NCBI GenBank assembly: GCA_944390685.1
Contig: CALXQL010000019.1
Coordinates: forward strand, 1 to 64,000
From: an uncultured Alphaproteobacteria bacterium
Lineage (GTDB): Bacteria; Pseudomonadota; Alphaproteobacteria; Rs-D84; CACZYB01
Length of the DNA stretch: 64,000 nt
Reading direction: 5' to 3'
Part shown: positions 1 through 64,000 of the stretch, piece by piece
How positions within the stretch are numbered: position 1 is the stretch's first letter
Layout: each line of letters begins with the position of its first letter
Translations under genes and position numbers: made by a program
Notes under the pieces: model-generated
Told to the model about the DNA's origin: nothing
Database searches by the model: none
The model's input: only the letters and a program-made list of their open reading frames with translations

Positions 1-60
1 CCGTTTTCCTTCTATTTTATCCCACGTATCAAAAATGATACTAAATATAGATTAAACTAT
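1..60 (-). promoter_or_regulatory. Probable leader of a leftward gene beyond the window edge
   Basis: Read on the minus strand this stretch ends in an AGAAGGAAAA Shine-Dalgarno-like sequence a few bases from the window edge, so a leftward gene probably starts just outside. A perfect 6-bp inverted repeat with a 4-nt loop (GTATCA/TGATAC, 26-41) lies upstream and could be an operator. No start codon is visible inside the window. Confidence 0.3.
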
Positions 61-104
61 ATCTAAAACATAATATATCAAAAAAAAATATAATTGTAAA
101 TATA

Positions 105-128
105 AAAAATCCCCTCAAACGAGGGGAT
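105..128 (-). terminator. Rho-independent terminator of the mscS-DUF374-waaA operon
   Basis: A CCCCTC/GAGGGG stem (111-116 with 121-126) and 4-nt loop is followed on the minus strand by ATTTTTTATA. It lies about 20 bases after the waaA stop codon, so it ends the leftward operon. Confidence 0.85.
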
Positions 129-146
129 AAAATAAATTAAAAAAGT

Positions 147-1412
147 TTAAAGAAACTGGTTTAACTTATCCATAACTCTATTTATCACAAAAGCTTCTCT
201 CTCTGCAACATCAAAAGCCTTCTTTTTATATTTTTCAACAATATTTTTATTTTCTAAAAAACTTCTTAATTTAGTTGTTAAATCTTTTTCATTATTAACT
301 ATAACAACCGCATTTTCCTTTTCAAGTAAATCATAAGTTTCTTTAAAACTATGGACTTTTTTACCGGAAAGAACAAGTGTATTAAGTCTTGCAGGTTCCA
401 TTGGATTATGACCTCCAATATCAACAAAAGAACCACCGACAAAAACAATATCAGCTAAATAATAAAATAAACCTAACTCACCCAAAGTATCAGCAATATA
501 AATATCTGTATTAGGTTTAATCTCTTCTTTTTTAGAACGAAGCGAAGCATTTAAACCATTATCAACAACCAATTCCTTTATTTCTTCACCTCTTGCAGGA
601 TGGCGAGGAGCAATAATCATCAATAACTTAGGGAACATTTTTTTAACTGCTAAAAAAGCCGTTAATAATTTTTCTTCTTCCCCAGGATGAGTTGAAGATA
701 CAACGAACATAGGTCTATCACCTATAACTTTTTTCAAATAAAATAACTCATCTCTATCATATCTAAGTGGAGGCACAGCATATTTTAAATTACCTACACA
801 ACAAGTATCTTTAACTCCCATAATTTCTAAACGTTTTCTATCTTCTTCAGATTTACCGAAACCAAAAATAAATGCACTCATTAAAGGTTTACAAAATGCC
901 AAATTTTGCTTATACTTCTTAAAAGACTTATCAGAAATTCTACCATTTAAAACAATCAATGGAATATTATAATGTTTTGCTGCCAAAATAAGATTAGGCC
1001 AAAAATCACTATCAACAAAGAAACCTAAATCAGGCTTCCAATATTTCAAAAATCTATTTACATAAGCGCGTCTATCCACTGGAATAAATTGATGAATAAC
1101 ACGTTTTCCTTCAAACTTTTTTGCAACATTTTGAGAAGCAGTCAAAGTTGTAGTAGTAATAAGAACATAAGCATTTTGATTCATATTTAAAATTTCATTT
1201 ACAACAGGAATAATTGAATTACTTTCACCAACACTTGCAGCATTAAACCAATATATTTTACCATTAGGACGTTTTACAGAAGCATAACCGAAACGTTCCT
1301 TTTTACGTTTAGGATCATTTGTCTCCAATCCTTTTAATCTCCTTATAAATAAAACAGGTCTAACAAATGGTTTTAATAAGAACATCAAAGTTCTATATAA
1401 AAATAATTTCAT
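147..1412 (-). CDS. waaA: 3-deoxy-D-manno-octulosonic acid (Kdo) transferase
   Basis: This 421-aa protein has the length and architecture of WaaA/KdtA, the inner-membrane-associated GT-B enzyme that adds Kdo from CMP-Kdo to lipid IVA during LPS inner-core assembly. An N-terminal hydrophobic anchor (about 5-25) precedes the family motif AASVGES at 58-64, whose Glu63 is the presumed catalytic base. The C-terminal nucleotide-binding half shows GGSFVDIGGHNPMEPA at about 324-339. A GAGG ribosome site sits just before the ATG, overlapping the end of the upstream DUF374 gene. It is the last gene of a three-gene leftward operon closed by a terminator. Its presence implies a Kdo-containing LPS. Confidence 0.95.
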   Translation of the reverse strand: MKLFLYRTLMFLLKPFVRPVLFIRRLKGLETNDPKRKKERFGYASVKRPNGKIYWFNAASVGESNSIIPVVNEILNMNQNAYVLITTTTLTASQNVAKKFEGKRVIHQFIPVDRRAYVNRFLKYWKPDLGFFVDSDFWPNLILAAKHYNIPLIVLNGRISDKSFKKYKQNLAFCKPLMSAFIFGFGKSEEDRKRLEIMGVKDTCCVGNLKYAVPPLRYDRDELFYLKKVIGDRPMFVVSSTHPGEEEKLLTAFLAVKKMFPKLLMIIAPRHPARGEEIKELVVDNGLNASLRSKKEEIKPNTDIYIADTLGELGLFYYLADIVFVGGSFVDIGGHNPMEPARLNTLVLSGKKVHSFKETYDLLEKENAVVIVNNEKDLTTKLRSFLENKNIVEKYKKKAFDVAEREAFVINRVMDKLNQFL

Positions 1413-1420
1413 AATACCTC

Positions 1421-2107
1421 CTATATAATATTCATCTTCTTATCTAATTCATAGGTCTTTTTTCGCATAATTTTGGTTAAATTTTCTTTAAGTTTAAGAA
1501 TATCTTCTTGTGAAGCTTTTTTATCAACATAAACAAATTCACCAACTTCTATTATAGATTTAGAAAATAATTTTACAAGCATATATTTATCCCAAGTTTT
1601 AAGGAATCTAACTCTATTAGCTGATACATATAAAGGCACAATAGGAGCACCACTACTTTTTGCAAATAAGAAGACACTATCTGTTGCAAAAGTTTGAGCA
1701 GGTCCCAAAGGACCATCAGGAGTAAGTCCAACCGAAGCACCACTTTTTAAAAGTCTCAAAGATTTCATAACTACTTCTTTTGCAGAAATAGTAGATTTTG
1801 AAGAAGTGAGAATATTTTTAACTCCTAATGAATTATAAATATTGGCAATGATTCTACCATCACTATGAGTTGAAAAAATGCCATACACAGGATATTTTTT
1901 GGGCCAAACTTTTGTCATCAACATACTTCTAGAATGCCAAAAAACAATGATAACAGGTTTTCCAGTTTTCAAAAAATTCACTAACTTTTTTTTATTGATA
2001 TAAGTGGTCCAAGAACATAATTGTATCAACCTAACTAATAAAAAAACAATGAAAGAAACAATTTTAATAACAAAATTTTTTTTCAAAATATTTTTAAAAC
2101 TAACCAT
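1421..2107 (-). CDS. DUF374 lysophospholipid acyltransferase-like protein
   Basis: This 228-aa protein belongs to the DUF374 branch of the LPLAT acyltransferase superfamily, often found beside waaA in alphaproteobacteria. A hydrophobic N-terminal segment (about 14-32) would anchor it to the inner membrane. His58 in FWHSRS takes the place of the HX4D catalytic His, and the conserved block TPDGPLGPAQ is at 129-138. The true substrate of the family is not settled; acylation in lipid A or phospholipid metabolism is inferred from homology and neighbours. Only three bases separate it from the mscS stop codon, and its GGAG ribosome site lies inside the mscS end, so the two genes are co-translated. 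Confidence 0.85.
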   Translation of the reverse strand: MVSFKNILKKNFVIKIVSFIVFLLVRLIQLCSWTTYINKKKLVNFLKTGKPVIIVFWHSRSMLMTKVWPKKYPVYGIFSTHSDGRIIANIYNSLGVKNILTSSKSTISAKEVVMKSLRLLKSGASVGLTPDGPLGPAQTFATDSVFLFAKSSGAPIVPLYVSANRVRFLKTWDKYMLVKLFSKSIIEVGEFVYVDKKASQEDILKLKENLTKIMRKKTYELDKKMNII

Positions 2108-2110
2108 AAA

Positions 2111-3340
2111 TTACACATCTCCATCTTGAAATAAATATAAATTTTTATCAATTTTTTCATTATCAACTTTAATTTTATCAATGAATTGATTTGGAAGAGT
2201 AGTCAAATGCAAATCCTTATCAACTTTTTCCACATATAAAGAAGATGAAGGCAAAGCCCATGCAGCACCAGCTTCTTCCACAATTTCTCTGATTTTAAAA
2301 AGTAAAGACTCTTTTACCTTTAACCAATCAGCCCAAACATTAGAATTAACAAAACAATATACCAACAAATCAATGGAATAAGGAGATAACATATCTACCC
2401 TAACTTGTAAAGAACCTTCCGGAGGTTTAATAACATTTGGGTTATCCATTAAATAATTTTCAATTTCTTGTCTTATATACCTAAGTTGATTAGCAGTAGT
2501 TCTATATTCAAGAGAAATAGTACAATTTATTCTTCTATACTTTCTTGATGATACATTAACAATGGCGGCATCTGCCAAAGTATTATTAGGAACATATAAA
2601 TAAGTTTTATCAAATTGCCTTATGATAGTAGAACGAAAACCTATATTTTCAACTATACCTTCCAATTTATAATCTCCACTTTTAAGTTCAATTATATCAC
2701 CTACATTAAACCTTTTTTCTGAAATAATAGCAATACCAGAAATAATATTCTTAAACATATCTTGCGCACCAAGGGCAACAGCCATACCTACGATACCCAA
2801 AGAAGCAATAAGAGTACTAACCTTTACCCCCCAACTTTCAAGTATAGAAGAAAAACCTATTATAAAAATAACGAATTTAGAAATTCTGACCACCCAAGTA
2901 ATAATAACAGTATTTGTATTATCAAGATGAGTTTTTTTAAACATCATAACAAAAGGATTAACCAAAGAATAAATTAACCAAGTAATATTAAAAATATATA
3001 AAGATTTTAACAAATTTCTTGTATAAAATAAAAAAGAAGCAGGCATTTTAATTACATTAAGAGATAAATATACACCCACAACTATTGGAATAAATTCAAT
3101 AGGCTGACCTATTTCTCGTAAAGATTGTTCTTGCCCATAAGTTATTTTTTTTAACACTAAAAAATTAAGCAACTTTACAATTAAAAAAGAAAATAAATCC
3201 TTAATCACCACAGCAAAAAGCATAATAAGAGTAGCGATTAACAATCTACCTACATTAGATAATTTAAGCCAAGAATAAAAATTATATATATAATCAGATA
3301 ATAAATTTAAATCAAAATTAGCCAAATTAAAATCCATCAT
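2111..3340 (-). CDS. MscS-family mechanosensitive ion channel
   Basis: A 409-aa small-conductance mechanosensitive channel protein that would release solutes on hypo-osmotic shock. Several N-terminal membrane helices precede the pore-lining TM3 segment, which reads SLGIVGMAVALGAQDMF, followed by the beta domain beginning ISEKRFNVGDIIEL. The soluble C-terminal part is typical of the family. I place the start at 3340 (Met-Met-Asp) because GAGGGA lies 8-9 bases upstream. An upstream in-frame ATG at 3400 has no ribosome site and precedes the extended -10 promoter at 3369-3377. It is the first gene of the mscS-DUF374-waaA operon. Confidence 0.9.
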   Translation of the reverse strand: MMDFNLANFDLNLLSDYIYNFYSWLKLSNVGRLLIATLIMLFAVVIKDLFSFLIVKLLNFLVLKKITYGQEQSLREIGQPIEFIPIVVGVYLSLNVIKMPASFLFYTRNLLKSLYIFNITWLIYSLVNPFVMMFKKTHLDNTNTVIITWVVRISKFVIFIIGFSSILESWGVKVSTLIASLGIVGMAVALGAQDMFKNIISGIAIISEKRFNVGDIIELKSGDYKLEGIVENIGFRSTIIRQFDKTYLYVPNNTLADAAIVNVSSRKYRRINCTISLEYRTTANQLRYIRQEIENYLMDNPNVIKPPEGSLQVRVDMLSPYSIDLLVYCFVNSNVWADWLKVKESLLFKIREIVEEAGAAWALPSSSLYVEKVDKDLHLTTLPNQFIDKIKVDNEKIDKNLYLFQDGDV

Positions 3341-3368
3341 AATTAAAATCCCTCTATTTAATAAAATT

Positions 3369-3377
3369 ATTATAACA
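3369..3377 (-). promoter_or_regulatory. Extended -10 promoter of the mscS operon
   Basis: The minus strand reads TGTTATAAT, a perfect extended -10 element, about 30 bases before the chosen mscS start. No convincing -35 box is at 17 bp; a TTGTGG lies about 20 bp upstream. Confidence 0.55.
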
Positions 3378-3402
3378 AAAAAATAAGATAAAATCCACAA
3401 TA

Positions 3403-3783
3403 TTATTTATTTAAGAAATTATACAATTGATAAGGGGTAATAATTTTCCAATTATAAATTCCTAAAACCCTTTTTACTACTTCAACACAAGTAAAAATCC
3501 CAAATTTCCAAGATTTTTTATTTATATTAAAAAATGAAGTTTTAATAATTTTCATACCCTTTGATTTAAATATTTCAAATAATTCTATTTTATTTATGAA
3601 TAAAGTATTAACTTCAATACGTGAAGCCAAAGGATCAATCACAAATAAAATGTTATTAACTTCCATAATTAAAAAACAATGTCTAAAATCTTTATGTAAA
3701 AATTTTAAATAAAATAAATCTGTAAAAGGAGAAAAAACAACCCATATATCATCCCAAACAGGATTTAATCCAAATCTTTGCAT
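3403..3783 (-). CDS. Unknown protein, possible permuted NlpC/P60-like fold
   Basis: I do not recognise a named family with certainty. The 126-aa protein has no signal peptide. Its layout resembles circularly permuted NlpC/P60 (YiiX-like) proteins: a His early in a strand (His35 in FRHCFLI), a strand ending in Asp50 (VIDP), and a late Cys99 opening a helix (FTCVEVVKRVLG). That would make it a thiol hydrolase or acyltransferase, but this is inference from spacing only. The start at 3783 has an AAAGGAATT ribosome site. The gene overlaps the end of its upstream partner by 19 bases, so the pair is probably translated together. Confidence 0.6.
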   Translation of the reverse strand: MQRFGLNPVWDDIWVVFSPFTDLFYLKFLHKDFRHCFLIMEVNNILFVIDPLASRIEVNTLFINKIELFEIFKSKGMKIIKTSFFNINKKSWKFGIFTCVEVVKRVLGIYNWKIITPYQLYNFLNK

Positions 3784-4136
3784 TTGACAATTCCTTTCAA
3801 TCTAAAAATTGTTTCCAATTTATCCATGGCATCATCCCACCATAAAGCCTCTTGCTCTTCTTCTTGTAATCTAGAATCCGGAGGACAAAACTTTTTTCCA
3901 AATTTAATCAAAGTTTTTAAATGACACTCTCTAATTTTTTTTGCCAAATAAAGTTTAACGACACACAAATAAATATCATCAACAACGCAAGGACGTAAAA
4001 TAGATTTATTAGAATTATTTAACTTATAAGGAGATTTTTTTTCATATTTACAATACCAAAACCAAGCCTCCTCAGCAGAATTAAATAAAGTTTCTCCCAA
4101 GTCATTTTCCAAAAAAATATCTTCCTCTAAAAACAT
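3765..4136 (-). CDS. Unknown conserved protein, partner of the downstream gene
   Basis: A 123-aa soluble protein without signal peptide or membrane segment. Visible features are an aromatic block AEEAWFWYCKYE near 22-33, a RPCVVDDIY block in the middle, and an acidic/Trp stretch LWWDDAMDKL before a C-terminal KGIV. I recall similar short proteins with this AWFW/RPC pattern in alphaproteobacteria, without known function. A strong AGGAGGG ribosome site fixes the start. It leads a two-gene leftward unit with the possible NlpC/P60-like protein and is divergent from the SPOR gene. Confidence 0.65.
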   Translation of the reverse strand: MFLEEDIFLENDLGETLFNSAEEAWFWYCKYEKKSPYKLNNSNKSILRPCVVDDIYLCVVKLYLAKKIRECHLKTLIKFGKKFCPPDSRLQEEEQEALWWDDAMDKLETIFRLKGIVKCKDLD

Positions 4137-4256
4137 AATACCCTCCTAGTTATCAAAAGAACAAATAAAGAACAAACATAAAACTATTATGATTCTTTTT
4201 AAAAGTCAATTAAATATCATAAAAATATAATTTTAGTAGAAATCTTATTTATTTTA

Positions 4257-4265
4257 TGATATAAT
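4257..4265 (+). promoter_or_regulatory. Extended -10 promoter of the SPOR-tatA-ftsK unit
   Basis: TGATATAAT (TG-N-TATAAT) lies 33 bases before the SPOR start codon, followed by an AAAGGGG ribosome site. The -35 region is poor, as expected for an extended -10 promoter. Confidence 0.65.
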
Positions 4266-4297
4266 AACACATATTTATTAAAACAAAGGGGTCAAAT

Positions 4298-5161
4298 ATG
4301 TTAGATAGAGAAAATGAATTTTTCAATGAAATACAAAACGATACAATGGATGAAGGCCTTCATTCTTCAAGTGGAATGAACTACGGCGAATATCGTGAAA
4401 AATCTAATATAAAAAATACAATAATTGCAATTACTGCTGGTGCTATATTTGCAGGAGTCTTGGTTGTAATTTTTTCAATGAATGGTAAAAAAACAACACC
4501 AACAAATTTAGCTGAAATACCAACACTTACACAACCAATTGAGCCAATAAAAATATCACCTGATACAATTGGCAACAATAATGAAGTATTTGATAACGCA
4601 AGTATATATAACAATATACCAAATACAATGACAAATAATTCTGTTGAAATGGAACCTATTGCACAACAACCTGAAATTGCGCCACTTCCATCTCTTCCAA
4701 AGAAAATAAATGAACCACAAGCAAAAAGTGAACCTGTTAAAACAGAGCCTATTAAAAAAATAGAAAAGGCAAAAAAAATAGAAAAGGTTGCACCTGTTAA
4801 ACCAATTACAAAGAAAAAAGATACACCAAAACCACAAACCAAAAAAATAATTGAAAAGGCAACTAATGTAGAAGGTGAAGTTGAAATATCTGTTGTGCAA
4901 CCACAACAAAAAACAACTGGAACATGGAATGTTCAATTGACATCAACATCTTCCAAAGAAGCCGCACAAAAAGAATGGGATAATTTACAAAAGAAATATC
5001 CAACAATTCTTGGTAATAAAAGTTATACTATAACAAATACACAAGTAAATGGTAAAACTTATTACAGATTAAGGGTTTCAAATCTTTCATCATCTGATGA
5101 AGCAACCGAATTATGTAATCAATTAAAGGCATATAAGTTATCTTGTTTTGTGATAAAATAA
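4298..5161 (+). CDS. SPOR-domain membrane protein
   Basis: A 287-aa bitopic membrane protein. A cytoplasmic N terminus (1-39) is followed by one transmembrane helix (about 40-61), a long Pro/Lys/Thr-rich periplasmic linker with EPVKTEPIKK-type repeats (about 62-200), and a C-terminal SPOR domain (about 208-287, starting GTWNVQL). SPOR domains bind denuded peptidoglycan at the division site. It is followed by tatA after 10 bases and then ftsK, which fits a cell-division context. It resembles FtsN-like or DedD-like proteins in layout, but I cannot assign orthology. An AAAGGGG ribosome site supports the start. Confidence 0.85.
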   Translation: MLDRENEFFNEIQNDTMDEGLHSSSGMNYGEYREKSNIKNTIIAITAGAIFAGVLVVIFSMNGKKTTPTNLAEIPTLTQPIEPIKISPDTIGNNNEVFDNASIYNNIPNTMTNNSVEMEPIAQQPEIAPLPSLPKKINEPQAKSEPVKTEPIKKIEKAKKIEKVAPVKPITKKKDTPKPQTKKIIEKATNVEGEVEISVVQPQQKTTGTWNVQLTSTSSKEAAQKEWDNLQKKYPTILGNKSYTITNTQVNGKTYYRLRVSNLSSSDEATELCNQLKAYKLSCFVIK

Positions 5162-5171
5162 AGGGGTAAAA

Positions 5172-5351
5172 ATGATAGGATTTACAGAAATATTACTAAT
5201 TTTAATAATAGTTCTTATTGTTTTTGGTGCTGGTAAATTTCCAAAAATCATGGAAAACTTTGCAACTGGAATAAATGCATTTAAAAAAACAATAAAACAA
5301 ACAGATGCAAAAACAACATCTAATAAAAAAACTAAAAAAACAAAAAAATAA
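5172..5351 (+). CDS. tatA: Sec-independent translocase protein TatA
   Basis: A 59-aa protein with one N-terminal membrane helix (about 4-18), the hinge FGAGKFP at 18-24, an amphipathic helix ending GINAFKKTI, and a Lys/Thr-rich tail. This is the standard TatA layout; TatA oligomers form the protein-conducting element of the twin-arginine pathway. AAAGGGG precedes the ATG. Unusually it is not next to tatB and tatC, which lie 7.5 kb away on the same strand. It sits between a SPOR gene and ftsK, 13 bases upstream of the latter. Confidence 0.92.
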   Translation: MIGFTEILLILIIVLIVFGAGKFPKIMENFATGINAFKKTIKQTDAKTTSNKKTKKTKK

Positions 5352-5364
5352 TAAACAATAAAAT

Positions 5365-7668
5365 ATGTCAATACAGGAAAGTTTTATACCAGAAAATATA
5401 AGACGGAATTTGTTAAAACTCTGTCAAAAATTTTTTGGTATTTTCCTTATATTTTTAAGTATTTATTTAACAATATCTTTATTTTTTTATAATGGTTTAG
5501 ATAATTCTGTCTTTACCTCATCATCTTTTCAAATAAAAAATATAACGTCCTCAATTGGAGCAATATATTCAAACTTTATGTATGAAATATTTGGTATCAC
5601 AAGTTTCATAATAAACTATTATATATACTTTTTTGGTATAGTTTTCCTAAAAAATAAAAAATTGAATTACTCATTATCAAAAATAAATATAAATATATTA
5701 CTAAGCATTATATTACTATCTCTAAATTTTTCATATTTATCAAGTCTACTTAACATTTCATATCCAACATCAACTGGTTTAGGGGGCTTACTTGGTTATA
5801 TAATAAAATTAGATATAAAGAGTTTATTAATAAGTTTATATATAACTCCTTACTTACAAATAATAATTGCAATATTGACTATAACAATAAACTTAATCAC
5901 ATTATATTTTTCATTAAACCTAACCGAAAAATCAATAATCTTAATTGAATATAATATGAATAGATTTTTTAACAAACTAATAAATATAATAAAAGAAAAA
6001 ATACTAAAAAAACAAATAAAAAAGAAAAAACAAACCATAAAAAGAAGTAAAATTTTAAAAACAATAAATAAGATAAAACCACAAACACATAAAAAAGAAA
6101 CTGCTATTATTACCCAACCTACCCCAATAAAACAAAAAACCACTATAACAAAAACAAATTATATATTACCAACAACAGATTTACTAAATCCAGTAAAACT
6201 TGATAAAAATTTATCAAATAACGAAGAAATAAATAGAAAAAAAGCAAATATGTTGGAAGGGGTTTTAACTGAATTTGGAATAGAAGGAAAAATCACAAAC
6301 ATAAAAACCGGACCTGTTATTACATTATTTGAAATGGAACCTGGAAAGGGGATAAAAACATCTCGTATAACAAACCTATCCGAAGACATTGCAAGAAACA
6401 TGTCCGCATTATCAACAAGAGTATCCGTAATCCCTGGCACTAATAAAATAGGAATAGAACTTCCAAACACCCATAGAAAGATGGTATATTTAAGGGAACA
6501 ATTTGAAAGCAACACTTTCAAACAAACAGAACATATCTTACCTATATCACTTGGAAATGATACAAGTGGAAATCCTGTATTTGTAGATTTGGCAAAGATG
6601 CCTCACCTATTAATTGCGGGAACTACGGGAAGTGGTAAATCTGTTGGTGTAAATGGAATGATATTATCATTACTATACAAATTCACCCCTGATGAATGTA
6701 AATTCATAATGATTGATCCAAAGATGTTGGAATTTTCAGTATATAACGATATTCCTCACTTACTAATCCCAGTTGTTATTGATCCAATAAAAGCTGTTGC
6801 AGCATTAAAATGGGCAGTAAGGGAAATGGAAGAAAGAAATAGAAATATGTCCGCAATTGGTGCAAAGAATATAGAATCCTATAATCAAAAAGCAAAAAAT
6901 ATGGTGGGAGAATATATAACAAGGGAGGTTCCAACTGGCTTTGACCCAAAAACTGGCGAACAAATAATGGAAGAAAAGAGAATTGAAATAAAACCTATTC
7001 CATATATTGTTGTAATAGTGGATGAAATGGCAGATTTGATGTTAGTTGCAGGAAAGGAAGTTGAAGCAGCAATTGCACGACTTGCAGCTATGGCAAGAGC
7101 CGCAGGCATACATTTAATTTTATCTACTCAACGTCCATCTGTTGATGTTATTACCGGCACAATCAAATCCAATTTCCCAAATAGAATAAGCTATCGTGTT
7201 GCTTCAAAAATAGACAGTCGCACCATCATAAATGAACAAGGCGCAGAACTAATGCTTGGAAAAGGAGATATGCTTTATATGGCGATGGGAGGAAATTTAA
7301 TAAGAATACATGGTGCTTTTGTATCTGAAGAAGAAATAGAAAGAGTAGTAAGTTTCATAAAGGCACAGGCAAAACCAAACTATGTAAAAAGTATTACATC
7401 TGAAAAACCATCAAAGGATACAAATCCAAGTCTTCTTGATAAAACTATATTTAGCGATGCAAAGGCAAATAAAGATGATGATTTATATAATCAAGCGGTT
7501 CAAATAATTTTAAATGCCCAAAGACCATCTATATCATATTTACAACGTCAACTTGGTATAGGATATAATAAATCTGCAAATTTAATTGAAAAGATGGAAG
7601 CAAATGGCATCTTATCGGCACCTGATTCCACTGGAAAACGAACAATCCTTACTAAAAAAGATAATTAA
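5365..7668 (+). CDS. ftsK: DNA translocase FtsK
   Basis: A 767-aa septal DNA pump that clears and aligns chromosome termini at division. N-terminal membrane helices (about 20-200) lead to a short Lys-rich linker, then the RecA-like motor with Walker A GTTGSGKS at about 417-424 and Walker B VVIVDEMADLM near 547-557. A C-terminal gamma winged helix (about 708-767) recognises KOPS-type polar sites and activates XerCD. The linker is short compared with the E. coli protein, as in many other bacteria. No clear Shine-Dalgarno site precedes the ATG, so translation may depend on coupling to tatA 13 bases upstream. Confidence 0.96.
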   Translation: MSIQESFIPENIRRNLLKLCQKFFGIFLIFLSIYLTISLFFYNGLDNSVFTSSSFQIKNITSSIGAIYSNFMYEIFGITSFIINYYIYFFGIVFLKNKKLNYSLSKININILLSIILLSLNFSYLSSLLNISYPTSTGLGGLLGYIIKLDIKSLLISLYITPYLQIIIAILTITINLITLYFSLNLTEKSIILIEYNMNRFFNKLINIIKEKILKKQIKKKKQTIKRSKILKTINKIKPQTHKKETAIITQPTPIKQKTTITKTNYILPTTDLLNPVKLDKNLSNNEEINRKKANMLEGVLTEFGIEGKITNIKTGPVITLFEMEPGKGIKTSRITNLSEDIARNMSALSTRVSVIPGTNKIGIELPNTHRKMVYLREQFESNTFKQTEHILPISLGNDTSGNPVFVDLAKMPHLLIAGTTGSGKSVGVNGMILSLLYKFTPDECKFIMIDPKMLEFSVYNDIPHLLIPVVIDPIKAVAALKWAVREMEERNRNMSAIGAKNIESYNQKAKNMVGEYITREVPTGFDPKTGEQIMEEKRIEIKPIPYIVVIVDEMADLMLVAGKEVEAAIARLAAMARAAGIHLILSTQRPSVDVITGTIKSNFPNRISYRVASKIDSRTIINEQGAELMLGKGDMLYMAMGGNLIRIHGAFVSEEEIERVVSFIKAQAKPNYVKSITSEKPSKDTNPSLLDKTIFSDAKANKDDDLYNQAVQIILNAQRPSISYLQRQLGIGYNKSANLIEKMEANGILSAPDSTGKRTILTKKDN

Positions 7669-7726
7669 AAAATTCTTGCTAAAATATAAAAATTAAACTA
7701 CACTTTAAAAAAACTAAGGAGATAAG

Positions 7727-8359
7727 ATGAAAGTATTCTTAATAATAATGAGTTTATTTTTTTCAAGTATAAGTTACGCCAATACAGATTTAACAAACAA
7801 TACAAAATTATTAAAGGAAATTGAAACTTATATGAATGCATTACAAAGTATAAGTGGAACTTTCAATCAAAAATCTTCAAATGGGGCAAAGGATTCTGGG
7901 ACATTTTATATAAATAAACCTGGAAGGATGAGACTTGAATACAAAAGCCCAATATTATTAGTTGCTGATGGTTCATCAATAGTATATTTTGATAAACAAT
8001 TAGATCAAATTTCATATATAGCATTGGATTCTAATCCTGCATCAATAATATTAAATGGCAATATAACATTAACTGGTAAAAATCCATCTGTAAAAATAAC
8101 AAATATCACAAAAACAGAAAATGATATATTGGAAATAAGCCTATCTCTTCCAAACGAAAATCAATCAGGTAAAATAAAAATTTTATTCCAAGCAAAACCT
8201 TTATCCCTAATTGGATGGGAAGTAAAAGATCCACAAGGTATTACAACCACCATAACCCTATCAAATATAAAACCCGAAAAAAATTTAAAAGACTCTTTAT
8301 TTAAAATAACAAGAAATAAAAGTTTCAATAATACAAAAAGTAAAAGTAAATATTATTAA
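7727..8359 (+). CDS. lolA: Outer-membrane lipoprotein carrier LolA
   Basis: A 210-aa periplasmic protein with an 18-residue signal peptide (MKVFLIIMSLFFSSISYA). It carries lipoproteins from LolCDE to the outer membrane. The family block GTFYINKPGRMRLEY is at about 63-77, followed by the expected SPILLVADGSSIVYFD strands. AAGGAGAT supports the start. The ftsK-lolA order is common in alphaproteobacteria. It is followed by tsaE after one base. The C terminus is Lys/Asn/Ser-rich and probably disordered. Confidence 0.92.
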   Translation: MKVFLIIMSLFFSSISYANTDLTNNTKLLKEIETYMNALQSISGTFNQKSSNGAKDSGTFYINKPGRMRLEYKSPILLVADGSSIVYFDKQLDQISYIALDSNPASIILNGNITLTGKNPSVKITNITKTENDILEISLSLPNENQSGKIKILFQAKPLSLIGWEVKDPQGITTTITLSNIKPEKNLKDSLFKITRNKSFNNTKSKSKYY

Positions 8360-8360
8360 G

Positions 8361-8780
8361 ATGGAAAAATATTTAATACCAACAGAAAATGACACAAAAA
8401 AACTAGCAATTGAATTATCCTCAAAAATAAATAAGGGTGATATAATTCTACTTTATGGTAATTTGGGAATTGGAAAAACATATTTTACTAGATGCTTAAT
8501 AAAGGCTTTAACAAATGAAACTGAAATTGTGCCAAGTCCAACATTCACAATAATACAAACATATCAAACCCAAAAGGGCGAATTATCACACTACGATTTA
8601 TACAGAATAAAAGATAAAGAAGAATTAATTGAAATAGGTTTATACGAAAGTTTAAAAAACAACATAACAATAATTGAATGGCCTGAAATAATAGAAGACT
8701 ACATAACAAAAAATTATCATCCAATAAAAATTTATTTTAATTTTGAAAAAGAAAATAGAACTATTTCTATAATAAAATAA
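8361..8780 (+). CDS. tsaE: tRNA t6A biosynthesis ATPase TsaE
   Basis: A 139-aa P-loop protein with GNLGIGKT at 33-40, the family block VPSPTFTI, and HYDLYRI in the Walker B region. TsaE works with TsaB and TsaD to form N6-threonylcarbamoyladenosine at position 37 of tRNAs that read ANN codons, which must be frequent in this AT-rich genome. TsaB and TsaD are not in the window. The gene starts one base after the lolA stop and is probably translated by coupling, since the ribosome site is weak. Confidence 0.93.
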   Translation: MEKYLIPTENDTKKLAIELSSKINKGDIILLYGNLGIGKTYFTRCLIKALTNETEIVPSPTFTIIQTYQTQKGELSHYDLYRIKDKEELIEIGLYESLKNNITIIEWPEIIEDYITKNYHPIKIYFNFEKENRTISIIK

Positions 8781-8868
8781 AAATTCCTCTTGTTTTATTA
8801 AAGATTTAATATATACTATTAGTATATATAAATTATAATTACAACTATAAGTTGTATAAGAGAGAGAA

Positions 8869-9921
8869 ATGATAACAAAACAAGAAAAAATGAAAAACGA
8901 GATAAAAACAATAAATCTTGATATAAAAATTCCAAGAAATTTAAAAACTACTCCTTTATCACGATTTTTTATATATTTTCCAAACACAAATAATTTTGAA
9001 TTAACAAATGGTAAAAATTTTGAAAATGGCTTCTATTCTATATCCAAAAAAGAAATGAAAACCACACAAATAATACAAAAATCATTAACTAATAAATTTC
9101 AATTTTTACTCGTATATAAAAATATATCTGAAACAGAAATAGTATCCAACATTTATTATGAAAATAATAAATTAATACCTGCTCCATTCATAAGCGCCAA
9201 TTACGACACAATAAACGAAAATGAAATTGATATAAATATAAATACTATGAATAATAAAAAGGATATAAAATTTGAAATAGAAGGTATTCCAACATCTGCA
9301 AGTTTAATAGGTGCAAAACATATAGATGATAATTTATGGATACCCACAAACAATAATAAACTACGTTTGATTTTATCACAAAATAATGATATAGAAATAA
9401 TAAAATTAAATATCATTGCATACGACATACATACACCAAAATATAAAAGCAATTTTAATTTAATAATAAAAGTAAAAAATTCCAATACCAATTATAATAA
9501 AAAATACCGCGAAATAATAATCAACCCACAAAAATTATTAGACGATGAAAAATTAAAATATGATAAATATATACTATCTATCACAAATGTACCAAACGAT
9601 GTATGTATTCATGATGCAATACACCTTGAAAATAAATGGATAATTGAAAACAAAAGTCATACTCATCTTGTAATAAGAAACTTTAACACACAAAACGATA
9701 TAATAAAACTGACATTAAACTATATATTGATAAATAATAAACCAAATAAAATTGAAACTTATAGCAAAACAATAAAATGCACATTTGCTAATAATGAAAT
9801 AAAGATAAAAAACTTTACAAAATGTGCATTATGTAAGAATCATGCAAAATGTAAAATTTTTGATAATTTTATGAATTATATTGGTAATTCAACACTTCTA
9901 AAACATATAATTAACAAATAA
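8869..9921 (+). CDS. Unknown protein with three beta-sandwich-like repeats and a Cys/His cluster
   Basis: I do not recognise this 350-aa protein. It appears to contain three diverged repeats (about 25-80, 125-185 and 230-295). The pattern is a strand pair ending in a G-P/A-L or VP turn, an aromatic strand such as DNLWIP or NKWIIE, a Leu-rich strand and a closing strand near KLNIIAYDI or KLTLNYILI. The pattern recalls VCBS/cadherin-like Ig domains of adhesins, but there is no signal peptide and the N terminus is polar. Near the C terminus C319-x2-C322-x2-H325-x2-C328 could bind a metal or Fe-S cluster. It stands alone between tsaE and gyrA with its own upstream AT-rich region. Adhesin, exported by another route, or a cytoplasmic scaffold are all possible. 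Confidence 0.7.
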   Translation: MITKQEKMKNEIKTINLDIKIPRNLKTTPLSRFFIYFPNTNNFELTNGKNFENGFYSISKKEMKTTQIIQKSLTNKFQFLLVYKNISETEIVSNIYYENNKLIPAPFISANYDTINENEIDININTMNNKKDIKFEIEGIPTSASLIGAKHIDDNLWIPTNNNKLRLILSQNNDIEIIKLNIIAYDIHTPKYKSNFNLIIKVKNSNTNYNKKYREIIINPQKLLDDEKLKYDKYILSITNVPNDVCIHDAIHLENKWIIENKSHTHLVIRNFNTQNDIIKLTLNYILINNKPNKIETYSKTIKCTFANNEIKIKNFTKCALCKNHAKCKIFDNFMNYIGNSTLLKHIINK

Positions 9922-9999
9922 AAATGAAAAATAAAAAAATATTTATATAACCAATTGATTTTACATAATAAAAAAAGTCAAAAAATATCTCTTTTTTCC

Positions 10000-10028
10000 T
10001 TGCTTTTCAAAGTAAAAATTGCTAGTAT
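10000..10028 (+). promoter_or_regulatory. Sigma-70 promoter of gyrA
   Basis: TTGCTT (10000-10005), a 17-bp spacer and TAGTAT (10023-10028) preceded by TG form a good promoter about 37 bases before the gyrA start. An AAGGAGA ribosome site follows. Confidence 0.7.
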
Positions 10029-10064
10029 CAAGCTATAAAAATTTCAAAGAAAAGGAGAATAAAA

Positions 10065-12866
10065 TTGGATAATACAACAAATATAGAAACATCTCAAAAT
10101 AATATGGATAAAAGTATAAAAATTACTCCTATTGTCCACGAAATGCAAACCTCATATTTGGATTATGCGATGAGTGTTATTATATCCCGAGCCTTACCTG
10201 ACGTAAGGGACGGATTGAAACCAGTTCATAGAAGAATAATCTACTCCATGAAGGAAAATGGGTTTGAATATGGTAAACCATTTAGAAAATCCGCTCGTGT
10301 AGTCGGTGATGTTATGGGTAAATATCACCCACATGGTGATGCTGCAATATATGATGCAATGGTTCGTATGAGTCAAGATTTCTCTATGGGAATAACAATG
10401 GTGGATGGACAAGGAAACTTCGGTTCTATGGATGGGGATAGTGCTGCTGCTATGCGTTATACCGAAGCAAGAATGTCAAAGGCAGCCGCTTATATGGTTG
10501 AGGATTTAGATAAAGACACCGTAGATTGGCGACCAAATTATGATGAATCAACAAAGGAACCTGAGGTATTACCTGCACGTTTTCCAAATCTTCTTGTAAA
10601 TGGAAGTGGTGGTATTGCGGTAGGTATGGCTACAAATATTCCAACTCACAATTTATGTGAAATAATTGATGCTTGCTGTGCATTGATTGAAAATCCTGAA
10701 ATAAATGTAGAGGATTTAATAAAATATGTTCCTGCCCCTGATTTCCCAACTGGAGGTATGATTTTGGGCTTATCTGGTTCATATAGTGCATATACAACTG
10801 GAAGAGGTTCTATAATCATAAGGGCGAAAACACACTTTGAAGAAGTTCGCACAAAAACAGCTATAATAGTTGATGAAATCCCATACCAAGTAAATAAAAA
10901 GGTTATGATTGAAAAAATCGCTGAATTGGTAAAGGATAAAAGAGTTGAAGGCATTTCTGATATAAGAGATGAATCATCTCGTCAAGGAGTAAGGGTTGTA
11001 ATTGAACTTAAAAAGGATGCCAATGCCGATGTTGTTTTAAATCAATTATTCAAATTTTCCCAATTACAAGTAAGTTTTGGAATAAATATGCTTGCTATAA
11101 ATAAGGGAAGACCTGGACTTATGAACTTAAAACAAATATTGGAAGCATTCATAGAATTCCGTGAAGAAGTCATAAGAAGAAGAACCTTATATGATTTAAA
11201 TAAAGCAAGAAATAAAGCTCATATATTGGTTGGTTTGGCAATTGCTGTTGCAAACTTGGATGAAGTTATAACATTGATAAGGAATGCAAAAGATCCAAAC
11301 GATGCAAAGGATAAATTAATGTCTTGCGATTGGAAAGCAACTGATATGCAAGTCTTAATTGACTTAATTGATGATCCGGAAAGTAAAATTGTAAACGGAA
11401 CTTATCGTTTAACCGAAGCTCAAGCAAAAGCTATTCTAGAATTAAAACTTCATCGTTTAACTGGACTTGAACAAGATAAGCTTGCCGAAGAAATCAAACA
11501 AACCGGACTTGACATCCAAGAATTGCTTTCAATTTTATTAAATAGAAGTAAATTATTAACCATATTGAAAGATGAATTAATTGAGGTAAAGGAAAAATTC
11601 GGCACCCCAAGAAAAACTGAAATAATCCCATCTGAATTGGAAACTGATTTAGAAGATTTAATTGCACGTGAAGATATGGCAATAACAATAACCAACACAG
11701 GTTATATAAAACGTGTTCCATTAAATGTGTATAAGGCACAAAATCGTGGTGGAAAAGGAAGAACCGGTATGAATACAAAAGAAGAAGATTTTGTAACCGA
11801 TGTTTTTGTTGCAAATACCCATACACCTTTAATATTCTTCTCAAACAAAGGTATTGCATATCAAATGAAGGTATATAAATTACCATTATGCACCCCACAA
11901 TCAGTTGGAAAGGCATTAATAAACCTACTTCCACTTGAACAAGGAGAAACAATTTCAACAATAATGCCACTTCCAGAAGATGAAAGCGAATGGGAAAAAC
12001 TTTATGTGATGTTCGCCACATCAAAAGGAACCGTAAGAAGAAATAAATTATCAGACTTCTTAAACATTCGTCAAAATGGAAAAATAGCAATGAAATTTGA
12101 TGAAGAAGGTGATGAACTAATCGCAGTAAAACCATGTCGTGAAGATCAAGATGTATTCTTATCATTAAAAGGTGGTAAATGTATCCGCTTCCCTGTTCCA
12201 GAAGTAAGAGTATTCCAAAGCCGTAACTCAACTGGAATAAAAGGAATAAAGGTTGAAAACGGGGATAAAGTGATATCTATGTCAATAATAAACCACGTTG
12301 ATACTGATGCGGATACTCGTATAGCCTATCTTAAAAAATCAAAATCATTAAGACATACAGATGAAGATTTGGAAGGTGAAGAAATTCTTGAAACCACAAA
12401 AACTTTAACTGATGAAGAATTCAAAACACTTCAAGAAAAGGAACAATTCATTTTAACCATAAGTGAAACAGGTTTTGGAAAAAGAACATCTTCTTATGAA
12501 TATAGAATAACTCACAGAGGAGGTTCTGGTATTGCAAATATAAAAATTGCAGAAAAAACAAAATCTGTTGTTTCATCATTCCCAGTATTGGATAGCGATA
12601 ATATCTTAATGGTAACAGATGGAGGAAAGATGATTCGTCTAGCTGTAGATAAAATAAGAATTGCAGGACGACAAACAATGGGTGTTACTCTTCTAAAAAC
12701 CGCTGATGATGAAAAAGTTGTATCAACTGCAATCATTGCGGAAAATGAAGAGGAAGAAGAAGAAATCATTCAAAATAATGATGAAACTACACCTTCATCA
12801 ACACAAGAACAAACAATTGAAGAAACACCAACATCAAATGAAACAAAAACTGATTTATTTGAATAG
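10065..12866 (+). CDS. gyrA: DNA gyrase subunit A
   Basis: A 933-aa breakage-reunion subunit of gyrase, which introduces negative supercoils with GyrB. The catalytic Tyr is Tyr132 in [10 protein letters not shown]. The C-terminal beta-pinwheel carries a GyrA-box-like [11 protein letters not shown], which separates it from ParC, and ends in an acidic tail. In the quinolone-resistance-determining region, [13 protein letters not shown], the residue equivalent to E. coli Ser83 is Ala93. The reading frame begins with TTG after AAGGAGAATAAAA; no ATG gives a better start, so TTG initiation is likely. tatB follows after 10 bases, so gyrA may be transcribed with the tat genes. Confidence 0.95.
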
Positions 12867-12876
12867 GGGATAATCA

Positions 12877-13191
12877 TTGTTTGGAATAAGTTTTAATGAA
12901 CTTTTAATAATATTATTACTGATGGTGATATTCATAAATCCAAAGGATATACCATCAGTAATAAAAACCATTGCCCAATTTATAAAAAAAATAAAATCCT
13001 TTGTTTATGAAATTGAACATGAAATAAAAAATATCACCAATGAAATTGAAGAAACAAAGGAAACTACTTATGAAACATTTCATGATAAAATTGAAAAATT
13101 AAGATTGGATATTGAAAAGGAAAGCAATCTTGATACTTTTGATGATGAAGATAAAAAAACACCTAAATTGAACATAACCAATGATGAATAA
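12877..13191 (+). CDS. tatB: Sec-independent translocase protein TatB
   Basis: A 104-aa protein with a single N-terminal helix (about 6-20), the hinge INPKDIPSV and a long charged amphipathic region, as in TatB, which with TatC forms the twin-arginine signal-peptide receptor. The start codon is TTG with AGGGGATAA upstream, the second TTG start in a row after gyrA. The tatC start overlaps its last codons. Acidic Glu/Asp-rich C terminus. Confidence 0.88.
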   Translation: MFGISFNELLIILLLMVIFINPKDIPSVIKTIAQFIKKIKSFVYEIEHEIKNITNEIEETKETTYETFHDKIEKLRLDIEKESNLDTFDDEDKKTPKLNITNDE

Positions 13192-13924
13192 AGAAGTATT
13201 AAAAGAATATACACTGATAGAACATATAAAGGAATTACGTTCTCGCATAATAAAAAGCATGATATTTTTCATATTTGCTTTTATATTTTGTTATTGTTTT
13301 AAACGAGAAATATACAATATAATTACTTATCCATTACTAAAAACCTTAACTGAATCAAAATTATCCACAACAATAATATATACTAAAATAACAGAAGCCT
13401 TCACATCAACTTTATCTCTTACATTTTCAAGTGCATTTTTTCTATCCATACCATATATGGGAATACAACTTTGGTTATATATAATGCCTGGATTATATAA
13501 AAAAGAAAGGAAACTCTTTTTACCTTATCTTTTAATTACACCAATATTATTTATAACAGGTGTAATATTTTGTTATTTTTTAATATTACCTATTGCCTAT
13601 AAATTTTTAATTTCTTTTGGAAATAATAATGCACAAATACCATTGATATTACAAACAAAAATCACTGAATATATAGATTTAACTATAACATTATTAAAGG
13701 CCTTTGGTATTTCATTTTTATTTCCAATATTTTTAATATTACTAATAAAATTTAATATAGTTTCACGACAAACCTTAATAACAAAGCGCAAATATGCAAT
13801 AATAATAATATTTATAATATCGGCAATATTAACCCCTCCTGATGTTATATCACAAATTTTATTGGCAATTCCCCTTTTGCTTATGTATGAAACATCAATC
13901 TACTTAACAAGACATAATAAATAA
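13181..13924 (+). CDS. tatC: Sec-independent translocase protein TatC
   Basis: A 247-aa inner-membrane protein with six predicted helices, the N-terminal block LIEHIKELRSRI typical of TatC, and the LPIAYKFLISFG region. It binds the twin-arginine signal peptide together with TatB. The start overlaps the tatB stop by about 11 bases (ATGATGAATAA; either ATG could be used), so the two are translationally coupled. The NlpD-like lipoprotein gene follows 39 bases later. The Tat substrate amidases that such an activator controls would use this pathway, which makes the neighbourhood meaningful. Confidence 0.95.
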   Translation: MMNKEVLKEYTLIEHIKELRSRIIKSMIFFIFAFIFCYCFKREIYNIITYPLLKTLTESKLSTTIIYTKITEAFTSTLSLTFSSAFFLSIPYMGIQLWLYIMPGLYKKERKLFLPYLLITPILFITGVIFCYFLILPIAYKFLISFGNNNAQIPLILQTKITEYIDLTITLLKAFGISFLFPIFLILLIKFNIVSRQTLITKRKYAIIIIFIISAILTPPDVISQILLAIPLLLMYETSIYLTRHNK

Positions 13925-13946
13925 TTATAGATTTTAAAAAAAATAT

Positions 13947-13965
13947 ATAGTATTATAAATACTAT
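13947..13965 (+). promoter_or_regulatory. -10 element inside a palindrome at the NlpD-like gene start
   Basis: A perfect 8-bp inverted repeat with a 3-nt centre (ATAGTATT ... AATACTAT) covers a TATTAT -10 box (13951-13956) and ends in the ATG at 13964. The predicted transcript start coincides with the start codon and no ribosome site is present, so the mRNA is probably leaderless. The palindrome may be an operator or chance. Confidence 0.4.
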
Positions 13966-15457
13966 GAGAGAAAAAAATCTTAAAACATATACTATATTAT
14001 ACCTCATATCTATGGGAGTAATTGGTTGCACAAATTATAATAATGCAAGGCCAAGGGGTCTTACCTACTATACCCCTGAAATAAAAAGGACCTACCCTCA
14101 AACTAAACCAATTGCAAACCCACCACAACAAACATTAAATCCAAATATAAATACAAATGCTATACCTCAATTACAACCACAATACGAAGATGTAATTGAG
14201 GAAGAAACATTATTCATACCATCTGCATTGAGACATACTCCCGAATATGAAATAGAAATTGTCGCTCCAAATGAAATTAAACAAGAAGAAAAAGTAATAA
14301 TAGAGGAAATAGAACTTCCCCCTACTCCAGAAAAAAAGATAAAAATAAAAAAGGGTGATACTCTATATTCCATTGCAAAAAGCGAAAATATACCTGTATA
14401 TGAATTGGCTGATTACAATAAATTGACGGCACCATTTACATTAAAATTGGGACAAATAATATCTATACCAAGTATGCCACCTAAAACTGCAACAAAAACC
14501 ATTGAAAAAACAACCGAAGTTATAACAAACCTAGATGATAACAAAACATTCATTGAAGAACCAAAGGTTGATTATGTAATAATACAAAAGGGTGATACAA
14601 TATACTCAATTGCAAAGAAAAATAATGTTCCATTAAAAGATATTATAATAAGAAATAATTTAACCCCACCATATACATTATCAATAGGTCAAAAAATCTA
14701 TATACCTAATACAGCATTCCATATAGTTCAAAAGGAAGATACAGTATATAGCATATCAAGAAAATATAATGTTAACTTGAACTCTCTTGTAAAACTTAAT
14801 AATTTAAAGGAACCTTATACAATTGTTCCAGGACAAAAAATCACTCTTCCTGCATCAAACATCAATATAGAATTAACCAAGGAAGAAAAAGAAAAAACTG
14901 AAGAAAACAAACAACAAAATATTAAAAAGTTAGAAAAAACTACATCAAAAACGCCAACAAAACAAACCACACCTCAAAAACCAAAGGAAGAAGAGATAAA
15001 AAAGACATCTCCTATGACACAAAAGGAAACCAAAGAAAAAGTTGATAAAATCATAATAAAACCAGCGCCATTGACTTCCAAAAAGTTTATGTGGCCAACA
15101 AATGGAAAAGTAATATCAAAATTCGGTATAAAAAATAATGGAAAACGAAACGATGGTATAAATATTTCCGCCCCTCTTGGAACATCGGTAAAGGCTGTTG
15201 AAAACGGCATTATTGCATACGCTGGAAATGAATTAAAGGGATTAGGCAACCTAATAATAATAAAACATGATAAGGATTATATGACCATCTATGCCCATAA
15301 CAAAGACTTAAAGGTCAAAAAAGGTGATATAGTGAAACGTGGTGATATAATTGCAACAGTAGGTAAAACAGGAAGAGTAACCAGCCCACAACTTCATTTT
15401 GAAGTAAGGAAAAAAACTCAATCAATAGATCCACTTACAATATTGGAAAAGAAATAA
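13964..15457 (+). CDS. nlpD: NlpD/EnvC-like lipoprotein with three LysM domains and a degenerate LytM domain
   Basis: A 497-aa lipoprotein: signal sequence with lipobox ending at Cys22 (MGVIGC), Pro-rich linker, LysM repeats at about 127-170, 203-247 and 252-296, a charged linker, and a C-terminal M23 (LytM) domain (about 375-495). The first zinc-ligand pair of active M23 enzymes (H-x-G-x-D) is replaced here by N-D-G-I-N, as in NlpD and EnvC, so it should be an activator of cell-wall amidases, not an enzyme. Its place after tatBC matches the alphaproteobacterial order and the Tat export of amidases. The start appears leaderless. Its stop codon directly abuts the stop of the convergent autotransporter gene. 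Confidence 0.88.
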   Translation: MREKNLKTYTILYLISMGVIGCTNYNNARPRGLTYYTPEIKRTYPQTKPIANPPQQTLNPNINTNAIPQLQPQYEDVIEEETLFIPSALRHTPEYEIEIVAPNEIKQEEKVIIEEIELPPTPEKKIKIKKGDTLYSIAKSENIPVYELADYNKLTAPFTLKLGQIISIPSMPPKTATKTIEKTTEVITNLDDNKTFIEEPKVDYVIIQKGDTIYSIAKKNNVPLKDIIIRNNLTPPYTLSIGQKIYIPNTAFHIVQKEDTVYSISRKYNVNLNSLVKLNNLKEPYTIVPGQKITLPASNINIELTKEEKEKTEENKQQNIKKLEKTTSKTPTKQTTPQKPKEEEIKKTSPMTQKETKEKVDKIIIKPAPLTSKKFMWPTNGKVISKFGIKNNGKRNDGINISAPLGTSVKAVENGIIAYAGNELKGLGNLIIIKHDKDYMTIYAHNKDLKVKKGDIVKRGDIIATVGKTGRVTSPQLHFEVRKKTQSIDPLTILEKK

Positions 15458-18400
15458 TTAAAATTTATAATCTAATCCAAACACTATTTGATTATTCTTA
15501 TAATCATTTTTAAAATCAGATATAAATTGAAGAGAAATATCAAATTGATTATAAAAATCCAAATTTAAATCAAGCCCAAATGAAAATTTATCTTTTGCAA
15601 AAGGCAAAGCAACAGAATTAAATTCCAAATCTGTATTTTCAAACATAGCTGTCAAATACACATCATCTACCATAAATCTAGAATACCCTATAAAGAATGA
15701 AGGATTAAAAACAAAATCTTCTAATTTTTTATTAAAAGCAAAATAAAAATATAAAGGTATTTGAGTCAAAGTGAAATCTTTTTGTTCAATGCATCTATTA
15801 ACACCCCCATCGCCATTTTCACAAAAACCTTCTTGATCTATATAAGAAATATTCAAACCAATTTTAGGATAGAAATAAAAATCATCAAATTTCCATTTAT
15901 ATCCAAAATCTAAAAATGTATCAACTATATAAGTATCAAAACTAGCATCTGTATTCAAACTTTCCTCTAAATTAACAAAATGGAAATAAGAATCATTTAC
16001 AAAAGATGAAAAACCAACCCCATAATCAATAAAGAAATTTTTTAACTCACTTAAAGCATAAACATCTACACCAAATAGAGCACTATCAATATCAATAACT
16101 TTGTCTTTTGAAGAAAAAGAAGAATCTCCCAAAACGAAGGCAATACCTAACAAAGAATTTTCACCTTTTAAAACTTTATCAAAACCAAAACTAACGCCAT
16201 AAAAATCATTATCAAAACCAATATATTCATTAACATTTTTTTGACTAATAGAAGAATGAAGAGGATATATCCATAATTCACTTTCAAGATAATCATTTTT
16301 AATAAAAGGATTTAATCTATCAATTATTGGTTGTCTTATTACATCATTGATTTGAGGCATAAACGCAAGAAAATCAGCATACTTTTCAACAGATAAATCA
16401 TTCAACACTTTTTTCAAAAAAGATACACTACCTATATCAGTATAAATGAAATTCACTACATCATTTAATTCTGTCTCTAAATTTAAAACATCATATAAAT
16501 CATTTACAACATCAGCGATTTGATATTCATTAAAGGATAATCCAGGCACTTGTTTAATATTAAGATTTGAAGGATTAACGACAATATATAAAACATTTTT
16601 TCCGGCATATTCACCACTTGTTTCTATTACCCATTTTGCAGTATAATTTGTAAATAAACTTTCTCTAAATTCAAGATGTTGAGCAATATTAAGAGGATTA
16701 GTAGTACTTTCATAATCAGCAATCAATACAGGAAATACATTTTCCTCTCCATCAATAATTCTACCATTAGAAACTACTAATATAGATGAATCATTTTCAA
16801 ACCCAACTTCCCCATTAACAATAAGTTTAGATTCTATTGCATTTTGATTTACAGAAGTATTTGGTTCTATGATAGCCAAATACCCACCATTATTTTGTAA
16901 AAATAAATCCCCATTTACTTTTAATATACTATTAACATTTGAAGTAATCCAGCCTCCATTACTTACAATCAAAGGACTATTATTTAAATTTATGCTTCCA
17001 TCACCAAACAATAATCCATTTACATTGAAATCATTTTTAACATCTACTATTGCTCCATCATATAACCCCAAAGAAGAATCAGCATAAATATTGATTTCAT
17101 TTGCAGATAAAGTAGCATTCTTGATTTCCACCTCACCTATCAAAGACTTATCAAAATCAGTTTTTACATTATTACCAACATTTAAAGTTCCATCAATATT
17201 AAAATCATAACTTAAATTTAAAATAGCATTATCTATTATACTAAAATTGCCATCACCAAGAATATTCATATTTTGTAAAGGTGTCATATTAGCTCTAATA
17301 AAAATAGTTCCATTATTTAAAAAATTTTGCGATAAAAAATTCTTCCACATAGAATCATCACTAGAAGCAATATCAATAATTGTATTCTTATCCCCCAAAT
17401 AAAAATTACCATTATTAGAATTCACACCATTGATATTATTCACAACATAATTATAAAAATATTCACCATCATCAATATTTGTTCCAATATTATATACAGC
17501 ATTTTTACCAAAAGAAAGCCTTCCACCTTCATTAAGATATATATTCCCAGCATTACTTAAAACAGAATCTATATAAACCCAACCACCATCAAGTATATTC
17601 AAATTTGAATCATATAATGATAAATTAACATTATTAGAAGATGATAAAACTTTCCATAAAGCCCCAGACGCTATATCTATATTTTGATTTCTAAAATCTA
17701 ATAACAAACTACCATAAATAGAATTGATAGTATAATTATTAAAAGAATTCATATTGCCAATTTGAAAATCATTATTCCCCAACAAAGATAAATTAGAATT
17801 ATTAAAAAATAACATTCTTGCTCTTTGATTTAATGAGCCATCATTTACGACAAAGATATTAGATAATAAATCAGCATTATTACTATTTGATAAATTTACG
17901 ATATCCGCATACTTACTTAAAAATATTTTTCCATTATTTAAAGAAGAATAAGAAGCATCATTTTCAAATACCAAAGAAGATCTATCATAAACATCATTAT
18001 TTGCACCTATGATATTAACTATACCATAATTTTGAAACTGACTATTTTCCACATTTATAATGGAAGACGGAAATATTGCTTGGTCAGTATTTCTTAAAGA
18101 AGATACAATATTGATAACACCTGCTTTATTATTTTGTAAAAGAGAATAAGAATACAAATATGAATCATAAAGATTTAAATATCCTATACCTCTTCCAAAA
18201 TTTTTTTCTCCTACAATAAATGAGCTATCATAACCAACCACTATTTGCCCTATATTTCTATTTGATAAATTATTACCATTCATATTAAAAAAGGCACGTC
18301 CATCTTGGGAAGAATATACATAAACCTCTCCATTATTTGATATTGAAATACTCCCACCTGGATTAACATTTAAAATTGTATTAAGAAGATTAAAATACTC

Positions 18401-18589
18401 ATGCTGAAACAATAATTTACCATTATTAGTAATTATCAAACCATTACTATCAGGCATAATACTTATACCGGAAATATCATTTCCAACAAAAAAAGAAGAA
18501 TTATTTATAAAAGAAGGAAGTTGCGTAGAGGAAATTCCATCTTTAATAAACATAATAAAAAATAGTAAAAAAAATTTTAAATATCTCAT
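15458..18589 (-). CDS. Autotransporter (type V secretion) outer-membrane protein
   Basis: A 1043-aa secreted protein with a signal peptide (about 1-21), a long Asn/Ser/Gly-rich passenger predicted to form a beta-helix (about 25-700, with many NNG and GNISL-like rungs), and a C-terminal beta-barrel (about 790-1043) ending in Phe, as outer-membrane barrels do. Passenger function (adhesin or other) cannot be told. I place the start at 18589 because GAGGT lies upstream; a longer frame to 18667 runs through the preceding gene's terminator and is not credible. It has no terminator between its stop and that of the convergent NlpD-like gene. Confidence 0.88.
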   Translation of the reverse strand: MRYLKFFLLFFIMFIKDGISSTQLPSFINNSSFFVGNDISGISIMPDSNGLIITNNGKLLFQHEYFNLLNTILNVNPGGSISISNNGEVYVYSSQDGRAFFNMNGNNLSNRNIGQIVVGYDSSFIVGEKNFGRGIGYLNLYDSYLYSYSLLQNNKAGVINIVSSLRNTDQAIFPSSIINVENSQFQNYGIVNIIGANNDVYDRSSLVFENDASYSSLNNGKIFLSKYADIVNLSNSNNADLLSNIFVVNDGSLNQRARMLFFNNSNLSLLGNNDFQIGNMNSFNNYTINSIYGSLLLDFRNQNIDIASGALWKVLSSSNNVNLSLYDSNLNILDGGWVYIDSVLSNAGNIYLNEGGRLSFGKNAVYNIGTNIDDGEYFYNYVVNNINGVNSNNGNFYLGDKNTIIDIASSDDSMWKNFLSQNFLNNGTIFIRANMTPLQNMNILGDGNFSIIDNAILNLSYDFNIDGTLNVGNNVKTDFDKSLIGEVEIKNATLSANEINIYADSSLGLYDGAIVDVKNDFNVNGLLFGDGSINLNNSPLIVSNGGWITSNVNSILKVNGDLFLQNNGGYLAIIEPNTSVNQNAIESKLIVNGEVGFENDSSILVVSNGRIIDGEENVFPVLIADYESTTNPLNIAQHLEFRESLFTNYTAKWVIETSGEYAGKNVLYIVVNPSNLNIKQVPGLSFNEYQIADVVNDLYDVLNLETELNDVVNFIYTDIGSVSFLKKVLNDLSVEKYADFLAFMPQINDVIRQPIIDRLNPFIKNDYLESELWIYPLHSSISQKNVNEYIGFDNDFYGVSFGFDKVLKGENSLLGIAFVLGDSSFSSKDKVIDIDSALFGVDVYALSELKNFFIDYGVGFSSFVNDSYFHFVNLEESLNTDASFDTYIVDTFLDFGYKWKFDDFYFYPKIGLNISYIDQEGFCENGDGGVNRCIEQKDFTLTQIPLYFYFAFNKKLEDFVFNPSFFIGYSRFMVDDVYLTAMFENTDLEFNSVALPFAKDKFSFGLDLNLDFYNQFDISLQFISDFKNDYKNNQIVFGLDYKF

Positions 18590-18651
18590 TTTATACCTCA
18601 AAAAAAATATAAAATGAAAACTAAATAAAAACAATAATACAAAATTCCTAT

Positions 18652-18675
18652 AAAAAAACCTCTTCAAAGAAGAGG
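18652..18675 (-). terminator. Terminator of the leucine-rich-repeat gene
   Basis: CCTCTTC/GAAGAGG stem (18659-18665 with 18669-18675), 3-nt loop, then seven Ts on the minus strand. It separates the LRR gene from the autotransporter gene. Confidence 0.85.
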
Positions 18676-18692
18676 GAAAATCTAATTTAATT

Positions 18693-19376
18693 TTATTTTA
18701 TATTTAAATTATTATTGTGTATAGCCCCTTCCATAATACCACCCTGCTCTATATTTAAATGATTAAAAACTTTATTATACATAAGGACATTTTTCCCCAC
18801 TTTTTTTAAATTAGGAAGATTTAATTTTTCCAAAGATTGATTAAAATATAAAAATAATTTATCAATAAACCTAACATTGGGTAAGTTCAATTGCCTAATC
18901 ATATTATTTTCAAATAAAAACCTTTCCCCAATTTGATAAATATTATCCCCTTTAAATGATTCTAAACTATTATCATAAAAAAGAAAATTATCCTTAATTT
19001 CCTTTGTATCCATGGCATCAAATTTAACAATCTTACCATTATTTACTTCTAAAATAAGAGTATTTTTTTCTTTATCAAAGAATTGAGTAATAGCCTCATT
19101 TCTTACGACCTTAATCTTATCTTTTCTATCGGTAATAAGATTTTTAAAAACTCTAACAAAATCATCATTAACATTTGCAAGATTAAGAAGCATAAAATCA
19201 TCAAGATTAACAACAAAATAATCCATAATAATTTCATTAGGTCTTAATTTACATAAAACAATACTTCCATATTCAAAAAATTTAATAAAATTATTATAAA
19301 ATAAAACTTCTCTATTATTTTTCAAATCATCTATATCATAATTTGCCCTTTTTTGCACATTGAAAAAATATTTCAT
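18693..19376 (-). CDS. Leucine-rich-repeat (BspA-like) protein
   Basis: A 227-aa protein whose C-terminal third has short LRR_5/BspA-like units (IRQLNLPNVRFIDKLFLYFN, then SLEKLNLPNLKKVGKNVLMY). The N-terminal part has shorter, degenerate versions of the same pattern (DNIYQIGERFLFENN). No signal peptide is evident, so it is predicted cytoplasmic, which is unusual for BspA-like proteins. The start is set at 19376 because GGAAGGAT precedes it; an ATG 15 bases upstream overlaps the -10 box (TATAAT, 19392-19397). Function unknown; a protein-binding surface is the most that can be inferred. Confidence 0.65.
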   Translation of the reverse strand: MKYFFNVQKRANYDIDDLKNNREVLFYNNFIKFFEYGSIVLCKLRPNEIIMDYFVVNLDDFMLLNLANVNDDFVRVFKNLITDRKDKIKVVRNEAITQFFDKEKNTLILEVNNGKIVKFDAMDTKEIKDNFLFYDNSLESFKGDNIYQIGERFLFENNMIRQLNLPNVRFIDKLFLYFNQSLEKLNLPNLKKVGKNVLMYNKVFNHLNIEQGGIMEGAIHNNNLNIK

Positions 19377-19462
19377 AATATATCCTTCCATATTATAAAA
19401 GTAATACTAAACATAATTTATATTCATAAAATGTGTAAAAGTAATAAAAAACAAGGCAAAAT

Positions 19463-19486
19463 AAAAAAAGCCCTATAAAGGACTTT
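19463..19486 (-). terminator. Terminator of tRNA-Lys
   Basis: On the minus strand AAAGTCCT and AGGGCTTT pair (one G-U) around a TTAT loop and are followed by TTTTATTTT, 8 bases after the tRNA CCA end. Confidence 0.75.
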
Positions 19487-19494
19487 CTAAAACT

Positions 19495-19570
19495 TGGTGG
19501 GTGTTACAGGACTTGAACCTGTGACCCAGTGATTAAAAGTCACTTGCTCTACCAACTGAGCTAAACACCC
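19495..19570 (-). tRNA. tRNA-Lys (anticodon UUU)
   Basis: The minus strand folds as a full cloverleaf: acceptor GGGTGTT/AACACCC, D arm with AGTTGGTA, anticodon loop CTTTTAA (anticodon TTT), T arm with GGTTCAAGTCC, discriminator A and an encoded CCA end. It has its own promoter and terminator, so it is a single-gene unit. It decodes AAA, the dominant Lys codon here. Confidence 0.97.
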
Positions 19571-19584
19571 ATACAATATAAAAA

Positions 19585-19612
19585 ATTATATATAAAAAAA
19601 AACTAAAGTCAA
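19585..19612 (-). promoter_or_regulatory. Promoter of tRNA-Lys
   Basis: Minus strand TTGACT (19607-19612), 16-bp spacer, TATAAT (19585-19590), 14 bases before the tRNA 5' end. It has one of the best -35 boxes in the window. Confidence 0.8.
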
Positions 19613-19619
19613 GAAAAAA

Positions 19620-20567
19620 TTATTTATCTTTAATTTTTTTCCACTCTTGCCTATTTTTCTCGTGTTCTTCAAGGGTTTTAGAAAACTTATGTCCACCTGT
19701 ACCATCTGCAACGAAATAAAAATAATCGGTTTTAGGAGGATTAAGCACAGCCCTTATACTATCCACACCAGGATTCGCAATAGCCCCTACCGGTAAGCCC
19801 TTAATTTTATAGGTATTATAAGGGGTATCCACTTCCAAATCTTTTTTATAAAGTTTACGTCCCATCATATTACCATATTTATTGGTTAAAGTATAAACCA
19901 CCGTAGGATCACTTTGCAAACGCCAATTATTATTGAGTCTATTTATGAAAACAGAAGCAACCAAACCTCTTTCTTCGGCAATTCCCGTCTCCTTTTCCAC
20001 AATTGAGGCAAGAATGATAGCTTCTTCCTTTGATTTTATTGGAAGACCATCTTGCCTATTTTCCCATTCTTTATCAAGCACATCTTGCATGGCCTGTTTC
20101 ATTTTTAAAATCAAATCATTTTTTGAAATAGATTTATTATAAGCATAAGTTTGAGGAAGCAATTCACCTTCCTTTACAGGTATAGATATCTCCCCCATTA
20201 AATCCTCTTTACTATCAAAGATTTCAAATATTTGTTTAATGGTAAGCCCCTCTGGAATAGTAATATACTTATTATACATACGTCCACTGGTAATAACATT
20301 TTTAATTTGATTAGTGGTAGAATTAGGAAGAATCTCATATTCTCCCAATTTAATTTTATTTTGATTCCAAGTAAGATACATCCAAACCTTAAAAAGGAAT
20401 TTAGATTTAATTACATTATTTTGATAAAGTTTATCAACTACAATGGAAAGCCTATCCCCTTCAACAATATCAATTACGATTCTATCTTTTCCACTAACCG
20501 GAACAAAAAAGATATAAGAAAAGAATATAACAAAACACACTAATAAAAAATAAAAGACTTTTTTCAT
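19620..20567 (-). CDS. mltG: Endolytic murein transglycosylase MltG
   Basis: A 315-aa inner-membrane enzyme that cuts nascent glycan strands and limits their length. One N-terminal membrane helix (about 5-22) leads to a LysM-like region and the YceG catalytic domain. Glu191 in the block IVEKETG is the expected catalytic residue, with the conserved SVFINRL and SDPTVVYTL stretches downstream. GGGGAAG supports the start. In alphaproteobacteria mltG usually follows fabF directly; here a secreted ankyrin gene with its own terminator is inserted between them. An extended -10 (TGGTAAAAT on the minus strand, near 20600) could drive it alone. Confidence 0.93.
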   Translation of the reverse strand: MKKVFYFLLVCFVIFFSYIFFVPVSGKDRIVIDIVEGDRLSIVVDKLYQNNVIKSKFLFKVWMYLTWNQNKIKLGEYEILPNSTTNQIKNVITSGRMYNKYITIPEGLTIKQIFEIFDSKEDLMGEISIPVKEGELLPQTYAYNKSISKNDLILKMKQAMQDVLDKEWENRQDGLPIKSKEEAIILASIVEKETGIAEERGLVASVFINRLNNNWRLQSDPTVVYTLTNKYGNMMGRKLYKKDLEVDTPYNTYKIKGLPVGAIANPGVDSIRAVLNPPKTDYFYFVADGTGGHKFSKTLEEHEKNRQEWKKIKDK

Positions 20568-20620
20568 AACTTCCCCATAAAAAATAATAAAGAGATTTTA
20601 CCAAAAAAAAGAAAAAATGT

Positions 20621-20648
20621 AAATAAAAAACCCTTCCAAAAGGAAGGG
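20621..20648 (-). terminator. Terminator of the ankyrin gene
   Basis: CCCTTCC/GGAAGGG stem (20631-20637 with 20642-20648), AAAA loop, followed on the minus strand by TTTTTTATTT, directly after the ankyrin stop codon. Confidence 0.9.
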
Positions 20649-20654
20649 CATATA

Positions 20655-21380
20655 CTAATCATCTAAATCAAGTATTCCCTTATACTTCTTTAAATAATCT
20701 AAAGCGGATTCACCTTTCTCATCTTTCGCATTAACATCAGCACCATTATCTATAAGAAGTTTTACAACATCAGGAGATTTAGCAAATATTCCTGCCCACA
20801 TCAAAGGAGTATACCCATACTCATCTTTCGCATTAACATCAACACCACTTTCTATAAAAGTCCTTATAATTTCTTCTGAATTTTCTTTACCATAAATTAC
20901 ATACACCCAAATAGGGAATTTAAAATCATCAGCACATTTAACATTAGGATCAGCTCCATTTTCTATAAGTAATTTGATTAGTTCAATAGATCTATCATTT
21001 AAAATAGCATAATATAAAGTAGTAGAACCATTTTTATTTTTAGCATTAACATCAGCACCATTATCTATAAGCAATTTTGCAATTTCTACATTATTTGCCC
21101 TCATCAAAATAGTATAACCATACTCATCTTCAACATTGACATCAGCACCTTGTTCTATAAGAGTCTTTATAACTTCAGGATTTTTATTATACATACTTGC
21201 AAGCATCAAAGCAGTATGACCATACTCATCTTCAACATTGACATCAGCACCATTTTCTATAGCTTTTTGAACATCACTAACACTTGCTTTTTCAATCCAA
21301 TTTGAATCTAATAATACATTTGCATTGGCAAAACTATTGAAACAAAATAAACAGAAAATAAATATAAAAAACTTTCTCAT
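20655..21380 (-). CDS. Secreted ankyrin-repeat protein
   Basis: A 241-aa protein with a cleavable signal peptide (about 1-20, ending FANA) and about six ankyrin repeats with the consensus GADVNxxDEYGxTxLM over roughly 30-235. Signal-bearing ankyrin proteins are periplasmic or exported binding proteins; host interaction is possible but not shown. The gene is only 43 bases downstream of fabF, and the fabF terminator lies between them, so expression would need read-through or a promoter inside fabF. GGAGGAG precedes the ATG. Two repeats are encoded by a 32-base stretch that is identical at 21118-21149 and 21220-21251, a possible site for repeat gain or loss. Confidence 0.88.
   Translation of the reverse strand: MRKFFIFIFCLFCFNSFANANVLLDSNWIEKASVSDVQKAIENGADVNVEDEYGHTALMLASMYNKNPEVIKTLIEQGADVNVEDEYGYTILMRANNVEIAKLLIDNGADVNAKNKNGSTTLYYAILNDRSIELIKLLIENGADPNVKCADDFKFPIWVYVIYGKENSEEIIRTFIESGVDVNAKDEYGYTPLMWAGIFAKSPDVVKLLIDNGADVNAKDEKGESALDYLKKYKGILDLDD
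21118..21251 (-). repeat. Identical 32-base direct repeat inside the ankyrin gene
   Basis: The same 32 bases occur at 21118-21149 and 21220-21251, spaced 102 bases (one 34-residue ankyrin unit). They encode GADVNVEDEYG. Identity at the DNA level points to recent duplication or gene conversion. Confidence 0.8.
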
Positions 21381-21390
21381 TTTCTCCTCC

Positions 21391-21416
21391 TTTAAAAATT
21401 CCCCTCAAAAGAGGGG
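21391..21416 (-). terminator. Terminator of fabF
   Basis: CCCCTC/GAGGGG stem (21401-21406 with 21411-21416), AAAA loop, then AATTTTTAAA on the minus strand. It lies in the 43-base gap between fabF and the ankyrin gene and may act as an attenuator. Confidence 0.8.
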
Positions 21417-21423
21417 ATATATT

Positions 21424-22683
21424 TTATATTTTTCTTAATATTACAGAAGCATTAGTTCCACCAAACCCAAATGAGTTTGAAAGGGCCACTTCCACTTTTC
21501 TTTCTTTTGCCTTATGAGGAACCAAATCAATGCATTCTGTTCCTTCTTCTGGATTATCCAAATTTAATGTAGGTGGAACAATTTGATCTCTAATAGCCAA
21601 AGTACAGAAAATAGCTTCAACAGCACCAGCGGCACCCAATAAATGACCTACAGCAGATTTTGTTGAAGACATAGATATTTTATCCAAACAATTTTCAAAT
21701 ACTCTTTTAACTGCACCAAATTCCAACATATCACCCATAGTTGCAGTTCCATGAGCATTAATATAATCAACATCTTCTGGTTTAATACCGGCACTTGCCA
21801 ATGCTGCACGCATAGCTCTTTCTCCACCATTACCATCAGAAGCAGGAGCAGTAATATGATAAGCATCACCACTCATACCATAACCTATGACTTCGGCATA
21901 GATATGAGCACCTCTTGCTTTTGCATGTTCATATTCTTCCAACACCAATATACCAGCACCTTCAGCCATAACAAAACCATCACGATCTTTATCCCAAGGA
22001 CGACTAGCCTTTTCTGGTTGATCATTATATGCTGAACATAAAGCCTTTGCAGCACTAAAACCAGCAACACCAATAGGATTAACAGCAGCCTCTGCACCAC
22101 CTGCAATCATGACATCTGCATCACCCAAAGAAATAATTCTAGCGGCATCACCAATTGCATGAGTTCCAGTTGCACAAGCAGTAACCACAGCACTATTAGG
22201 ACCTTTGAATCCATATTTAATTGAAACATGACCAGATGCAAGATTTATAAGAGCCGCAGGAATAAAGAAAGGAGATACTTTTGAAGTATTTTTTTCAATC
22301 ATACCTTTTGCTGTTTCATAAATTGTGCCCAAACCACCAATACCAGAACCAATAAGCACACCTGTTCTCAATTTACTTTCTTCATCTTCTGGTTTCCAAT
22401 TTGCATCTTCCACGGCATCTACTGCTGCAGCAATAGCATATTGAATGAACAAATCCATTTTTTTCAAATCTTTTGCTGGAATAACGGATTCAGGATCAAA
22501 TTCCCCTTCACCTTTACCATGAGGAACAATACCAGCGATTTTAACAGCAAAATTTTCTGTATCAAAATAAGGGATTCTTTTAATACCACATTTTGATTTC
22601 AAAAGCCCTTCTTCCCAATTATATTTCAATCCACGACCAAGAGGACTAACAATTCCTAAACCAGTAATAACAACACGTCTCAT
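21424..22683 (-). CDS. fabF: 3-oxoacyl-ACP synthase II (KAS II)
   Basis: A 419-aa condensing enzyme of type II fatty-acid synthesis, cytoplasmic. The Cys-His-His triad is visible: Cys170 in VVTACATGTH, His311 in NAHGTATMGD and His347 in SAVGHLLGAAG. Length and motifs are those of FabF and not of FabB or FabH. AAAAAGGAG precedes the ATG. acpP, usually the upstream neighbour, is not here; upstream on the same strand is a lipoprotein gene 87 bases away. Downstream come a terminator, an ankyrin gene and mltG. Confidence 0.96.
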   Translation of the reverse strand: MRRVVITGLGIVSPLGRGLKYNWEEGLLKSKCGIKRIPYFDTENFAVKIAGIVPHGKGEGEFDPESVIPAKDLKKMDLFIQYAIAAAVDAVEDANWKPEDEESKLRTGVLIGSGIGGLGTIYETAKGMIEKNTSKVSPFFIPAALINLASGHVSIKYGFKGPNSAVVTACATGTHAIGDAARIISLGDADVMIAGGAEAAVNPIGVAGFSAAKALCSAYNDQPEKASRPWDKDRDGFVMAEGAGILVLEEYEHAKARGAHIYAEVIGYGMSGDAYHITAPASDGNGGERAMRAALASAGIKPEDVDYINAHGTATMGDMLEFGAVKRVFENCLDKISMSSTKSAVGHLLGAAGAVEAIFCTLAIRDQIVPPTLNLDNPEEGTECIDLVPHKAKERKVEVALSNSFGFGGTNASVILRKI

Positions 22684-22770
22684 AAAAAACTCCTTTTTGG
22701 TTTAATTTATAAAATAATTTAATAGAAATATAAAACAAAAGTCAAATATTTTCAAGGAAAATATACAAAA

Positions 22771-23532
22771 CTATTTAACAACATTTCCATTATTCAAACG
22801 CACCTCTTCAATGACATTTTTACCATCACATGCAACAATCTTAAAATTGCCATTTAAAGAAGAATTTTGAATATCACCTATAAAGAAAGATATTTGATTC
22901 CCATTTTTAACGAATTTATTTGCAATTTTTGAAATTAAATTATTATCCCTATAAACATCGGTTAAAAAATTTACCACATATATACCATTATATGAATTAG
23001 AATTATGAGAAAATCTAACACTATCATTTTTAAATATTTGACCTTGAGGACAATAATTATAAACTTCAAAATCCAATCCAACCATTTTAATTAAGGTTTT
23101 AATTTTACCATCTGGATAAAAAGTTTTTTGCTCTCCACCTTTTATATCAGTTACATTATTGGAAATAATTTTTGAATAATCAAAAATTAAATTATCCCCT
23201 TCAAAAAATTTCAAAGAAGATATTTTCCCATCACTAATATTCCAAAGGTAATTTAAATTTCCATATTTCAATGAAACTTCGCCATCAAAAGCCTTTTTAT
23301 CTTCCCCACAATAAAGCTGATAAATATCGCCAACTTTATTACAAACAAAAAGTTTATCTTGCTTAATTATTGATTTATTAAAAGAAATGGAATTGACCAA
23401 ATCATCATAAGTTTTTTCAATTATTTGAGGTTCATTTTTTTGAGATATAATTTCCTTATTACTAATATTATCAAGTTGATTATTAAAAAAAGAACAAGCA
23501 GACAAAACCAAACAAAGAATCAAAACTTTCAT
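22771..23532 (-). CDS. Hypothetical lipoprotein
   Basis: A 253-aa lipoprotein with a short signal sequence and lipobox LVLSAC (Cys13). The body is rich in beta strands and contains a segment (GGEQKTFYPDGKIKTLI) like the strand pairs of MORN/YwqK-type repeats. Three further Cys in VCNK, YCGE and YNCPQG and one in VACDGK could form disulfides. I cannot assign a function. It follows rpoD by 20 bases in the same direction and may share its transcript. A GGGGGTG sequence precedes the ATG. Confidence 0.65.
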   Translation of the reverse strand: MKVLILCLVLSACSFFNNQLDNISNKEIISQKNEPQIIEKTYDDLVNSISFNKSIIKQDKLFVCNKVGDIYQLYCGEDKKAFDGEVSLKYGNLNYLWNISDGKISSLKFFEGDNLIFDYSKIISNNVTDIKGGEQKTFYPDGKIKTLIKMVGLDFEVYNYCPQGQIFKNDSVRFSHNSNSYNGIYVVNFLTDVYRDNNLISKIANKFVKNGNQISFFIGDIQNSSLNGNFKIVACDGKNVIEEVRLNNGNVVK

Positions 23533-23552
23533 AACACCCCCACAAATAAAAA

Positions 23553-25640
23553 CTATTCAATAAAAGTTTTAAGTTTTTTTGCTCTTGTAGGATGCTTAAG
23601 TTTACGAAGAGCCTTTGCTTCAATCTGTCTAATTCTTTCACGAGTAACGGAAAATTGTTTACCCACTTCCTCTAATGTATGATCACTATTCATACCAATA
23701 CCAAACCTCATTCTTAGAACTCTTTCTTCACGAGGAGTAAGGGTAGAAAGAACTTGAGAAGTGATTTCCTTTAAATTGCTATTGACCACTGCATCAAGAG
23801 GCTTAATAACATTCTTATCTTCAATGAAATCTCTAAATGAAGTATCTTCATCATCACCTACTGTAGTTTCCAAGGATATAGGAGACTTTGCAATACGAAG
23901 AACTTTTCTTACTTTATCAATAGGCATACCAATTTTTTTTGCAAGTTCTTCAGGAGTAGGTTCACGGCCCATATCCTGCATCATAACTCTTGAAGTTTTC
24001 TTTAATTTTGTAATAGTTTCAATCATATGAACAGGAATACGAATAGTTCTTGCTTGATCAGCAATAGAACGAGTAATAGCTTGTCTTATCCACCAAGTAG
24101 CATATGTTGAAAATTTATAACCTCTTCTATACTCAAACTTATCAACTGCTTTCATAAGACCTATATTACCTTCTTGAACAAGATCAAGGAATTGAAGACC
24201 ACGATTGGTATATTTTTTTGCAATGGAAATAACCAAACGTAAATTAGCTTCAATCATTTCTTTTTTAGCTCTTGATTCTTCTTTTTCACCTTTACGAACC
24301 ACTTCTACAACAGTTTTATATTCATTGATAGGAAGACCTGTTTCCAAAGAAATGGCATCCATTTCATTTTTGATACGATAAATTTCATCAATATGAACAG
24401 TAGTAAAACGTTTCCAATCTTTTGATGAAATTTTTAAAATTTTCTTTATCCAAGCCTCAGTTAAACCATTTTCTTGATATTTTTCAAGGAAATCTTCTCT
24501 TTTAATTCTTGAATTTTCAGCCAATCTTAAAAGTTTACCTTCTAAGGAAAGAAGTTTTCTATTTTTATCGACCATTTCATCCAAGACTTCAGCTATTTTT
24601 AAATCATTAAGTTTAATTGTAGCCATATAAGAAACTAATTCAAAATAAAGTTTTGAATACTTTTCCCTAAAATTCGCGATATCAGCTTTTGTTTTAAGGG
24701 TTGATTTTTTATCTTCCATCTTTTCAATTTTGGCATAAATTTTTTTGATATTTTCAAAAGTTTCAACGACTTTTGGCATTAAAGCATCTTCCATAACAGA
24801 AAGAGATACAGAAGAACTATCTTCATAAAAATCCCCATCTTCTAAAGCTTCATCATCAGTATCATCAACTACATCTTGCTCTTCTTCAATAGTTTCTTCA
24901 AAATCCTTATCAATAAAGGCATCACCATACATAAGTTCAAGATTAACAATATCACGTAGTTGCATTTCACCTTTTACAAGATCATTATACCAACCAAGGA
25001 TTTTTTTAACGGTCATAGGGCTATCACAAAGTCCCTCAATCATTAATTTTCTACCTGCTTCAATACGTTTAGCAATTGCAATTTCACCAGCCCTAGAAAA
25101 AAGTTCAATACTACCCATAGCTCTTAAATAATTACGAACAGGATCACTACTTCTTGAATCAATGACTTGATATTCTTCATCATCCTTATGAGTGGATAAA
25201 AATTCTTTTAAAGCATCATTATTTTCAATTTTTGATTTACTTACACCATATAATGAATCATTATCATTATCATCATCTTCTTCATCTAAATCAATATCAT
25301 TAGATATATCCTCATCTCCTAATGAAAGTTCTTCTCCTTCATCATATTCATCTTTAACATCAACACCTATTTCGGAAATGAGAACCAAAGCATCATCAAT
25401 TTCTTCTGGACTTAGACCATCTAATTCTGCAGCCTTTTCCACCATAGTTTTTAAAACAAATCCAGAATTTCTAGCTTTTTTAATAAGTTTTTTTAAATTA
25501 TCGGATAAAGAAGATAATAAAAAATCAGAACCTATATCATTTTCAATTTTATCTTGATTATTCAAAGGTTCATTTTCACTTAACAAATTTTCAGAATTTA
25601 GATTATTAGATTTTTTTCTAAAAAACACACCAAGCCTCAT
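23553..25640 (-). CDS. rpoD: RNA polymerase primary sigma factor RpoD
   Basis: A 695-aa sigma-70. Region 1.1 (about 45-100) and a long acidic stretch (100-130 and 230-275) precede region 1.2 ([18 protein letters not shown], near 167-184). Region 2 with the melting motif [13 protein letters not shown] follows, then region 3 and region 4 with the helix-turn-helix [20 protein letters not shown]. The acidic insertion is typical of proteobacterial RpoD. A TTGACT-17-TATATA promoter lies upstream; the ribosome site is weak. The usual neighbour dnaG is not in the window. This factor should recognise the TTGACx/TATAAT promoters seen throughout. Confidence 0.96.
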
Positions 25641-25672
25641 AATTTCAAGGTTAAAGCAACAACTAAAAAGAA

Positions 25673-25701
25673 TATATATACCAATAAGGTATAAAAGTCA
25701 A
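25673..25701 (-). promoter_or_regulatory. Promoter of rpoD
   Basis: Minus strand TTGACT (25696-25701), 17-bp spacer, TATATA (25673-25678), about 33 bases upstream of the rpoD start codon. Confidence 0.7.
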
Positions 25702-25748
25702 TTTATTTTAACAAAATTTTAACAAAAAAATTAAATCAATAAATTTTA

Positions 25749-26330
25749 TTAAATTGATTTAGCTTTTTTCATATTTTGTTCAAGTTTTTTTTGCTCGTTT
25801 GCCAATTTTTTTTCGGCATCATCAATAGCTTTTCTCAAATCAAATTCGGAACAAATACCTAATAATACAGGATTTCTAGGTTGTATTTCAGCAATATTTT
25901 TATGGGTTCTTTCACGAATTGATTGCACTGTAGCTTTTGTTGTTCTAACTAACTTACAAATTTGAGCATCAGAAATATCAGGATGATTTTTAACCAACCA
26001 TAAAATGGCATCTGGTCTATTTTGCCTATGAGCCATAGGAGTATATCTAGACTTAACATTTTGACTTTTCTTAATAAATTCTTCGGAATTTTTATTAAGT
26101 GTAAGACGAAGGGCTGGATTCTTTTCACATTTTTCAATATCTTCTTTTGAAAGCATACCATTTAAAATAGGACTTAACCCCACTATATAATCAGAAGAAT
26201 CTCTATCTGCCAAAGCTTGCACTTCCAATGTATGCATACCACAAAAATCAGCGATTTGTTCAAAAGTAAGTGCAGTATTATCAATCAACCAAACTGCTGT
26301 TGCTTTAGGCATTAAAATTTTACCAACCAT
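25749..26330 (-). CDS. DUF1013 protein (TrcR-like cell-cycle regulator)
   Basis: A 193-aa soluble protein that matches the alphaproteobacterial DUF1013 family: N-terminal MPKATAVWLIDNTALTFEQI, then a HTH-like unit (EQIADFCGMHTLEVQALAD), and a second one (SDAQICKLVRTTKATVQSIR) near 118-137. The C terminus is a Lys/Glu coiled coil. I recall the family being annotated as a cell-cycle transcriptional regulator TrcR in some databases; DNA binding is inferred from the two HTH-like units. GTAGGAG precedes the ATG. It is monocistronic or precedes rpoD, 108 bases away, and is divergent from the exported-protein cluster. Confidence 0.85.
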   Translation of the reverse strand: MVGKILMPKATAVWLIDNTALTFEQIADFCGMHTLEVQALADRDSSDYIVGLSPILNGMLSKEDIEKCEKNPALRLTLNKNSEEFIKKSQNVKSRYTPMAHRQNRPDAILWLVKNHPDISDAQICKLVRTTKATVQSIRERTHKNIAEIQPRNPVLLGICSEFDLRKAIDDAEKKLANEQKKLEQNMKKAKSI

Positions 26331-26470
26331 AATAAACTCCTACAATTATTTAAATTTCTTATATATTTACCTCTATTTTTATAAATTTTCAAGTGTTTTT
26401 AAAAAAATAAATTGATAAAGGTGAAAAAAAATGCTATCATTACAAATAGTTTAAATGAGAAAGAGGGAAA

Positions 26471-27937
26471 ATGAAATCAAAAAAATTAACACTAACAACC
26501 CTTATAATAAGTAGTATTTCTGCAATAACTACAACAGATTCTTATTCCCAACGTCGTGAACGTGCTGTAAAAAATGTAAGCATAAAATCAACAAGTAAAA
26601 AAAATTCTGTTGGGCTTATCACACCTAATACAACAATAATTTGTAAAAATCCTGGTGATCCAAATTGTATTGGACCAAATGATAATGTACCAATTCCACC
26701 ATTTGCTTGTCCAACTGGTCAAAAAAAAGATGCTAATAACAATTGTGTATGCGAAGATAGTAATTTAATAGTTAATCCAGAAAACAAAACACAATGTATT
26801 GCAAAAACAAGTGATAATATAGTTGCAATAAAAAAAGAATGTGGAAATGTTTTGATAAAGGCTGTTCAAGCACAATGTGAAAATTCTTATACTCATAATG
26901 GTTATGGTGGTTATAACGATAGTGAATACAAATGTTATGATCCAAATGAATTATTTGCCCTATTTGATACAAGTAATCTAAATTTATATGTAAATGGTAA
27001 AGCCTATAAATATGATGAAGTATGTTATACATATACAGAAGATTTATTAACAAGCATTGCAAAAGATTATGAAATAACTGGTGCAAATTCCATTGCTTGT
27101 AAAAAGGCAAGAGCAATTGCAAATGCAAGTTCCGAATGTTTTGCCCTTGTTTTGGCAACCGGAAAGGCAACTGGTGCAACAAATGCAATAAAAGGAGATT
27201 TACAAAAAACTTGTGGCGTTGCAGGTTTAAATCAACAATATGAAAAATTATATGGAACATCTGCTCCAAGTGGTATTGATTTTCCAACCAATATACCTGA
27301 TTTATATGTATCTGCAGGAAAAATTGGTGTTGCCGATGGACTTGAGCTTGTTGGAAAACTTATGGATGGAAAAATCACAGATAAAACTGATACTTGGGAA
27401 AGGGATATAACAAAAATCAACAATTCTTATTTAAATCAAGTTTCAATTCATTGTGGTGATGCCTATACAGCTTCACTTCATAATGAAGATATACAATTAC
27501 TTGATGAAAAATCCTCTTTACAAAGATCTATTGATGAAAATGGAGCAATAAAGGGATCCCAAGTTTGGGCATTAAATCAAGCAAGTGTAATAGTTGGAGA
27601 AAACACTATAAACAAGGTAAAAAGGGAAGGGTTTTTCGGCACAACAGAAGATAGTGAAATTGTATATAGTGATATTCCAGTATATGAAATATCCCGCTTT
27701 GATAATGATAACTTATCAAAAACTATTAAAGACAATGATCCAAAAAGCGGTCGTTATCTATTCATTACAAATGATGAATACAGAATTATTGATATTGAAA
27801 ATAATACAAATGATTATAAATATACAACAATTAACTATGATGACACTTTAACTCTTTCAAATGAAAGTTTAAAAGCAATGTTAAATAAAAAAGAAAATAC
27901 AACTTTCAGTAGAACAAATGAAACCATAAGTAAATAG
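26471..27937 (+). CDS. Exported Cys protein, paralog A
   Basis: A 488-aa protein of unknown function with a signal peptide (about 1-26, ending DSYS) and a basic mature N terminus (QRRERA). A short Cys-rich motif (FACPTGQKKDANNNCVCED) follows. The body shares a pattern with the genes at 27953 and 31863: C-x(n)-C near ARAIANASSECF, a KTCGVAGLNQQYEKL block, then HCGDAY and a C-terminal block KGSQVWALNQASVIVGE. Conserved Cys suggest disulfides in the periplasm or outside. GAGAAAGAGGGAAA supports the start, preceded by TGCTATCAT as extended -10 (26431-26439 region). Probably co-transcribed with paralog B, 15 bases on. Confidence 0.75.
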   Translation: MKSKKLTLTTLIISSISAITTTDSYSQRRERAVKNVSIKSTSKKNSVGLITPNTTIICKNPGDPNCIGPNDNVPIPPFACPTGQKKDANNNCVCEDSNLIVNPENKTQCIAKTSDNIVAIKKECGNVLIKAVQAQCENSYTHNGYGGYNDSEYKCYDPNELFALFDTSNLNLYVNGKAYKYDEVCYTYTEDLLTSIAKDYEITGANSIACKKARAIANASSECFALVLATGKATGATNAIKGDLQKTCGVAGLNQQYEKLYGTSAPSGIDFPTNIPDLYVSAGKIGVADGLELVGKLMDGKITDKTDTWERDITKINNSYLNQVSIHCGDAYTASLHNEDIQLLDEKSSLQRSIDENGAIKGSQVWALNQASVIVGENTINKVKREGFFGTTEDSEIVYSDIPVYEISRFDNDNLSKTIKDNDPKSGRYLFITNDEYRIIDIENNTNDYKYTTINYDDTLTLSNESLKAMLNKKENTTFSRTNETISK

Positions 27938-27952
27938 TAAAAGGAGCATTAA

Positions 27953-29164
27953 ATGAATAAAAAACTAATACTATTAACAACAATATTATCTATTATTGGC
28001 ATGGAAAGTTATGCAAGTAAAACCAATATTCGTCGTAATCTTTCCACACGAAATAATACACGTACAGCCTCATCTGTAAACCTTAATGGAACTATTACAA
28101 CAATAAATGCAAATGTTGAAGATACAACAAAATTAACAACTTATGATCCAAACACCCCTGCTCCAATTACCGATCAAATTGCAAAAAGAAATTGTGCAAA
28201 AATGGTAAGCAACGCAATGGATACATATTGTAAAGACAATAAATGCACAAATATAACTCAAATATATGCTAATTTAACATATACAGAAATACCAGGACAA
28301 GCAAACGAAATTTATTGTGCAAACTTTTTGGAAAGTTCAATAAAGGATTTATTATCCGCTCATAATACAAAGGATTTAAGCAACGAAAAAAATTGTAATA
28401 TAGCATTGGCAACATCTTTTGCTGCAGAAGATTGTTATTTATATGTTATGACTAATCAATCAAGCCAAGTAATAATAAATAAAGATGAATTAGAAAAACG
28501 CTGTGGTATTAACGCAATTAAAGAACAATATAAAAAAATAACAAAAGAAGAGATTTCAGAAAGTGATATAATACATGATGATTTAGCAAATTATTTCTCA
28601 AAAGTAGGAAATATTGGTTTTTCTGATTTACTTGCATATCCAGCAAGAGTTATGGATTTAAAAATTGACTTTAAAACATCTGCATTTCCAAGGGAATTAG
28701 TTCAACTTGTAAATACTATCAAATCCCAAGGAAATGTAATGTGTGGTCCTGATAGATATTCACAATTATACGATACAAATATGCCACTTGAAATAAAACA
28801 AACTTCATGGCAAAAAGCACGTGATGAAAAAGGATTATTTAAAGGAACTGGCGATTGGATTGCTAACCAAGTATCTGCTTTCACAGGCACAAATACAACT
28901 GATGAATATAAAGAAAAAGGTATGAAAACTTGGGGAATTAATTACAACAAATGTGAAAAACAATATGAAGAAACATTTGATGCAGCAACCCGCTCAACTC
29001 ATACTGATAAATTTAAAGAAGAATGGATAAAAGACTGCAAAAAAACATTAAGAGAAGAAAGTAGTACTCCAACAGAGGCAACCACTTCTACCTCAATAGA
29101 AGGAGCTACTACTCCAACAGAGGCAACTAGTACTACTACAGAAGAAACAACCGTAACTGAATAA
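27953..29164 (+). CDS. Exported Cys protein, paralog B, with Thr-rich tail
   Basis: A 403-aa exported protein, paralog of its neighbours at 26471 and 31863. The signal peptide (about 1-21, MESYA) is followed by an Arg/Asn/Thr-rich mature N terminus. Shared blocks are PAPITDQIAKRNCAKM, EKNCNIALATSFAAEDCYLY, KRCGINAIKEQYKKI, VMCGPDRYSQLYD and FKGTGDWIANQVSAFTG. The last 35 residues are almost only Thr, Ser, Glu, Pro and Ala with a repeated TPTEAT unit, encoded by an 18-base direct repeat (29065-29082 and 29110-29127). A tail of this kind could be extracellular and modified, but that is inference. AAAGGAG precedes the ATG and a strong terminator follows. Confidence 0.75.
   Translation: MNKKLILLTTILSIIGMESYASKTNIRRNLSTRNNTRTASSVNLNGTITTINANVEDTTKLTTYDPNTPAPITDQIAKRNCAKMVSNAMDTYCKDNKCTNITQIYANLTYTEIPGQANEIYCANFLESSIKDLLSAHNTKDLSNEKNCNIALATSFAAEDCYLYVMTNQSSQVIINKDELEKRCGINAIKEQYKKITKEEISESDIIHDDLANYFSKVGNIGFSDLLAYPARVMDLKIDFKTSAFPRELVQLVNTIKSQGNVMCGPDRYSQLYDTNMPLEIKQTSWQKARDEKGLFKGTGDWIANQVSAFTGTNTTDEYKEKGMKTWGINYNKCEKQYEETFDAATRSTHTDKFKEEWIKDCKKTLREESSTPTEATTSTSIEGATTPTEATSTTTEETTVTE
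29065..29127 (+). repeat. Direct repeat in the Thr-rich tail of paralog B
   Basis: TACTCCAACAGAGGCAAC occurs at 29065-29082 and 29110-29127, 45 bases (15 codons) apart, encoding S/T-T-P-T-E-A-T. The spacing keeps the frame. Confidence 0.75.
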
Positions 29165-29189
29165 AAAACTCCCTTTTGGGAGTTTTTTT
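29165..29189 (+). terminator. Terminator after paralog B
   Basis: AAAACTCCC-TTTT-GGGAGTTTT stem-loop followed by a T run, directly at the paralog B stop codon. Confidence 0.9.
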
Positions 29190-29198
29190 ATAACCTAC

Positions 29199-29227
29199 TT
29201 GACCGAAAATAGAAAATATGATATTAT
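29199..29227 (+). promoter_or_regulatory. Strong promoter with a start at the ATG (leaderless)
   Basis: TTGACC (29199-29204), exactly 17 bp, TATTAT (29222-29227) preceded by TG (extended -10). The expected transcript start is about 29234-29235, which is the ATG of the next gene, and there is no ribosome site. The in-frame TTG extension of that gene is the -35 box. Confidence 0.75.
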
Positions 29228-29234
29228 AATTTTT

Positions 29235-31217
29235 ATGAAGAAATTTCTTATAACATTATTTATTCTTATACTTTCGCCTTTATTTTTAATAAAAGGTGGA
29301 CTTGCAAACGAACCTGAAAAATCACCTATTGTGATTGATATTTCTCCTCAAACTAATACATCTTTAATAAATATAAAAAACGATTTTAAAACTGATATTT
29401 ATGATTATATATGTCAATCATCAAATCAAACAAGTGATGTAAAACTTAAAAATCAAATAACTAGTTGCACTCCTAACACAACAATAAAGGATTTATATAA
29501 TTGTGTTTGCAACGACACCACACAATTAAATGGTAAAATAAGTCCAATAATCAATTTTACTGGATTGAAAACAGACGATACTTTATCCAATCAATTCAAA
29601 CAAATAAATGAATTTTATAACGCTCTTGATTCAATCATTCTAATTGTAGATGTAAAAAATGAAATACAAACTACATTAAATGCATTGGAAGAAGCAACAA
29701 ATGCTCAAATCCAATCTTTAAAGGAAGAAATTAAAAATAAAATAAATTCCTTAAATTCTTTATTAAATGAAGAACATACTTTACGAAATAATGAAGAATT
29801 GAAAACAATATTACAAAATTTAAATCTTGATAAACATTTAGAAAATATTGAAACAGAAATGACAAAATCTAATGCTGATTTCAATAAAATACTAAATACA
29901 AAATATTCAAATCTTCCTAATAATACTGATGAATTAAATAAAATATTAAAAGAACTTGAAAAAGAAGAAAAAACAGCAACTTCAAACATTGAAAAATTAA
30001 ACAACGCCCTTCAAAAGAATAAAGAAGCCCAAATCAAAGCGAAAAAAGATGCTTTATTAAAGGCAAAACAAGACGAGGCAAAAATTTTAAAAGAAATAAT
30101 TGATATAGTATCTCCATCAATAAGTCCTCTCACAAAGGAAATAAAAGATGGAAACGATGTAAGTGAAAATGCGGCCTTAAACTCTAAACTATATCGTTTG
30201 GATATAAAACCTAATTTTATATTCAATAAACATAAAACAATAGAGGAAAAAGACAATCCAAAATTATTGGAAGAATTTACAACTGAAACTGAAAATACCT
30301 TAAAAAATATTGATCTTTTAAAAGAATTAAAAGATGATTTAAAAGAAAGAAATGATATTAAAAATAATTTAAGTGTATGTTCCAATAACATTGATGAAAT
30401 AACAAAAAGATTAAATATTTCATCTCTTTTAAATAATGGAATACCTCCAAAACATAACAAATATCCAAATGGATATGTATATTTAACACAAAGTTCAATT
30501 GAAACAAATTGTGCGACAAAGGAACGTCCTGTATTTTATATAGAAAAGGGATCTTCATTTAATTGTTCCACATCAAAATTCTTATATCCAACTGAAATTG
30601 AATATTTGAAAGGATTTTCATCATCAAAATGTAAAACTTGTGAAATACCACAAATAATGAGTATTGAAGAAGCACATGAAAAACAACAAATTTGTTATGA
30701 TAATTTAGAATTATTAAAATTATTAGAAAATATAATGAATAATTGTAAGGATAACAATAACAAATATTTGATTGAACCATCAAAGGCAATCACCACCTAT
30801 AAATCATTAGAAGATATTGAAAAATTCTGTAAGGATAAAAAGGCAGAATTAGAAAAATTAACACAAAATAAAATAGATGATGAATTATCAAACATAAAAA
30901 ATATATGTTGTAATGGATCTTCATTTACAAAATATTGTGAAGAAGAAGGTGCACTTAAAAATGGAAACATTTCAAAGTTAAGAACTATAAAGGCAAGTGA
31001 ACTTCCAACTCTTACAACCTTTATACAATCAAATGATTTAAAAAAGGCATCTTGTGATAAAATAGATTCATTATATAACGATTTAAAACCAATAATGAAC
31101 ATAAATTCTGCATCAAATTGTGAAGCAAAACGAAATGCTATTTCACAATTAACAAACCATAATTTATCACAAAAATCATATAAATATTATCAATTAAAAT
31201 TTAGTGTGTGTGAATAA
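29235..31217 (+). CDS. Exported coiled-coil protein with multiple Cys
   Basis: A 660-aa protein of unknown function. Signal peptide of about 25 residues (MKKFLITLFI..., ending GGLA). Cys pairs occur early (YICQSS, TSCTPN, NCVCND), then a long Lys/Glu/Asn-rich coiled-coil stretch covers roughly 140-300. The C-terminal half has more Cys (VCSNN, NCATKE, KCKTCE, NICCNG, KYCEEE). It is not an obvious paralog of A, B or C but lies among them, after its own strong promoter. Its stop codon overlaps the ruvA start (TAATG), so ruvA depends on it. The longer frame starting at 29199 is rejected because it contains the promoter. Confidence 0.75.
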   Translation: MKKFLITLFILILSPLFLIKGGLANEPEKSPIVIDISPQTNTSLINIKNDFKTDIYDYICQSSNQTSDVKLKNQITSCTPNTTIKDLYNCVCNDTTQLNGKISPIINFTGLKTDDTLSNQFKQINEFYNALDSIILIVDVKNEIQTTLNALEEATNAQIQSLKEEIKNKINSLNSLLNEEHTLRNNEELKTILQNLNLDKHLENIETEMTKSNADFNKILNTKYSNLPNNTDELNKILKELEKEEKTATSNIEKLNNALQKNKEAQIKAKKDALLKAKQDEAKILKEIIDIVSPSISPLTKEIKDGNDVSENAALNSKLYRLDIKPNFIFNKHKTIEEKDNPKLLEEFTTETENTLKNIDLLKELKDDLKERNDIKNNLSVCSNNIDEITKRLNISSLLNNGIPPKHNKYPNGYVYLTQSSIETNCATKERPVFYIEKGSSFNCSTSKFLYPTEIEYLKGFSSSKCKTCEIPQIMSIEEAHEKQQICYDNLELLKLLENIMNNCKDNNNKYLIEPSKAITTYKSLEDIEKFCKDKKAELEKLTQNKIDDELSNIKNICCNGSSFTKYCEEEGALKNGNISKLRTIKASELPTLTTFIQSNDLKKASCDKIDSLYNDLKPIMNINSASNCEAKRNAISQLTNHNLSQKSYKYYQLKFSVCE

Positions 31218-31819
31218 TGATATATAAGTTAAAAGGTATAATAGATACTATAACAGAAAATTTCATAATATTAGATGTAAATGGTGTTGGCTATGGAATT
31301 TATATTTCACAAAAAACAATTTCTCAATTGCAACAAAACACACCATTAACATTATATATAGAAACTATTTTAAGGGAAGATTCAATAACACTATATGGAT
31401 TTTCTACACCTTATGAAAAGGAAATATTTAATCTTTTAACTTCCGTTCAAGGTATAGGGCCTAAGGCTTCTATATCTATATTATCAGCATTAACACCGAC
31501 TGAAATTTCAACTGCAATATTATCAAATGATTCAAAAATATTCACGACAGCAAATGGAATTGGCAAAAAAACTGCGGAAAGAATAATCACAGAATTAAAA
31601 GATAAAATAACTAAAACAAATATAAATATAGAACTAACAAATCTCACAAAAACAATCAAACCATCAAGTATTGCCGAAGATGCTATTTCAGCATTATCAA
31701 ATATGGGATATACTCGTTCACAAAGTTTTGAAATCATAATGAAAATATTAAATGAAATTCCAGACATAAATATAAATGATTTAATAAAACTTTCATTAAA
31801 AGAAATAAATAAATTCTAA
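31217..31819 (+). CDS. ruvA: Holliday junction branch-migration protein RuvA
   Basis: A 200-aa protein with the OB-fold domain (MIYKLKGIIDTI, VNGVGYGIYIS), two helix-hairpin-helix motifs (VQGIGPKASISIL and ANGIGKKTAERII) and a C-terminal RuvB-binding domain. It tetramerises on Holliday junctions and loads RuvB. The expected partners ruvB and ruvC are absent from the window. The ATG overlaps the stop of an exported coiled-coil protein gene (TAATG), which places a recombination gene under the promoter of a secreted-protein gene. Confidence 0.95.
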   Translation: MIYKLKGIIDTITENFIILDVNGVGYGIYISQKTISQLQQNTPLTLYIETILREDSITLYGFSTPYEKEIFNLLTSVQGIGPKASISILSALTPTEISTAILSNDSKIFTTANGIGKKTAERIITELKDKITKTNINIELTNLTKTIKPSSIAEDAISALSNMGYTRSQSFEIIMKILNEIPDININDLIKLSLKEINKF

Positions 31820-31846
31820 AAACCTCTTTTAATAAAATTAAAATTA

Positions 31847-31855
31847 TGATATAAT
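31847..31855 (+). promoter_or_regulatory. Extended -10 promoter of paralog C (leaderless)
   Basis: TGATATAAT ends 8 bases before the ATG at 31863. The transcript should start at or one base before the ATG, and there is no ribosome site. Confidence 0.65.
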
Positions 31856-31862
31856 AAAAATT

Positions 31863-33212
31863 ATGAATAAAAAGATTATAACATATCTTATAACTACATT
31901 CTGTATATTAAATACAGATGTCTCTGCTTCACAAAGAAGAAGTAGAGCAAATTCCACCACAAGAAATGCAACTATAAGAAAAACTACAACAATAAATACT
32001 ACTAGTCTACCATTAACGATTGATACAACAAATTTAAATATAATAAATACAAACCCAAATACCTATAATCAAAATGAAATACAATGTGGGACACCTGCTC
32101 CAATTGATAATTTAATTGCAAAACGCTTATGTGCCACCGCCTACTCTACTGCCCTTGGAAAATATTGTAGTGAAACTGAATGTAAAAGTGCAATCAGCGT
32201 CGCTATGACAATGAATTTTGGTATCCCTTTATTAAAGGATATAAGTATAGATATAAACGGAACAAAATGTAGCGCTGATGGCTTAAATTCATTTTGTTCA
32301 AATTTTGCAGAGGAATTGGTGGAAGGACTATGGCCAATGTATTCTTCCCAAGCAATAAGGGAAAGAAAAAATTGTAATTTTGCAAAGGCAAAATTCGTCT
32401 CCGCTCAAAATTGTTTTAATTATATTTTAAGTGAAAAAAATAACACTGGATTAAATAATTTTTTTGATTCATCAAAAATAACAACTATGGATAAAAAAAT
32501 TGATGAACTTTGTGGTAGGGATGCAATAATCAAAAATTATAATATGATAAGTATAGATGAATGGACCACAAAAGATGATGAAACATTTTTTAATTCCATG
32601 AGTAATGTTGTATCGGGAAAAAATCTTGGATCCAATAAAAAATTATCATCAAGCATAGCCACACAATTTGCCAATATTGGTAATGCCAATTGGGATATAA
32701 CAGGAAAGGTTGGAAATTTTCTTGATGGCACATGGGATTTAAAAACCTCTTCATACCCACGTGAAATCACCACACTTGTAAATACTTTTATAACCGAAGG
32801 TGAAACTGCATGTGGAAATGATTTCAAAACCGAAATGCAAAACACAAACTTTGCACTTGAAAACAAACAATCCTCTCTTGAAAAGGAAATTGCTAAAAAA
32901 GGTTTGTTGAAAGGTCTCTTTGATTATTCATTAAATCAAGCAAGTGTAGTAATTGGTGAAGAATTAGCACAAGATATAAAGGATAAAGGTATATATGGAA
33001 AGATAAAGGAAAGTATGGAAAAAACACCAACAAAACAAAATTATACCTATACAATATCTTATATAACAAAACCATCAACATGGGATAATAACTCTATAAA
33101 TACAATTAAAAAGTTATTTGTAAATCAGGATATTTCACAATTAACAAGTGAAACCGCCATCAATTATGATAATATAAAAGAAATAATTGAAATAATACAA
33201 AACTTTAAATAA
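31863..33212 (+). CDS. Exported Cys protein, paralog C
   Basis: A 449-aa exported protein related to the genes at 26471 and 27953. Signal peptide (about 1-22, DVSA) and an Arg-rich mature N terminus (SQRRSRANSTTRN). Shared blocks are PAPIDNLIAKRLCATAY, KNCNFAKAKFVSAQNCFNY, ELCGRDAIIKNYNMI, TACGNDF and KGLFDYSLNQASVVIGE. Extra Cys lie around 115-135. Function unknown. Translation appears leaderless. The next gene, clpX, begins about 100 bases later with its own promoter-like TATTATAAT near 33271-33279. Confidence 0.75.
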   Translation: MNKKIITYLITTFCILNTDVSASQRRSRANSTTRNATIRKTTTINTTSLPLTIDTTNLNIINTNPNTYNQNEIQCGTPAPIDNLIAKRLCATAYSTALGKYCSETECKSAISVAMTMNFGIPLLKDISIDINGTKCSADGLNSFCSNFAEELVEGLWPMYSSQAIRERKNCNFAKAKFVSAQNCFNYILSEKNNTGLNNFFDSSKITTMDKKIDELCGRDAIIKNYNMISIDEWTTKDDETFFNSMSNVVSGKNLGSNKKLSSSIATQFANIGNANWDITGKVGNFLDGTWDLKTSSYPREITTLVNTFITEGETACGNDFKTEMQNTNFALENKQSSLEKEIAKKGLLKGLFDYSLNQASVVIGEELAQDIKDKGIYGKIKESMEKTPTKQNYTYTISYITKPSTWDNNSINTIKKLFVNQDISQLTSETAINYDNIKEIIEIIQNFK

Positions 33213-33308
33213 GATTGTAAAAACAATATGATAACTTTTTAATAAAATATATTTGAAAAAGATATCAAAAGATATTATAATGCAATAATTAAAAATTAAA
33301 GGTTAATT

Positions 33309-34559
33309 ATGACAGAAGATACAAAAAATATAAAATATTGTTCATTTTGTGGGAAAAGCCAACATGAAGCTGGCAAATTAATAGCAGGCCCAAATGTTTT
33401 TATTTGTGATAGTTGTATCACACTTTGTAGTAATATAATAAAGGAAGAAAACAAAAAATCCTTAACCGAAGGGACAAAGGATACTCCCACTCCACAAGAA
33501 ATGTTGGAACACCTTGATGATTATGTAATAGGACAAAGAAAAGCAAAAAAAGTTTTATCTGTTTCAGTTTATAATCATTATAAAAGACTATATAATTCTG
33601 CAATAAAAAACGATGTTGAAATACAAAAATCAAATATATTATTAATAGGTCCAACCGGAAGTGGTAAAACCCTTCTTGCAAGTACTTTGGCAAAAATTCT
33701 TGACGTTCCATTTACAATTGCTGATGCCACTACCTTAACCGAAGCAGGTTATGTGGGTGAGGATGTAGAAAACATACTCGTCCGCTTACTCCAAGCAACA
33801 AATTATGATTTGGAAAAGGCACAAAAGGGTATTGTTTACATTGATGAAATTGATAAAATATCAAGAAAATCTGATAATCCATCACTTACAAGGGATGTAA
33901 GTGGTGAAGGTGTGCAACAAGCTCTTTTAAAATTAATTGAGGGATCTATAATTTCTGTTCCACCCCAAGGTGGCCGTAAACATCCACAACAAGAATTTAT
34001 ACAATTTGATACATCAAATGTATTATTCATTTGTGGAGGAGCATTTGACGGCATTGAAAAAATCATTGAAAAAAGAACGACCAAAACTTCCATAGGTTTT
34101 GGTGCAAATATCCAATCTAAAAAAGAAAAAAACTTAACAGAGCTATTTTCAATGATTGAACCAGAAGATATAATAAAATTTGGAATAATACCTGAAATGA
34201 TGGGAAGAATGCCAATAATTGTAACTCTTGATGAGTTAGATAGAGAGGCTCTTTGTTCCATCTTAACAGAACCAAAAAATGCACTTATAAAACAATATAA
34301 GACCTTATTTTCAATGGAAAACGTTGAACTTGAATTCACCGATGATAGTTTGGAAGCCATAGCAGATAAGGCAATAAAAAGAAAAACTGGTGCACGTGGA
34401 CTTCGTTCAATAATTGAAAATCTATTACTTGATACAATGTTTACATTGCCAAGCAATAAAAATATTCAAAAGGTAATTGTCAATAGGGATGTAATTGAAC
34501 ACGATAAATCCCCAATAATAATTTATCAAGAAAAGAAAAAGGATAAAAAAATAGTTTAA
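33309..34559 (+). CDS. clpX: ClpXP protease ATP-binding subunit ClpX
   Basis: A 416-aa AAA+ unfoldase that feeds substrates to ClpP. N-terminal four-Cys zinc domain (CSFCGKSQ ... CDSCITLC, about 13-40), Walker A GPTGSGKT near 117-124, Walker [11 protein letters not shown] and a C-terminal domain with [12 protein letters not shown]. clpP is not adjacent, unlike in many relatives; upstream is an exported protein gene. AAAGG precedes the ATG and a clear terminator follows. In alphaproteobacteria ClpXP degrades cell-cycle regulators, so it may tie into the DUF1013 and GANTC observations, but nothing here shows that. Confidence 0.97.
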
Positions 34560-34568
34560 AAAACACCT

Positions 34569-34596
34569 ACCTACATATCAATGTAGGTATTTTTTA
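34569..34596 (+). terminator. Terminator of clpX
   Basis: ACCTACAT/ATGTAGGT stem (34569-34576 with 34581-34588), 4-nt loop, then ATTTTTT. Confidence 0.9.
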
Positions 34597-34609
34597 AAAA
34601 GGAGTAATG

Positions 34610-35314
34610 ATGATAAAAGAAGAAAATAAAAATATAATTGCAATTGATGGTCCTGCTGGTGCGGGAAAGGGAACCTTAACAAAAAAATTATGTGAATATT
34701 ATGGCTTTGCTGGACTTGATACAGGAAGTTTATATAGGGCTATCACCCTATGTTTAATAGAAATAGGTCATGATATGGAACACCTTGATGAAAAGTTTGC
34801 AACTGAAACTGCACAAAAATTATCAGATACTCATGAAATCTTAACCTATGCAAAAAATCCAAATATAAGATCTCAATTAACAAATAAATATGTTGCAAAT
34901 GTTGCAAAGATACCTGAATTAAGAGCGATAATGAGAAAATATCAAATTGATTTTGCACTATTTCCACCAAACCTACCAGATGGAAGAAAGGCAAAAGGTG
35001 CAATTATAGAAGGAAGAGATATAGGAACGGTAATATGTCCTAACGCCCCAATAAAATTCTATATAACCGCTACTGCAGAAGCAAGAGCAAGTCGTAGATT
35101 AAAAGAATATCTAGATAGGGGTGAAAGTGCAAGTTATCAAGAAGTTCTTGCTTCTATAATAAAAAGGGATGAAACAGATAGTCATAGAGCATCTAGTCCA
35201 CTTAAACAAGCTGATGATGCAATACTAATAAATACATCTGAAAACAATAAGGAACAAACCTTTGAAATAGCTAAAAAAATAATAGATGAAAGGTTTAAAA
35301 TAATACTAACATAA
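34610..35314 (+). CDS. cmk: Cytidylate kinase
   Basis: A 234-aa (d)CMP kinase: P-loop GPAGAGKGT near 15-23, the NMP-binding LDTGSLYRA block and IIEGRDIGTV in the core domain. It phosphorylates CMP and dCMP for nucleic-acid and CMP-Kdo synthesis, the latter linking to WaaA. Two adjacent ATGs are available; 34610 is preferred because AAGGAG lies 5 bases upstream, while 34607 is too close. The usual neighbour rpsA is not here; the next gene is convergent. Confidence 0.95.
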   Translation: MIKEENKNIIAIDGPAGAGKGTLTKKLCEYYGFAGLDTGSLYRAITLCLIEIGHDMEHLDEKFATETAQKLSDTHEILTYAKNPNIRSQLTNKYVANVAKIPELRAIMRKYQIDFALFPPNLPDGRKAKGAIIEGRDIGTVICPNAPIKFYITATAEARASRRLKEYLDRGESASYQEVLASIIKRDETDSHRASSPLKQADDAILINTSENNKEQTFEIAKKIIDERFKIILT

Positions 35315-35338
35315 AATGGAGACTTGCCCCATTTTTTT
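35313..35338 (+). terminator. Terminator of cmk
   Basis: AAATGG/CCATTT stem (35314-35319 with 35329-35334) with a 9-nt loop, followed by a T run that ends at the convergent cvpA stop. Confidence 0.65.
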
Positions 35339-35340
35339 AT

Positions 35341-36048
35341 TTAAAGATTTTCAATATTTAACTCTTTTTCATTGAAATCTATTTCTAATTGATCAAGCTG
35401 TTTAAGCTGACGTTCCAAATCTCTAATTTCTGATTGTTTATAACCATCTTCTGCGGAACTATTATCATCTACAACTTCCACTTTTGGCTTACTTAATTTT
35501 TCAAAGGTTTCTACTTCATTTCCCGTCATATCGGTTTTAATAACTTCCTTAATTTCCTTAAAATTGCTACCTTCTGGAAGAAGAAGAGAAATAAACATAG
35601 AACCCACTTTTAATACAGGTTTACTTCTAGCATCTACTATCCATTTAGGTCTATTTTGTTTTTCCGGAATAAACCATAAAATAGCAATATAAATAACAGC
35701 CATGATTAGAATACCTCTTACAAGGCCAAAGAAAAAACCTAACGACTTATCAATACCACCTAAATTAGTATTATGAAGTTTTTTTGTAAAAGTTTTATTT
35801 ATAAAGGAAAGAAGCATTATAACAACTACAAATATAGATATATATGCAGACATAGATGAAAAAACATTACTTTCACCGAACAAAGATGCAAATTGAGGTT
35901 CAACAAACGGATATAAGTATTTAGTTAAAATCGCTGTACCAATCCAAGCGGCAATTGAAAAAGATTCGGAAATAAGCCCACCATTATAAGCAAGCACAGC
36001 AGATACCACCACCACCACTAAAAAAACAAAATCTAAAAAAGTAAACAC
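35341..36048 (-). CDS. cvpA: CvpA-family membrane protein
   Basis: A 235-aa inner-membrane protein with four hydrophobic segments in the first 125 residues (including LDFVFLVVVVVSAVLAYNGG and FFFGLVRGILIMAVIYIAIL) and the CvpA block GGLISESFSI. The cytoplasmic C-terminal part (about 150-235) is charged and predicted coiled. CvpA proteins have roles in colicin V production and envelope stress, not fully understood. The start is GTG with AGAGGAG upstream. It follows radA as in other alphaproteobacteria; purF, often next, is absent. Confidence 0.88.
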   Translation of the reverse strand: MFTFLDFVFLVVVVVSAVLAYNGGLISESFSIAAWIGTAILTKYLYPFVEPQFASLFGESNVFSSMSAYISIFVVVIMLLSFINKTFTKKLHNTNLGGIDKSLGFFFGLVRGILIMAVIYIAILWFIPEKQNRPKWIVDARSKPVLKVGSMFISLLLPEGSNFKEIKEVIKTDMTGNEVETFEKLSKPKVEVVDDNSSAEDGYKQSEIRDLERQLKQLDQLEIDFNEKELNIENL

Positions 36049-36112
36049 TATAAAACTCCTCTATTTATGATAAAAAATATAACATATTAAGCCAAATCTA
36101 TCAAGAATTTTA

Positions 36113-37477
36113 TTACTTCATGAACATATTTACCAAATCTTGTAAATGCCCAATTTCAATGATTTTAATACCAAAATCTTGAGGTATTTTTTTCTTCACT
36201 GATTTAGGCATCAAAACACGTTTAAAGCCTAATTTAGAAGCTTCCTTAATACGCAAATCCATAAGGTTCACAGCCCTGATTTCACCTGATAAACCTATTT
36301 CTCCAAAAATCGCCATATCAGAAGGAGCAGGAATATTATTTTTAGAAGACATCAATGCAGCAGCCACCGCCAAATCTCCCGCAGGTTCATTTATTTTCAA
36401 TCCCCCAGTGATATTAAGGAATATATCATAATTAAAAAATTCTTGATGACATCGTGCATCTAATACAGCTGTAATCATAGAAAGTCTTGCCAAATCATAT
36501 CCAACCACAGCTCTTTTTGCATTACCATAATTGGAAGAGGAAACCAAAGCTTGAATTTCCAATAATAAAGGTCTTGTTCCCTCAATCCCAGCGAATACAG
36601 AAGAACCGGAAATATTTCCTCTTCTTTCAGCTAAAAATAAAGCCGATGGATTAGCGACTTCTGTTAATCCTTTATCTGTCATTTCAAAGACACCAATTTC
36701 ATCTGTTGCGCCATATCTATTTTTAACGGAACGTAATATACGGAAATGATGCCCTCTTTCCCCTTCAAAATAAAGAACAGTATCCACCATATGCTCTAAA
36801 ACTCTAGGACCAGCAATAGCCCCTTCCTTTGTAACATGCCCTATTAAAAACAAAGCAAAATTTTTAAGTTTTGCAAGCCTTATCAATTCATTTGCACAAC
36901 TTCTTACTTGAGATATTGTTCCCGGAGCTGATTCTATACTATCCAAAAACATAGTTTGAATTGAATCAATAACAACAACCTTGATATCATCTTCTTCTTT
37001 CAAAGTTGCAACAATATCTCTTATATTGGAATTTGCGGCTAAAAATATAGGAGCATCATCTAAGCCCAATCTTTTAGCACGCATTCTAACTTGATTAACA
37101 GATTCTTCTCCTGTTAAATAAAAAGATTTACCAACCTTTGCGATATTAGAAACCGCTTGCAAAAGAATAGTTGATTTTCCAATACCTGGATCTCCCCCTA
37201 CTAAAACTACACCACCTGCGACCAATCCACCACCCAAAGTTCTATCCAATTCATGAATACCACATGAAATTCTGGGATAATCTTGAACATCTCCTTTTAA
37301 ATTGGTAAAAGATAATTTCAATCCACCAACACCAGCGGTAAGCCCCGTAGGGATGTTTGAAACTTCATCTTTGGCTTCTACGATACAATTCCAAGAATTA
37401 CAAGCTTCACACTTACCAATCCACTTTGGATACTTTGCACCACAATTTTGACATTCAAAAAAGATTTTACTTTTCAT
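36113..37477 (-). CDS. radA: DNA repair protein RadA
   Basis: A 454-aa RecA-like branch-migration protein: N-terminal C4 zinc finger (CQNCG ... CEAC), Walker A GGDPGIGKST near 93-102, the RadA-specific motif here reading KNRYG instead of the usual KNRFG, and a C-terminal Lon-like domain (SGEIRAVN). It promotes recombination intermediates and repair. I choose the ATG at 37477 with TTAGGTG upstream; a GTG two codons earlier is also possible. The gene begins 9 bases after mlaF ends, so it is in the mlaE-mlaF transcript. Confidence 0.93.
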   Translation of the reverse strand: MKSKIFFECQNCGAKYPKWIGKCEACNSWNCIVEAKDEVSNIPTGLTAGVGGLKLSFTNLKGDVQDYPRISCGIHELDRTLGGGLVAGGVVLVGGDPGIGKSTILLQAVSNIAKVGKSFYLTGEESVNQVRMRAKRLGLDDAPIFLAANSNIRDIVATLKEEDDIKVVVIDSIQTMFLDSIESAPGTISQVRSCANELIRLAKLKNFALFLIGHVTKEGAIAGPRVLEHMVDTVLYFEGERGHHFRILRSVKNRYGATDEIGVFEMTDKGLTEVANPSALFLAERRGNISGSSVFAGIEGTRPLLLEIQALVSSSNYGNAKRAVVGYDLARLSMITAVLDARCHQEFFNYDIFLNITGGLKINEPAGDLAVAAALMSSKNNIPAPSDMAIFGEIGLSGEIRAVNLMDLRIKEASKLGFKRVLMPKSVKKKIPQDFGIKIIEIGHLQDLVNMFMK

Positions 37478-37485
37478 ACACACAC

Positions 37486-38250
37486 CTAACTAGCAATTCC
37501 CTTAACAAACCTTTCAACATATTCATTATTTGGATGGGAAAGATCTGCTGGTTTACCATCCCAAATGATTTTACCATTATAAAGCATAACGATTCTATCA
37601 GCAATTTTTTTTGCCGATGCAATGTCATGAGTGATAGTCAAAGCAGTAGCCCCTAATTGCTTAACACATCTCACAATTAAATCATTTATGACATCAGACA
37701 TAATAGGATCCAAACCAGTAGTAGGCTCATCAAAGAAAATTATTTCAGGATTGGTTGCAATAGCCCTTGCAAGCCCAACTCTTTTTTTCATACCACCGGA
37801 AAGTTCAGCAGGCATCATATCTGCTACTTTGGAAGAAAGTCCAACATCATCTAACTTTTCAATTGCAATTTTTTTTGCAATTTCTGGATTCATTTTTTCC
37901 ACATTCAAAAGAGCAAATGCAACATTTTCCCATACACTCATACTATCAAACAAAGCCCCATTTTGAAACAACATACCAATTTTTTTATTATTTTTATAAA
38001 ATTGCTCATCTGTAAAATTGGAAATTTCCGCACCATTTATTTTGATGCTACCACTATCTACATCCATAAGCCCAAGCATCAATCGCAAACTAACCGACTT
38101 ACCCATACCTGATTGACCAAGCATAACAACCGATTCGCCTTTATAAATAGTTAAATCACAATCACTTAAAACATGTTTGCTACCAAAAGCTTTAGAAACT
38201 TTTTTAAGTTCTATTACCGGTTCATTTTTAATAATCTTTTTCTCAACCAT
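37486..38250 (-). CDS. mlaF: MlaF-type ABC transporter ATPase
   Basis: A 254-aa ATPase of the Mla phospholipid-transport system (maintenance of outer-membrane lipid asymmetry): Walker A GQSGMGKS near 44-51, signature LSGGMKKRVGLARA near 141-154, Walker B IIFFDEPTTGLD. The LSGGM-KRV signature is characteristic of MlaF. It follows mlaE after 9 bases. mlaD, mlaC and mlaB are not adjacent, so the remaining parts must be elsewhere or absent. Confidence 0.92.
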   Translation of the reverse strand: MVEKKIIKNEPVIELKKVSKAFGSKHVLSDCDLTIYKGESVVMLGQSGMGKSVSLRLMLGLMDVDSGSIKINGAEISNFTDEQFYKNNKKIGMLFQNGALFDSMSVWENVAFALLNVEKMNPEIAKKIAIEKLDDVGLSSKVADMMPAELSGGMKKRVGLARAIATNPEIIFFDEPTTGLDPIMSDVINDLIVRCVKQLGATALTITHDIASAKKIADRIVMLYNGKIIWDGKPADLSHPNNEYVERFVKGIAS

Positions 38251-38259
38251 AATAACCTC

Positions 38260-39033
38260 TTACTTATTGAAGAATAAAGCAGTTAAAACATAATTAGAAA
38301 TGAGTATCAATATAGAAGATATCACAACAGCATTTGTAGTTGACTTTCCAACGCCATCTGCCCCACCTTCTGTATAATAACCATAATAACACCCCATAGA
38401 AGTTATAATAGCCCCAAAAGCAGATGCTTTAACCAATCCAACAAAGACATCCATCATTTCCAAACTATTATAAGTATTTTTAATATAAACATAAGGATTG
38501 AACCCTAATACATCAACTCCCACTAAAAAGCCACCAAAAATACCAATAATATCAGCAATTAAAACCAAAAAAGGAAGAGTGAGTATTCCCGCCAAAATTC
38601 TTGGTGAAATAATATACTTAAAAGGATTAGTTGAAAGAGTTTTAAGAGCATCAATTTGTTCTGTTACTTTCATAGTTCCAATACTTGCAGCCATAGTTGC
38701 ACCAATTCTACCTGCCACCATCAAACCAGCGAATACAGGACCTAACTCTCTTGTGATTGCAATTACAACAACCGTTGCAACTGCACCTTCTGCTGAGAAA
38801 CGAGAAAATCCAGAATAACTTTGTAAAGCCAATACCATTCCAGAAAATAATGCAGTCAAAGCCACCACAGGCAAAGAATAAAAACCAATTTCCAAAATAT
38901 GCCTTAATAAAACCTTTGGATAAAATGGGGGTGAAAAGAAATTATGTATAGCCCTCATAAAGAAAACAAGGAATTGCCATACTGCATGAATGAAATTTAT
39001 ACCCATAACACCAATTTTTCTAATAATTTCCAT
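38260..39033 (-). CDS. mlaE: MlaE-type ABC transporter permease
   Basis: A 257-aa inner-membrane permease with the N-terminal amphipathic helix and five or six membrane segments typical of MlaE. Family blocks are ITRELGPVFAGLMVAGRIGA near 113-132 and GTMKVTEQIDALKTL near 138-152. With MlaF it forms the core of a lipid transporter. GGAG precedes the start; the upstream pseudouridine synthase gene ends 9 bases before, so these genes form one leftward operon. Confidence 0.93.
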   Translation of the reverse strand: MEIIRKIGVMGINFIHAVWQFLVFFMRAIHNFFSPPFYPKVLLRHILEIGFYSLPVVALTALFSGMVLALQSYSGFSRFSAEGAVATVVVIAITRELGPVFAGLMVAGRIGATMAASIGTMKVTEQIDALKTLSTNPFKYIISPRILAGILTLPFLVLIADIIGIFGGFLVGVDVLGFNPYVYIKNTYNSLEMMDVFVGLVKASAFGAIITSMGCYYGYYTEGGADGVGKSTTNAVVISSILILISNYVLTALFFNK

Positions 39034-39042
39034 AACAAACTC

Positions 39043-40038
39043 CTAACCTTTTAAATTATGAAAGAAATCTATAACACTTTGCATATCATAAGGCAAATCC
39101 GTTTCAAATTTCAAAACTTTTTTTAATATAGGATGAAAAAATTCAATATTTTTACTATGAAGCATTTGCCTATTAACAGAAGCAAGAAAAGTTTTCACAT
39201 CTTTATTTTCAATTTGAGAAAGCAATTTTGAAGAATTACAATACACACTATCTCCAACAATTGGATTACCAATAGAAGCAAGATGAACCCTTATTTGATG
39301 AGTCCTACCTGTTTGTAAAACGCATTTAACCAAACTTATAGGTTTAAATTTTGCACCGGTAAAAACCTCAATTGTTTCATAATGAGTAATTGCCGTTTTA
39401 CCTCCCTCCAACATAACTTGCATTTCTTGCCTATTTTTTGGATTTCTACCAATATTTTTATCAATTGTTCCCTTAACAGGATTAACAATCCCCCAAACCA
39501 AAGCATAATACTCACGCTTTACATCATGATTGGCAAATTGCTTATACATTTCAATATGAGCCCTATCAGATTTACATACCAACATAGCCCCACTTGTATC
39601 CTTATCAAGCCTATGAACTATACCCGCTCTTCCAGCTTCTGCACCAAAAGAAGAAAGCACCCCTTTTGTATGATAAAGCAAAGCATTAACCAATGTCCCA
39701 TCTTCACGCCCCGCCCCTTGATGACACACCATACCAAAAGGTTTATTAAGCACTATCAAATCATCATCTTCATATAAAATATCAAGAGGAATATCTTGAG
39801 GTTTCATGATAAAAGATTTTTCTTCTGGCAAAACATTAACTACAAAAGAATCACCTTTAAAAACTTTAAGCCTGACATCTGCAATTACATCATCATTTGC
39901 ATCAAGCACACAGCCAGCCTTAATCATTTTTTGAATTTTAACTCGTGAAAAGACAGGCATTATATGGGCAAGCCATTTATCCAAACGCCAAGAATCAAAT
40001 TGTTCATCAACCAGCCATAAAAAAGATTGTGCTTCCAT
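39043..40038 (-). CDS. RluA-family 23S rRNA pseudouridine synthase (RluC/RluD type)
   Basis: A 331-aa protein with an N-terminal S4 RNA-binding domain (about 16-72, WRLDKWLAHIMPVFSR) and a pseudouridine synthase domain with the catalytic block HRLDKDTSGAMLV near 142-154. Other family blocks are GMVCHQGAG and GRTHQIRVHLA. Members make pseudouridines in 23S rRNA; which positions cannot be told here (C- and D-type enzymes share this layout). The ATG overlaps the stop of the upstream exported-protein gene by one base (TAATG), so translation is coupled. Confidence 0.92.
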   Translation of the reverse strand: MEAQSFLWLVDEQFDSWRLDKWLAHIMPVFSRVKIQKMIKAGCVLDANDDVIADVRLKVFKGDSFVVNVLPEEKSFIMKPQDIPLDILYEDDDLIVLNKPFGMVCHQGAGREDGTLVNALLYHTKGVLSSFGAEAGRAGIVHRLDKDTSGAMLVCKSDRAHIEMYKQFANHDVKREYYALVWGIVNPVKGTIDKNIGRNPKNRQEMQVMLEGGKTAITHYETIEVFTGAKFKPISLVKCVLQTGRTHQIRVHLASIGNPIVGDSVYCNSSKLLSQIENKDVKTFLASVNRQMLHSKNIEFFHPILKKVLKFETDLPYDMQSVIDFFHNLKG

Positions 40039-40499
40039 TACAATTCAACTCCACCATACTCTTCAATTATTTGTTTATTAGCATTATAATTTAATTGTTT
40101 TTTAGTACAATCCTTAATATTGACTTGCATTCTAGGAATGACCCCTCCTGCCATATTACCAATAACACTAACTGGACACACCATATAACCATCAGCCTTT
40201 TCATTTAAAGAAAAGAAACTTCCAAGTGGTTTATCCAAATAAGATAAATAAATCTCCGTAGGAGGTTCCAAACAATAAAGAGTTATCATATTTTTCCCTG
40301 GCGTAGTTTTATAATATTCTTGATTATATTGACCATAACAAGGAAAACTAGTTAAGAAAAATCCAACCGTAGTGACAAGAGGATTATCAGATTCTATATA
40401 AATTTTATATTGTTGATCGGAAAGTTTGAACCACTTTGTCCAAGATGCTTGAACATCAAAAGAAAATAGCAAACAAACAATGAAAATAAATTTAAACAT
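40038..40499 (-). CDS. Small exported Cys protein, unknown
   Basis: A 153-aa protein with a signal peptide (about 1-18, FSFDVQA). The mature part is about 135 residues with four Cys (FPCYGQY, LYCLEPP, MVCPVSV, KDCTKKQ), consistent with two disulfides in the periplasm. I do not recognise the family. The start is set at 40499 (GGAGACTATTTT upstream), which avoids overlap with the previous gene. It lies between a zinc-ribbon membrane protein and a pseudouridine synthase in a leftward operon. Confidence 0.65.
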   Translation of the reverse strand: MFKFIFIVCLLFSFDVQASWTKWFKLSDQQYKIYIESDNPLVTTVGFFLTSFPCYGQYNQEYYKTTPGKNMITLYCLEPPTEIYLSYLDKPLGSFFSLNEKADGYMVCPVSVIGNMAGGVIPRMQVNIKDCTKKQLNYNANKQIIEEYGGVEL

Positions 40500-40512
40500 A
40501 AAATAGTCTCCA

Positions 40513-41190
40513 TTAAATTTTATCACTATCAGCCAAATCCACCTTTACAGAAAATACCTGATCAGAGAACATAAATACTTTAAACATAAAATCTGTTTTT
40601 TCAAGAGGAGCAAGTTCCTTAACTTCAATTTCTCTTTCTTGTTCTTGCAACAATCTACCATACTTATTTTCAATGCTGATAATAAGTTTAGGTATAGGAA
40701 GAATATTTTGTGTAGGATTATAAATGAATCCTCTTATAATAATATAATCATTGCCACCTTCTCTTACCAAAGTCAAAGGAGTGACAAGTTCAATATAAAG
40801 TTTAGAAGTATCTATTTGTTGTTCTTTTTTATCAAAAATGCTTTGAGATTGATTTGATGAAGAAAAACTATAATTATAAATGAAATTAAACAACATAAAA
40901 ATGATAAAGAATAAAATCAAACCCAAAAAGAATACAAAAACATTTTTTGGATAAAATAATTTATGATACCACCTAACCTTTTTATCAATAGATTTTTCTT
41001 CCACCCCCAAACCATAAAGAAGTTTTTTCTTTTCATTGGTATCAATATCAAAGGAATTATCCTTTTTATCTTCTAAATCCAAAGACCAAACAAAAGCACA
41101 TTCTGCACATTGAAATTTTGTTTTTTTATGACTTAATAAAGAATCATCTACATCAAATTCTGTTTGACATTTTGGACATTTAATAATCAT
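40513..41190 (-). CDS. MJ0042 zinc-ribbon / DUF3426 membrane protein
   Basis: A 225-aa protein with an N-terminal MJ0042-type zinc ribbon (CPKCQTEFDVDD ... CAECAFVW, about 5-35), a single membrane helix (about 88-112) and a periplasmic DUF3426-like beta domain (about 130-222). Proteins of this layout are commonly encoded divergently from ftsE in alphaproteobacteria, as here. Function unknown; the topology suggests a link between a cytoplasmic zinc domain and the envelope. It leads the leftward operon through mlaE and radA. Confidence 0.85.
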   Translation of the reverse strand: MIIKCPKCQTEFDVDDSLLSHKKTKFQCAECAFVWSLDLEDKKDNSFDIDTNEKKKLLYGLGVEEKSIDKKVRWYHKLFYPKNVFVFFLGLILFFIIFMLFNFIYNYSFSSSNQSQSIFDKKEQQIDTSKLYIELVTPLTLVREGGNDYIIIRGFIYNPTQNILPIPKLIISIENKYGRLLQEQEREIEVKELAPLEKTDFMFKVFMFSDQVFSVKVDLADSDKI

Positions 41191-41294
41191 TTTATTTCCC
41201 CATATTAAAAGATTAAGATATAAATATATGATATATAATAAAGATAAAATTACAACATAAAAAATAAATATTTGTAATTTATAAAAAAGTTAAG

Positions 41295-41300
41295 TATTAT
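41295..41300 (+). promoter_or_regulatory. -10 box of the ftsEX operon
   Basis: TATTAT lies 20 bases before the ftsE ATG with a GGAGG ribosome site between, giving a leader of about 13 bases. No good -35 box is seen. Confidence 0.45.
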
Positions 41301-41319
41301 AAGAAATACGGAGGATTAA

Positions 41320-42006
41320 ATGAGCCTAAATGAAACAGAAAATAAAACCATAGTAAAAATTCATAATGTAGGACTACGTTATGGAACAAATCCTGAGGTT
41401 TTAAAGGATATAAATTTAGAATTGAAACAAGGTGATTTTTATTTTTTAACAGGAGCTTCCGGCGCTGGAAAAACATCTTTATTAAATATGATACACCTTG
41501 CACATAGGCCAAGTCGCGGTAAATTAAAAATTTTTGGTAAAGATATAGATTATATAAAACAAAACGATATGGCAAACATACGCCGTAAAATTGGTGTTGT
41601 ATTCCAAGATTATCGTTTACTTGACCATTTATCCGTATTGGATAATGTATCTCTACCTTTAAGAATAATTGGTAAAAGTGAAAAATATATCCAAGCACAT
41701 GTTCCTGAACTAATTGAATGGGTTGGACTTAAAAATTTTATGAATGTGAAACCTCCCTTTTTATCTGGTGGACAACAACAACGTGTTGCAATTGCAAGGG
41801 CTGTTATAAATAATCCCGAATTACTTATTGCAGACGAACCTACTGGAAATGTTGATGAGGAAATGGCAAAAAAATTACTATTTTTATTTTTGGAATTAAA
41901 TAAAATGGGTACAACAATCATCATTGCCACTCATAGCACAAATCTAATCAAACAATTTAAATTTCCAGTTTTACATCTAAACAATGGATATTTAACAAAG
42001 GAATAA
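41320..42006 (+). CDS. ftsE: Cell-division ATP-binding protein FtsE
   Basis: A 228-aa ABC ATPase: Walker A GASGAGKTS near 47-55, signature LSGGQQQRVAIARA near 147-160, Walker B LLIADEPTGNVD. With FtsX it transmits ATP hydrolysis across the membrane to activate peptidoglycan hydrolases or amidase activators at the septum; the NlpD/EnvC-like protein of this window is a candidate partner. FtsX follows after 2 bases. GGAGG precedes the ATG. Confidence 0.95.
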   Translation: MSLNETENKTIVKIHNVGLRYGTNPEVLKDINLELKQGDFYFLTGASGAGKTSLLNMIHLAHRPSRGKLKIFGKDIDYIKQNDMANIRRKIGVVFQDYRLLDHLSVLDNVSLPLRIIGKSEKYIQAHVPELIEWVGLKNFMNVKPPFLSGGQQQRVAIARAVINNPELLIADEPTGNVDEEMAKKLLFLFLELNKMGTTIIIATHSTNLIKQFKFPVLHLNNGYLTKE

Positions 42007-42008
42007 AA

Positions 42009-42899
42009 ATGTTTAAAACAGATATAGCATTCAAATCCGACACGAACAAAGGTTTTTTACCATTCATAACTGCATTTATGGTATTTTTAGCCTGTATCAC
42101 ATTTGCAACAGCTTTAACTGGAAAATATCTTGCAAATGATTGGGATAAAAAAATTTCAAAAAATATTACTATTCAAGTATTACCTGATATGAAAAATAAA
42201 AATCCAAACAAAGAAATTGAAGAACGCATAAAAAATATTACAGAAATTTTAAAACAAACTCCTGGAATAAAATCTTCTTATGCTATGAGTATGAATGAAA
42301 CAATAAAATTATTGAAACCATGGTTAGGGGAAATAGGAGAAGACAAACTTGATATACCCCTTCCCCGAATAATAAGTGTTGAAGTATCGGAAATAATCCC
42401 ATTAAATATAAGGGCATTAACAGATGAAATAAAAAATTATTCTAATTTAATTACAATAGAAAATTATGAATCCTGGATGAATGACTTTACAAATACGATA
42501 TCCGCAATACAAACACTATTGGGATTGATAGTGATTTTGATTCTTGCTACAACAGGAATAACAATTGCACACACAACGAAATCAGGTTTGATTGTAAATA
42601 AAAATGTGATAGAAATAATGCATATGGTAGGAGCCCATAATTCCTACATATCAAAACAATTTTCCACCCAAATGATGAAATTATCAATAAGTGGAGGAAT
42701 AATTGGTTATATAATATCCTGCCTCACAATATATACAATACAACAATTTGCAATTGAAATAAATGGTGGAATAATTTCTAATATAACTTTTTCAAATAAA
42801 ACATATATATATATATTGGCAATTCCAATAATTGCTGGTATAATATCAAAAATAACTGCTGTGTTTACAATAAATAAAACATTAAATCAAATGGTATAA
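42009..42899 (+). CDS. ftsX: Cell-division protein FtsX
   Basis: A 296-aa permease-like protein with a first membrane helix (about 17-38), a periplasmic domain (about 40-165), and three C-terminal helices, as in FtsX. The block around LGLIVILILATTGITIAHT and the following SGLIVNKNVIEIMHMVGA are typical. It docks FtsE and controls peptidoglycan hydrolysis. It starts 2 bases after ftsE and is followed 2 bases later by a DUF218 gene, an order shared by many alphaproteobacteria. Confidence 0.92.
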   Translation: MFKTDIAFKSDTNKGFLPFITAFMVFLACITFATALTGKYLANDWDKKISKNITIQVLPDMKNKNPNKEIEERIKNITEILKQTPGIKSSYAMSMNETIKLLKPWLGEIGEDKLDIPLPRIISVEVSEIIPLNIRALTDEIKNYSNLITIENYESWMNDFTNTISAIQTLLGLIVILILATTGITIAHTTKSGLIVNKNVIEIMHMVGAHNSYISKQFSTQMMKLSISGGIIGYIISCLTIYTIQQFAIEINGGIISNITFSNKTYIYILAIPIIAGIISKITAVFTINKTLNQMV

Positions 42900-42901
42900 A
42901 T

Positions 42902-43597
42902 ATGGAAATAGTTGAAAGATATAAAGAAGGTTTTAAACCAAAATCCTCAATAATAAATGAAGAAAATAGTAAAAAAATTGTTTTATTCTTATTTGGATTA
43001 GTAATAATATATTTTATAGGCTTCATAATTTTTGCTTATAAATTAAATTACGAAGATACCGCACCAAACGAACCAACTGATGCAATAATTGTTTTAACAG
43101 GGGAAAGTAAACGCATAACTGATAGTATAAAGGAACTTGCAAAAAACAATTCCAATAAATTGTTTATTTCTGGCATATATAAACAAAGTTCATTGGAAAA
43201 TTTAATAAATAAAACAATCCAAGATTTACAAAATGAAAAATCTTTAAAAATTAGTCCTCAATCATTAAAAAGTCGTATTTCAATGGGACGTGCAGAAAAC
43301 ACAATTGAAAATGGTCTTGAAAGTGCATCTTGGATACAAAAAAATAATATAAATTCAATCCGCTTGATGACCTCTTACTACCACATGCCACGAAGCAAAT
43401 TAATCTTTGAAAAATATATACCTCATATAAAAATCATAGAACACCCAATTTTATTTGGCGAAAAAAAACCATCAATATTTGATAAAAATGTATTTAAAGT
43501 ATTATTTAGTGAATATAATAAATACATAATCACTTATATATGGAACAAAGCCGGATTTGAATCAACATTCATATTAAAATTACAGGAACAACTATAA
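42902..43597 (+). CDS. DUF218 / YdcF-like membrane protein
   Basis: A 231-aa protein with one membrane helix (about 27-50) and a DUF218 domain: the DAIIVLTGESKRI strand near 61-73, a LFISGI strand, GRAENTIENG near 137-146, and the block MTSYYHMPRSKLIFEK. The family includes SanA and ElyC, involved in envelope integrity. Placed between ftsX and plsC, one base overlap with the latter (TAATG), so it is co-translated. Confidence 0.88.
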   Translation: MEIVERYKEGFKPKSSIINEENSKKIVLFLFGLVIIYFIGFIIFAYKLNYEDTAPNEPTDAIIVLTGESKRITDSIKELAKNNSNKLFISGIYKQSSLENLINKTIQDLQNEKSLKISPQSLKSRISMGRAENTIENGLESASWIQKNNINSIRLMTSYYHMPRSKLIFEKYIPHIKIIEHPILFGEKKPSIFDKNVFKVLFSEYNKYIITYIWNKAGFESTFILKLQEQL

Positions 43598-44304
43598 TGC
43601 AAATACTACGCTCTTTAATATTTAATATACTATTTATATTAAACACAGCCTTTTGGTCAATTTTGGGAACACTATCACTTTTATTTCCTAAAAAAGTATT
43701 AATATTTATATCATATATGTGGAGTTATACAACTCTACTTTTATTAAAATATATATGTAATATAAGATATGAAGTAAAGGGACTTGAAAACATACCACAA
43801 AATGAAAATGTAATATTTGCATCAAAACACCAATCTGCATGGGAAACTATTGCATACCAATATATTTTAGGAAATACAATATTTGTATTTAAAAAGGAAC
43901 TAGCATACATTCCATTTTTTGGATTAACTTTATTAAAAGCAGGCAACATAATGGTTGATAGAGGTGCAAGTAATAAAACAACTCTAAACAAACTAATAAA
44001 AAAATTTAAAAAGACATTAAAATATAGAAATATTATTATTTTTCCGGAAGGCACTCGCACACTTCCAAATACAACTGCAAAATATAAATCTGGTTTAAGC
44101 ATTATTGCACATAATATAGAAAATAAATATGTTGTTCCTATTGCAATAAATTCTGGCATCTATTGGCCAAAACATGGTTTTATAAAAAAGCCTGGAACAA
44201 TAAAGGTTCATATTCTACCTGCCATAAAAACCGGTATTTTATCAAAAGAAGAGTTTCAAAAACTATTAACTCAACAAATAGAAGATGAAACAAAAAAACT
44301 ATAA
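43597..44304 (+). CDS. plsC: 1-acyl-sn-glycerol-3-phosphate acyltransferase
   Basis: A 235-aa membrane-bound acyltransferase that makes phosphatidic acid. An N-terminal hydrophobic pair (about 8-50) precedes the acceptor motif SKHQSAWETI near 79-88, an HX4E form of the usual HX4D, and IIFPEGTRTLP near 147-157. The gene starts inside the DUF218 stop (TAATG). Its own stop codon directly abuts the stop of the convergent pilin-like gene with no intergenic base. Confidence 0.92.
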   Translation: MQILRSLIFNILFILNTAFWSILGTLSLLFPKKVLIFISYMWSYTTLLLLKYICNIRYEVKGLENIPQNENVIFASKHQSAWETIAYQYILGNTIFVFKKELAYIPFFGLTLLKAGNIMVDRGASNKTTLNKLIKKFKKTLKYRNIIIFPEGTRTLPNTTAKYKSGLSIIAHNIENKYVVPIAINSGIYWPKHGFIKKPGTIKVHILPAIKTGILSKEEFQKLLTQQIEDETKKL

Positions 44305-45780
44305 TTAATTGGACCAATTCATATTATCATTTGACGAATTACCAGTGCATTGTTGCTTTGCACATCTATAATATTCATCATAAATTAACCCAGGCATAGG
44401 ATCTACCATACCATCATAATTATTTTTAACGACTCTATAAATATCGGCATATTCATAACTCAATCCCCGCAACACAACGGAAAGAGGAGTTTTTTCAGTA
44501 ATGACTATATTACCAATACGATTTCCAAGAAATTGATCATTAACATTTTTTACCACCACATCAGATAAGTTAACCCTCACTGGTGAAGAAAGAATATTAT
44601 ATTTAGTTTTATTTTTTAAACTATAAATATTATTAAACACGAATCCAACTTTTGGAATACTGACCCCACCAATGGTAATTCCCATACTGCCACCACTTGC
44701 CAAATTGGTATCAATATTAACATTAGAAAGATTCATATTACCAAATTGAGCATAAATAGAAGAAAGTGCAGGTGTTTTAATCAAAGCCCCTACAAACAAA
44801 TTAACTGGCACATTAACAGATAATTTTTTTGCAGTGATAAAAGTGAATTTATCAAGCAATCCACTTATACTACTTGAAGAAGTCAAAAGATTCCCCATAA
44901 CTTGCAAAGTTTCTTCCAAAATGATAGAAGAAGTAGCCTCATCATCAAAACTTAAAGAAGGCTGATTTATACCATTAATAAATGATACGGAAGATTTACT
45001 TGCATCCATAACTTTATTTAAAGTTAATTGATCATCTACGGAAAGAATATTTACATCTCCCACACCTGATGCGGATAAAAATAAATCATTTACTTCTATT
45101 TTACCTTCCACACCTTTATCCAACCCTTCCACCCCAGCGGAAATAATAAAATTATTGATTTTATCAATATTATTAAGATTCATAAATAAATCCGTTCTCA
45201 TAGTAGAAGAACCAAAACCATTACGAGAAATATATTGATAATCTTTTTTTGCAAAACCAATTTTAAATACTATTGGAGGAGTAGCCCAACTTTCCCCCCA
45301 TCCAGCAGCGTCCAAAGACCAACTAGCTCCATAAATAATACCATCTTCCAAATATCCACCAAAACCTTTACTTTCCTTCACAATATCACGTATACGCATA
45401 TCAGGAATTTCAGGATTGCCATCAGCAATTATAATAGCATCATATTCAACATTACCATCACTTTTTTCCCTAGCCCTAACCTTAACTTTATAATTCTGTC
45501 CTATGATATTGACCTTTTTAAAATTTTTTGGAAGTCCATTTTCCTCCAATACAGAAAAAGGAATTTCACTAACCCCTAATTTAATATCAGGTTTTAACTT
45601 CAAATAATTTTCAGTTGCAGTTTTTAATTTAGTCATATCCTTTACTACTAATTGATTACGTAAAGTGTCAGACTTTTGCTTAATATTTTTTTGAAGTATA
45701 GGGAAAACAACTATCAAAATCCCTAACATGAGAAGTATTTCTAATAATATACTACCTTTATCATTTTTATGTTTATACAT
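44305..45780 (-). CDS. Large pilin-like protein 3 (type IV pilin N terminus)
   Basis: A 491-aa protein with a short basic leader, a prepilin site G9/S10, Glu14 at the +5 position and a hydrophobic helix (ILLEILLMLGILIVVFPIL). The remaining 450 residues are rich in Ser, Asn, Leu and beta strands and end with a Cys pair (YRCAKQQCTG). It is far longer than ordinary pilins (150-200 aa). Related proteins lie upstream in the same operon. Function unknown; it may be a minor pilin or adhesin carried by a type IV pilus-like fibre. The GGAG site precedes the ATG; no assembly ATPase or prepilin peptidase gene lies in the window. Confidence 0.72.
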   Translation of the reverse strand: MYKHKNDKGSILLEILLMLGILIVVFPILQKNIKQKSDTLRNQLVVKDMTKLKTATENYLKLKPDIKLGVSEIPFSVLEENGLPKNFKKVNIIGQNYKVKVRAREKSDGNVEYDAIIIADGNPEIPDMRIRDIVKESKGFGGYLEDGIIYGASWSLDAAGWGESWATPPIVFKIGFAKKDYQYISRNGFGSSTMRTDLFMNLNNIDKINNFIISAGVEGLDKGVEGKIEVNDLFLSASGVGDVNILSVDDQLTLNKVMDASKSSVSFINGINQPSLSFDDEATSSIILEETLQVMGNLLTSSSSISGLLDKFTFITAKKLSVNVPVNLFVGALIKTPALSSIYAQFGNMNLSNVNIDTNLASGGSMGITIGGVSIPKVGFVFNNIYSLKNKTKYNILSSPVRVNLSDVVVKNVNDQFLGNRIGNIVITEKTPLSVVLRGLSYEYADIYRVVKNNYDGMVDPMPGLIYDEYYRCAKQQCTGNSSNDNMNWSN

Positions 45781-45792
45781 TTAAAACTCCAT

Positions 45793-47163
45793 TTAAGGTA
45801 TAATTAAATTGTTAATTTTACTTTCCAAATCATTAAGTGCAGATGTAAATCCTGTTGCAAAAGTAGTTAAATTCACTTTATTTAAGATTTTACCATCACA
45901 ATTTCCAGGTGTATGACAAGCATCATAAATAACAACCGAAGCCCCAGCAGGCACATTTATTCTACCTGCATTTGTATTGAAAGAATTATCTTGATTGACT
46001 ATATGCCCATCTTTAACAGTCAAAGTATGTGCGGATAAATTATTTACATCACTTGCGGAAATTTCCATTCTTAAATTGGTTGGATCAGAATCTAAAGTAA
46101 GAGGTTCAATATTCAAATTTGTATTATAATTATTATACCCATCAAGCAATGAAATTTGCATATTTCTAGTTAATAAATTGGAAAGCTTTGCGATTCCCTC
46201 TACAATAACATTTGCACGGAAACTTGATAAAGATAAAGAAGAATTTTCCAACAAAGCATTAGGAGTTAAAAAATCATCTAATACAGAAGAACCAGATAAA
46301 GCGCCATTTGAATAAGAAGTTATTTTAAGCAAATCAGTCATAATATAAGCATCACTTGCAAAAGAAAATACACCTTTCAAAATGATACTATTATCAATAT
46401 TTAACTTACCTTCCAAATTACCATTATTAAATTTTAATTCACTAACGAAACCATCTTTTTGCACAGAAGATTTCAAATTAGATGTATTAATAGTCCCAAA
46501 ATTATTTATAGAATATCCCCCCAAACTCAAATTAACTAACATGGTATTACCATCTTTACCACCTTGATTATTTCTATAAAGATAATTAGAAGAGGCATAC
46601 TCATTTTCCAAATTAGTATCATCAATTTTAATCACAGCAATGAAATCACCAGATACATTAGATGCTATATTTGCAAAAGGTTCTGACCAAGCCCCTGTAA
46701 TTGAATAAGCATAATTATCTTCTTTATAACCAGCCGTATCACCAGCATATAATAAAGTCTGTTTAAATCCCATTTCATCAAGTCCAAGATAATCCATATA
46801 AATCACAGCAAATACATTAACTGCACCTTGAGCATCTTTAATATATTTAATTATCATATTATTTGTTAATTCCTCTGGAGTATCCTCATTTAAACCATAA
46901 TTATCAACCAAAGTTTTATATACATCTTTATTCAAACCGCCATTTGAACCATTGGGCCACTTTTCCTTTTCAATTGCAGCATAATTCATCATAGCCTTTT
47001 CAATCATTTTCAATTGCTTTGCGGTATTTATATACTTTACCTCATATAATTCTCTAAAAGAAAATCGCAAAACAACCGGTGTGATAATAGTCATAATTGC
47101 CAAAGCAAGAATAATTTCCATTAAACCTAAACCCGATTGATCTTTGTGATAAAATTTAATCAT
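45793..47163 (-). CDS. Large pilin-like protein 2 (type IV pilin N terminus)
   Basis: A 456-aa protein with prepilin site G11/L12, Glu16 at +5 and the helix LMEIILALAIMTIITPVVL. The body has NNGNLEGKLNIDNS- and LSSFRANVIVEGIAKLSN-like strands and a C-terminal Cys pair (DACHTPGNCDGK). I place the start at 47163 (AGGTGGA upstream); the longer frame to 47286 lies inside the preceding gene. The ATG overlaps the stop of the preceding gene by 8 bases (ATGATTAA), so translation is coupled. Paralogous to the two flanking genes by layout. Confidence 0.72.
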   Translation of the reverse strand: MIKFYHKDQSGLGLMEIILALAIMTIITPVVLRFSFRELYEVKYINTAKQLKMIEKAMMNYAAIEKEKWPNGSNGGLNKDVYKTLVDNYGLNEDTPEELTNNMIIKYIKDAQGAVNVFAVIYMDYLGLDEMGFKQTLLYAGDTAGYKEDNYAYSITGAWSEPFANIASNVSGDFIAVIKIDDTNLENEYASSNYLYRNNQGGKDGNTMLVNLSLGGYSINNFGTINTSNLKSSVQKDGFVSELKFNNGNLEGKLNIDNSIILKGVFSFASDAYIMTDLLKITSYSNGALSGSSVLDDFLTPNALLENSSLSLSSFRANVIVEGIAKLSNLLTRNMQISLLDGYNNYNTNLNIEPLTLDSDPTNLRMEISASDVNNLSAHTLTVKDGHIVNQDNSFNTNAGRINVPAGASVVIYDACHTPGNCDGKILNKVNLTTFATGFTSALNDLESKINNLIIP

Positions 47164-48475
47164 TTGTTCCACCTGCATTATTAGTATATAAAGCCCATAA
47201 TTCCAAAAGCTTATTATAAATATTTTGTAATTGAGTAGAAATACAATTTCCCCCTGCCCAACAAATATCAACCACTTCGGAAACACCAGAAAGATTTAAT
47301 TTACTACTACTACTTGGATCAAAATCACCATAACTATACATAGTTCCATCATATATATAAGTTTCAATTCCCTCATTATCCTTTAAATTGATAGTATTAA
47401 ATTTATTTGCCACTGGACCATTTGAATCCAAACTTTCAGCCACTACATCAGATGCACCAAAACTCCAACCACTATCAACATTTCCAGAAGATGAAACAAC
47501 ATTTAATTCACCTTCAACTACTAATTCATTTGTCTCCAAATTTTCTGCTTCCAAATCACCTGGATCTAATTCTATATTTGAAAATTCAGCATCTTGAACC
47601 TTCAAAGAATTTATATTAACAGTTTTAGGTTTGATTTGCATTTTTGCATCTGGGAAAGGAGCAGTATTTTCAATTGAAAAGACCCCATCTAAAACAGAAT
47701 CAGCAATACTCAAATTTTTTCCGGCAAGCCCAGCCACCTTCATACTACTTAATATATTGATGACAGTTCCATTTGCATTAAATACATCAATAAGGTTATT
47801 ATTATTTATATCTAAATTTGCCAACATAGTATTTACAACAACACTATCACCAGGTCCCTTATTAATATATAAATAATCAGAAACAGCAAAACCATCACTT
47901 ACAAACATAACCAAAGCACCTTGATTTCCAATAATTTTTGAAATTTCAGTTTTCAAAGTTGGAGATAATTTTGCCTTATAATTAGTTAATTCTGTATGAT
48001 CTATAGTAGAAAGCACAACACCTTGATCAAACAAATATTCACCAATACTATTTAATGTAATGTCATCAACATCACCATAAGCAAACACTGCAGCTTCAAT
48101 AATATCAGCCGGTTCATCAACAGTTCCTATTTGTTTTTTACAAGTAATAAAAGAATAAACTTGTCCAAATTTATTAGAAGTTGCAATTTTTTCACCACCA
48201 TAATCTTGTAATAAATTTATCATTTCATTACCAGTTTTAACCACACACCCATCTGGAATATCTGTTCTATCAAAAGAAATATAAGAAGTTACAGCCTTTT
48301 GAAGCAAAGTCATTTGAGTTATGACTTCTTCCCTATTTATAGATTCGTTATATTGACGTATTTGATTCATAATAACCGGAGTCATAGCAACCATAATAGC
48401 CAAGCCTAACAAAACTTGCATCAATACAGCACCGGATTGTGCTTTTTTCAAAAGATTTCTTGAATAAAAATGCAT
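47156..48475 (-). CDS. Large pilin-like protein 1 with Gln at position +5
   Basis: A 439-aa protein and first gene of the operon. The leader KKAQSG ends at G15, then A16-V-L-M-Q20: the +5 residue is Gln instead of the near-invariant Glu. The helix continues VLLGLAIMVAMTPVIM. The rest is beta-rich with a C-terminal Cys pair (DICWAGGNCIST). Loss of Glu at +5 is known in tip pseudopilins of the GspK type, which suggests a tip or initiating role, but that is inference. GAGGAGAGAGAA precedes the ATG. Confidence 0.72.
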   Translation of the reverse strand: MHFYSRNLLKKAQSGAVLMQVLLGLAIMVAMTPVIMNQIRQYNESINREEVITQMTLLQKAVTSYISFDRTDIPDGCVVKTGNEMINLLQDYGGEKIATSNKFGQVYSFITCKKQIGTVDEPADIIEAAVFAYGDVDDITLNSIGEYLFDQGVVLSTIDHTELTNYKAKLSPTLKTEISKIIGNQGALVMFVSDGFAVSDYLYINKGPGDSVVVNTMLANLDINNNNLIDVFNANGTVINILSSMKVAGLAGKNLSIADSVLDGVFSIENTAPFPDAKMQIKPKTVNINSLKVQDAEFSNIELDPGDLEAENLETNELVVEGELNVVSSSGNVDSGWSFGASDVVAESLDSNGPVANKFNTINLKDNEGIETYIYDGTMYSYGDFDPSSSSKLNLSGVSEVVDICWAGGNCISTQLQNIYNKLLELWALYTNNAGGTND

Positions 48476-48589
48476 TTCTCTCTCCTCAAAAAACTATCAT
48501 ACAAAAAAAAATATTAAAATAAAAGAAAAACTTTATGTAGAAAATAAAAAAAAATTAATATATAATGAAACAACAAAAAGGAGGATTCT

Positions 48590-49117
48590 ATGAATAAAAA
48601 AATATATATATTTACATTACCAATAATTATATTACTTACAATATTTGTAGCAATTCTTCCTATACAAATAGCATCAAATTTAAAAGAAGAAATAATTCAA
48701 AATAAAAAAGAACAAATAAAACTAATCAATGAAAAAATACAATTAATCCCAGAAATAATAAATATATCAAAAGGATATATAATAAATGATGAAGAAACTT
48801 TAAAGGATATAATAAAAATAAATATATTATCAAAGGAACAAACCTCAAATCTCATAACTACATACAATAATCATATTGAATTATTAAATATATCAATGAA
48901 ATTGATAAACGATTCAAAAGAACATATCCTTCTAACCTCAAATAAAGATTTTATGAACAGTGCAACCGAAATTGAAAATTTATATAAAATGATAGAATTA
49001 AAAAGAAATGATTGTATGAAATCGTCAAACTTATTATTAAAAATATCAAATCTTCCAATATATAAGAATATTATAAAAATGGATGATATAGGCAATTATA
49101 TATGTAATGATATATAG
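48590..49117 (+). CDS. Divergent LemA-like membrane protein
   Basis: A 175-aa protein with an N-terminal membrane helix (about 5-28) followed by long helices. The segment LIPEIINISKGYIINDEETL (about 52-71) matches the LemA pattern of a LIPxL(V)xxxKGY helix with ETL, and the C-terminal part has the expected helix with an E..I..KR.D pattern near 126-140. The rest is poorly conserved, so I call this LemA-like and not LemA. Function of the family is unclear. GGAGG supports the start. Divergent from the pilin-like operon; one base separates its stop from that of the convergent XRE gene. Confidence 0.6.
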   Translation: MNKKIYIFTLPIIILLTIFVAILPIQIASNLKEEIIQNKKEQIKLINEKIQLIPEIINISKGYIINDEETLKDIIKINILSKEQTSNLITTYNNHIELLNISMKLINDSKEHILLTSNKDFMNSATEIENLYKMIELKRNDCMKSSNLLLKISNLPIYKNIIKMDDIGNYICNDI

Positions 49118-49118
49118 T

Positions 49119-49580
49119 TTAAATTGAACCAGTCATAGAAACTATGAAATCTAATATTTTTTGTCTTTTTTCTGGATCTGCCAAACGCCAATAGGCATTT
49201 ACTAAACGTAAAGTTTCTGTATTATTCATAACATCTTCAAATTGAGTTTCATCTTCACAAACCTTATCCAAAGTTTCTTGATCCAAGCCCAAAGATTTCA
49301 CGACATCAGGTAATTCTTTTTCCAAACCGAAAAAGAAAAAACCGACATCAACTTGTAAAACCTTTGCTATGATAAACAATCTACTGGCACTAATTCTATT
49401 AACACCATTTTCATATTTTTGAACTTGTTGAAAAGTAACCCCAATCATAGAAGCCAATTCATCTTGACTCATACGAAGCATGACACGTCTTAACTTCAAT
49501 CTTTTTCCAACATAAGCATCAAGAAGATTTATATCAAGTTCGTTTAAATCTTTTTCAATTTTTTCATTATCAAATTTCAA
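49119..49580 (-). CDS. XRE-family transcriptional regulator
   Basis: A 153-aa cytoplasmic protein with a helix-turn-helix domain at about 24-82: GKRLKLRRVMLRMSQDELAS, GVTFQQVQKYENGVNRIS. The C-terminal part (about 90-150) is helical and typical of alphaproteobacterial HTH regulators of this length. Target genes unknown. Possible partners are the divergent HIT-protein gene or the adjacent LemA-like gene, with only about 90 bases of shared upstream region. AGGGGTTAT precedes the ATG. Confidence 0.88.
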   Translation of the reverse strand: MKFDNEKIEKDLNELDINLLDAYVGKRLKLRRVMLRMSQDELASMIGVTFQQVQKYENGVNRISASRLFIIAKVLQVDVGFFFFGLEKELPDVVKSLGLDQETLDKVCEDETQFEDVMNNTETLRLVNAYWRLADPEKRQKILDFIVSMTGSI

Positions 49581-49673
49581 GATAACCCCTTTAATCTTGT
49601 ATTATTCAAAATAATATTATATAATATATATACAATAAAACAAATGAAAAATCAAGATAAATAGGAAGTAAAA

Positions 49674-50030
49674 ATGACATATAATAAAGAAAATATATTT
49701 GCAAAAATAATAAGAGGAGAAGCCCCTTCAACAAAACTCTTTGAAAATGATTCTGTGATAGTAATCAAAAATCTTTATCCAAGAGCAAAAATACATTTGT
49801 TAATATTACCCAAAGGAGAATATGAATCATTTACAACATTTTCACAAAAAGCAAGTGATAAAGAAAAATTGGATTTATACGAAGCAATAAATGAAATAAT
49901 AAAAGAATATAACTTAAATGAAAATGGATATCGTTTAGTAGCCAATACAGGAAACTATGGTGGACAATCAATTGAACATTTCCACATACATATTTTAGGT
50001 GGAGAAAAATTAGAAAGCTTTGGTCTATAA
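49674..50030 (+). CDS. HIT-family nucleotide hydrolase (HinT-like)
   Basis: A 118-aa HIT protein: the triad motif HFHIHILGG near 102-110 and N-terminal NIFAKIIRGEAPSTKLFEND are diagnostic. HinT enzymes hydrolyse adenosine phosphoramidates. AGGAAGT precedes the ATG. It is convergent with the bactofilin/tRNA-Thr unit; 23 bases separate its stop from the tRNA CCA end. Confidence 0.93.
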   Translation: MTYNKENIFAKIIRGEAPSTKLFENDSVIVIKNLYPRAKIHLLILPKGEYESFTTFSQKASDKEKLDLYEAINEIIKEYNLNENGYRLVANTGNYGGQSIEHFHIHILGGEKLESFGL

Positions 50031-50053
50031 TAATAATTATGATAAATGCAATA

Positions 50054-50129
50054 TGGTGCCGTCTGCGGGATTCAAACCCACGGCTTCCAAATTACGAATT
50101 TGGCACTCTATCAACTGAGTTAAGACGGC
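50054..50129 (-). tRNA. tRNA-Thr (anticodon CGU)
   Basis: The minus strand gives a full cloverleaf: acceptor GCCGTCT/AGACGGC, D arm with AGTTGATA, anticodon loop TTCGTAA (anticodon CGT, reads ACG), T arm GTGGG/CCCGC around TTTGAAT, discriminator A and encoded CCA. The 5' end lies one base after the bactofilin stop codon, so the tRNA must be cut from the bactofilin mRNA; no promoter can fit between. Confidence 0.97.
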
Positions 50130-50130
50130 T

Positions 50131-50577
50131 TTAATCCAAAATTGATTTAGGTTTTGCAGCATCAATATTTTTTATTGTACCTTTTAATACACCACCTTTT
50201 TCTACCACTAAATTAGCATAATTTATTTTACCTCTAACTTCACCAGATTCATAAACATAAAGAACACCTGTAACAGATAATGTTCCATCAAAGACTCCAC
50301 TAATATGAGCCTCTTCTACTTCTGCAGTTCCAGTAAAACTACCCCCATAAACGATATCCAAATATTTTGCACCTGATAAATTTGCTTCCAAAGTTCCCTC
50401 TACTACTAAACTTTCACAAACATCAATTGCACCACTTAACTTAATATTTTTACCAACAATGAGTTGCTTTCCATCAGCCTTTGGCATTACATTATGTCCC
50501 TTTGAAACAGATGTGCTAAAAACAGATTTTGTTTTAGTTAAGTTATCAAGTAGTTCTTGTTTATCTTTTACTTCCAT
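50131..50577 (-). CDS. Bactofilin family protein
   Basis: A 148-aa polymer-forming cytoskeletal protein. A beta-helix of short repeats (about 48-135, for example KLSGAIDVCESLVVEGTLEA and VYESGEVRGKINYANLVVEK) is flanked by an N-terminal disordered tail. Bactofilins scaffold peptidoglycan remodelling or stalk and cell-shape proteins. The start at 50577 is set by ATAGGAGAAG; the longer frame includes the promoter region. It is driven by a good sigma-70 promoter and shares its transcript with tRNA-Thr. Confidence 0.9.
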   Translation of the reverse strand: MEVKDKQELLDNLTKTKSVFSTSVSKGHNVMPKADGKQLIVGKNIKLSGAIDVCESLVVEGTLEANLSGAKYLDIVYGGSFTGTAEVEEAHISGVFDGTLSVTGVLYVYESGEVRGKINYANLVVEKGGVLKGTIKNIDAAKPKSILD

Positions 50578-50609
50578 AAAACTTCTCCTATAAAAATTGA
50601 TATGAAAAA

Positions 50610-50638
50610 AGTATACATTAAAATACAAATAATTTCAA
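50610..50638 (-). promoter_or_regulatory. Promoter of the bactofilin/tRNA-Thr unit
   Basis: Minus strand TTGAAA (50633-50638), 17-bp spacer, TATACT (50610-50615) with TG directly before it. About 33 bases upstream of the bactofilin ATG. Confidence 0.75.
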
Positions 50639-50693
50639 CAACTATATAAAAAAACAAAAAAGTATAAAAAAGTCTAGATTTTTAAAAAAGACA

Positions 50694-50702
50694 TGTTATA
50701 AT
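50694..50702 (+). promoter_or_regulatory. Extended -10 promoter of the H1-like gene
   Basis: TGTTATAAT with no good -35 box, 50 bases upstream of the ATG, which has an AAAAGGAGAGAG ribosome site. Confidence 0.6.
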
Positions 50703-50751
50703 TAAAACGTTATCAAAAAATATATATTATTAATAATAAAAGGAGAGAGAA

Positions 50752-51216
50752 ATGGTATCAAAAAAAGATTATATACAAGAATCAGCATATTTCATATGGT
50801 TAAATCGTGGTTGTCCAGAAAACCAAGATTTAGAAATATGGGATGAAGCAACAAAATTATATGAATTAACTCATCAAGTAGTTAGTGAAAAAAAAGCTCC
50901 TACAAAAAAAGTTGCAAAGAAAACTTCAACAAAAAAAGTTGCAAAAAAAACTGCTGTAAAAAAAGTTGTTGCAAAAAAAGTTGAAACAAAAAAAGCTCCT
51001 GCAAAAAAAGAAGTAGCAAAAAAAACTGAAACTAAAAAAGCTCCAGCTAAAAAAGTTGCTACAAAAAAAGCACCAGCAAAAAAAACTGTTGCAAAAAAAG
51101 TTGAAACAAAAAAAGTTGAAGTTGCAAAAATAATTCCTATGGTAAAAAAGGAAGAAGCAAAAACAACAACTGCTCCAAAAACAAAAATTAAAATTGTTGT
51201 TGGTGCAAAACGCTAA
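50752..51216 (+). CDS. DUF2934 domain with histone H1-like Lys/Ala tail
   Basis: A 154-aa protein in two parts. Residues about 5-45 (IQESAYFIWLNRGCPENQD, then EIWDEATKLYE) match the small DUF2934 domain. From about 47 on there are many KKVAKK, KKAPAKK and KKVETKK repeats, as in histone H1-like and AlgP-like proteins that bind DNA and compact chromosomes. A nucleoid-associated role is likely for the tail; the DUF2934 function is unknown. The DNA has many A7 runs, which invites polymerase slippage. A strong terminator follows. Confidence 0.8.
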   Translation: MVSKKDYIQESAYFIWLNRGCPENQDLEIWDEATKLYELTHQVVSEKKAPTKKVAKKTSTKKVAKKTAVKKVVAKKVETKKAPAKKEVAKKTETKKAPAKKVATKKAPAKKTVAKKVETKKVEVAKIIPMVKKEEAKTTTAPKTKIKIVVGAKR

Positions 51217-51235
51217 TAAAAAACAATCTATTAAG

Positions 51236-51264
51236 AACACAGGTATTTTTACCTGTGTTTTTTT
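51236..51264 (+). terminator. Terminator of the H1-like gene
   Basis: AACACAGGTA/TACCTGTGTT stem (51236-51245 with 51250-51259), TTTT loop, T run following. Confidence 0.92.
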
Positions 51265-51335
51265 ATATTCAAACATTCTTTACAATATTAAAAAAATATA
51301 GTATCATTGTATTAAAAATAAAGAGAGAAAATACC

Positions 51336-53432
51336 ATGCAAAAAAAATTAAAAATATTTTTAACTACCTCATTAATGCTTATTACTTTATTTTCAATACA
51401 AAGTATGGCTCAAAAAAAACAAAAACAAACGAAAAGCACACTTACACCTGCTTGTATTGCTTGCCTTAACTTATTCTCTCCGGATACATTAACTTTCACA
51501 TCTCGCGCTGACTCTTGTCCAAATATATTAGCAAGATGTATGACCTCAACTTCTACCTCACAATGTGAAGGAATAATAAATGAATGCTTTGCATATAATT
51601 GTCAAGAGGAAGGAAGTTGTGCAAATGAAACAGCAAACAGAAATTTAGCCTATGGTTGTTTAAAAGCAGAAGGAAGCATACTTCCATATAAATGTTCAAG
51701 TTATATTGCCGCCCTATCAAAAAATTATGCTGACCAAGTGAAGGCAAAAAATACAGCAAAGGAACAAGCATATCAAGCACAACTAAAACAACAACAAGCA
51801 CAAATTGCAGCACAAGAAGCCGCCGCCAAACAAGCAGAGGCAGATGCAAAGGTAAAAGCAGCACAAGCCGAAGCACAAGCACAAGCTGAACTTGCAAAAA
51901 TAGAAGCCGAAAATAAATTAAAATTACAACAACAAGAGGCTGAACTTGCACAAAAGGCAAAGGATGCGGAACTTGCTCGCCAACAAAAGGCTGCTGCTGA
52001 TGCAAGAAATAATAAACCTAATGTAAAATACAATAACATATTGGCAGAAGTAAAAAAGGATATATCATCAGCAAAGACCTATACCACAAAAGCTTTTAAT
52101 ATGTTGGGTATCACAAAAACAAATGAACAACAAGCAAATGGAACATTTTTTGGTTTTCCAGCACCTATTGTTGAAGTATATGCTATTTCAATAGATGGCT
52201 CTGCAAAAAGTCAAGCCATGTTAAATGGAAGTCGTTATAAAGAAACTACCAATTTTAAATGTACAAAGGATGTAAAAGAATCTTATATAAAAAATGAACT
52301 AAACAATGCATATAATGTATTACTACAAAGCCGTGATAAACTTTCATCATCTATCACTGAACTTGAAAATTTAAATGTTGATGCTGTTGAAAGTATATCA
52401 ACCGATAAAATAAATAGTTTATACGCATTACTAAATAAAGAAAATGAAACCATAAATTCATTGGAAATGGAACTTGCGGCACTAAACACTACATGTGAAA
52501 CAAGATGCGCTGGCATATCATCATCCATGACCTCTTCCAGCGAATTACAATTTGATGAAAATGGACTTATTATAGAAGATAGTGGAAATGTAGATTATAA
52601 ATGTGATGAATTTAATAACGAAAGCTCCTCAAATACAAACATGACCAACTTCTTAACTATGGGCAAACTAGATATACAATCTGTTGTTGGAGGCATAGGA
52701 CAAAAAGTAACCGACCTTACAAAAAGAGTTTTAACTGCTGTCTTAAATACAGATAGATTATTAGAAGAATTGAATATATCTGCATCAACAGGAAGTGTAG
52801 CAGCATCAAATATGAATTACGCAGTAATAAATTCATGTACACAATACATAATGGATATTGAACAATACACTACTTGTATTAAAAATGTTATGTCATCTCA
52901 ATTAAGTCTTCTTGCACAACATCAAAATTCACAAAAGACACAATATTATAACACTTTATTAAGCGAATTTGCAAAATCAATAAACACTGCACTTGATTTA
53001 GTAAATTCTGATACATATAGAGATGTTGCAAAATGCGACAATAATGATACATCATCTCCTGGTTGTGGTGCTACCTATGACGCCATGAGTGCAATGGATA
53101 TGGATACTGCAAGGAAATATGCACTTAATCTTTCATCCAGATTGTCAAAGGCTGCAAATAAACATAATATACAAACAAATAATTCCACATCAGGAAGTAT
53201 AAACATATTAAATGTTGATAACAACAATAATGTTACTTTCTCAGCTTATGGTGTTATATCAAATAAGGAAGTAAATTCATTTATAAAAGAATTTTGCCCT
53301 ACTTATGCATCATGGACTGCAACAACATCAAATACTCCTTATGTTGGAAGTTCTATAATATTAAAAAAATCAAATGAAACAGATAGAACAATTACCCCGC
53401 AAACATTTAATGATATGTGTATAAAAAAATAA
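51336..53432 (+). CDS. Exported Cys-rich protein with TolA-like coiled coil
   Basis: A 698-aa protein of unknown function. Signal peptide (about 1-24, ending QSMA), basic mature N terminus (QKKQKQTKS), then a Cys-rich region (about 34-125, including PACIACL, NECFAYNC and EEGSCAN). An Ala/Gln/Lys/Glu coiled coil (about 145-235, with QQQAQIAAQEAAAKQAEAD) resembles the TolA linker. The rest (about 240-698) is helical with scattered Cys (TTCETRCAG, NSCTQYIMDIEQYTTCI). The start at 51336 is chosen because the longer frame covers the terminator of the previous gene. It faces dnaA and shares a two-way terminator with it. Confidence 0.72.
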   Translation: MQKKLKIFLTTSLMLITLFSIQSMAQKKQKQTKSTLTPACIACLNLFSPDTLTFTSRADSCPNILARCMTSTSTSQCEGIINECFAYNCQEEGSCANETANRNLAYGCLKAEGSILPYKCSSYIAALSKNYADQVKAKNTAKEQAYQAQLKQQQAQIAAQEAAAKQAEADAKVKAAQAEAQAQAELAKIEAENKLKLQQQEAELAQKAKDAELARQQKAAADARNNKPNVKYNNILAEVKKDISSAKTYTTKAFNMLGITKTNEQQANGTFFGFPAPIVEVYAISIDGSAKSQAMLNGSRYKETTNFKCTKDVKESYIKNELNNAYNVLLQSRDKLSSSITELENLNVDAVESISTDKINSLYALLNKENETINSLEMELAALNTTCETRCAGISSSMTSSSELQFDENGLIIEDSGNVDYKCDEFNNESSSNTNMTNFLTMGKLDIQSVVGGIGQKVTDLTKRVLTAVLNTDRLLEELNISASTGSVAASNMNYAVINSCTQYIMDIEQYTTCIKNVMSSQLSLLAQHQNSQKTQYYNTLLSEFAKSINTALDLVNSDTYRDVAKCDNNDTSSPGCGATYDAMSAMDMDTARKYALNLSSRLSKAANKHNIQTNNSTSGSINILNVDNNNNVTFSAYGVISNKEVNSFIKEFCPTYASWTATTSNTPYVGSSIILKKSNETDRTITPQTFNDMCIKK

Positions 53433-53433
53433 A

Positions 53434-53466
53434 ATAAAAAATCCCCCATCAAAGGGGGATTTAAAA
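53434..53466. terminator. Bidirectional terminator between the Cys-rich protein gene and dnaA
   Basis: AAATCCCCC-ATCAAA-GGGGGATTT hairpin. On the minus strand it is followed by TTTTTTATTT, ending dnaA; on the plus strand by a weaker T-rich stretch. Confidence 0.85.
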
Positions 53467-53471
53467 TTTAA

Positions 53472-54827
53472 TTATAAAGCAGAACATTGCTTTTCAACAT
53501 CATTTATAAGAACTTCCATTTTAGGATTAACAAGCATCAATTCCTTAACCTTCTTAACAGCATAAATCACAGTTGCATGATCCCTACCCCCAAAATTCTT
53601 ACCAATTTCAGGAAGAGATTTAGAAGTTAAATTTTTTGCAATATACATCGCAATTTGACGAGGAATTACAATTTCCTTTTGCTTTCTCTCTGAATCTATA
53701 TCTGCAACTGATACCCCCCATTTTTCAGCCACAACCTTTTTAATATCATCAATTGATAAAGGTTTAGTATTAACGGCTAAAATATCCACCAAAATTTTTC
53801 TAATATTTGAAAGAGTAGGAAGCTCATTTGTTAAAATAGTATGAGCATAAATTCTATTCAAAGCCCCTTCAATTTCACGAATAGAAGATGAAATTTTACT
53901 TGCGATGAAATCACCAATTCCCGGAGCTAAATTTAAATTCAAAGCATCTGCTTTTACTTTTACAATTTGTGAACGAAGAGAAAAATCTGCAGGTTTAATA
54001 TCCACAACCAAACCGCTAGAAATTCTTGATTTAATATTATCATTTAATCCATCCATCATAAATGGAGAATTATTAGAAGCAATAATGACTTGCTTACCAT
54101 TTGTCATATAATCTTCAATAATATGGAATAATTCTTTTGCAGTAGATTCTTTTCCAACAATGAAATGTAAATCATCAATAATAAGAATATCAGCAGATTT
54201 GAAAGACTGTTTAAAACGATAAGTATCATTTTCCTTTAATGCTTTAATGAATGAATACATAAATTTATCCGCAGAAATATAAATAATTCTTTTATAAGGA
54301 TTAATTTTTTCCATTTCATTTACAAAAGCATGAAGCAAATGAGTTTTACCAAAACCGGATGGGGAATGAATGAATAAAGGATTAAATGAAACCATATCAT
54401 CATTTAAAACTCTTTGAATACTTGCAAAAGCCAATTGATTAGAAAGACCTTTTACAAAATTATCAAATGTATACTTTTGAGAAACTTTTGATCCCAAAAA
54501 ATCAGATAAAACATTATCAACTTTTTCAAGATTGTGTAATTTATCTTCTTCACGCTTAATATCTCGTTCAATTACCTTTGGTTGAAAAGATTTCATTCCA
54601 ACGGAAAAAACTAAATCATTTACATTTGGGTAAACTGATTGAACAGCATTTAAAATCTCTGAGAAGAAGTTCCTTTTAACCCAATCGGCAATAAAACGAG
54701 TTGGAGAAACTATATATAAAACATCAAGATCAATCTTGTCAAAACTAAGTGGCGCAATCCAAGTACTATAAGCGGAAGTACTAATACTTTTTTGAACAGT
54801 CTCCTGAATAAGTTTCCAACTTTCCAT
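53472..54827 (-). CDS. dnaA: Chromosomal replication initiator DnaA
   Basis: A 451-aa initiator with the helical domain I, a linker, the AAA+ domain III and the DNA-binding domain IV (GGRDHATVIYAVKKV near 420-434). The P-loop reads SPSGFGKT near 155-163, so the first Gly of the usual GGxGxGKT is Ser; the GKT that binds phosphate is kept. It opens the origin and acts as a transcription factor. AAGGAG precedes the ATG. dnaN and other usual origin neighbours are absent, and base-composition skew does not visibly switch here. Confidence 0.95.
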   Translation of the reverse strand: MESWKLIQETVQKSISTSAYSTWIAPLSFDKIDLDVLYIVSPTRFIADWVKRNFFSEILNAVQSVYPNVNDLVFSVGMKSFQPKVIERDIKREEDKLHNLEKVDNVLSDFLGSKVSQKYTFDNFVKGLSNQLAFASIQRVLNDDMVSFNPLFIHSPSGFGKTHLLHAFVNEMEKINPYKRIIYISADKFMYSFIKALKENDTYRFKQSFKSADILIIDDLHFIVGKESTAKELFHIIEDYMTNGKQVIIASNNSPFMMDGLNDNIKSRISSGLVVDIKPADFSLRSQIVKVKADALNLNLAPGIGDFIASKISSSIREIEGALNRIYAHTILTNELPTLSNIRKILVDILAVNTKPLSIDDIKKVVAEKWGVSVADIDSERKQKEIVIPRQIAMYIAKNLTSKSLPEIGKNFGGRDHATVIYAVKKVKELMLVNPKMEVLINDVEKQCSAL

Positions 54828-55212
54828 TTTAAAAGAACTCCTTCTCTTTTACCCTTTTCTCTCAAATTAAGGTTGCTCTCTTCAACCTATATTATGATGA
54901 TAAATATTAAATACAATCAATCACAATACAGAGATGATATTAAAAACTAAAAACAAAAAAATAAAGGATAAAATTATTTTTTATTTCTTGACTAGATATC
55001 TATTTGACTCACAATAAAAAAAGAAAAAAATCACAATAAAAAAACATAAAAAAATGGGAAGATTCAAACGATTACACCCCTAAAAAAATTTTTAAAGATT
55101 CTAAAAAAAACTAAAAAGCTAGGTTTTCCGGCAAAGAATCGATAACATCTTACTTGTAGTTAATAAAAAAAAGTATTATAATAATAAAAAAATAATAAAA
55201 GAGGACATAAAA
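54828..55212. promoter_or_regulatory. 385-base gap between dnaA and rnd: GANTC cluster and short repeats
   Basis: This is the only gap over 300 bases. It holds the divergent dnaA and rnd promoters. For dnaA, TAATAT (54889-54894 on the minus strand) with TTGTAT 16 bp upstream is plausible; for rnd, TATTATAAT precedes 55213 by about 35 bases. Four GANTC sites lie within 135 bases (55006, 55061, 55097, 55136). TCACAATAAAAAAA occurs at 55009-55022 and 55031-55044, spaced 22 bases, and TCACAATA also at 54921. I find no TTATCCACA DnaA box here. No gene is visible. Confidence 0.55.
55009..55044. repeat. 22-base spaced direct repeat upstream of dnaA
   Basis: TCACAATAAAAAAA at 55009-55022 and 55031-55044; the 22-bp period equals about two helical turns, so both copies face the same side of the DNA. 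Confidence 0.7.
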
Positions 55213-55827
55213 ATGAAACATAAAATCATATACTTAGAAAACGATTTACCTTCAAATATAAAATTTACATCTCCAATTGCAATTGATACTGAAATGACTG
55301 GACTTTCTTTATTAAGAGATAGATTGTGTTTGATTCAATTAACAGATAACAAAGGAATCGTATATGTAATAAAGGTAGATCCTCCATATAATTGCCCAAA
55401 TTTAAAAAAGATATTAACCGATTCCAAAATTGAAAAAATATTTCACTTTGCCCGTGCGGATGTTGCAATGATAAAAAAATGTTTTGGAATAAATACTGCT
55501 CCTATATTTTGCACAAAGATAGCATCAAAACTATCCCGCACATCAACTGATAAACATTCATTAAAGGCTTTAGTGAAAGAATTTTTTGATATTGATTTAA
55601 ACAAAGATGAACAAACCTCTGATTGGGCATCAAAGAAATTAACAAAAAAACAAATAGAATATGCCGCAAATGATGTAATATACCTTCACGAAATAAAAGA
55701 AAAATTACTTGAAAAATTAAAACGTGAAAACAGAATAGAACTTGCATACAAATGTTTTGATTTCATACAAACCAGATGTGATTTAGATTTATCAGGTTGG
55801 CAAGATGAAGATATATTCCAACACTAA
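55213..55827 (+). CDS. rnd: RNase D-like 3'-5' exonuclease
   Basis: A 204-aa DEDDy exonuclease: IAIDTEMTGL near 21-30 (first acidic pair), FHFARADVAMI in the middle, and YAANDVIYLHEI near 156-167 with the final Tyr and Asp. It lacks the C-terminal HRDC domains of full-length RNase D, as do the short alphaproteobacterial versions. It trims tRNA and other structured RNAs, relevant to the mRNA-embedded tRNA-Thr nearby. GAGG precedes the ATG and a terminator overlaps the convergent mutL end. Confidence 0.88.
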   Translation: MKHKIIYLENDLPSNIKFTSPIAIDTEMTGLSLLRDRLCLIQLTDNKGIVYVIKVDPPYNCPNLKKILTDSKIEKIFHFARADVAMIKKCFGINTAPIFCTKIASKLSRTSTDKHSLKALVKEFFDIDLNKDEQTSDWASKKLTKKQIEYAANDVIYLHEIKEKLLEKLKRENRIELAYKCFDFIQTRCDLDLSGWQDEDIFQH

Positions 55828-55828
55828 G

Positions 55829-55850
55829 GCCTCTTTTAGAGGCTTTTTTT
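55829..55850 (+). terminator. Terminator of rnd
   Basis: GCCTCT/AGAGGC stem with TTT loop and seven Ts; the T run reaches the mutL stop codon. Confidence 0.9.
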
Positions 55851-57615
55851 ATCTATCAAAAAGTTTTTCTAAATCTTTTAAAGATATTTTAACATAACTA
55901 CGTCTTCCATGATTACACTGCCCAGAATTTTCACTTTCCTCCACCTGACGAAGAAGATTATTCATTTCATCAATAGTCAAACTTCTTCCAGCCCTAATTG
56001 AAGTATGACAAGCATATGTTTTTGCAATCATAGAGATTTTATCTTCTAATACATCAATTTTATTAAAACTTTCCACATCATCTACAATATTTTCTATTAA
56101 AGATTTTAAATTGACATCACCTAAAATAGCAGGCACTTCACGAACAATCACACTACCACTACCAAAATCATCAATATCCAATCCAAATTTCAATAAATCA
56201 TCTTTCATATCAAGTAAAACAAAAGCTTTCTTTTCCCCCAATTCAATAATCTCAGGAATAAGCATAATTTGCCTTTTAATACCACCACTTAAAAATTCTT
56301 TTTTAATTTTTTCATAGACTATTCGCTCATGACATGCATGTTGATCCACAATAACAATACCATCTTCCACTTGTGAAATAATATAAGTATTATGAACTTG
56401 CCCTCTTGCCACACCCAAAGGTAAAGACTCCATTTCAACAAATTTATCATTATTATCAATATTTATAGTCTGAGAATTAACTGATAATGAAGATATTTCA
56501 TTTAAGAATGTTTTTTGATGAGTATCATTTACAAAGGCATTATTATTTTTTTGAGAAAACTCAAACTTTTCTTCTTTAACTTCATTAAATTTATTACTAT
56601 TTAACATACCAATATTAAAAGATTTTTCCACATCAATGACATCAACATTAACATTTGCATTGGAAAGATATGAACGAATAAGAGAAACAATAGCCCCCCT
56701 AACATCTGCTTGATTTTTAAATCTGATTTCAGCCTTTTGAGGATGAACATTCACATCAATATCACTAAGAGGAATATCAATCCACAATGCACATACGGGA
56801 AACTTTCCTTTTTCAATTACATCCATATAACCAGCTTTTAATGAACCAAACAATAATTTATCTTTCAAAGCTCTACCATTAACATAAAAATATTGATTAG
56901 AAGAAGTAGCCATATTATAAGTAGGTCTACTAATAAAGCCAGAAATTTTCAAATCATGCTTTACTGCATCAATTTCAATTAAATTATCTTTACAATTTTT
57001 ACCTAAAACATCACAAACACGATTCAAGCGAGAAGTCTTATTAAACTTCAAAGTATCATTTAAAAAAAATGACTTATCATTATGACAAAGAGCGATTCGC
57101 TCCACCACATCAATTATAGCGGACATTTCACTTCTATCACTTTTTAAAAAAGCCATTCTTGCAGGCACATTATAAAATAAATCCATCACCTCAATTTTGG
57201 TGCCAATTACAAAGGAAGCAGGCACAATTTTTTTAACCACTCCACCTTCAATATGCAAAGCCCAAGATTCCTTACCATTATTAGTTGTAATAATCATTTT
57301 TGAAACAGAAGCGATGGAAGGCAAAGCCTCACCTCTAAAACCAAGGAAATTTATATTACTTAAATCATCGGTAGGAAGTTTTGATGTAGCATGACGAAGA
57401 ATACAAAGCTCTAAATCTTCACGGCTCATTCCCTTACCATCATCACAAACACAAATATATGACTTACCAGCATTTCTAACATTTATTTGAATTTTATTTG
57501 CACCAGCATCTAATGCATTTTCAATTAACTCTTTTACAACAGATGAAGGTCTCTCAATAACCTCACCTGCGGCTATTTGATTGATAAGATTTTGTGATAA
57601 AACTCTAATTTCCAT
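55849..57615 (-). CDS. mutL: DNA mismatch repair protein MutL
   Basis: A 588-aa GHKL ATPase. N-terminal motifs ELIENALDAGA near 30-40, CDDGKGM and LGFRGEALPSIASV. The C-terminal domain carries the endonuclease motif DQHACHERIVYE near 424-435 and the CNHGRR motif close to the C terminus. This is the nicking type of MutL found in organisms without MutH. mutS is 3.6 kb away. It begins 11 bases after the ychF stop codon in the same direction. Confidence 0.95.
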   Translation of the reverse strand: MEIRVLSQNLINQIAAGEVIERPSSVVKELIENALDAGANKIQINVRNAGKSYICVCDDGKGMSREDLELCILRHATSKLPTDDLSNINFLGFRGEALPSIASVSKMIITTNNGKESWALHIEGGVVKKIVPASFVIGTKIEVMDLFYNVPARMAFLKSDRSEMSAIIDVVERIALCHNDKSFFLNDTLKFNKTSRLNRVCDVLGKNCKDNLIEIDAVKHDLKISGFISRPTYNMATSSNQYFYVNGRALKDKLLFGSLKAGYMDVIEKGKFPVCALWIDIPLSDIDVNVHPQKAEIRFKNQADVRGAIVSLIRSYLSNANVNVDVIDVEKSFNIGMLNSNKFNEVKEEKFEFSQKNNNAFVNDTHQKTFLNEISSLSVNSQTINIDNNDKFVEMESLPLGVARGQVHNTYIISQVEDGIVIVDQHACHERIVYEKIKKEFLSGGIKRQIMLIPEIIELGEKKAFVLLDMKDDLLKFGLDIDDFGSGSVIVREVPAILGDVNLKSLIENIVDDVESFNKIDVLEDKISMIAKTYACHTSIRAGRSLTIDEMNNLLRQVEESENSGQCNHGRRSYVKISLKDLEKLFDR

Positions 57616-57626
57616 AATCTTCCTAA

Positions 57627-58736
57627 TTACACATTAAACAAGAAATGAAAGATATCGCCATCTTGAACTATATATTCTTTACCTTCTGTTCTTAATTTAC
57701 CATTATCTCTTGCTCCCACTTCCCCACCAAACTTCACATAATCATCAAAGGAAATAGCTTCAGCTCTAATAAATCCTTTTTGAAAATCAGAATGTATCAC
57801 ACCCGCAGCTTCAGGAGCCTTTGCCCCATTAAATATAGTCCAAGCATGAGCCTCCTTTGGACCAATTGTAAAAAAGGTAATAAGATTTAAAAGTTTATAA
57901 CCTTCTTTAATTATTTTGGAAAGTCCAGTTTCACTTATACCCAAGGTTTCCAAAAACTCTTTTTTTTCATTATCATTATTAAGTGAAGCAATTTCTTGTT
58001 CAATTTTGGCGGAAATAATTGTTGCTACATTTCCTTCTTTTTTTGCATATTCAAAAACGAGATTTGAAAATTGATTTCCAGAACTTGCGCTTTCTTCATC
58101 CACATTACAAACATAAAGCACAGGTTTAGATGTTAAAAGTTGAAGCATATTAAACACACGCAACTTTTCACTATCTTTTTTATCAGGCTTAACCGATAAA
58201 GCAGGTTTACCATCTTCAAGTTGTTTTAAAACTAACTTTACCATTTCACACATCAAAGAAGCTTCTTTATCACCACTTTTGGATTTTTTTTCAAGCAAAG
58301 GTAATCTTTTTTGAAGAGATTCCATATCGGAAAGTAAAAGTTCAGTATTTATAATTTTAATATCACGAAGAGGGTTTACATCATTTTCCACATGAATAAT
58401 ATTTGAATTTTCAAAACATCTTACAACATGAATGATAGCATCTACCTCACGAATATTTGCTAAGAATTGATTACCAAGCCCTTCTCCTTTGCTTGCCCCT
58501 TTAACAAGACCCGCTATATCAACAAATTCCAATTTAGTAGGGATAATTTCTTTTGATTTTGCAATTTGAGCCAATTGCACCAACCTATCATCTGGAACTG
58601 AGACTATTCCGGCATTTGGTTCAATGGTACAAAAAGGATAATTTGCACATTCTGCTTGAATGGTTTGAGTTAACGCATTAAACAAAGTAGATTTTCCAAC
58701 ATTTGGAAGACCAACAATTCCACATTTAAGACCCAT
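57627..58736 (-). CDS. ychF: Redox-regulated ATPase YchF (Obg-like)
   Basis: A 369-aa Obg-family P-loop protein: GLPNVGKST near 8-16, DIAGLVKGASKGEGLGNQFL near 72-91, coiled-coil domain and C-terminal TGS domain (EGKEYIVQDGDIFHFLF). The specificity motif reads NVDE instead of NKxD, as in YchF proteins that prefer ATP over GTP. Acts with ribosomes in translation control. First gene of a leftward pair with mutL. Confidence 0.95.
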   Translation of the reverse strand: MGLKCGIVGLPNVGKSTLFNALTQTIQAECANYPFCTIEPNAGIVSVPDDRLVQLAQIAKSKEIIPTKLEFVDIAGLVKGASKGEGLGNQFLANIREVDAIIHVVRCFENSNIIHVENDVNPLRDIKIINTELLLSDMESLQKRLPLLEKKSKSGDKEASLMCEMVKLVLKQLEDGKPALSVKPDKKDSEKLRVFNMLQLLTSKPVLYVCNVDEESASSGNQFSNLVFEYAKKEGNVATIISAKIEQEIASLNNDNEKKEFLETLGISETGLSKIIKEGYKLLNLITFFTIGPKEAHAWTIFNGAKAPEAAGVIHSDFQKGFIRAEAISFDDYVKFGGEVGARDNGKLRTEGKEYIVQDGDIFHFLFNV

Positions 58737-58813
58737 AATAATTTCCTATTGTTTATTTTAAAACATACTCTATAATAATAGAAAAATTAAATCAATAACA
58801 AAAGAAGGAAAAA

Positions 58814-59098
58814 ATGAATATTATAGAAACACAGCCGACAATCCATACAAAAACTTCATCACAAACAACCGAAGATGTTCCCCCCGCGTTATATAAAGAA
58901 TTAAAAGAACAAATACAAAATAAATACTCATTAACCGATTCCCAAACTCAATTACTTATAAATAATGCTATAAATAAGTGGGAAAATTTATATAAAATGA
59001 ATCCCGATAAACTTAAACATATAATTGGGAAAGAAACTATCACAAAAACCGATTTATATATATTCTTATTAGAAAATAATCGTAATATATTTTACTAG
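58814..59098 (+). CDS. Small hypothetical protein
   Basis: A 94-aa soluble protein with no signal peptide and no family I recognise. A Thr/Ser-rich N terminus (about 1-25) is followed by helices (YKELKEQIQNKY, QTQLLINNAINKWENLYKM). GAAGGAAAAA precedes the ATG and a TATAAT at about 58770 could drive it. It is divergent from ychF. Confidence 0.55.
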   Translation: MNIIETQPTIHTKTSSQTTEDVPPALYKELKEQIQNKYSLTDSQTQLLINNAINKWENLYKMNPDKLKHIIGKETITKTDLYIFLLENNRNIFY

Positions 59099-59158
59099 CA
59101 TTTTAAAAAAAACTTGTTTATAATATAAAAGGTTTAACAATAATATAAGGAGAGTCAA

Positions 59159-59953
59159 ATGGTATCCACTCAAAAAACAACTAAAAAGCCTGCACCAAAG
59201 GCAACAAAAACATTAACATTAAAAACAGCTGAACCAAAACAAATAACAAAAAAAGGTTTATTAAACTTTTTATTTTCCTTTAACGGACATATATCAAAGG
59301 AATTGTTCCTAGGTTCAACTTTCATCTTATTTCTTTTAATTACAGTATTAGATATGCTATTATCTGCATTTTCATATTATGTAATGCCTAACTATTATAT
59401 TGAAATGGCAAATTTCATTATAAAAACAATTTTATTCATAATGCTTCTTTCAATTGGATATAAAAGAGCACATTCTTTGGGTATAAGTGGTTTTTATTCC
59501 ATAATTGGAACAGCATTATTCAAACCATATTTTGCATTATATGCACCAAAAAATGATGCTGCAAACGATAATGCTTATGCACCAAAATTTGAAAAGATGA
59601 AGAAAATAGGAAGTTTCTTCAATAAAACAATGGGAAGACAAATACTATATATTGCAATAATTGGTTCAATTTCAATATTATCAGTTGGTGCAACTTATTT
59701 ATTATCTACTACCCCATCAACAAAGGAATCTTTACCATACATAATAACATTTATAATTGGTTTAACTGGTTTCAATTTACTTCAAGTATTATTATTACAA
59801 AGTAAATTTACAGAAAAATTCTATACACCAATTGTAAAAGTTTTATCATTCATTGGATATACAATATCAGTAATTGGTGTTACAATAATGATTTATACAA
59901 CCTATATATTCCTTGCTTTATTACAAGCAATGGCTGCAAATCCAATGATGTAA
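59159..59953 (+). CDS. DUF805 family membrane protein with Lys/Thr/Pro tail
   Basis: A 264-aa inner-membrane protein. The N-terminal 32 residues are Lys/Thr/Pro-rich (KTTKKPAPKATK). Then comes FSFNGHISKELFLGS, the start of a DUF805 domain, with a family-like IGYKRAHSLGISGFYSI block near 98-114. At least six membrane helices are predicted. Function unknown. AAGGAGAG precedes the ATG and TATAAT lies upstream near 59120. The start ATGGTATC is the same as in the H1-like gene, and both carry Lys-rich segments. Confidence 0.8.
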   Translation: MVSTQKTTKKPAPKATKTLTLKTAEPKQITKKGLLNFLFSFNGHISKELFLGSTFILFLLITVLDMLLSAFSYYVMPNYYIEMANFIIKTILFIMLLSIGYKRAHSLGISGFYSIIGTALFKPYFALYAPKNDAANDNAYAPKFEKMKKIGSFFNKTMGRQILYIAIIGSISILSVGATYLLSTTPSTKESLPYIITFIIGLTGFNLLQVLLLQSKFTEKFYTPIVKVLSFIGYTISVIGVTIMIYTTYIFLALLQAMAANPMM

Positions 59954-59974
59954 TAAGATTGATATAGATAAAAG

Positions 59975-60003
59975 AAAGGCTTTGAATTACCAAAGCCTTT
60001 TTT
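59975..60003 (+). terminator. Terminator of the DUF805 gene
   Basis: AAAGGCTTTG/CAAAGCCTTT stem with a 6-nt loop and T run. Confidence 0.9.
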
Positions 60004-60063
60004 ATTGCAGTATTTTTTTTTTATGATATTATAAAACATATAAAAATAATGAAGGAAAAGTAT

Positions 60064-61104
60064 ATGAATAAAACTAGCATTCCATTAAATATAATATTAA
60101 TTTTTTTAATACTTTATATATTAAAGGCCACTCAAAACATAATTCTACCATTTGTGGTTGCACTTTTTTTATGGGCTTTAATTTATATACTTGATGGGAC
60201 ATATAGGGATTTATTTATAAAAAAACTAAAATTACCTAATTGGACAAGATTTCTTTCCAAGATATTATCTATAATAACAATTACAGGAATAATATATTTC
60301 ATAGTCGTTGGAATAAAAAGCAATATTGGAAATGTATCGGAAACTTTTTCAAAATACCAACAAAACATAGGTGGAATAATAAATCGCTTTACAACATATT
60401 TAAATTTAAAACCAATTAATACTACGGAATTATTGCAAGAGGTCAATATACCAAAATTGATAAATTCTGTTGTGCAAAATTTTGCTTCATTTTTAAGTAG
60501 CACAACTATGGTTCTCCTTTATGTAATATTTTTAATATTGGAAGAAAAAAGTATCATAAAAAAACTACCTTTATTATTTAAGGATAAAAAAAATTTAGCA
60601 AAGGTAAACGACGTTGCACAAAAAATCTTTTCAAAGATAAGAATTTATATACTTGTAAAATTTTATATGAGTCTATTAACAGCTATTATATCATATATAG
60701 GAATGATAAGTGTTAATTTAGATTTTGCATTATTCTGGGCTATTTTGATATTTTTATTGAATTTCATACCAAACATAGGATCCATAATATCAACAGCATT
60801 TCCAATGCTTTTTTCATTATTGCAATATAATGATACATTTCTTCCATTTATGGTTGTTTCAATTGTAATAATTTCTGCACAATTGATAATAGGAAATTTC
60901 TTAGATCCAAAATTAACTGGTTCAACATTGAATTTAAGTCCTGTAATACTAATATTATCTCTTGTTATATGGGGCTATATTTGGGGAATAATAGGAATGT
61001 TCCTATCAGTTCCTTTAATGATAATTTTGATAATAATATTAAATGAAATACCAAAGACAAAAAAATTGGCAATAATTCTTGCTGAAGATGGTGAAACTTT
61101 ATAA
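60064..61104 (+). CDS. AI-2E family transporter (PerM-like)
   Basis: A 346-aa inner-membrane protein with seven or eight helices and the family features NFIPNIGSIIST near 240-251 and GNFLDPKLTGSTLNLSPV. The AI-2E/PerM family includes exporters and Na+/H+ antiporters; substrate unknown. The start is set at 60064 with AAGGA 9 bases upstream; the ATG at 60049 carries no ribosome site. A -10 (TGATATTAT) precedes it near 60022. It begins a unit with the small lipoprotein and mutS. Confidence 0.9.
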   Translation: MNKTSIPLNIILIFLILYILKATQNIILPFVVALFLWALIYILDGTYRDLFIKKLKLPNWTRFLSKILSIITITGIIYFIVVGIKSNIGNVSETFSKYQQNIGGIINRFTTYLNLKPINTTELLQEVNIPKLINSVVQNFASFLSSTTMVLLYVIFLILEEKSIIKKLPLLFKDKKNLAKVNDVAQKIFSKIRIYILVKFYMSLLTAIISYIGMISVNLDFALFWAILIFLLNFIPNIGSIISTAFPMLFSLLQYNDTFLPFMVVSIVIISAQLIIGNFLDPKLTGSTLNLSPVILILSLVIWGYIWGIIGMFLSVPLMIILIIILNEIPKTKKLAIILAEDGETL

Positions 61105-61114
61105 AGAGGTAAAA

Positions 61115-61246
61115 ATGAAAAAAATACTATTTTTGTTTTTATTAAGCATGACAATATATGGTTGCACATGTAAATGTAAATATAATGAATACTTACCTGA
61201 AAACAATCCTTTGATAATACCACAAGATTTACAACCAAAAGCATAA
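61115..61246 (+). CDS. Small lipoprotein (43 aa)
   Basis: A short gene of 43 codons with AAAGAGGT 5 bases upstream. The protein begins MKKILFLFLLSMTIYGC, a signal with lipobox TIYGC (Cys17), then CKCKYNEYLPENNPLIIPQD. Two more Cys follow the lipid-anchored one. Only 10 bases separate it from the AI-2E stop and two from the mutS ATG. Small lipoproteins of this kind are easily missed. It lacks the CGxKGPL motif of LptM. Function unknown. Confidence 0.7.
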   Translation: MKKILFLFLLSMTIYGCTCKCKYNEYLPENNPLIIPQDLQPKA

Positions 61247-61248
61247 CT

Positions 61249-63933
61249 ATGACAAATACAAAGGAACAAAAAGCAACCCCAATGATGCTTCAATATTTGG
61301 AGGTAAAAGAAAAACATAAAGATTACCTTCTTATGTATCGTATGGGTGATTTTTATGAATTATTTTTTGATGACGCAATAATAGCATCAAAGGCTTTGGA
61401 TATAGCCCTTACTCATAGAGGGACTTATATGGGAAATCCTGTTCCAATGTGTGGAGTTCCACATCATGCATTTAGTTCCTATATGCCAAAATTGATAAAA
61501 CAAGGATATAAGGTTGCAATATGCGATCAAACGGAAACTCCGGAACAGGCACGTCAACGTGCAGGAAATAAAGCTGTAATAAAAAGGGAAGTTTCAAGAA
61601 TAATAACTGCTGGCACCTTAACAGAAGATAATTTATTAAATAGTTCATTCAACAATTATCTATGTAGTATAAATTTCAAAGGAAACCTTAATCCAACAAT
61701 ATCAATTGCTATAACTGATATTTCAACAGGTGAATTTAACATACAATCCTGGACTGAAAATGCTTTAAATGAATTACAATCATTTTTGCTTATAAAAAAT
61801 CCATCTGAAATAATCATATCACAAGATTGTTTTCAATCACATATTTTTGAAAAAGTATTGAATGAATTCAAAAGTAAATTAGTTATAAAGGGTAATACAT
61901 TTTTTGACACATTAAATGCAACAAAATCAATATGCGATTTATATAAAATATCAAATATAAATGCAATGGGAGATTTAACTGATCTTGAAATATCTTGTTG
62001 TGGAGCGATATTAAATTATATAACCCTAACACAAATAGGAAATATTCCAACATTACAATTTCCACGAAAGGAAAATAAAAGTAATTACTTACAAATTGAT
62101 GCTTTTTCAATAAGAAATCTTGAAATATTTGAAAATATAAATAACGAAAATATCAAAAATTCAAGTTTATTTGAAATACTGGATAAAACACAAACATCAA
62201 TGGGAAGAAGATTATTAAGAAAAATTTTATCTACCCCACTTGCAAATTCAACTGAAATAAACAATCGTTTAAATATAATTGAATTTTTAACGGAAAACTC
62301 AAATCTAATTTATGAAATAAGAAATAATCTATCACTTATTTCGGATATTGAAAGAATATTAAGTCGTCTTACATTAAATCGTGCAGGACCAAAGGATTTA
62401 CAAAATATTGCTTTAACCTTACGCACTTCAACAATTTTAAAAAATTTATTGGAAGAAAGTTTAAAAAATGCAATTACAAATCCACTTTCAACAATAATAA
62501 ATGGATTAATGGATTTTAAACCTCTCATAACAAAAATTGAAAATGCAATAATTGAGGATGCCCCTTTAACTATAAAGGAAAGTGGATACATAAAATCCAC
62601 TTATCATCCAACTCTTGAAGAATATAAAAACATTCAACAAAACACGAAACAAATAATATTGGACTTACAAACAAAATATGCATTTGATACGGGCATATCA
62701 AACCTTAAAATAAAATATAATAATATCGTTGGATATTTTATAGAAGTTCCAATAAAACAAGCTTCTCAATTAATGAGTGATTCTAATTTCAAACATAGGC
62801 AAACTTTGGTAAATGGGGTAAGATTTACCACCGATGAATTAACTGAAATAGAACAAAAAATTCTTCTTGCCAATGAAAAATATGAAGCATTAGAAGAATC
62901 CTTATTTAAACAACTCTGTGATGAAATACTAACACAAACCGAAAAAATAAATATTTTCGCGCAAAGCATTTCACAACTTGATGTATTTACAAATCTATCA
63001 CTAATTGCTTTGGAAAATGATTATACAAAACCAATCATTGATGATACAGATTCGTTTAAAATTGAAGAAGGTCGTCACCCTATTGTTGAATATAATTTAA
63101 AACAACAAAACATAACATTCATACCTAATGATTGTATTTTAGAAAATAAAGAAGATACAAGCAAATTATGGATATTAACTGGTCCTAATATGGCTGGAAA
63201 ATCTACATTTTTAAGACAAAATGCTTTAATAATAATTATGGCACAAATTGGTTCATTTGTTCCGGCAAAATATGCGCATATTGGTATAGTAAATAAAATA
63301 TTTAGTCGTGTTGGTGCAGCGGATAACTTAGCTCGCGGACAATCAACTTTTATGGTTGAGATGAGTGAAACCGCCACTATATTAAACCAAGCTGATGACA
63401 AATCATTTGTAATTTTAGATGAAATAGGAAGAGGCACCGCCACATTTGATGGACTATCCATTGCTTGGGCAGTATTAGAATATTTAAATAATATAACAAG
63501 ATGTAGAGGTCTTTTCGCAACTCATTACCATGAATTAACGGAAAGTATTTCAAAATTATCTAATGTAAGCGCCCACACCATGCAAATCACAGATTATGAA
63601 GGAGATGTAATTTTCTTACATAAGGTTGCTCCAGGTATTGCAGATAAATCATATGGTATACATGTTGCAAAATTAGCTGGAATACCAAATTCCGTAATCC
63701 AAAGGGCAAGTCAAATTTTATCATCTTTTGAAAATGATGAAACAATGAAAAAAACAAAAAAAATAGTAAAATCTATAAACGAAACGGATTTATTTTCATA
63801 TCAAACACCACCTCCTCAAATATCAAAACAAACAAGTCTTATAGAGGAAAAATTAAAACAAATCAATCCAGATGAGCTAACACCAAAATCGGCACTTGAA
63901 CTATTATATGAAATAAAAACTTTATTAAATTAA
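61249..63933 (+). CDS. mutS: DNA mismatch repair protein MutS
   Basis: An 894-aa mismatch-recognition ATPase. The mismatch-binding Phe-x-Glu motif is in GDFYELFF near 30-37. The core and clamp domains lead to the ATPase with GPNMAGKS near 645-652, ILDEIGRGTATFDG and ATHYHELT. It loads MutL, whose nicking-type gene lies 3.6 kb away. It starts two bases after the small lipoprotein stop. The alphaproteobacterial layout often puts it near truB or glnD; here truB follows. Confidence 0.97.
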   Translation: MTNTKEQKATPMMLQYLEVKEKHKDYLLMYRMGDFYELFFDDAIIASKALDIALTHRGTYMGNPVPMCGVPHHAFSSYMPKLIKQGYKVAICDQTETPEQARQRAGNKAVIKREVSRIITAGTLTEDNLLNSSFNNYLCSINFKGNLNPTISIAITDISTGEFNIQSWTENALNELQSFLLIKNPSEIIISQDCFQSHIFEKVLNEFKSKLVIKGNTFFDTLNATKSICDLYKISNINAMGDLTDLEISCCGAILNYITLTQIGNIPTLQFPRKENKSNYLQIDAFSIRNLEIFENINNENIKNSSLFEILDKTQTSMGRRLLRKILSTPLANSTEINNRLNIIEFLTENSNLIYEIRNNLSLISDIERILSRLTLNRAGPKDLQNIALTLRTSTILKNLLEESLKNAITNPLSTIINGLMDFKPLITKIENAIIEDAPLTIKESGYIKSTYHPTLEEYKNIQQNTKQIILDLQTKYAFDTGISNLKIKYNNIVGYFIEVPIKQASQLMSDSNFKHRQTLVNGVRFTTDELTEIEQKILLANEKYEALEESLFKQLCDEILTQTEKINIFAQSISQLDVFTNLSLIALENDYTKPIIDDTDSFKIEEGRHPIVEYNLKQQNITFIPNDCILENKEDTSKLWILTGPNMAGKSTFLRQNALIIIMAQIGSFVPAKYAHIGIVNKIFSRVGAADNLARGQSTFMVEMSETATILNQADDKSFVILDEIGRGTATFDGLSIAWAVLEYLNNITRCRGLFATHYHELTESISKLSNVSAHTMQITDYEGDVIFLHKVAPGIADKSYGIHVAKLAGIPNSVIQRASQILSSFENDETMKKTKKIVKSINETDLFSYQTPPPQISKQTSLIEEKLKQINPDELTPKSALELLYEIKTLLN

Positions 63934-63934
63934 A

Positions 63935-64000
63935 ATGTTAAATGGATTCTTAAATATAAATAAAGAAAGCGGTATGACATCAAATGATGTAATATACCAA
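63935..64000 (+). CDS. truB: tRNA pseudouridine(55) synthase TruB (partial, runs off the edge)
   Basis: The first 22 codons of a gene cut by the window end. The peptide NGFLNINKESGMTSNDVIYQ is the conserved start of TruB, which makes pseudouridine 55 in tRNA T-loops. The ATG overlaps nothing and is one base after the mutS stop, so the genes are coupled. Confidence 0.8.
   Translation, partial: MLNGFLNINKESGMTSNDVIYQ

Follow-up and report, generated by a model that had tools for sequence, protein, structure and literature searches.

The window analysed here, 64,000 nucleotides of a contig from an uncultured alphaproteobacterium, contains a block of plus-strand genes that runs from trcR, a divergent gene on its left (25749..26330, minus strand), to clpX on its right (33309..34559, plus strand), the latter named by its sequence and by conserved gene order. 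Three of the genes encode exported paralogues, designated P1, P2 and P3. P1 (26471..27937, 488 aa) has a signal peptide followed by an Arg-rich tail (QRRERAV...), an extra N-terminal Cys region (C58-C109), and a C-terminal part that resembles the C-terminal domain of a relative, P4, described below, but without its Cys pair. P2 (27953..29164, 403 aa), which starts 15 bases past P1, also carries an Arg-rich tail. P3 (31863..33212, 449 aa), with the tail QRRSRANSTTRNATIRK, is shorter than its orthologues, which are 552-604 aa long. Between P2 and P3 lie the gene for a coiled-coil-like exported protein of 660 aa with 18 Cys residues (29235..31217) and ruvA, encoding a Holliday-junction helicase subunit (31217..31819). 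The four genes other than ruvA had been placed at these coordinates by a sequence-only reading of the window, and we confirm them; the start at 29235 falls inside a longer open reading frame that begins at 29199. P1-P3, the coiled-coil gene and ruvA form one block, with trcR and clpX as conserved boundaries, in five species of the genus, and the block is present at least in part in one neighbouring genus. It is absent from a sixth species of the genus, but that metagenome-assembled genome is incomplete and shows no ruvA either, so the absence is not evidence of loss.

The paralogy proposed for P1, P2 and P3 is borne out by comparison within their own genome, where P3 matches P2 with E=5.4e-30 (34% identity) and P1 with E=5.1e-15. 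All four motif blocks said to be shared by the three proteins are found in their alignment, as NCNFAKAKFVSAQNCF / NCNIALATSFAAEDCY / ACKKARAIANASSECF, LCGRDAIIKNY / RCGINAIKEQY / TCGVAGLNQQY, ACGNDF / MCGPDRY / HCGDAY, and KGLFDYSLNQASVVIGE / KGTGDWIANQVSAFTGT / KGSQVWALNQASVIVGE. Each protein has an eight-Cys core, located at C124, C136, C155, C185, C210, C223, C248 and C328 in P1, at C81, C93, C98, C122, C148, C161, C184 and C264 in P2, and at C90, C102, C107, C145, C171, C184, C217 and C317 in P3, which has C75 and C136 in addition. A profile of P1-P3 aligns to one of P4 with 96.9% probability and E=1.8e-10 (hhalign). In the tree, P1, P2 and P3 are separate groups, each fully supported, within a single clade opposite P4; they are three old orthologous groups that jointly form one clade related to P4. 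Identity between species is about 25-61% for the paralogues and the coiled-coil protein, vs about 70% for RuvA. The P1-P5 family is defined here by a shared core with eight core Cys residues in the same order, seen in 96 sequences. In its members a signal peptide is followed by a low-complexity tail, as judged by sequence inspection and a home-made rule.

The paralogue P4 occupies a conserved locus of its own, between prfB and alaS, and shares the homologous eight-Cys core with P1-P3. It differs from them in its order-wide distribution and in a C-terminal alpha/beta domain with a Cys pair, which P1-P3 lack. Apparently undescribed until now, the protein is present in 123 of 126 good genomes from the order, and among 385 genomes sampled in the class none from another order has it. 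The order is apparently GTDB Rs-D84, which includes Candidatus Enterousia. P4 branches vertically, and the bacteria that carry it come from mammal, bird and insect hosts. A search of a contig collection found relatives with the P4 alignment and none with the P1-P3 alignment. The view of the cluster as lineage-specific thus stands insofar as the family is restricted to one order; the trio, however, did not arise in isolation, being a branch, formed by duplication, of a family that spans the order and includes P4 and P5.

The family is undescribed, with no relative in Pfam, NCBIfam, PHROG, PDB-sequence, PDB-fold or BFVD collections, in keeping with the earlier statement that no known family fits. 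Searches of Pfam-A, NCBIfam and PHROGs yielded no match above the curated cut-offs, either for P1-P3 and the coiled-coil gene or for 44 family members; the Pfam names that surfaced (Toast_rack_N, PI31, Bystin, P3A, TPR_2) were rejected as identities, being sub-threshold and scattered. Neither the P1-P3 profile nor the family profile had a match at E<=1 in a PDB sequence-profile search. The structural model of P4 predicts a helical core with confidence (block-mean pLDDT mostly 74-98) and, also confidently, the second, alpha/beta domain with its own Cys pair. Foldseek returned no fold relative for it, the best E being 0.56 in PDB and 0.16 in BFVD. The model of P3 is of moderate quality (mean pLDDT 61), and its best Foldseek E was 5.4.

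The eight core Cys residues are complete in 94 of the 96 sequences; one exception has lost C102 and C107 together, and the other has an X at one position. Columns 278 and 326 of the alignment both hold Cys in 71 sequences and neither does in the remaining 25 (phi 1.0), and for columns 818 and 859 the phi coefficient of Cys co-occurrence is 0.97. Because variable cysteines appear and vanish in pairs, as disulfides predict, this pattern of gain and loss supports the disulfide stabilisation that had been suggested. The predicted pairs include C102-C107 in P3 and, in Enterousia P4, C105-C139 and C409-C432 (ORF numbering). DsbB and VKOR were sought in the genome and neither was found, which counts against the envelope model favoured below. 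The only candidates for a route of disulfide formation are an exported thioredoxin/glutaredoxin-like protein with a CPHC motif and an unclassified membrane protein with CAVC.

Directly after signal peptides that appear by eye to be of Sec type, P1, P2 and P3 run into Arg/Thr/Ser-rich tails. This feature, too, had been noted and is real, but it is not special to the cluster, since about 15 further exported proteins encoded in the genome have the same tail. About 17-20 exported proteins, P1-P3 included, have an Arg-rich Ser/Thr/Asn tail in this position, and most are cysteine-rich (median 11 Cys, n=17). The ratio R/(R+K) is 0.55 in 20 tails vs 0.22 in the remainder of the same proteins, an enrichment that is not due to chance (Fisher p=1.7e-15); Arg makes up 11.6% of tail residues vs 3.1% in the proteome, and the net charge is +6 per 35 residues. 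Four proteins with the same architecture, with a median of 24 Cys, occur in 433 kb of Enterousia sequence, and none in two 200-kb control samples. As the members match no family, annotation pipelines would miss this combination of Arg tail and Cys domain, which looks like a trait of the whole secretome.

We tentatively favour a reading in which these proteins would each place a disulfide-stapled helical domain in the envelope, with a cationic tail that holds on to an anionic polymer or to the surface of a partner. P1-P3 would be exported by Sec and lose their signal peptides, leaving a mainly helical domain stapled by some four disulfide bonds and a new N-terminus consisting of the disordered Arg-rich Ser/Thr/Asn tail. 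P4, as the ancestral single-copy member, may perform a core envelope job across the whole order, and in this genus the ancestral copy would have given rise to three specialised versions, which a single gene block would supply along with the coiled-coil Cys protein, itself evolving fast. Envelope or surface assembly seems the likeliest role, in which the tail might hold LPS, peptidoglycan or partner-cell glycans while the rigid core and the coiled coil make protein contacts. The lack of conservation in the tail sequence and the moderate quality of the P3 model count against this reading. So does the absence of any visible outer-membrane anchor, lipobox or sorting domain, which makes a soluble periplasmic role as possible as one at the surface.

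A rival idea, which we consider unlikely, makes the proteins secreted adhesins or effectors directed at a host or partner cell. The Arg tail would then do the binding, much as in chlamydial OmcB, whose basic N-terminal segment binds heparan sulphate. OmcB resembles the proteins described here in being exported and Cys-rich, with a basic segment near the mature N-terminus, and in coming from bacteria with reduced genomes that rely on other cells; it differs in that here eight conserved Cys lie in a predicted helical domain, in Alphaproteobacteria whose order is reported to retain rod-shape and peptidoglycan genes (PMC12306168). The distinction from OmcB in sequence is drawn from Pfam and NCBIfam profile searches, which give no match of any kind at threshold, and the structure libraries searched gave none either. 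In favour of the idea, evolution is fast in both the paralogues and the coiled-coil gene, and P1 and P3 have mature N-termini (QRRERA and QRRSRA) that by eye fit the heparin-type pattern XBBXBX. The orthologues do not keep this motif, however, so the match may be chance, and we treat it as no more than a curiosity. A core envelope job also fits better than a host-specific effector, because P4 is near-universal and vertically inherited across mammal, bird and insect hosts. Soluble enzymes, inhibitors or chaperones of the periplasm, for which the tail would be only a translocation- or charge-related linker, seem quite unlikely: the absence of a visible anchor and the second P4 domain with its own Cys pair would suit such a function, but family-wide conservation falls mainly on Cys, Gly and structural positions, with no polar catalytic set evident.

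It is improbable, finally, that P1-P3 belong to type IV secretion or type IVb pilus machinery, whether as structural or as accessory components. The genome does hold secretin, T2SSE ATPase, TrbI and TrbC/VirB2 genes, one VirB2-like protein has the same Arg-rich tail (L179:15480-16142), and the window includes tandem pilin-like genes (44305-48475), of which one weakly matches Shufflon_N. In F-type conjugation systems, periplasmic proteins rich in disulfides (TraN, TraU, TraH and similar) are common, and P1-P3 resemble these in being exported and rich in conserved cysteines. They differ in having no match to Tra, Trb or Dot families in Pfam and NCBIfam searches and in being confined to few species. 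Neither the block nor P4 adjoins any secretion or pilus gene; the neighbours at the P1-P3 locus are a sigma-70-like gene, trcR, ruvA and clpX, with no tra or trb genes, and the cluster was rejected as a pilus or type IV secretion locus for lack of linkage.

Rs-D84 has been described as a reduced-genome, possibly partner-dependent order with many hypothetical membrane-bound proteins (PMC12306168). These uncultured bacteria, Candidatus Enterousia among them, live in mammal, bird and insect guts and must obtain building blocks from elsewhere. A founding member that is near-universal in the order and not found elsewhere makes a good candidate for the means by which these partner-dependent cells construct or use their surface, and P4 is both a marker and a direct entry point. 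We think it possible, but rather doubtful, that the order Rs-D84 possesses its own kind of envelope or cell-contact layer, composed of exported proteins with Arg-rich tails and disulfide-stapled helical domains, with P4 as a near-universal component and the block of P1-P3 and the coiled-coil gene as a lineage-specific module. Such a layer could be the physical interface of the partner-dependent lifestyle and might benefit the cell in that way.

The coiled-coil protein contains Cys, as the sequence-only reading had it, together with heptad-like stretches, and full-length relatives were found only in genomes that carry P1-P3; its description there as a partner is to be understood in terms of conserved gene order and phyletic range, and joint assembly with P1-P3 is conjectural. 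Its stop codon overlaps the ATG of ruvA (TAATG). That reading mentioned neither ruvA inside the cluster nor P4, whose locus lies outside the window. In genomes without P1-P3, ruvA is sited elsewhere; a functional part for it in the cluster is therefore unlikely, and it is probably a passenger in the block.

P1 (26471-27937), P2 (27953-29164) and P3 (31863-33212) encode homologous proteins with a signal peptide, and a fourth gene of the window, at 29235-31217, encodes a Cys-containing coiled-coil protein. The sequence-only reading had placed all four correctly, and every motif block that it listed is present in the alignment of P1-P3. Its claim of paralogy proved solid, P3 matching P2 (E=5.4e-30) and P1 (E=5.1e-15) within their own genome. 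As it had supposed, no known family fits, by searches of Pfam, NCBIfam, PHROG and PDB sequences.

Many genomes of the order have one weak match to the P1-P3 profile. These matches represent one orthologous gene, designated P4, which in this taxonomic family lies between prfB-like and alaS genes (contig C13:5329-6624 in the window genome). The relationship is firm by profile-profile comparison of the sequences (96.9% probability, E=1.8e-10, 194 columns). Of the 201 genomes of the order, 184 have a P4-profile match, as do 123 of the 126 good ones; among 385 genomes sampled evenly from the class, matches fell in this order only, with none outside it. The proposed lineage restriction is supported, with P1-P3 as a duplicated branch of an order-wide family that includes P4. 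A more distant member of about 700 residues, P5, is found at C18:8955-9704. Taken together, P1-P5 make up a genuine protein family that is so far undescribed; within one order it is almost universal, and in this genus it has been triplicated.

In a maximum-likelihood tree, P1, P2 and P3 form separate supported groups opposite P4. Species branching within P1 and P3 is the same as in P4, ((G001,G002),(G000,(G003,G005))), where G000 is the window genome; the P2 subtree resolves it only in part. The duplication therefore predates the split of these species, with vertical inheritance since, and the exact root is unsure because of the long branches of P5 and the Enterousia P4s. By sequence, the window genome (0.93 Mb, 25 contigs, 97.6% complete) is close to uncultured Alphaproteobacteria, many of which come from animal guts; the isolate names of some look like those of termite-gut samples. 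Candidatus Enterousia, a genus of the same order, is placed in Rs-D84 of GTDB, which puts the window there by relationship. Members of Rs-D84 have reduced genomes, are without standard uptake systems and possibly depend on partners (PMC12306168). Termite guts have yielded Rs-D84 MAGs (PMC11257099).

P1-P3 are present in six of the 201 genomes. The gene order trcR (divergent), P1, P2, coiled coil, ruvA, P3, clpX is identical in five of them (G000, G001, G002, G003 and G005), while in G007, from another genus of the same family, P1 and P2 lie beside trcR on one contig end and P3 beside clpX at the end of a second contig. A sixth species of the genus, G004, is without the block and also has no ruvA, so that the absence is probably an assembly gap. 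Intergenic gaps of 15, 70, 0 and 43 bases, together with the overlap of the coiled-coil stop and the ruvA start (TAATG), suggest that the block is co-transcribed at least in part; scans for promoters and terminators gave results near chance level and do not bear on this. Full-length relatives of the coiled-coil protein were found by profile search only in genomes carrying P1-P3. Congeneric copies share about 25-36% identity with the window copy where BLAST aligns them, and alignment is good only over the N-terminal ~130 residues.

Eight Cys columns are invariant in 96 family members with two exceptions, a G007 P2 that lacks two core Cys together (C102 and C107, P3 numbering) and a P3 in which one core Cys column holds an unread residue. 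Additional Cys columns occur in pairs: columns 278 and 326 both hold Cys in 71 sequences and neither does in the remaining 25, while columns 818 and 859, in the C-terminal domain, both hold Cys in 78 and are without it in P1-P3, although these counts come from related sequences and reflect few evolutionary events. Each event alters two cysteines together, which fits the expectation for disulfides. That P1-P5 are exported disulfide-rich proteins is well supported at the sequence level. The AlphaFold2 model of P3 is moderate (mean pLDDT 61.3, and about 70-89 in the helical core). That of P4 is better (mean 76.6), with block means mostly 74-98 in the helical core (residues 45-235) and about 84-95 in an alpha/beta C-terminal domain (about 352-457), and with tail and linker disordered. 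Neither model has a fold relative in PDB, nor does that of P4 in BFVD; a relative may exist among cellular proteins of unsolved structure.

Twenty exported proteins of the window genome, P1-P3 among them and most encoded outside the window, begin after the signal peptide with a stretch rich in Arg/Lys and Ser/Thr/Asn. Over the first 35 residues after the signal peptide Arg accounts for 11.6%, vs 3.1% proteome-wide; the tails have an R/(R+K) of 0.55, compared with 0.22 elsewhere in these proteins (p=1.7e-15). The Arg bias is largely not built in, because selection was by positive charge, with no rule favoring Arg over Lys. A uniform rule picks out 17 tailed proteins in the window genome, with a median of 11 Cys vs 2 for the proteome. 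By the same rule, 433 kb of an Enterousia genome yield four (median 24 Cys), and 200 kb from each of two other Alphaproteobacteria yield none. The motif C-x6-[CA]-hydrophobic-x3-C occurs in 11 proteins, nearly all exported, vs 1.3 expected after shuffling (maximum 4); their likeness to P1-P5 is this short motif. Ten further Cys-rich proteins were scanned against Pfam, and none scored above cut-off. Four more exported, Arg-tailed, Cys-rich proteins stand in tandem at C5:4193-9498 (stretch L157), three with a C-x6-C-M-x3-C type motif. A VirB2/TrbC-like protein (L179:15480-16142; E=0.0029, below cut-off) has the same Arg-rich tail at its mature N-terminus.

We propose that P1-P3 would be exported by Sec and their cysteines then oxidized, giving a rigid helical core; the tail might grip an anionic polymer or a partner surface, and the proteins might assemble jointly with the coiled-coil protein. 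The closest functional analogy, one of working alike and not of membership, would be chlamydial OmcB, a cysteine-rich envelope protein with a basic N-terminal adhesion segment (PMC2229832). Neither DsbB nor VKOR was found in the genome. Candidates for disulfide formation, possibly as an unusual pair, are an exported CPHC thioredoxin/glutaredoxin-like protein (C3:8392-8802, also L155:8392-8802) and a membrane protein of small size with a CAVC motif (C3:48491-48976; L175:9492-9977). P1-P3 may instead be secretion accessory proteins, and type IVb-pilus-like and T4SS-like genes are present in the genome.

At 44305-48475 (-) the window has three genes in tandem whose products (about 440-500 aa) have type-IV-pilin-like N-termini; the middle one gives a weak Shufflon_N match (E=1.2e-4, below cut-off). 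Together with a cluster of secretin, T2SSE ATPase and PilR-like genes at C3:35-43 kb, they suggest an R64-like type IVb thin pilus. Large Cys-bearing membrane or exported proteins stand in a row at C3:10645-20211 (L155, L174) and carry CWxC motifs (SCWQCD, GCWVCG, DCWVCG); three were scanned without a Pfam match, and the row may belong to a divergent secretion system. A second exported Cys-rich coiled-coil protein, at 51255-53432 (+) of the window with 20 Cys in the ORF, has no Pfam family; its relatives in two other genomes, G008 and G009, show 29-32% identity. Exported CPAGxY-type Cys-repeat proteins at L155:212-1432 (Ephrin_rec_like, E=4e-16), L202:9939-10664, L147:96-1235, L152:17893-18774 and further contig ends in the window genome are apparently a eukaryote-like repeat family that breaks the assembly. 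The window also encodes an autotransporter with a clear beta-domain (15458-18667 (-); PF03797, E=1.5e-26) and an exported ankyrin-repeat protein (20655-21380 (-); Ank_2, E=1.2e-37).

Follow-up and report, generated by a model that had tools for sequence, protein, structure and literature searches.

Three PilV-related paralogs as the probable tip complex of a type IVb pilus in an uncultured order of Alphaproteobacteria

Three consecutive genes for large pilin-like proteins in an uncultured alphaproteobacterium raise the question of what such proteins build and with which machinery. They lie in the window (the whole 64,000-nucleotide stretch of DNA analysed), where a preliminary description made from the sequence had taken them for giant pilin-like proteins forming a specialised fibre or a tip complex. 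The three genes, g1, g2 and g3 (Table 1), are coupled on the minus strand, with an 8 bp overlap between g1 and g2 and a 12 bp gap between g2 and g3. The length of g2 is counted from an ATG; a 497-aa version of the ORF begins at an upstream GTG. Each protein has a prepilin leader, a pilin helix, a beta-rich body and a C-terminal Cys pair. The prepilin sites are LLKKAQSG/AVLMQ in g1, YHKDQSG/LGLME in g2 and KHKNDKG/SILLE in g3 (cleavage at the slash), each followed by a hydrophobic stretch with Pro at +18. The Cys pairs described earlier were present in all three window proteins; among orthologs, the pair is a conserved feature of paralog 1 only (ortholog counts in Table 1, against a background of 8 of 57 among other ORFs of 300-700 aa). 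No RNA element in the trio region reached the gathering score, and a promoter and terminator scan was uninformative (30 promoter-like sites, 34.5 expected).

Table 1. Coordinates of the trio genes and their features in the window
Feature	Position	Strand	Remark
g1, PilV/TcpB-like minor pilin, 439 aa	47156..48475	-	Gln5 of the mature protein; capping role predicted
g2, PilV/TcpB-like minor pilin, 456 aa	45793..47163	-	Glu5
g3, PilV/TcpB-like minor pilin, 491 aa	44305..45780	-	Glu5
g1 C-terminal Cys pair, CWAGGNC	47243..47263	-	pair in 20/21 g1 orthologs
g2 C-terminal Cys pair, CHTPGNC	45898..45918	-	pair in 7/21 g2 orthologs
g3 C-terminal Cys pair, CAKQQC	44347..44364	-	pair in 12/21 g3 orthologs
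g1 region aligned to PilV, residues 7-246	47738..48457	-	pilin helix and alpha/beta pilin domain
g2 region aligned to PilV, residues 4-235	46459..47154	-	PilV alignment
g3 region aligned to PilV, residues 4-218	45127..45771	-	PilV alignment

The first ~220 residues of g1, g2 and g3 were homologous to PilV (hhalign E values of 1.7e-21, 3.3e-19 and 1.9e-22), the adhesin at the tip of type IVb pili of the R64 type. The homology persisted when the helix was left out (4.9e-15, 1.1e-11 and 1.7e-14), with reversed controls at 0.25-0.55. Profiles were needed to detect it, since tblastn of g2 against plasmids gave PilV matches at E ~2-3 only. The Pfam model Shufflon_N (PF04917) scored g2 at 22.3 bits, below its cut-off of 27.5, and did not match g1 or g3; among orthologs it matched 3/21 g1, 3/21 g2 and 2/21 g3 proteins at E up to 0.1, with a best E of 1.2e-9. 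An NCBIfam search of the trio returned no match, and PDB sequence-profile searches returned pilin-helix matches plus weak or chance ones only. With the PilV of R64-type (IncI/MPF_I) thin pili the trio shares the prepilin leader, the N-terminal homology, an N-x-M...M-G-x-N motif at the domain end, a similar length and the same type of machinery. PilV, however, is one gene beside pilS/T/U, often with shuffled 3' ends, whereas here three paralogs sit apart from the pil genes. A search of 43500-49700 found no inverted repeats of at least 16 bp, ruling out a phase-variable shufflon for the trio; not every PilV has one.

The model of the g1 N-domain was of moderate confidence (pLDDT 67.5) and matched type IVb pilins best, with Z scores of 8.5 for TcpA, 7.8 for an ETEC type IVb pilin and 7.1 for TcpB. 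The top 14 VIA rows were all pilins, the first non-pilin appearing at 3.9. In a poor full-length model of g2 (pLDDT 48.8), the N-domain matched pilins and the body matched beta-helix proteins weakly. Foldseek gave no match with E below 0.001 for the g1 N-domain and g2 models. The PilV homology and the predicted type IVb pilin fold bear out the pilin-like character first proposed. They also make the "giant" size normal, because R64 PilV, TcpB and CofB, the large minor pilins of this kind, are similar in size to the trio proteins. What is new here is the trio; the homology and the size belong to a known family.

The preliminary description had noted no assembly machinery nearby, and this contig (C19) did lack T2SSE-ATPase and A24-peptidase matches; the machinery was dispersed over contigs C3, C5, C6 and C11. 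A PilL(TcpQ)-PilN(secretin)-PilO-PilP-PilQ-PilR cluster lies on C3, bringing together R64-type components (TcpQ/PilL, PilN secretin, PilO2, PilQ ATPase and PilR platform). PilL, N, O, Q and R were homologous to plasmid thin-pilus operons, with no PilP match there. The cluster was whole or nearly so in 6 of 10 relative loci, and four f5 loci had PilO-P-Q-R only. An A24 prepilin peptidase was located at C5:9604-9945 (E 7.6e-16), and peptidases were found in 54/59 genomes. The genome check proposed earlier thus found peptidase, assembly ATPase and secretin, and structure prediction gave a pilin fold; neither a genome without prepilin peptidase nor structures lacking the pilin helix, the two outcomes that would have spoken against pilins, was observed. 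Because the assembly machinery is present, a new class of fibre or an orphan system was ruled out. Three small pilins were found in the window genome. The Pfam major pilin PilS (PF08805) had no match up to E 10, and the N_methyl model gave a candidate major pilin instead. A separate fibre of trio proteins is unlikely, since small pilins of ~160 aa, of a family other than PilS, were present in 59/59 genomes. The only T2SSE ATPases in the genome were PilQ and a VirB11-like one, leaving no dedicated retraction ATPase among those found, a situation shared with TCP.

Of the 61 loci read, which span six families (f1-f6), 59 held the same three genes in the arrangement g1-g2-g3; the other two were cut by contig ends. 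The first set had the full order in 21/21 loci and prepilin sites in 63/63 proteins, and the further loci had it in 38/40. The g3 profile matched 183 of the 190 genomes of the order, and PilR was present in 179. Co-loss of the trio and PilR was not seen: six of the seven genomes without a trio match still carried PilR. Inheritance of the two is therefore not strictly linked, although a gap in the assembly could not be distinguished here from loss. Identity between the window and locus L041 for the three paralogs was 77/72/79% in the N-domain and 64/59/66% over the whole length. In a tree, each paralog formed one clade and the trio formed one clade against 11 single-gene homologs; the tree left out the single-gene homolog L099, in which the script found no cleavage site, and eight other loci of the class. 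Judged from these sequences, the trio is a single ancient triplication. Thirty genomes of the class outside the order had matches, and none of the 20 loci read from them held an orthologous g1-g2-g3 set. Eighteen had one homolog each, some partial; G079 had two homologs 7 kb apart, and in G146 three large prepilins stood in tandem and scored weakly against the trio profiles.

Residue 5 of the mature protein separated the first paralog from the others in most loci. It was Glu in 60/60 g2 sequences and Glu in 59 and Asp in two of 61 g3 sequences, whereas g1 had Gln in 52 of 58 readable sequences, a count that is not independent because family f5 supplied nearly all of the 40 later loci. In this later set one g1 and one g2 sequence gave no readable residue, and a further two g1 genes were missing where the contig ended. 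In the first set, g1 had Glu5 in 6/21 loci, five of them in f2, f3, f4 and f6 and one in f1. Exactly one subunit without Glu5 was found in f1 (bar that locus) and f5, and all three paralogs had Glu5 in the loci read from f2, f3, f4 and f6. The Gln5 of paralog 1 is the predicted mark of a capping pilin, by analogy with minor pilin tip complexes described with a capping subunit that lacks Glu5 (PMC10191384). TcpB with Gln5 is reported still to make pili, with poor secretion and agglutination; it was for TcpB with Val5 that a loss of retraction was measured (PMC5207764).

We consider it fairly likely that the three paralogs together make up a tip complex, probably heteromeric, for a type IVb pilus of the R64 type, the remaining genes of which lie dispersed in the genome; the tip complex suggested earlier is supported by the PilV homology, the fold prediction, and the presence of a prepilin peptidase and an assembly cluster. 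That the trio does not adjoin machinery genes in the window genome counts against this explanation, as do the g1 genes with Glu5, the genomes with PilR and no trio match, the poor g2 model and the absence of Foldseek matches. The A24 peptidase would cleave the three prepilins, and their helices would come together at PilR, the platform in the inner membrane, probably as a 1:1:1 heterotrimer. This complex would prime assembly of the ~160-aa small pilins by the PilQ ATPase and leave through the PilN secretin. Paralog 1, which carries Gln5 here and in most relatives, would enter first and occupy the outermost place, and the beta-rich bodies at the outer end may serve as an adhesive or cargo-binding head; tip position, adhesion and subunit order are all inferred. 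It is conceivable, at somewhat less than an even chance, that gene triplication turned a homotrimeric single-protein tip into an obligate heterotrimer, in which a Gln5 cap that only starts the pilus joins two Glu5 subunits, in parallel to Tad KilLMN, and that this was kept through extreme genome reduction.

GspIJK and PilHIJK also comprise several minor pilins, one without Glu5; they are mostly small, lie outside the PilV family and belong to type II secretion and type IVa systems. TcpB and CofB resemble the trio as large minor pilins with a TcpA-like pilin domain, a beta-rich C-terminal part and no retraction ATPase found, but each is a single-gene product (TcpB with Glu5) whose tips are described as homotrimers (PMC9565799), whereas the trio has three genes, the first usually with Gln5. 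KilLMN/TadEFG of Tad (type IVc) pili are likewise three minor pilins, some large, with a proposed heterotrimeric tip (PMC12075869); their machinery and bodies are unrelated, whereas the trio combines PilV-family paralogs with R64-type machinery. Literature searches covering few subscription journals found no precedent for a heteromeric tip on a type IVb pilus, and no publication describing the trio or any pili from this order.

Each paralog might instead form its own homotrimeric tip. Different pili would then display different PilV-like adhesins, three in all, as a hard-wired equivalent of shufflon PilV variants. Known type IVb minor pilins are described as homotrimers, PilV variants are reported to bind different partners (PMC9045228), and the trio bodies are less conserved than the N-domains. 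We regard separate tips as unlikely, because adhesins that can replace one another should drop out or multiply one at a time, whereas the three are kept together across six families; further, the Gln5 change falls on paralog 1 only. Instead of mediating adhesion, the trio might act in secretion, either as a GspIJK-like pseudopilus tip or by carrying a secreted protein of the TcpF kind. Such a role would fit reports that TcpB-type tips export cognate secreted proteins (PMC9565799) and the lack of a dedicated retraction ATPase among those found; it appears improbable, as the machinery is of the R64/TCP type (TcpQ, PilN, PilO) and not that of type II secretion. The trio could also serve DNA transfer or uptake, either in mating-pair contact for a chromosomal VirB-like system or in competence. 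A VirB-like cluster with a VirB11-like ATPase and a TrbC/VirB2 pilin is present on contig C20, and thin pili of conjugative plasmids are reported to stabilise mating pairs (PMC9045228), but these genes and the trio lie on different contigs, and we rate such a role as very improbable.

A tiny-genome alphaproteobacterium and nearly all its relatives examined thus carry three matched pilus proteins, probably the tip of a retractable surface fibre. Priming and motor-less retraction of type IVb pili have so far been explained by one tip protein acting as a trimer. Here the roles are seemingly split among three paralogs, one with a natural Gln5, offering an evolutionary test of the trimer-tip model. 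The prediction is that nearly all members of this uncultured order, with genomes of ~0.9 Mb, make a pilus.

The three large prepilin genes of the window (g1, g2 and g3) were coupled, with an 8 bp overlap between g1 and g2 and 12 bp between g2 and g3; re-reading bore out the motifs and coordinates of the preliminary description. Each leader was short and basic with Gly as its last residue, and a hydrophobic helix followed; the fifth mature residue was Glu or Gln, and there was a Pro at +18. A 175-aa protein with a hydrophobic N-terminal stretch and no Pfam match was encoded divergently from the trio; similar-sized genes held this position in L041, L042, L046 and L048, relatives from family f1.

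Features of the window and of other loci (L, locus; C, contig of the window genome)
Feature	Location	Strand	Remarks
g1	window 48475-47156	-	439 aa
g2	window 47163-45793	-	456 aa
g3	window 45780-44305	-	491 aa
175-aa protein	window 48590-49117	+	
Small prepilin, 165 aa	L132 1895-2392	-	start G|RS(M/I)xE
Small prepilin, 169 aa	L133 2794-3303	-	start G|RS(M/I)xE
Small prepilin, 160 aa	L011 1102-1584	-	start G|RS(M/I)xE
~155-aa prepilin	L050 2670-3137	-	f5 genome; start G|ASMIEI
Three tandem large prepilins (659, 426, 578 aa)	L094 7058-12073		G146, outside the order; weak similarity to trio profiles
PilL	C3 cluster		TcpQ-type
PilN secretin	C3 cluster		TIGR02520, E 8.8e-71, under the cut-off of the model
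PilO	C3 cluster		PF06864, E 6.2e-19
PilP	C3 cluster		weak TIGR03021 match only, E 0.0021
PilQ ATPase	C3 cluster		PF00437
PilR	C3 cluster		PF00482
VirB-like type IV secretion cluster	L008 5570-15706 (C20)		VirB11-like ATPase PF00437, TrbC/VirB2 pilin PF04956 (Pfam)
Cys-rich protein	L008 17439-18164	-	apparently exported; CPAGxYC-type repeats

A g2 search gave matches in 56 of 59 genomes (the window genome and relatives of its order). All 21 loci of a first set, comprising the window and 20 fetched relative loci from families f1-f6, carried three large tandem prepilin genes on one strand with gaps of -35 to +35 bp (g3 of L045 was truncated at the contig end). When profiles were seeded according to gene position, with L043 and L045 excluded, each first-set protein scored best with the profile of its own group, and the two excluded loci also read g1-g2-g3. 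The same arrangement was found in 38/40 loci of a second set, none of them seeds; the remaining two were cut at contig ends. The g3 profile matched 183 of the 190 genomes of the order (121/126 of good quality). In four f5 genomes (L050, L051, L052 and L054) a ~155-aa prepilin lay ~2-3 kb from the trio, adjoined in L050 by OmpA-, OmpH- and LpxD-like genes.

In Pfam, g2 matched Shufflon_N (PilV) below threshold (E 1.1e-4), and the best E values among members were 5.2e-6 (g1), 2.4e-5 (g2) and 1.2e-9 (g3). Profile-profile comparison with six plasmid PilVs gave E values of 1.7e-21, 3.3e-19 and 1.9e-22 for g1, g2 and g3 over 221-228 columns, and of 4.9e-15, 1.1e-11 and 1.7e-14 without the pilin helix; reversed controls gave 0.25-0.55. 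The g1 N-domain was modeled (225 aa, nine sequences, pLDDT 67.5, pTM 0.63). Its top 14 VIA rows were all pilins, in keeping with the proposed pilin-like nature (TcpA 8.5, ETEC type IVb pilin 7.8, TcpB 7.1), with pilins down to 5.0 and the next row at 3.9, although Z values in this range can be unspecific. Because the break was sharp and the result agreed with the sequence profiles, a type IVb pilin fold is likely for this predicted domain. The whole g2 model was poor (pLDDT 48.8); the N-domain matched pilins at Z values of 5.8 and 5.4, and the body matched beta-helix proteins. Assignment of the trio to type IVb minor pilins of the PilV/TcpB kind is well supported, and the size that had earned them the name "giant" is ordinary for that kind.

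In a tree of 80 N-terminal domains rooted on the six plasmid PilVs, the 63 trio proteins grouped together (92/90), apart from 11 single-gene homologs of other alphaproteobacteria, and g1, g2 and g3 each formed one clade (95/89, 97/92 and 88/85). By this phylogeny the trio arose once. Outside the order, the g3 profile matched 30/380 genomes of the class (34/385 in all). Of 20 such loci that were read, 18 carried a single homolog, in several cases close to or above 1,000 aa in length, and G079 had two, 7 kb apart; the tandem prepilins of G146 are perhaps an independent trio. Single PilV-like prepilins of 966-1185 aa, about twice the trio protein size, were seen in other alphaproteobacterial genomes (L095, L097, L099, L100, L101).

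The C-terminal Cys pair, originally described for all three proteins, held as a trait of g1 and varied in the others: it was present within the last 110 residues in 20/21 g1, 12/21 g3 and 7/21 g2 proteins. Only 8/57 other 300-700 aa ORFs of the same loci had such a pair, showing that it is a real g1 trait.

The window genome contained the machinery that the preliminary description had proposed looking for: one A24 prepilin peptidase, on C5, and a six-gene cluster with assembly ATPase and secretin on C3. Compared directly, the thin-pilus operons of Pseudomonas and Thalassospira had matches to PilL, N, O, Q and R. Among ten relative loci read, the cluster was kept in six (one cut at a contig end), and PilO-P-Q-R in four f5 loci. 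PF06864 was detected in only 39/59 genomes because PilO diverges; PilR was present in 179/190. Five genomes 86-99% complete (G017, G462, G486, G487, G527) had PilR and no trio match, possibly through true loss or assembly gaps. The only other T2SSE ATPase in the window genome was VirB11-like, so no retraction ATPase was found there. The VirB-like cluster on C20 had VirB8/9/10-like neighbors, named by eye only, and the Cys-rich protein lay near it.

No PilS-family pilin was found in the window genome. A 160-aa prepilin on C11 had relatives in 59/59 genomes, and two further small prepilins lay on C5 and C6. The three dispersed small prepilins (L132, L133 and L011), which share a common start, are candidates for the major pilin. 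The ~1 Mb genome G011 showed a marked pilin expansion, with 19 small-pilin matches, several within open frames >500 aa.

Residue 5 was Gln in g1 of 15/21 first-set and 37/37 readable second-set loci, Glu in 60/60 g2, and Glu in 59/61 or Asp in 2/61 g3; on the tree, the Gln/Glu state required three changes, every one inside g1. For TcpB it is reported that Gln5 still allows pili to be made, with poor secretion and agglutination, and that Val5 almost abolishes retraction (PMC5207764). In other systems, tip complexes are described as capped by one minor pilin without Glu5 (PMC10191384). We infer that g1, g2 and g3 probably assemble together at the pilus tip, where g1 would be the outermost subunit; a point against this arrangement is that g1 carries Glu5 in six loci of the first set. 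In TCP and CFA/III, the one minor pilin acts as a homotrimer, both starting the pilus and binding a partner that is secreted (PMC9565799), whereas here there are three paralogs. The nearest precedent comes from Tad pili, for which a KilLMN heterotrimer is predicted (PMC12075869).

In the accessible part of a paper on GTDB Rs-D84, probably the order in question, type IV pili are brought up only in connection with a different lineage (PMC12306168). The trio is real, its identification as a set of type IVb minor pilins is well supported, and its novelty is moderate. A heteromeric tip is a testable prediction; what is new is a triplet that the order keeps as a fixed set and that shows signs of divided labor.
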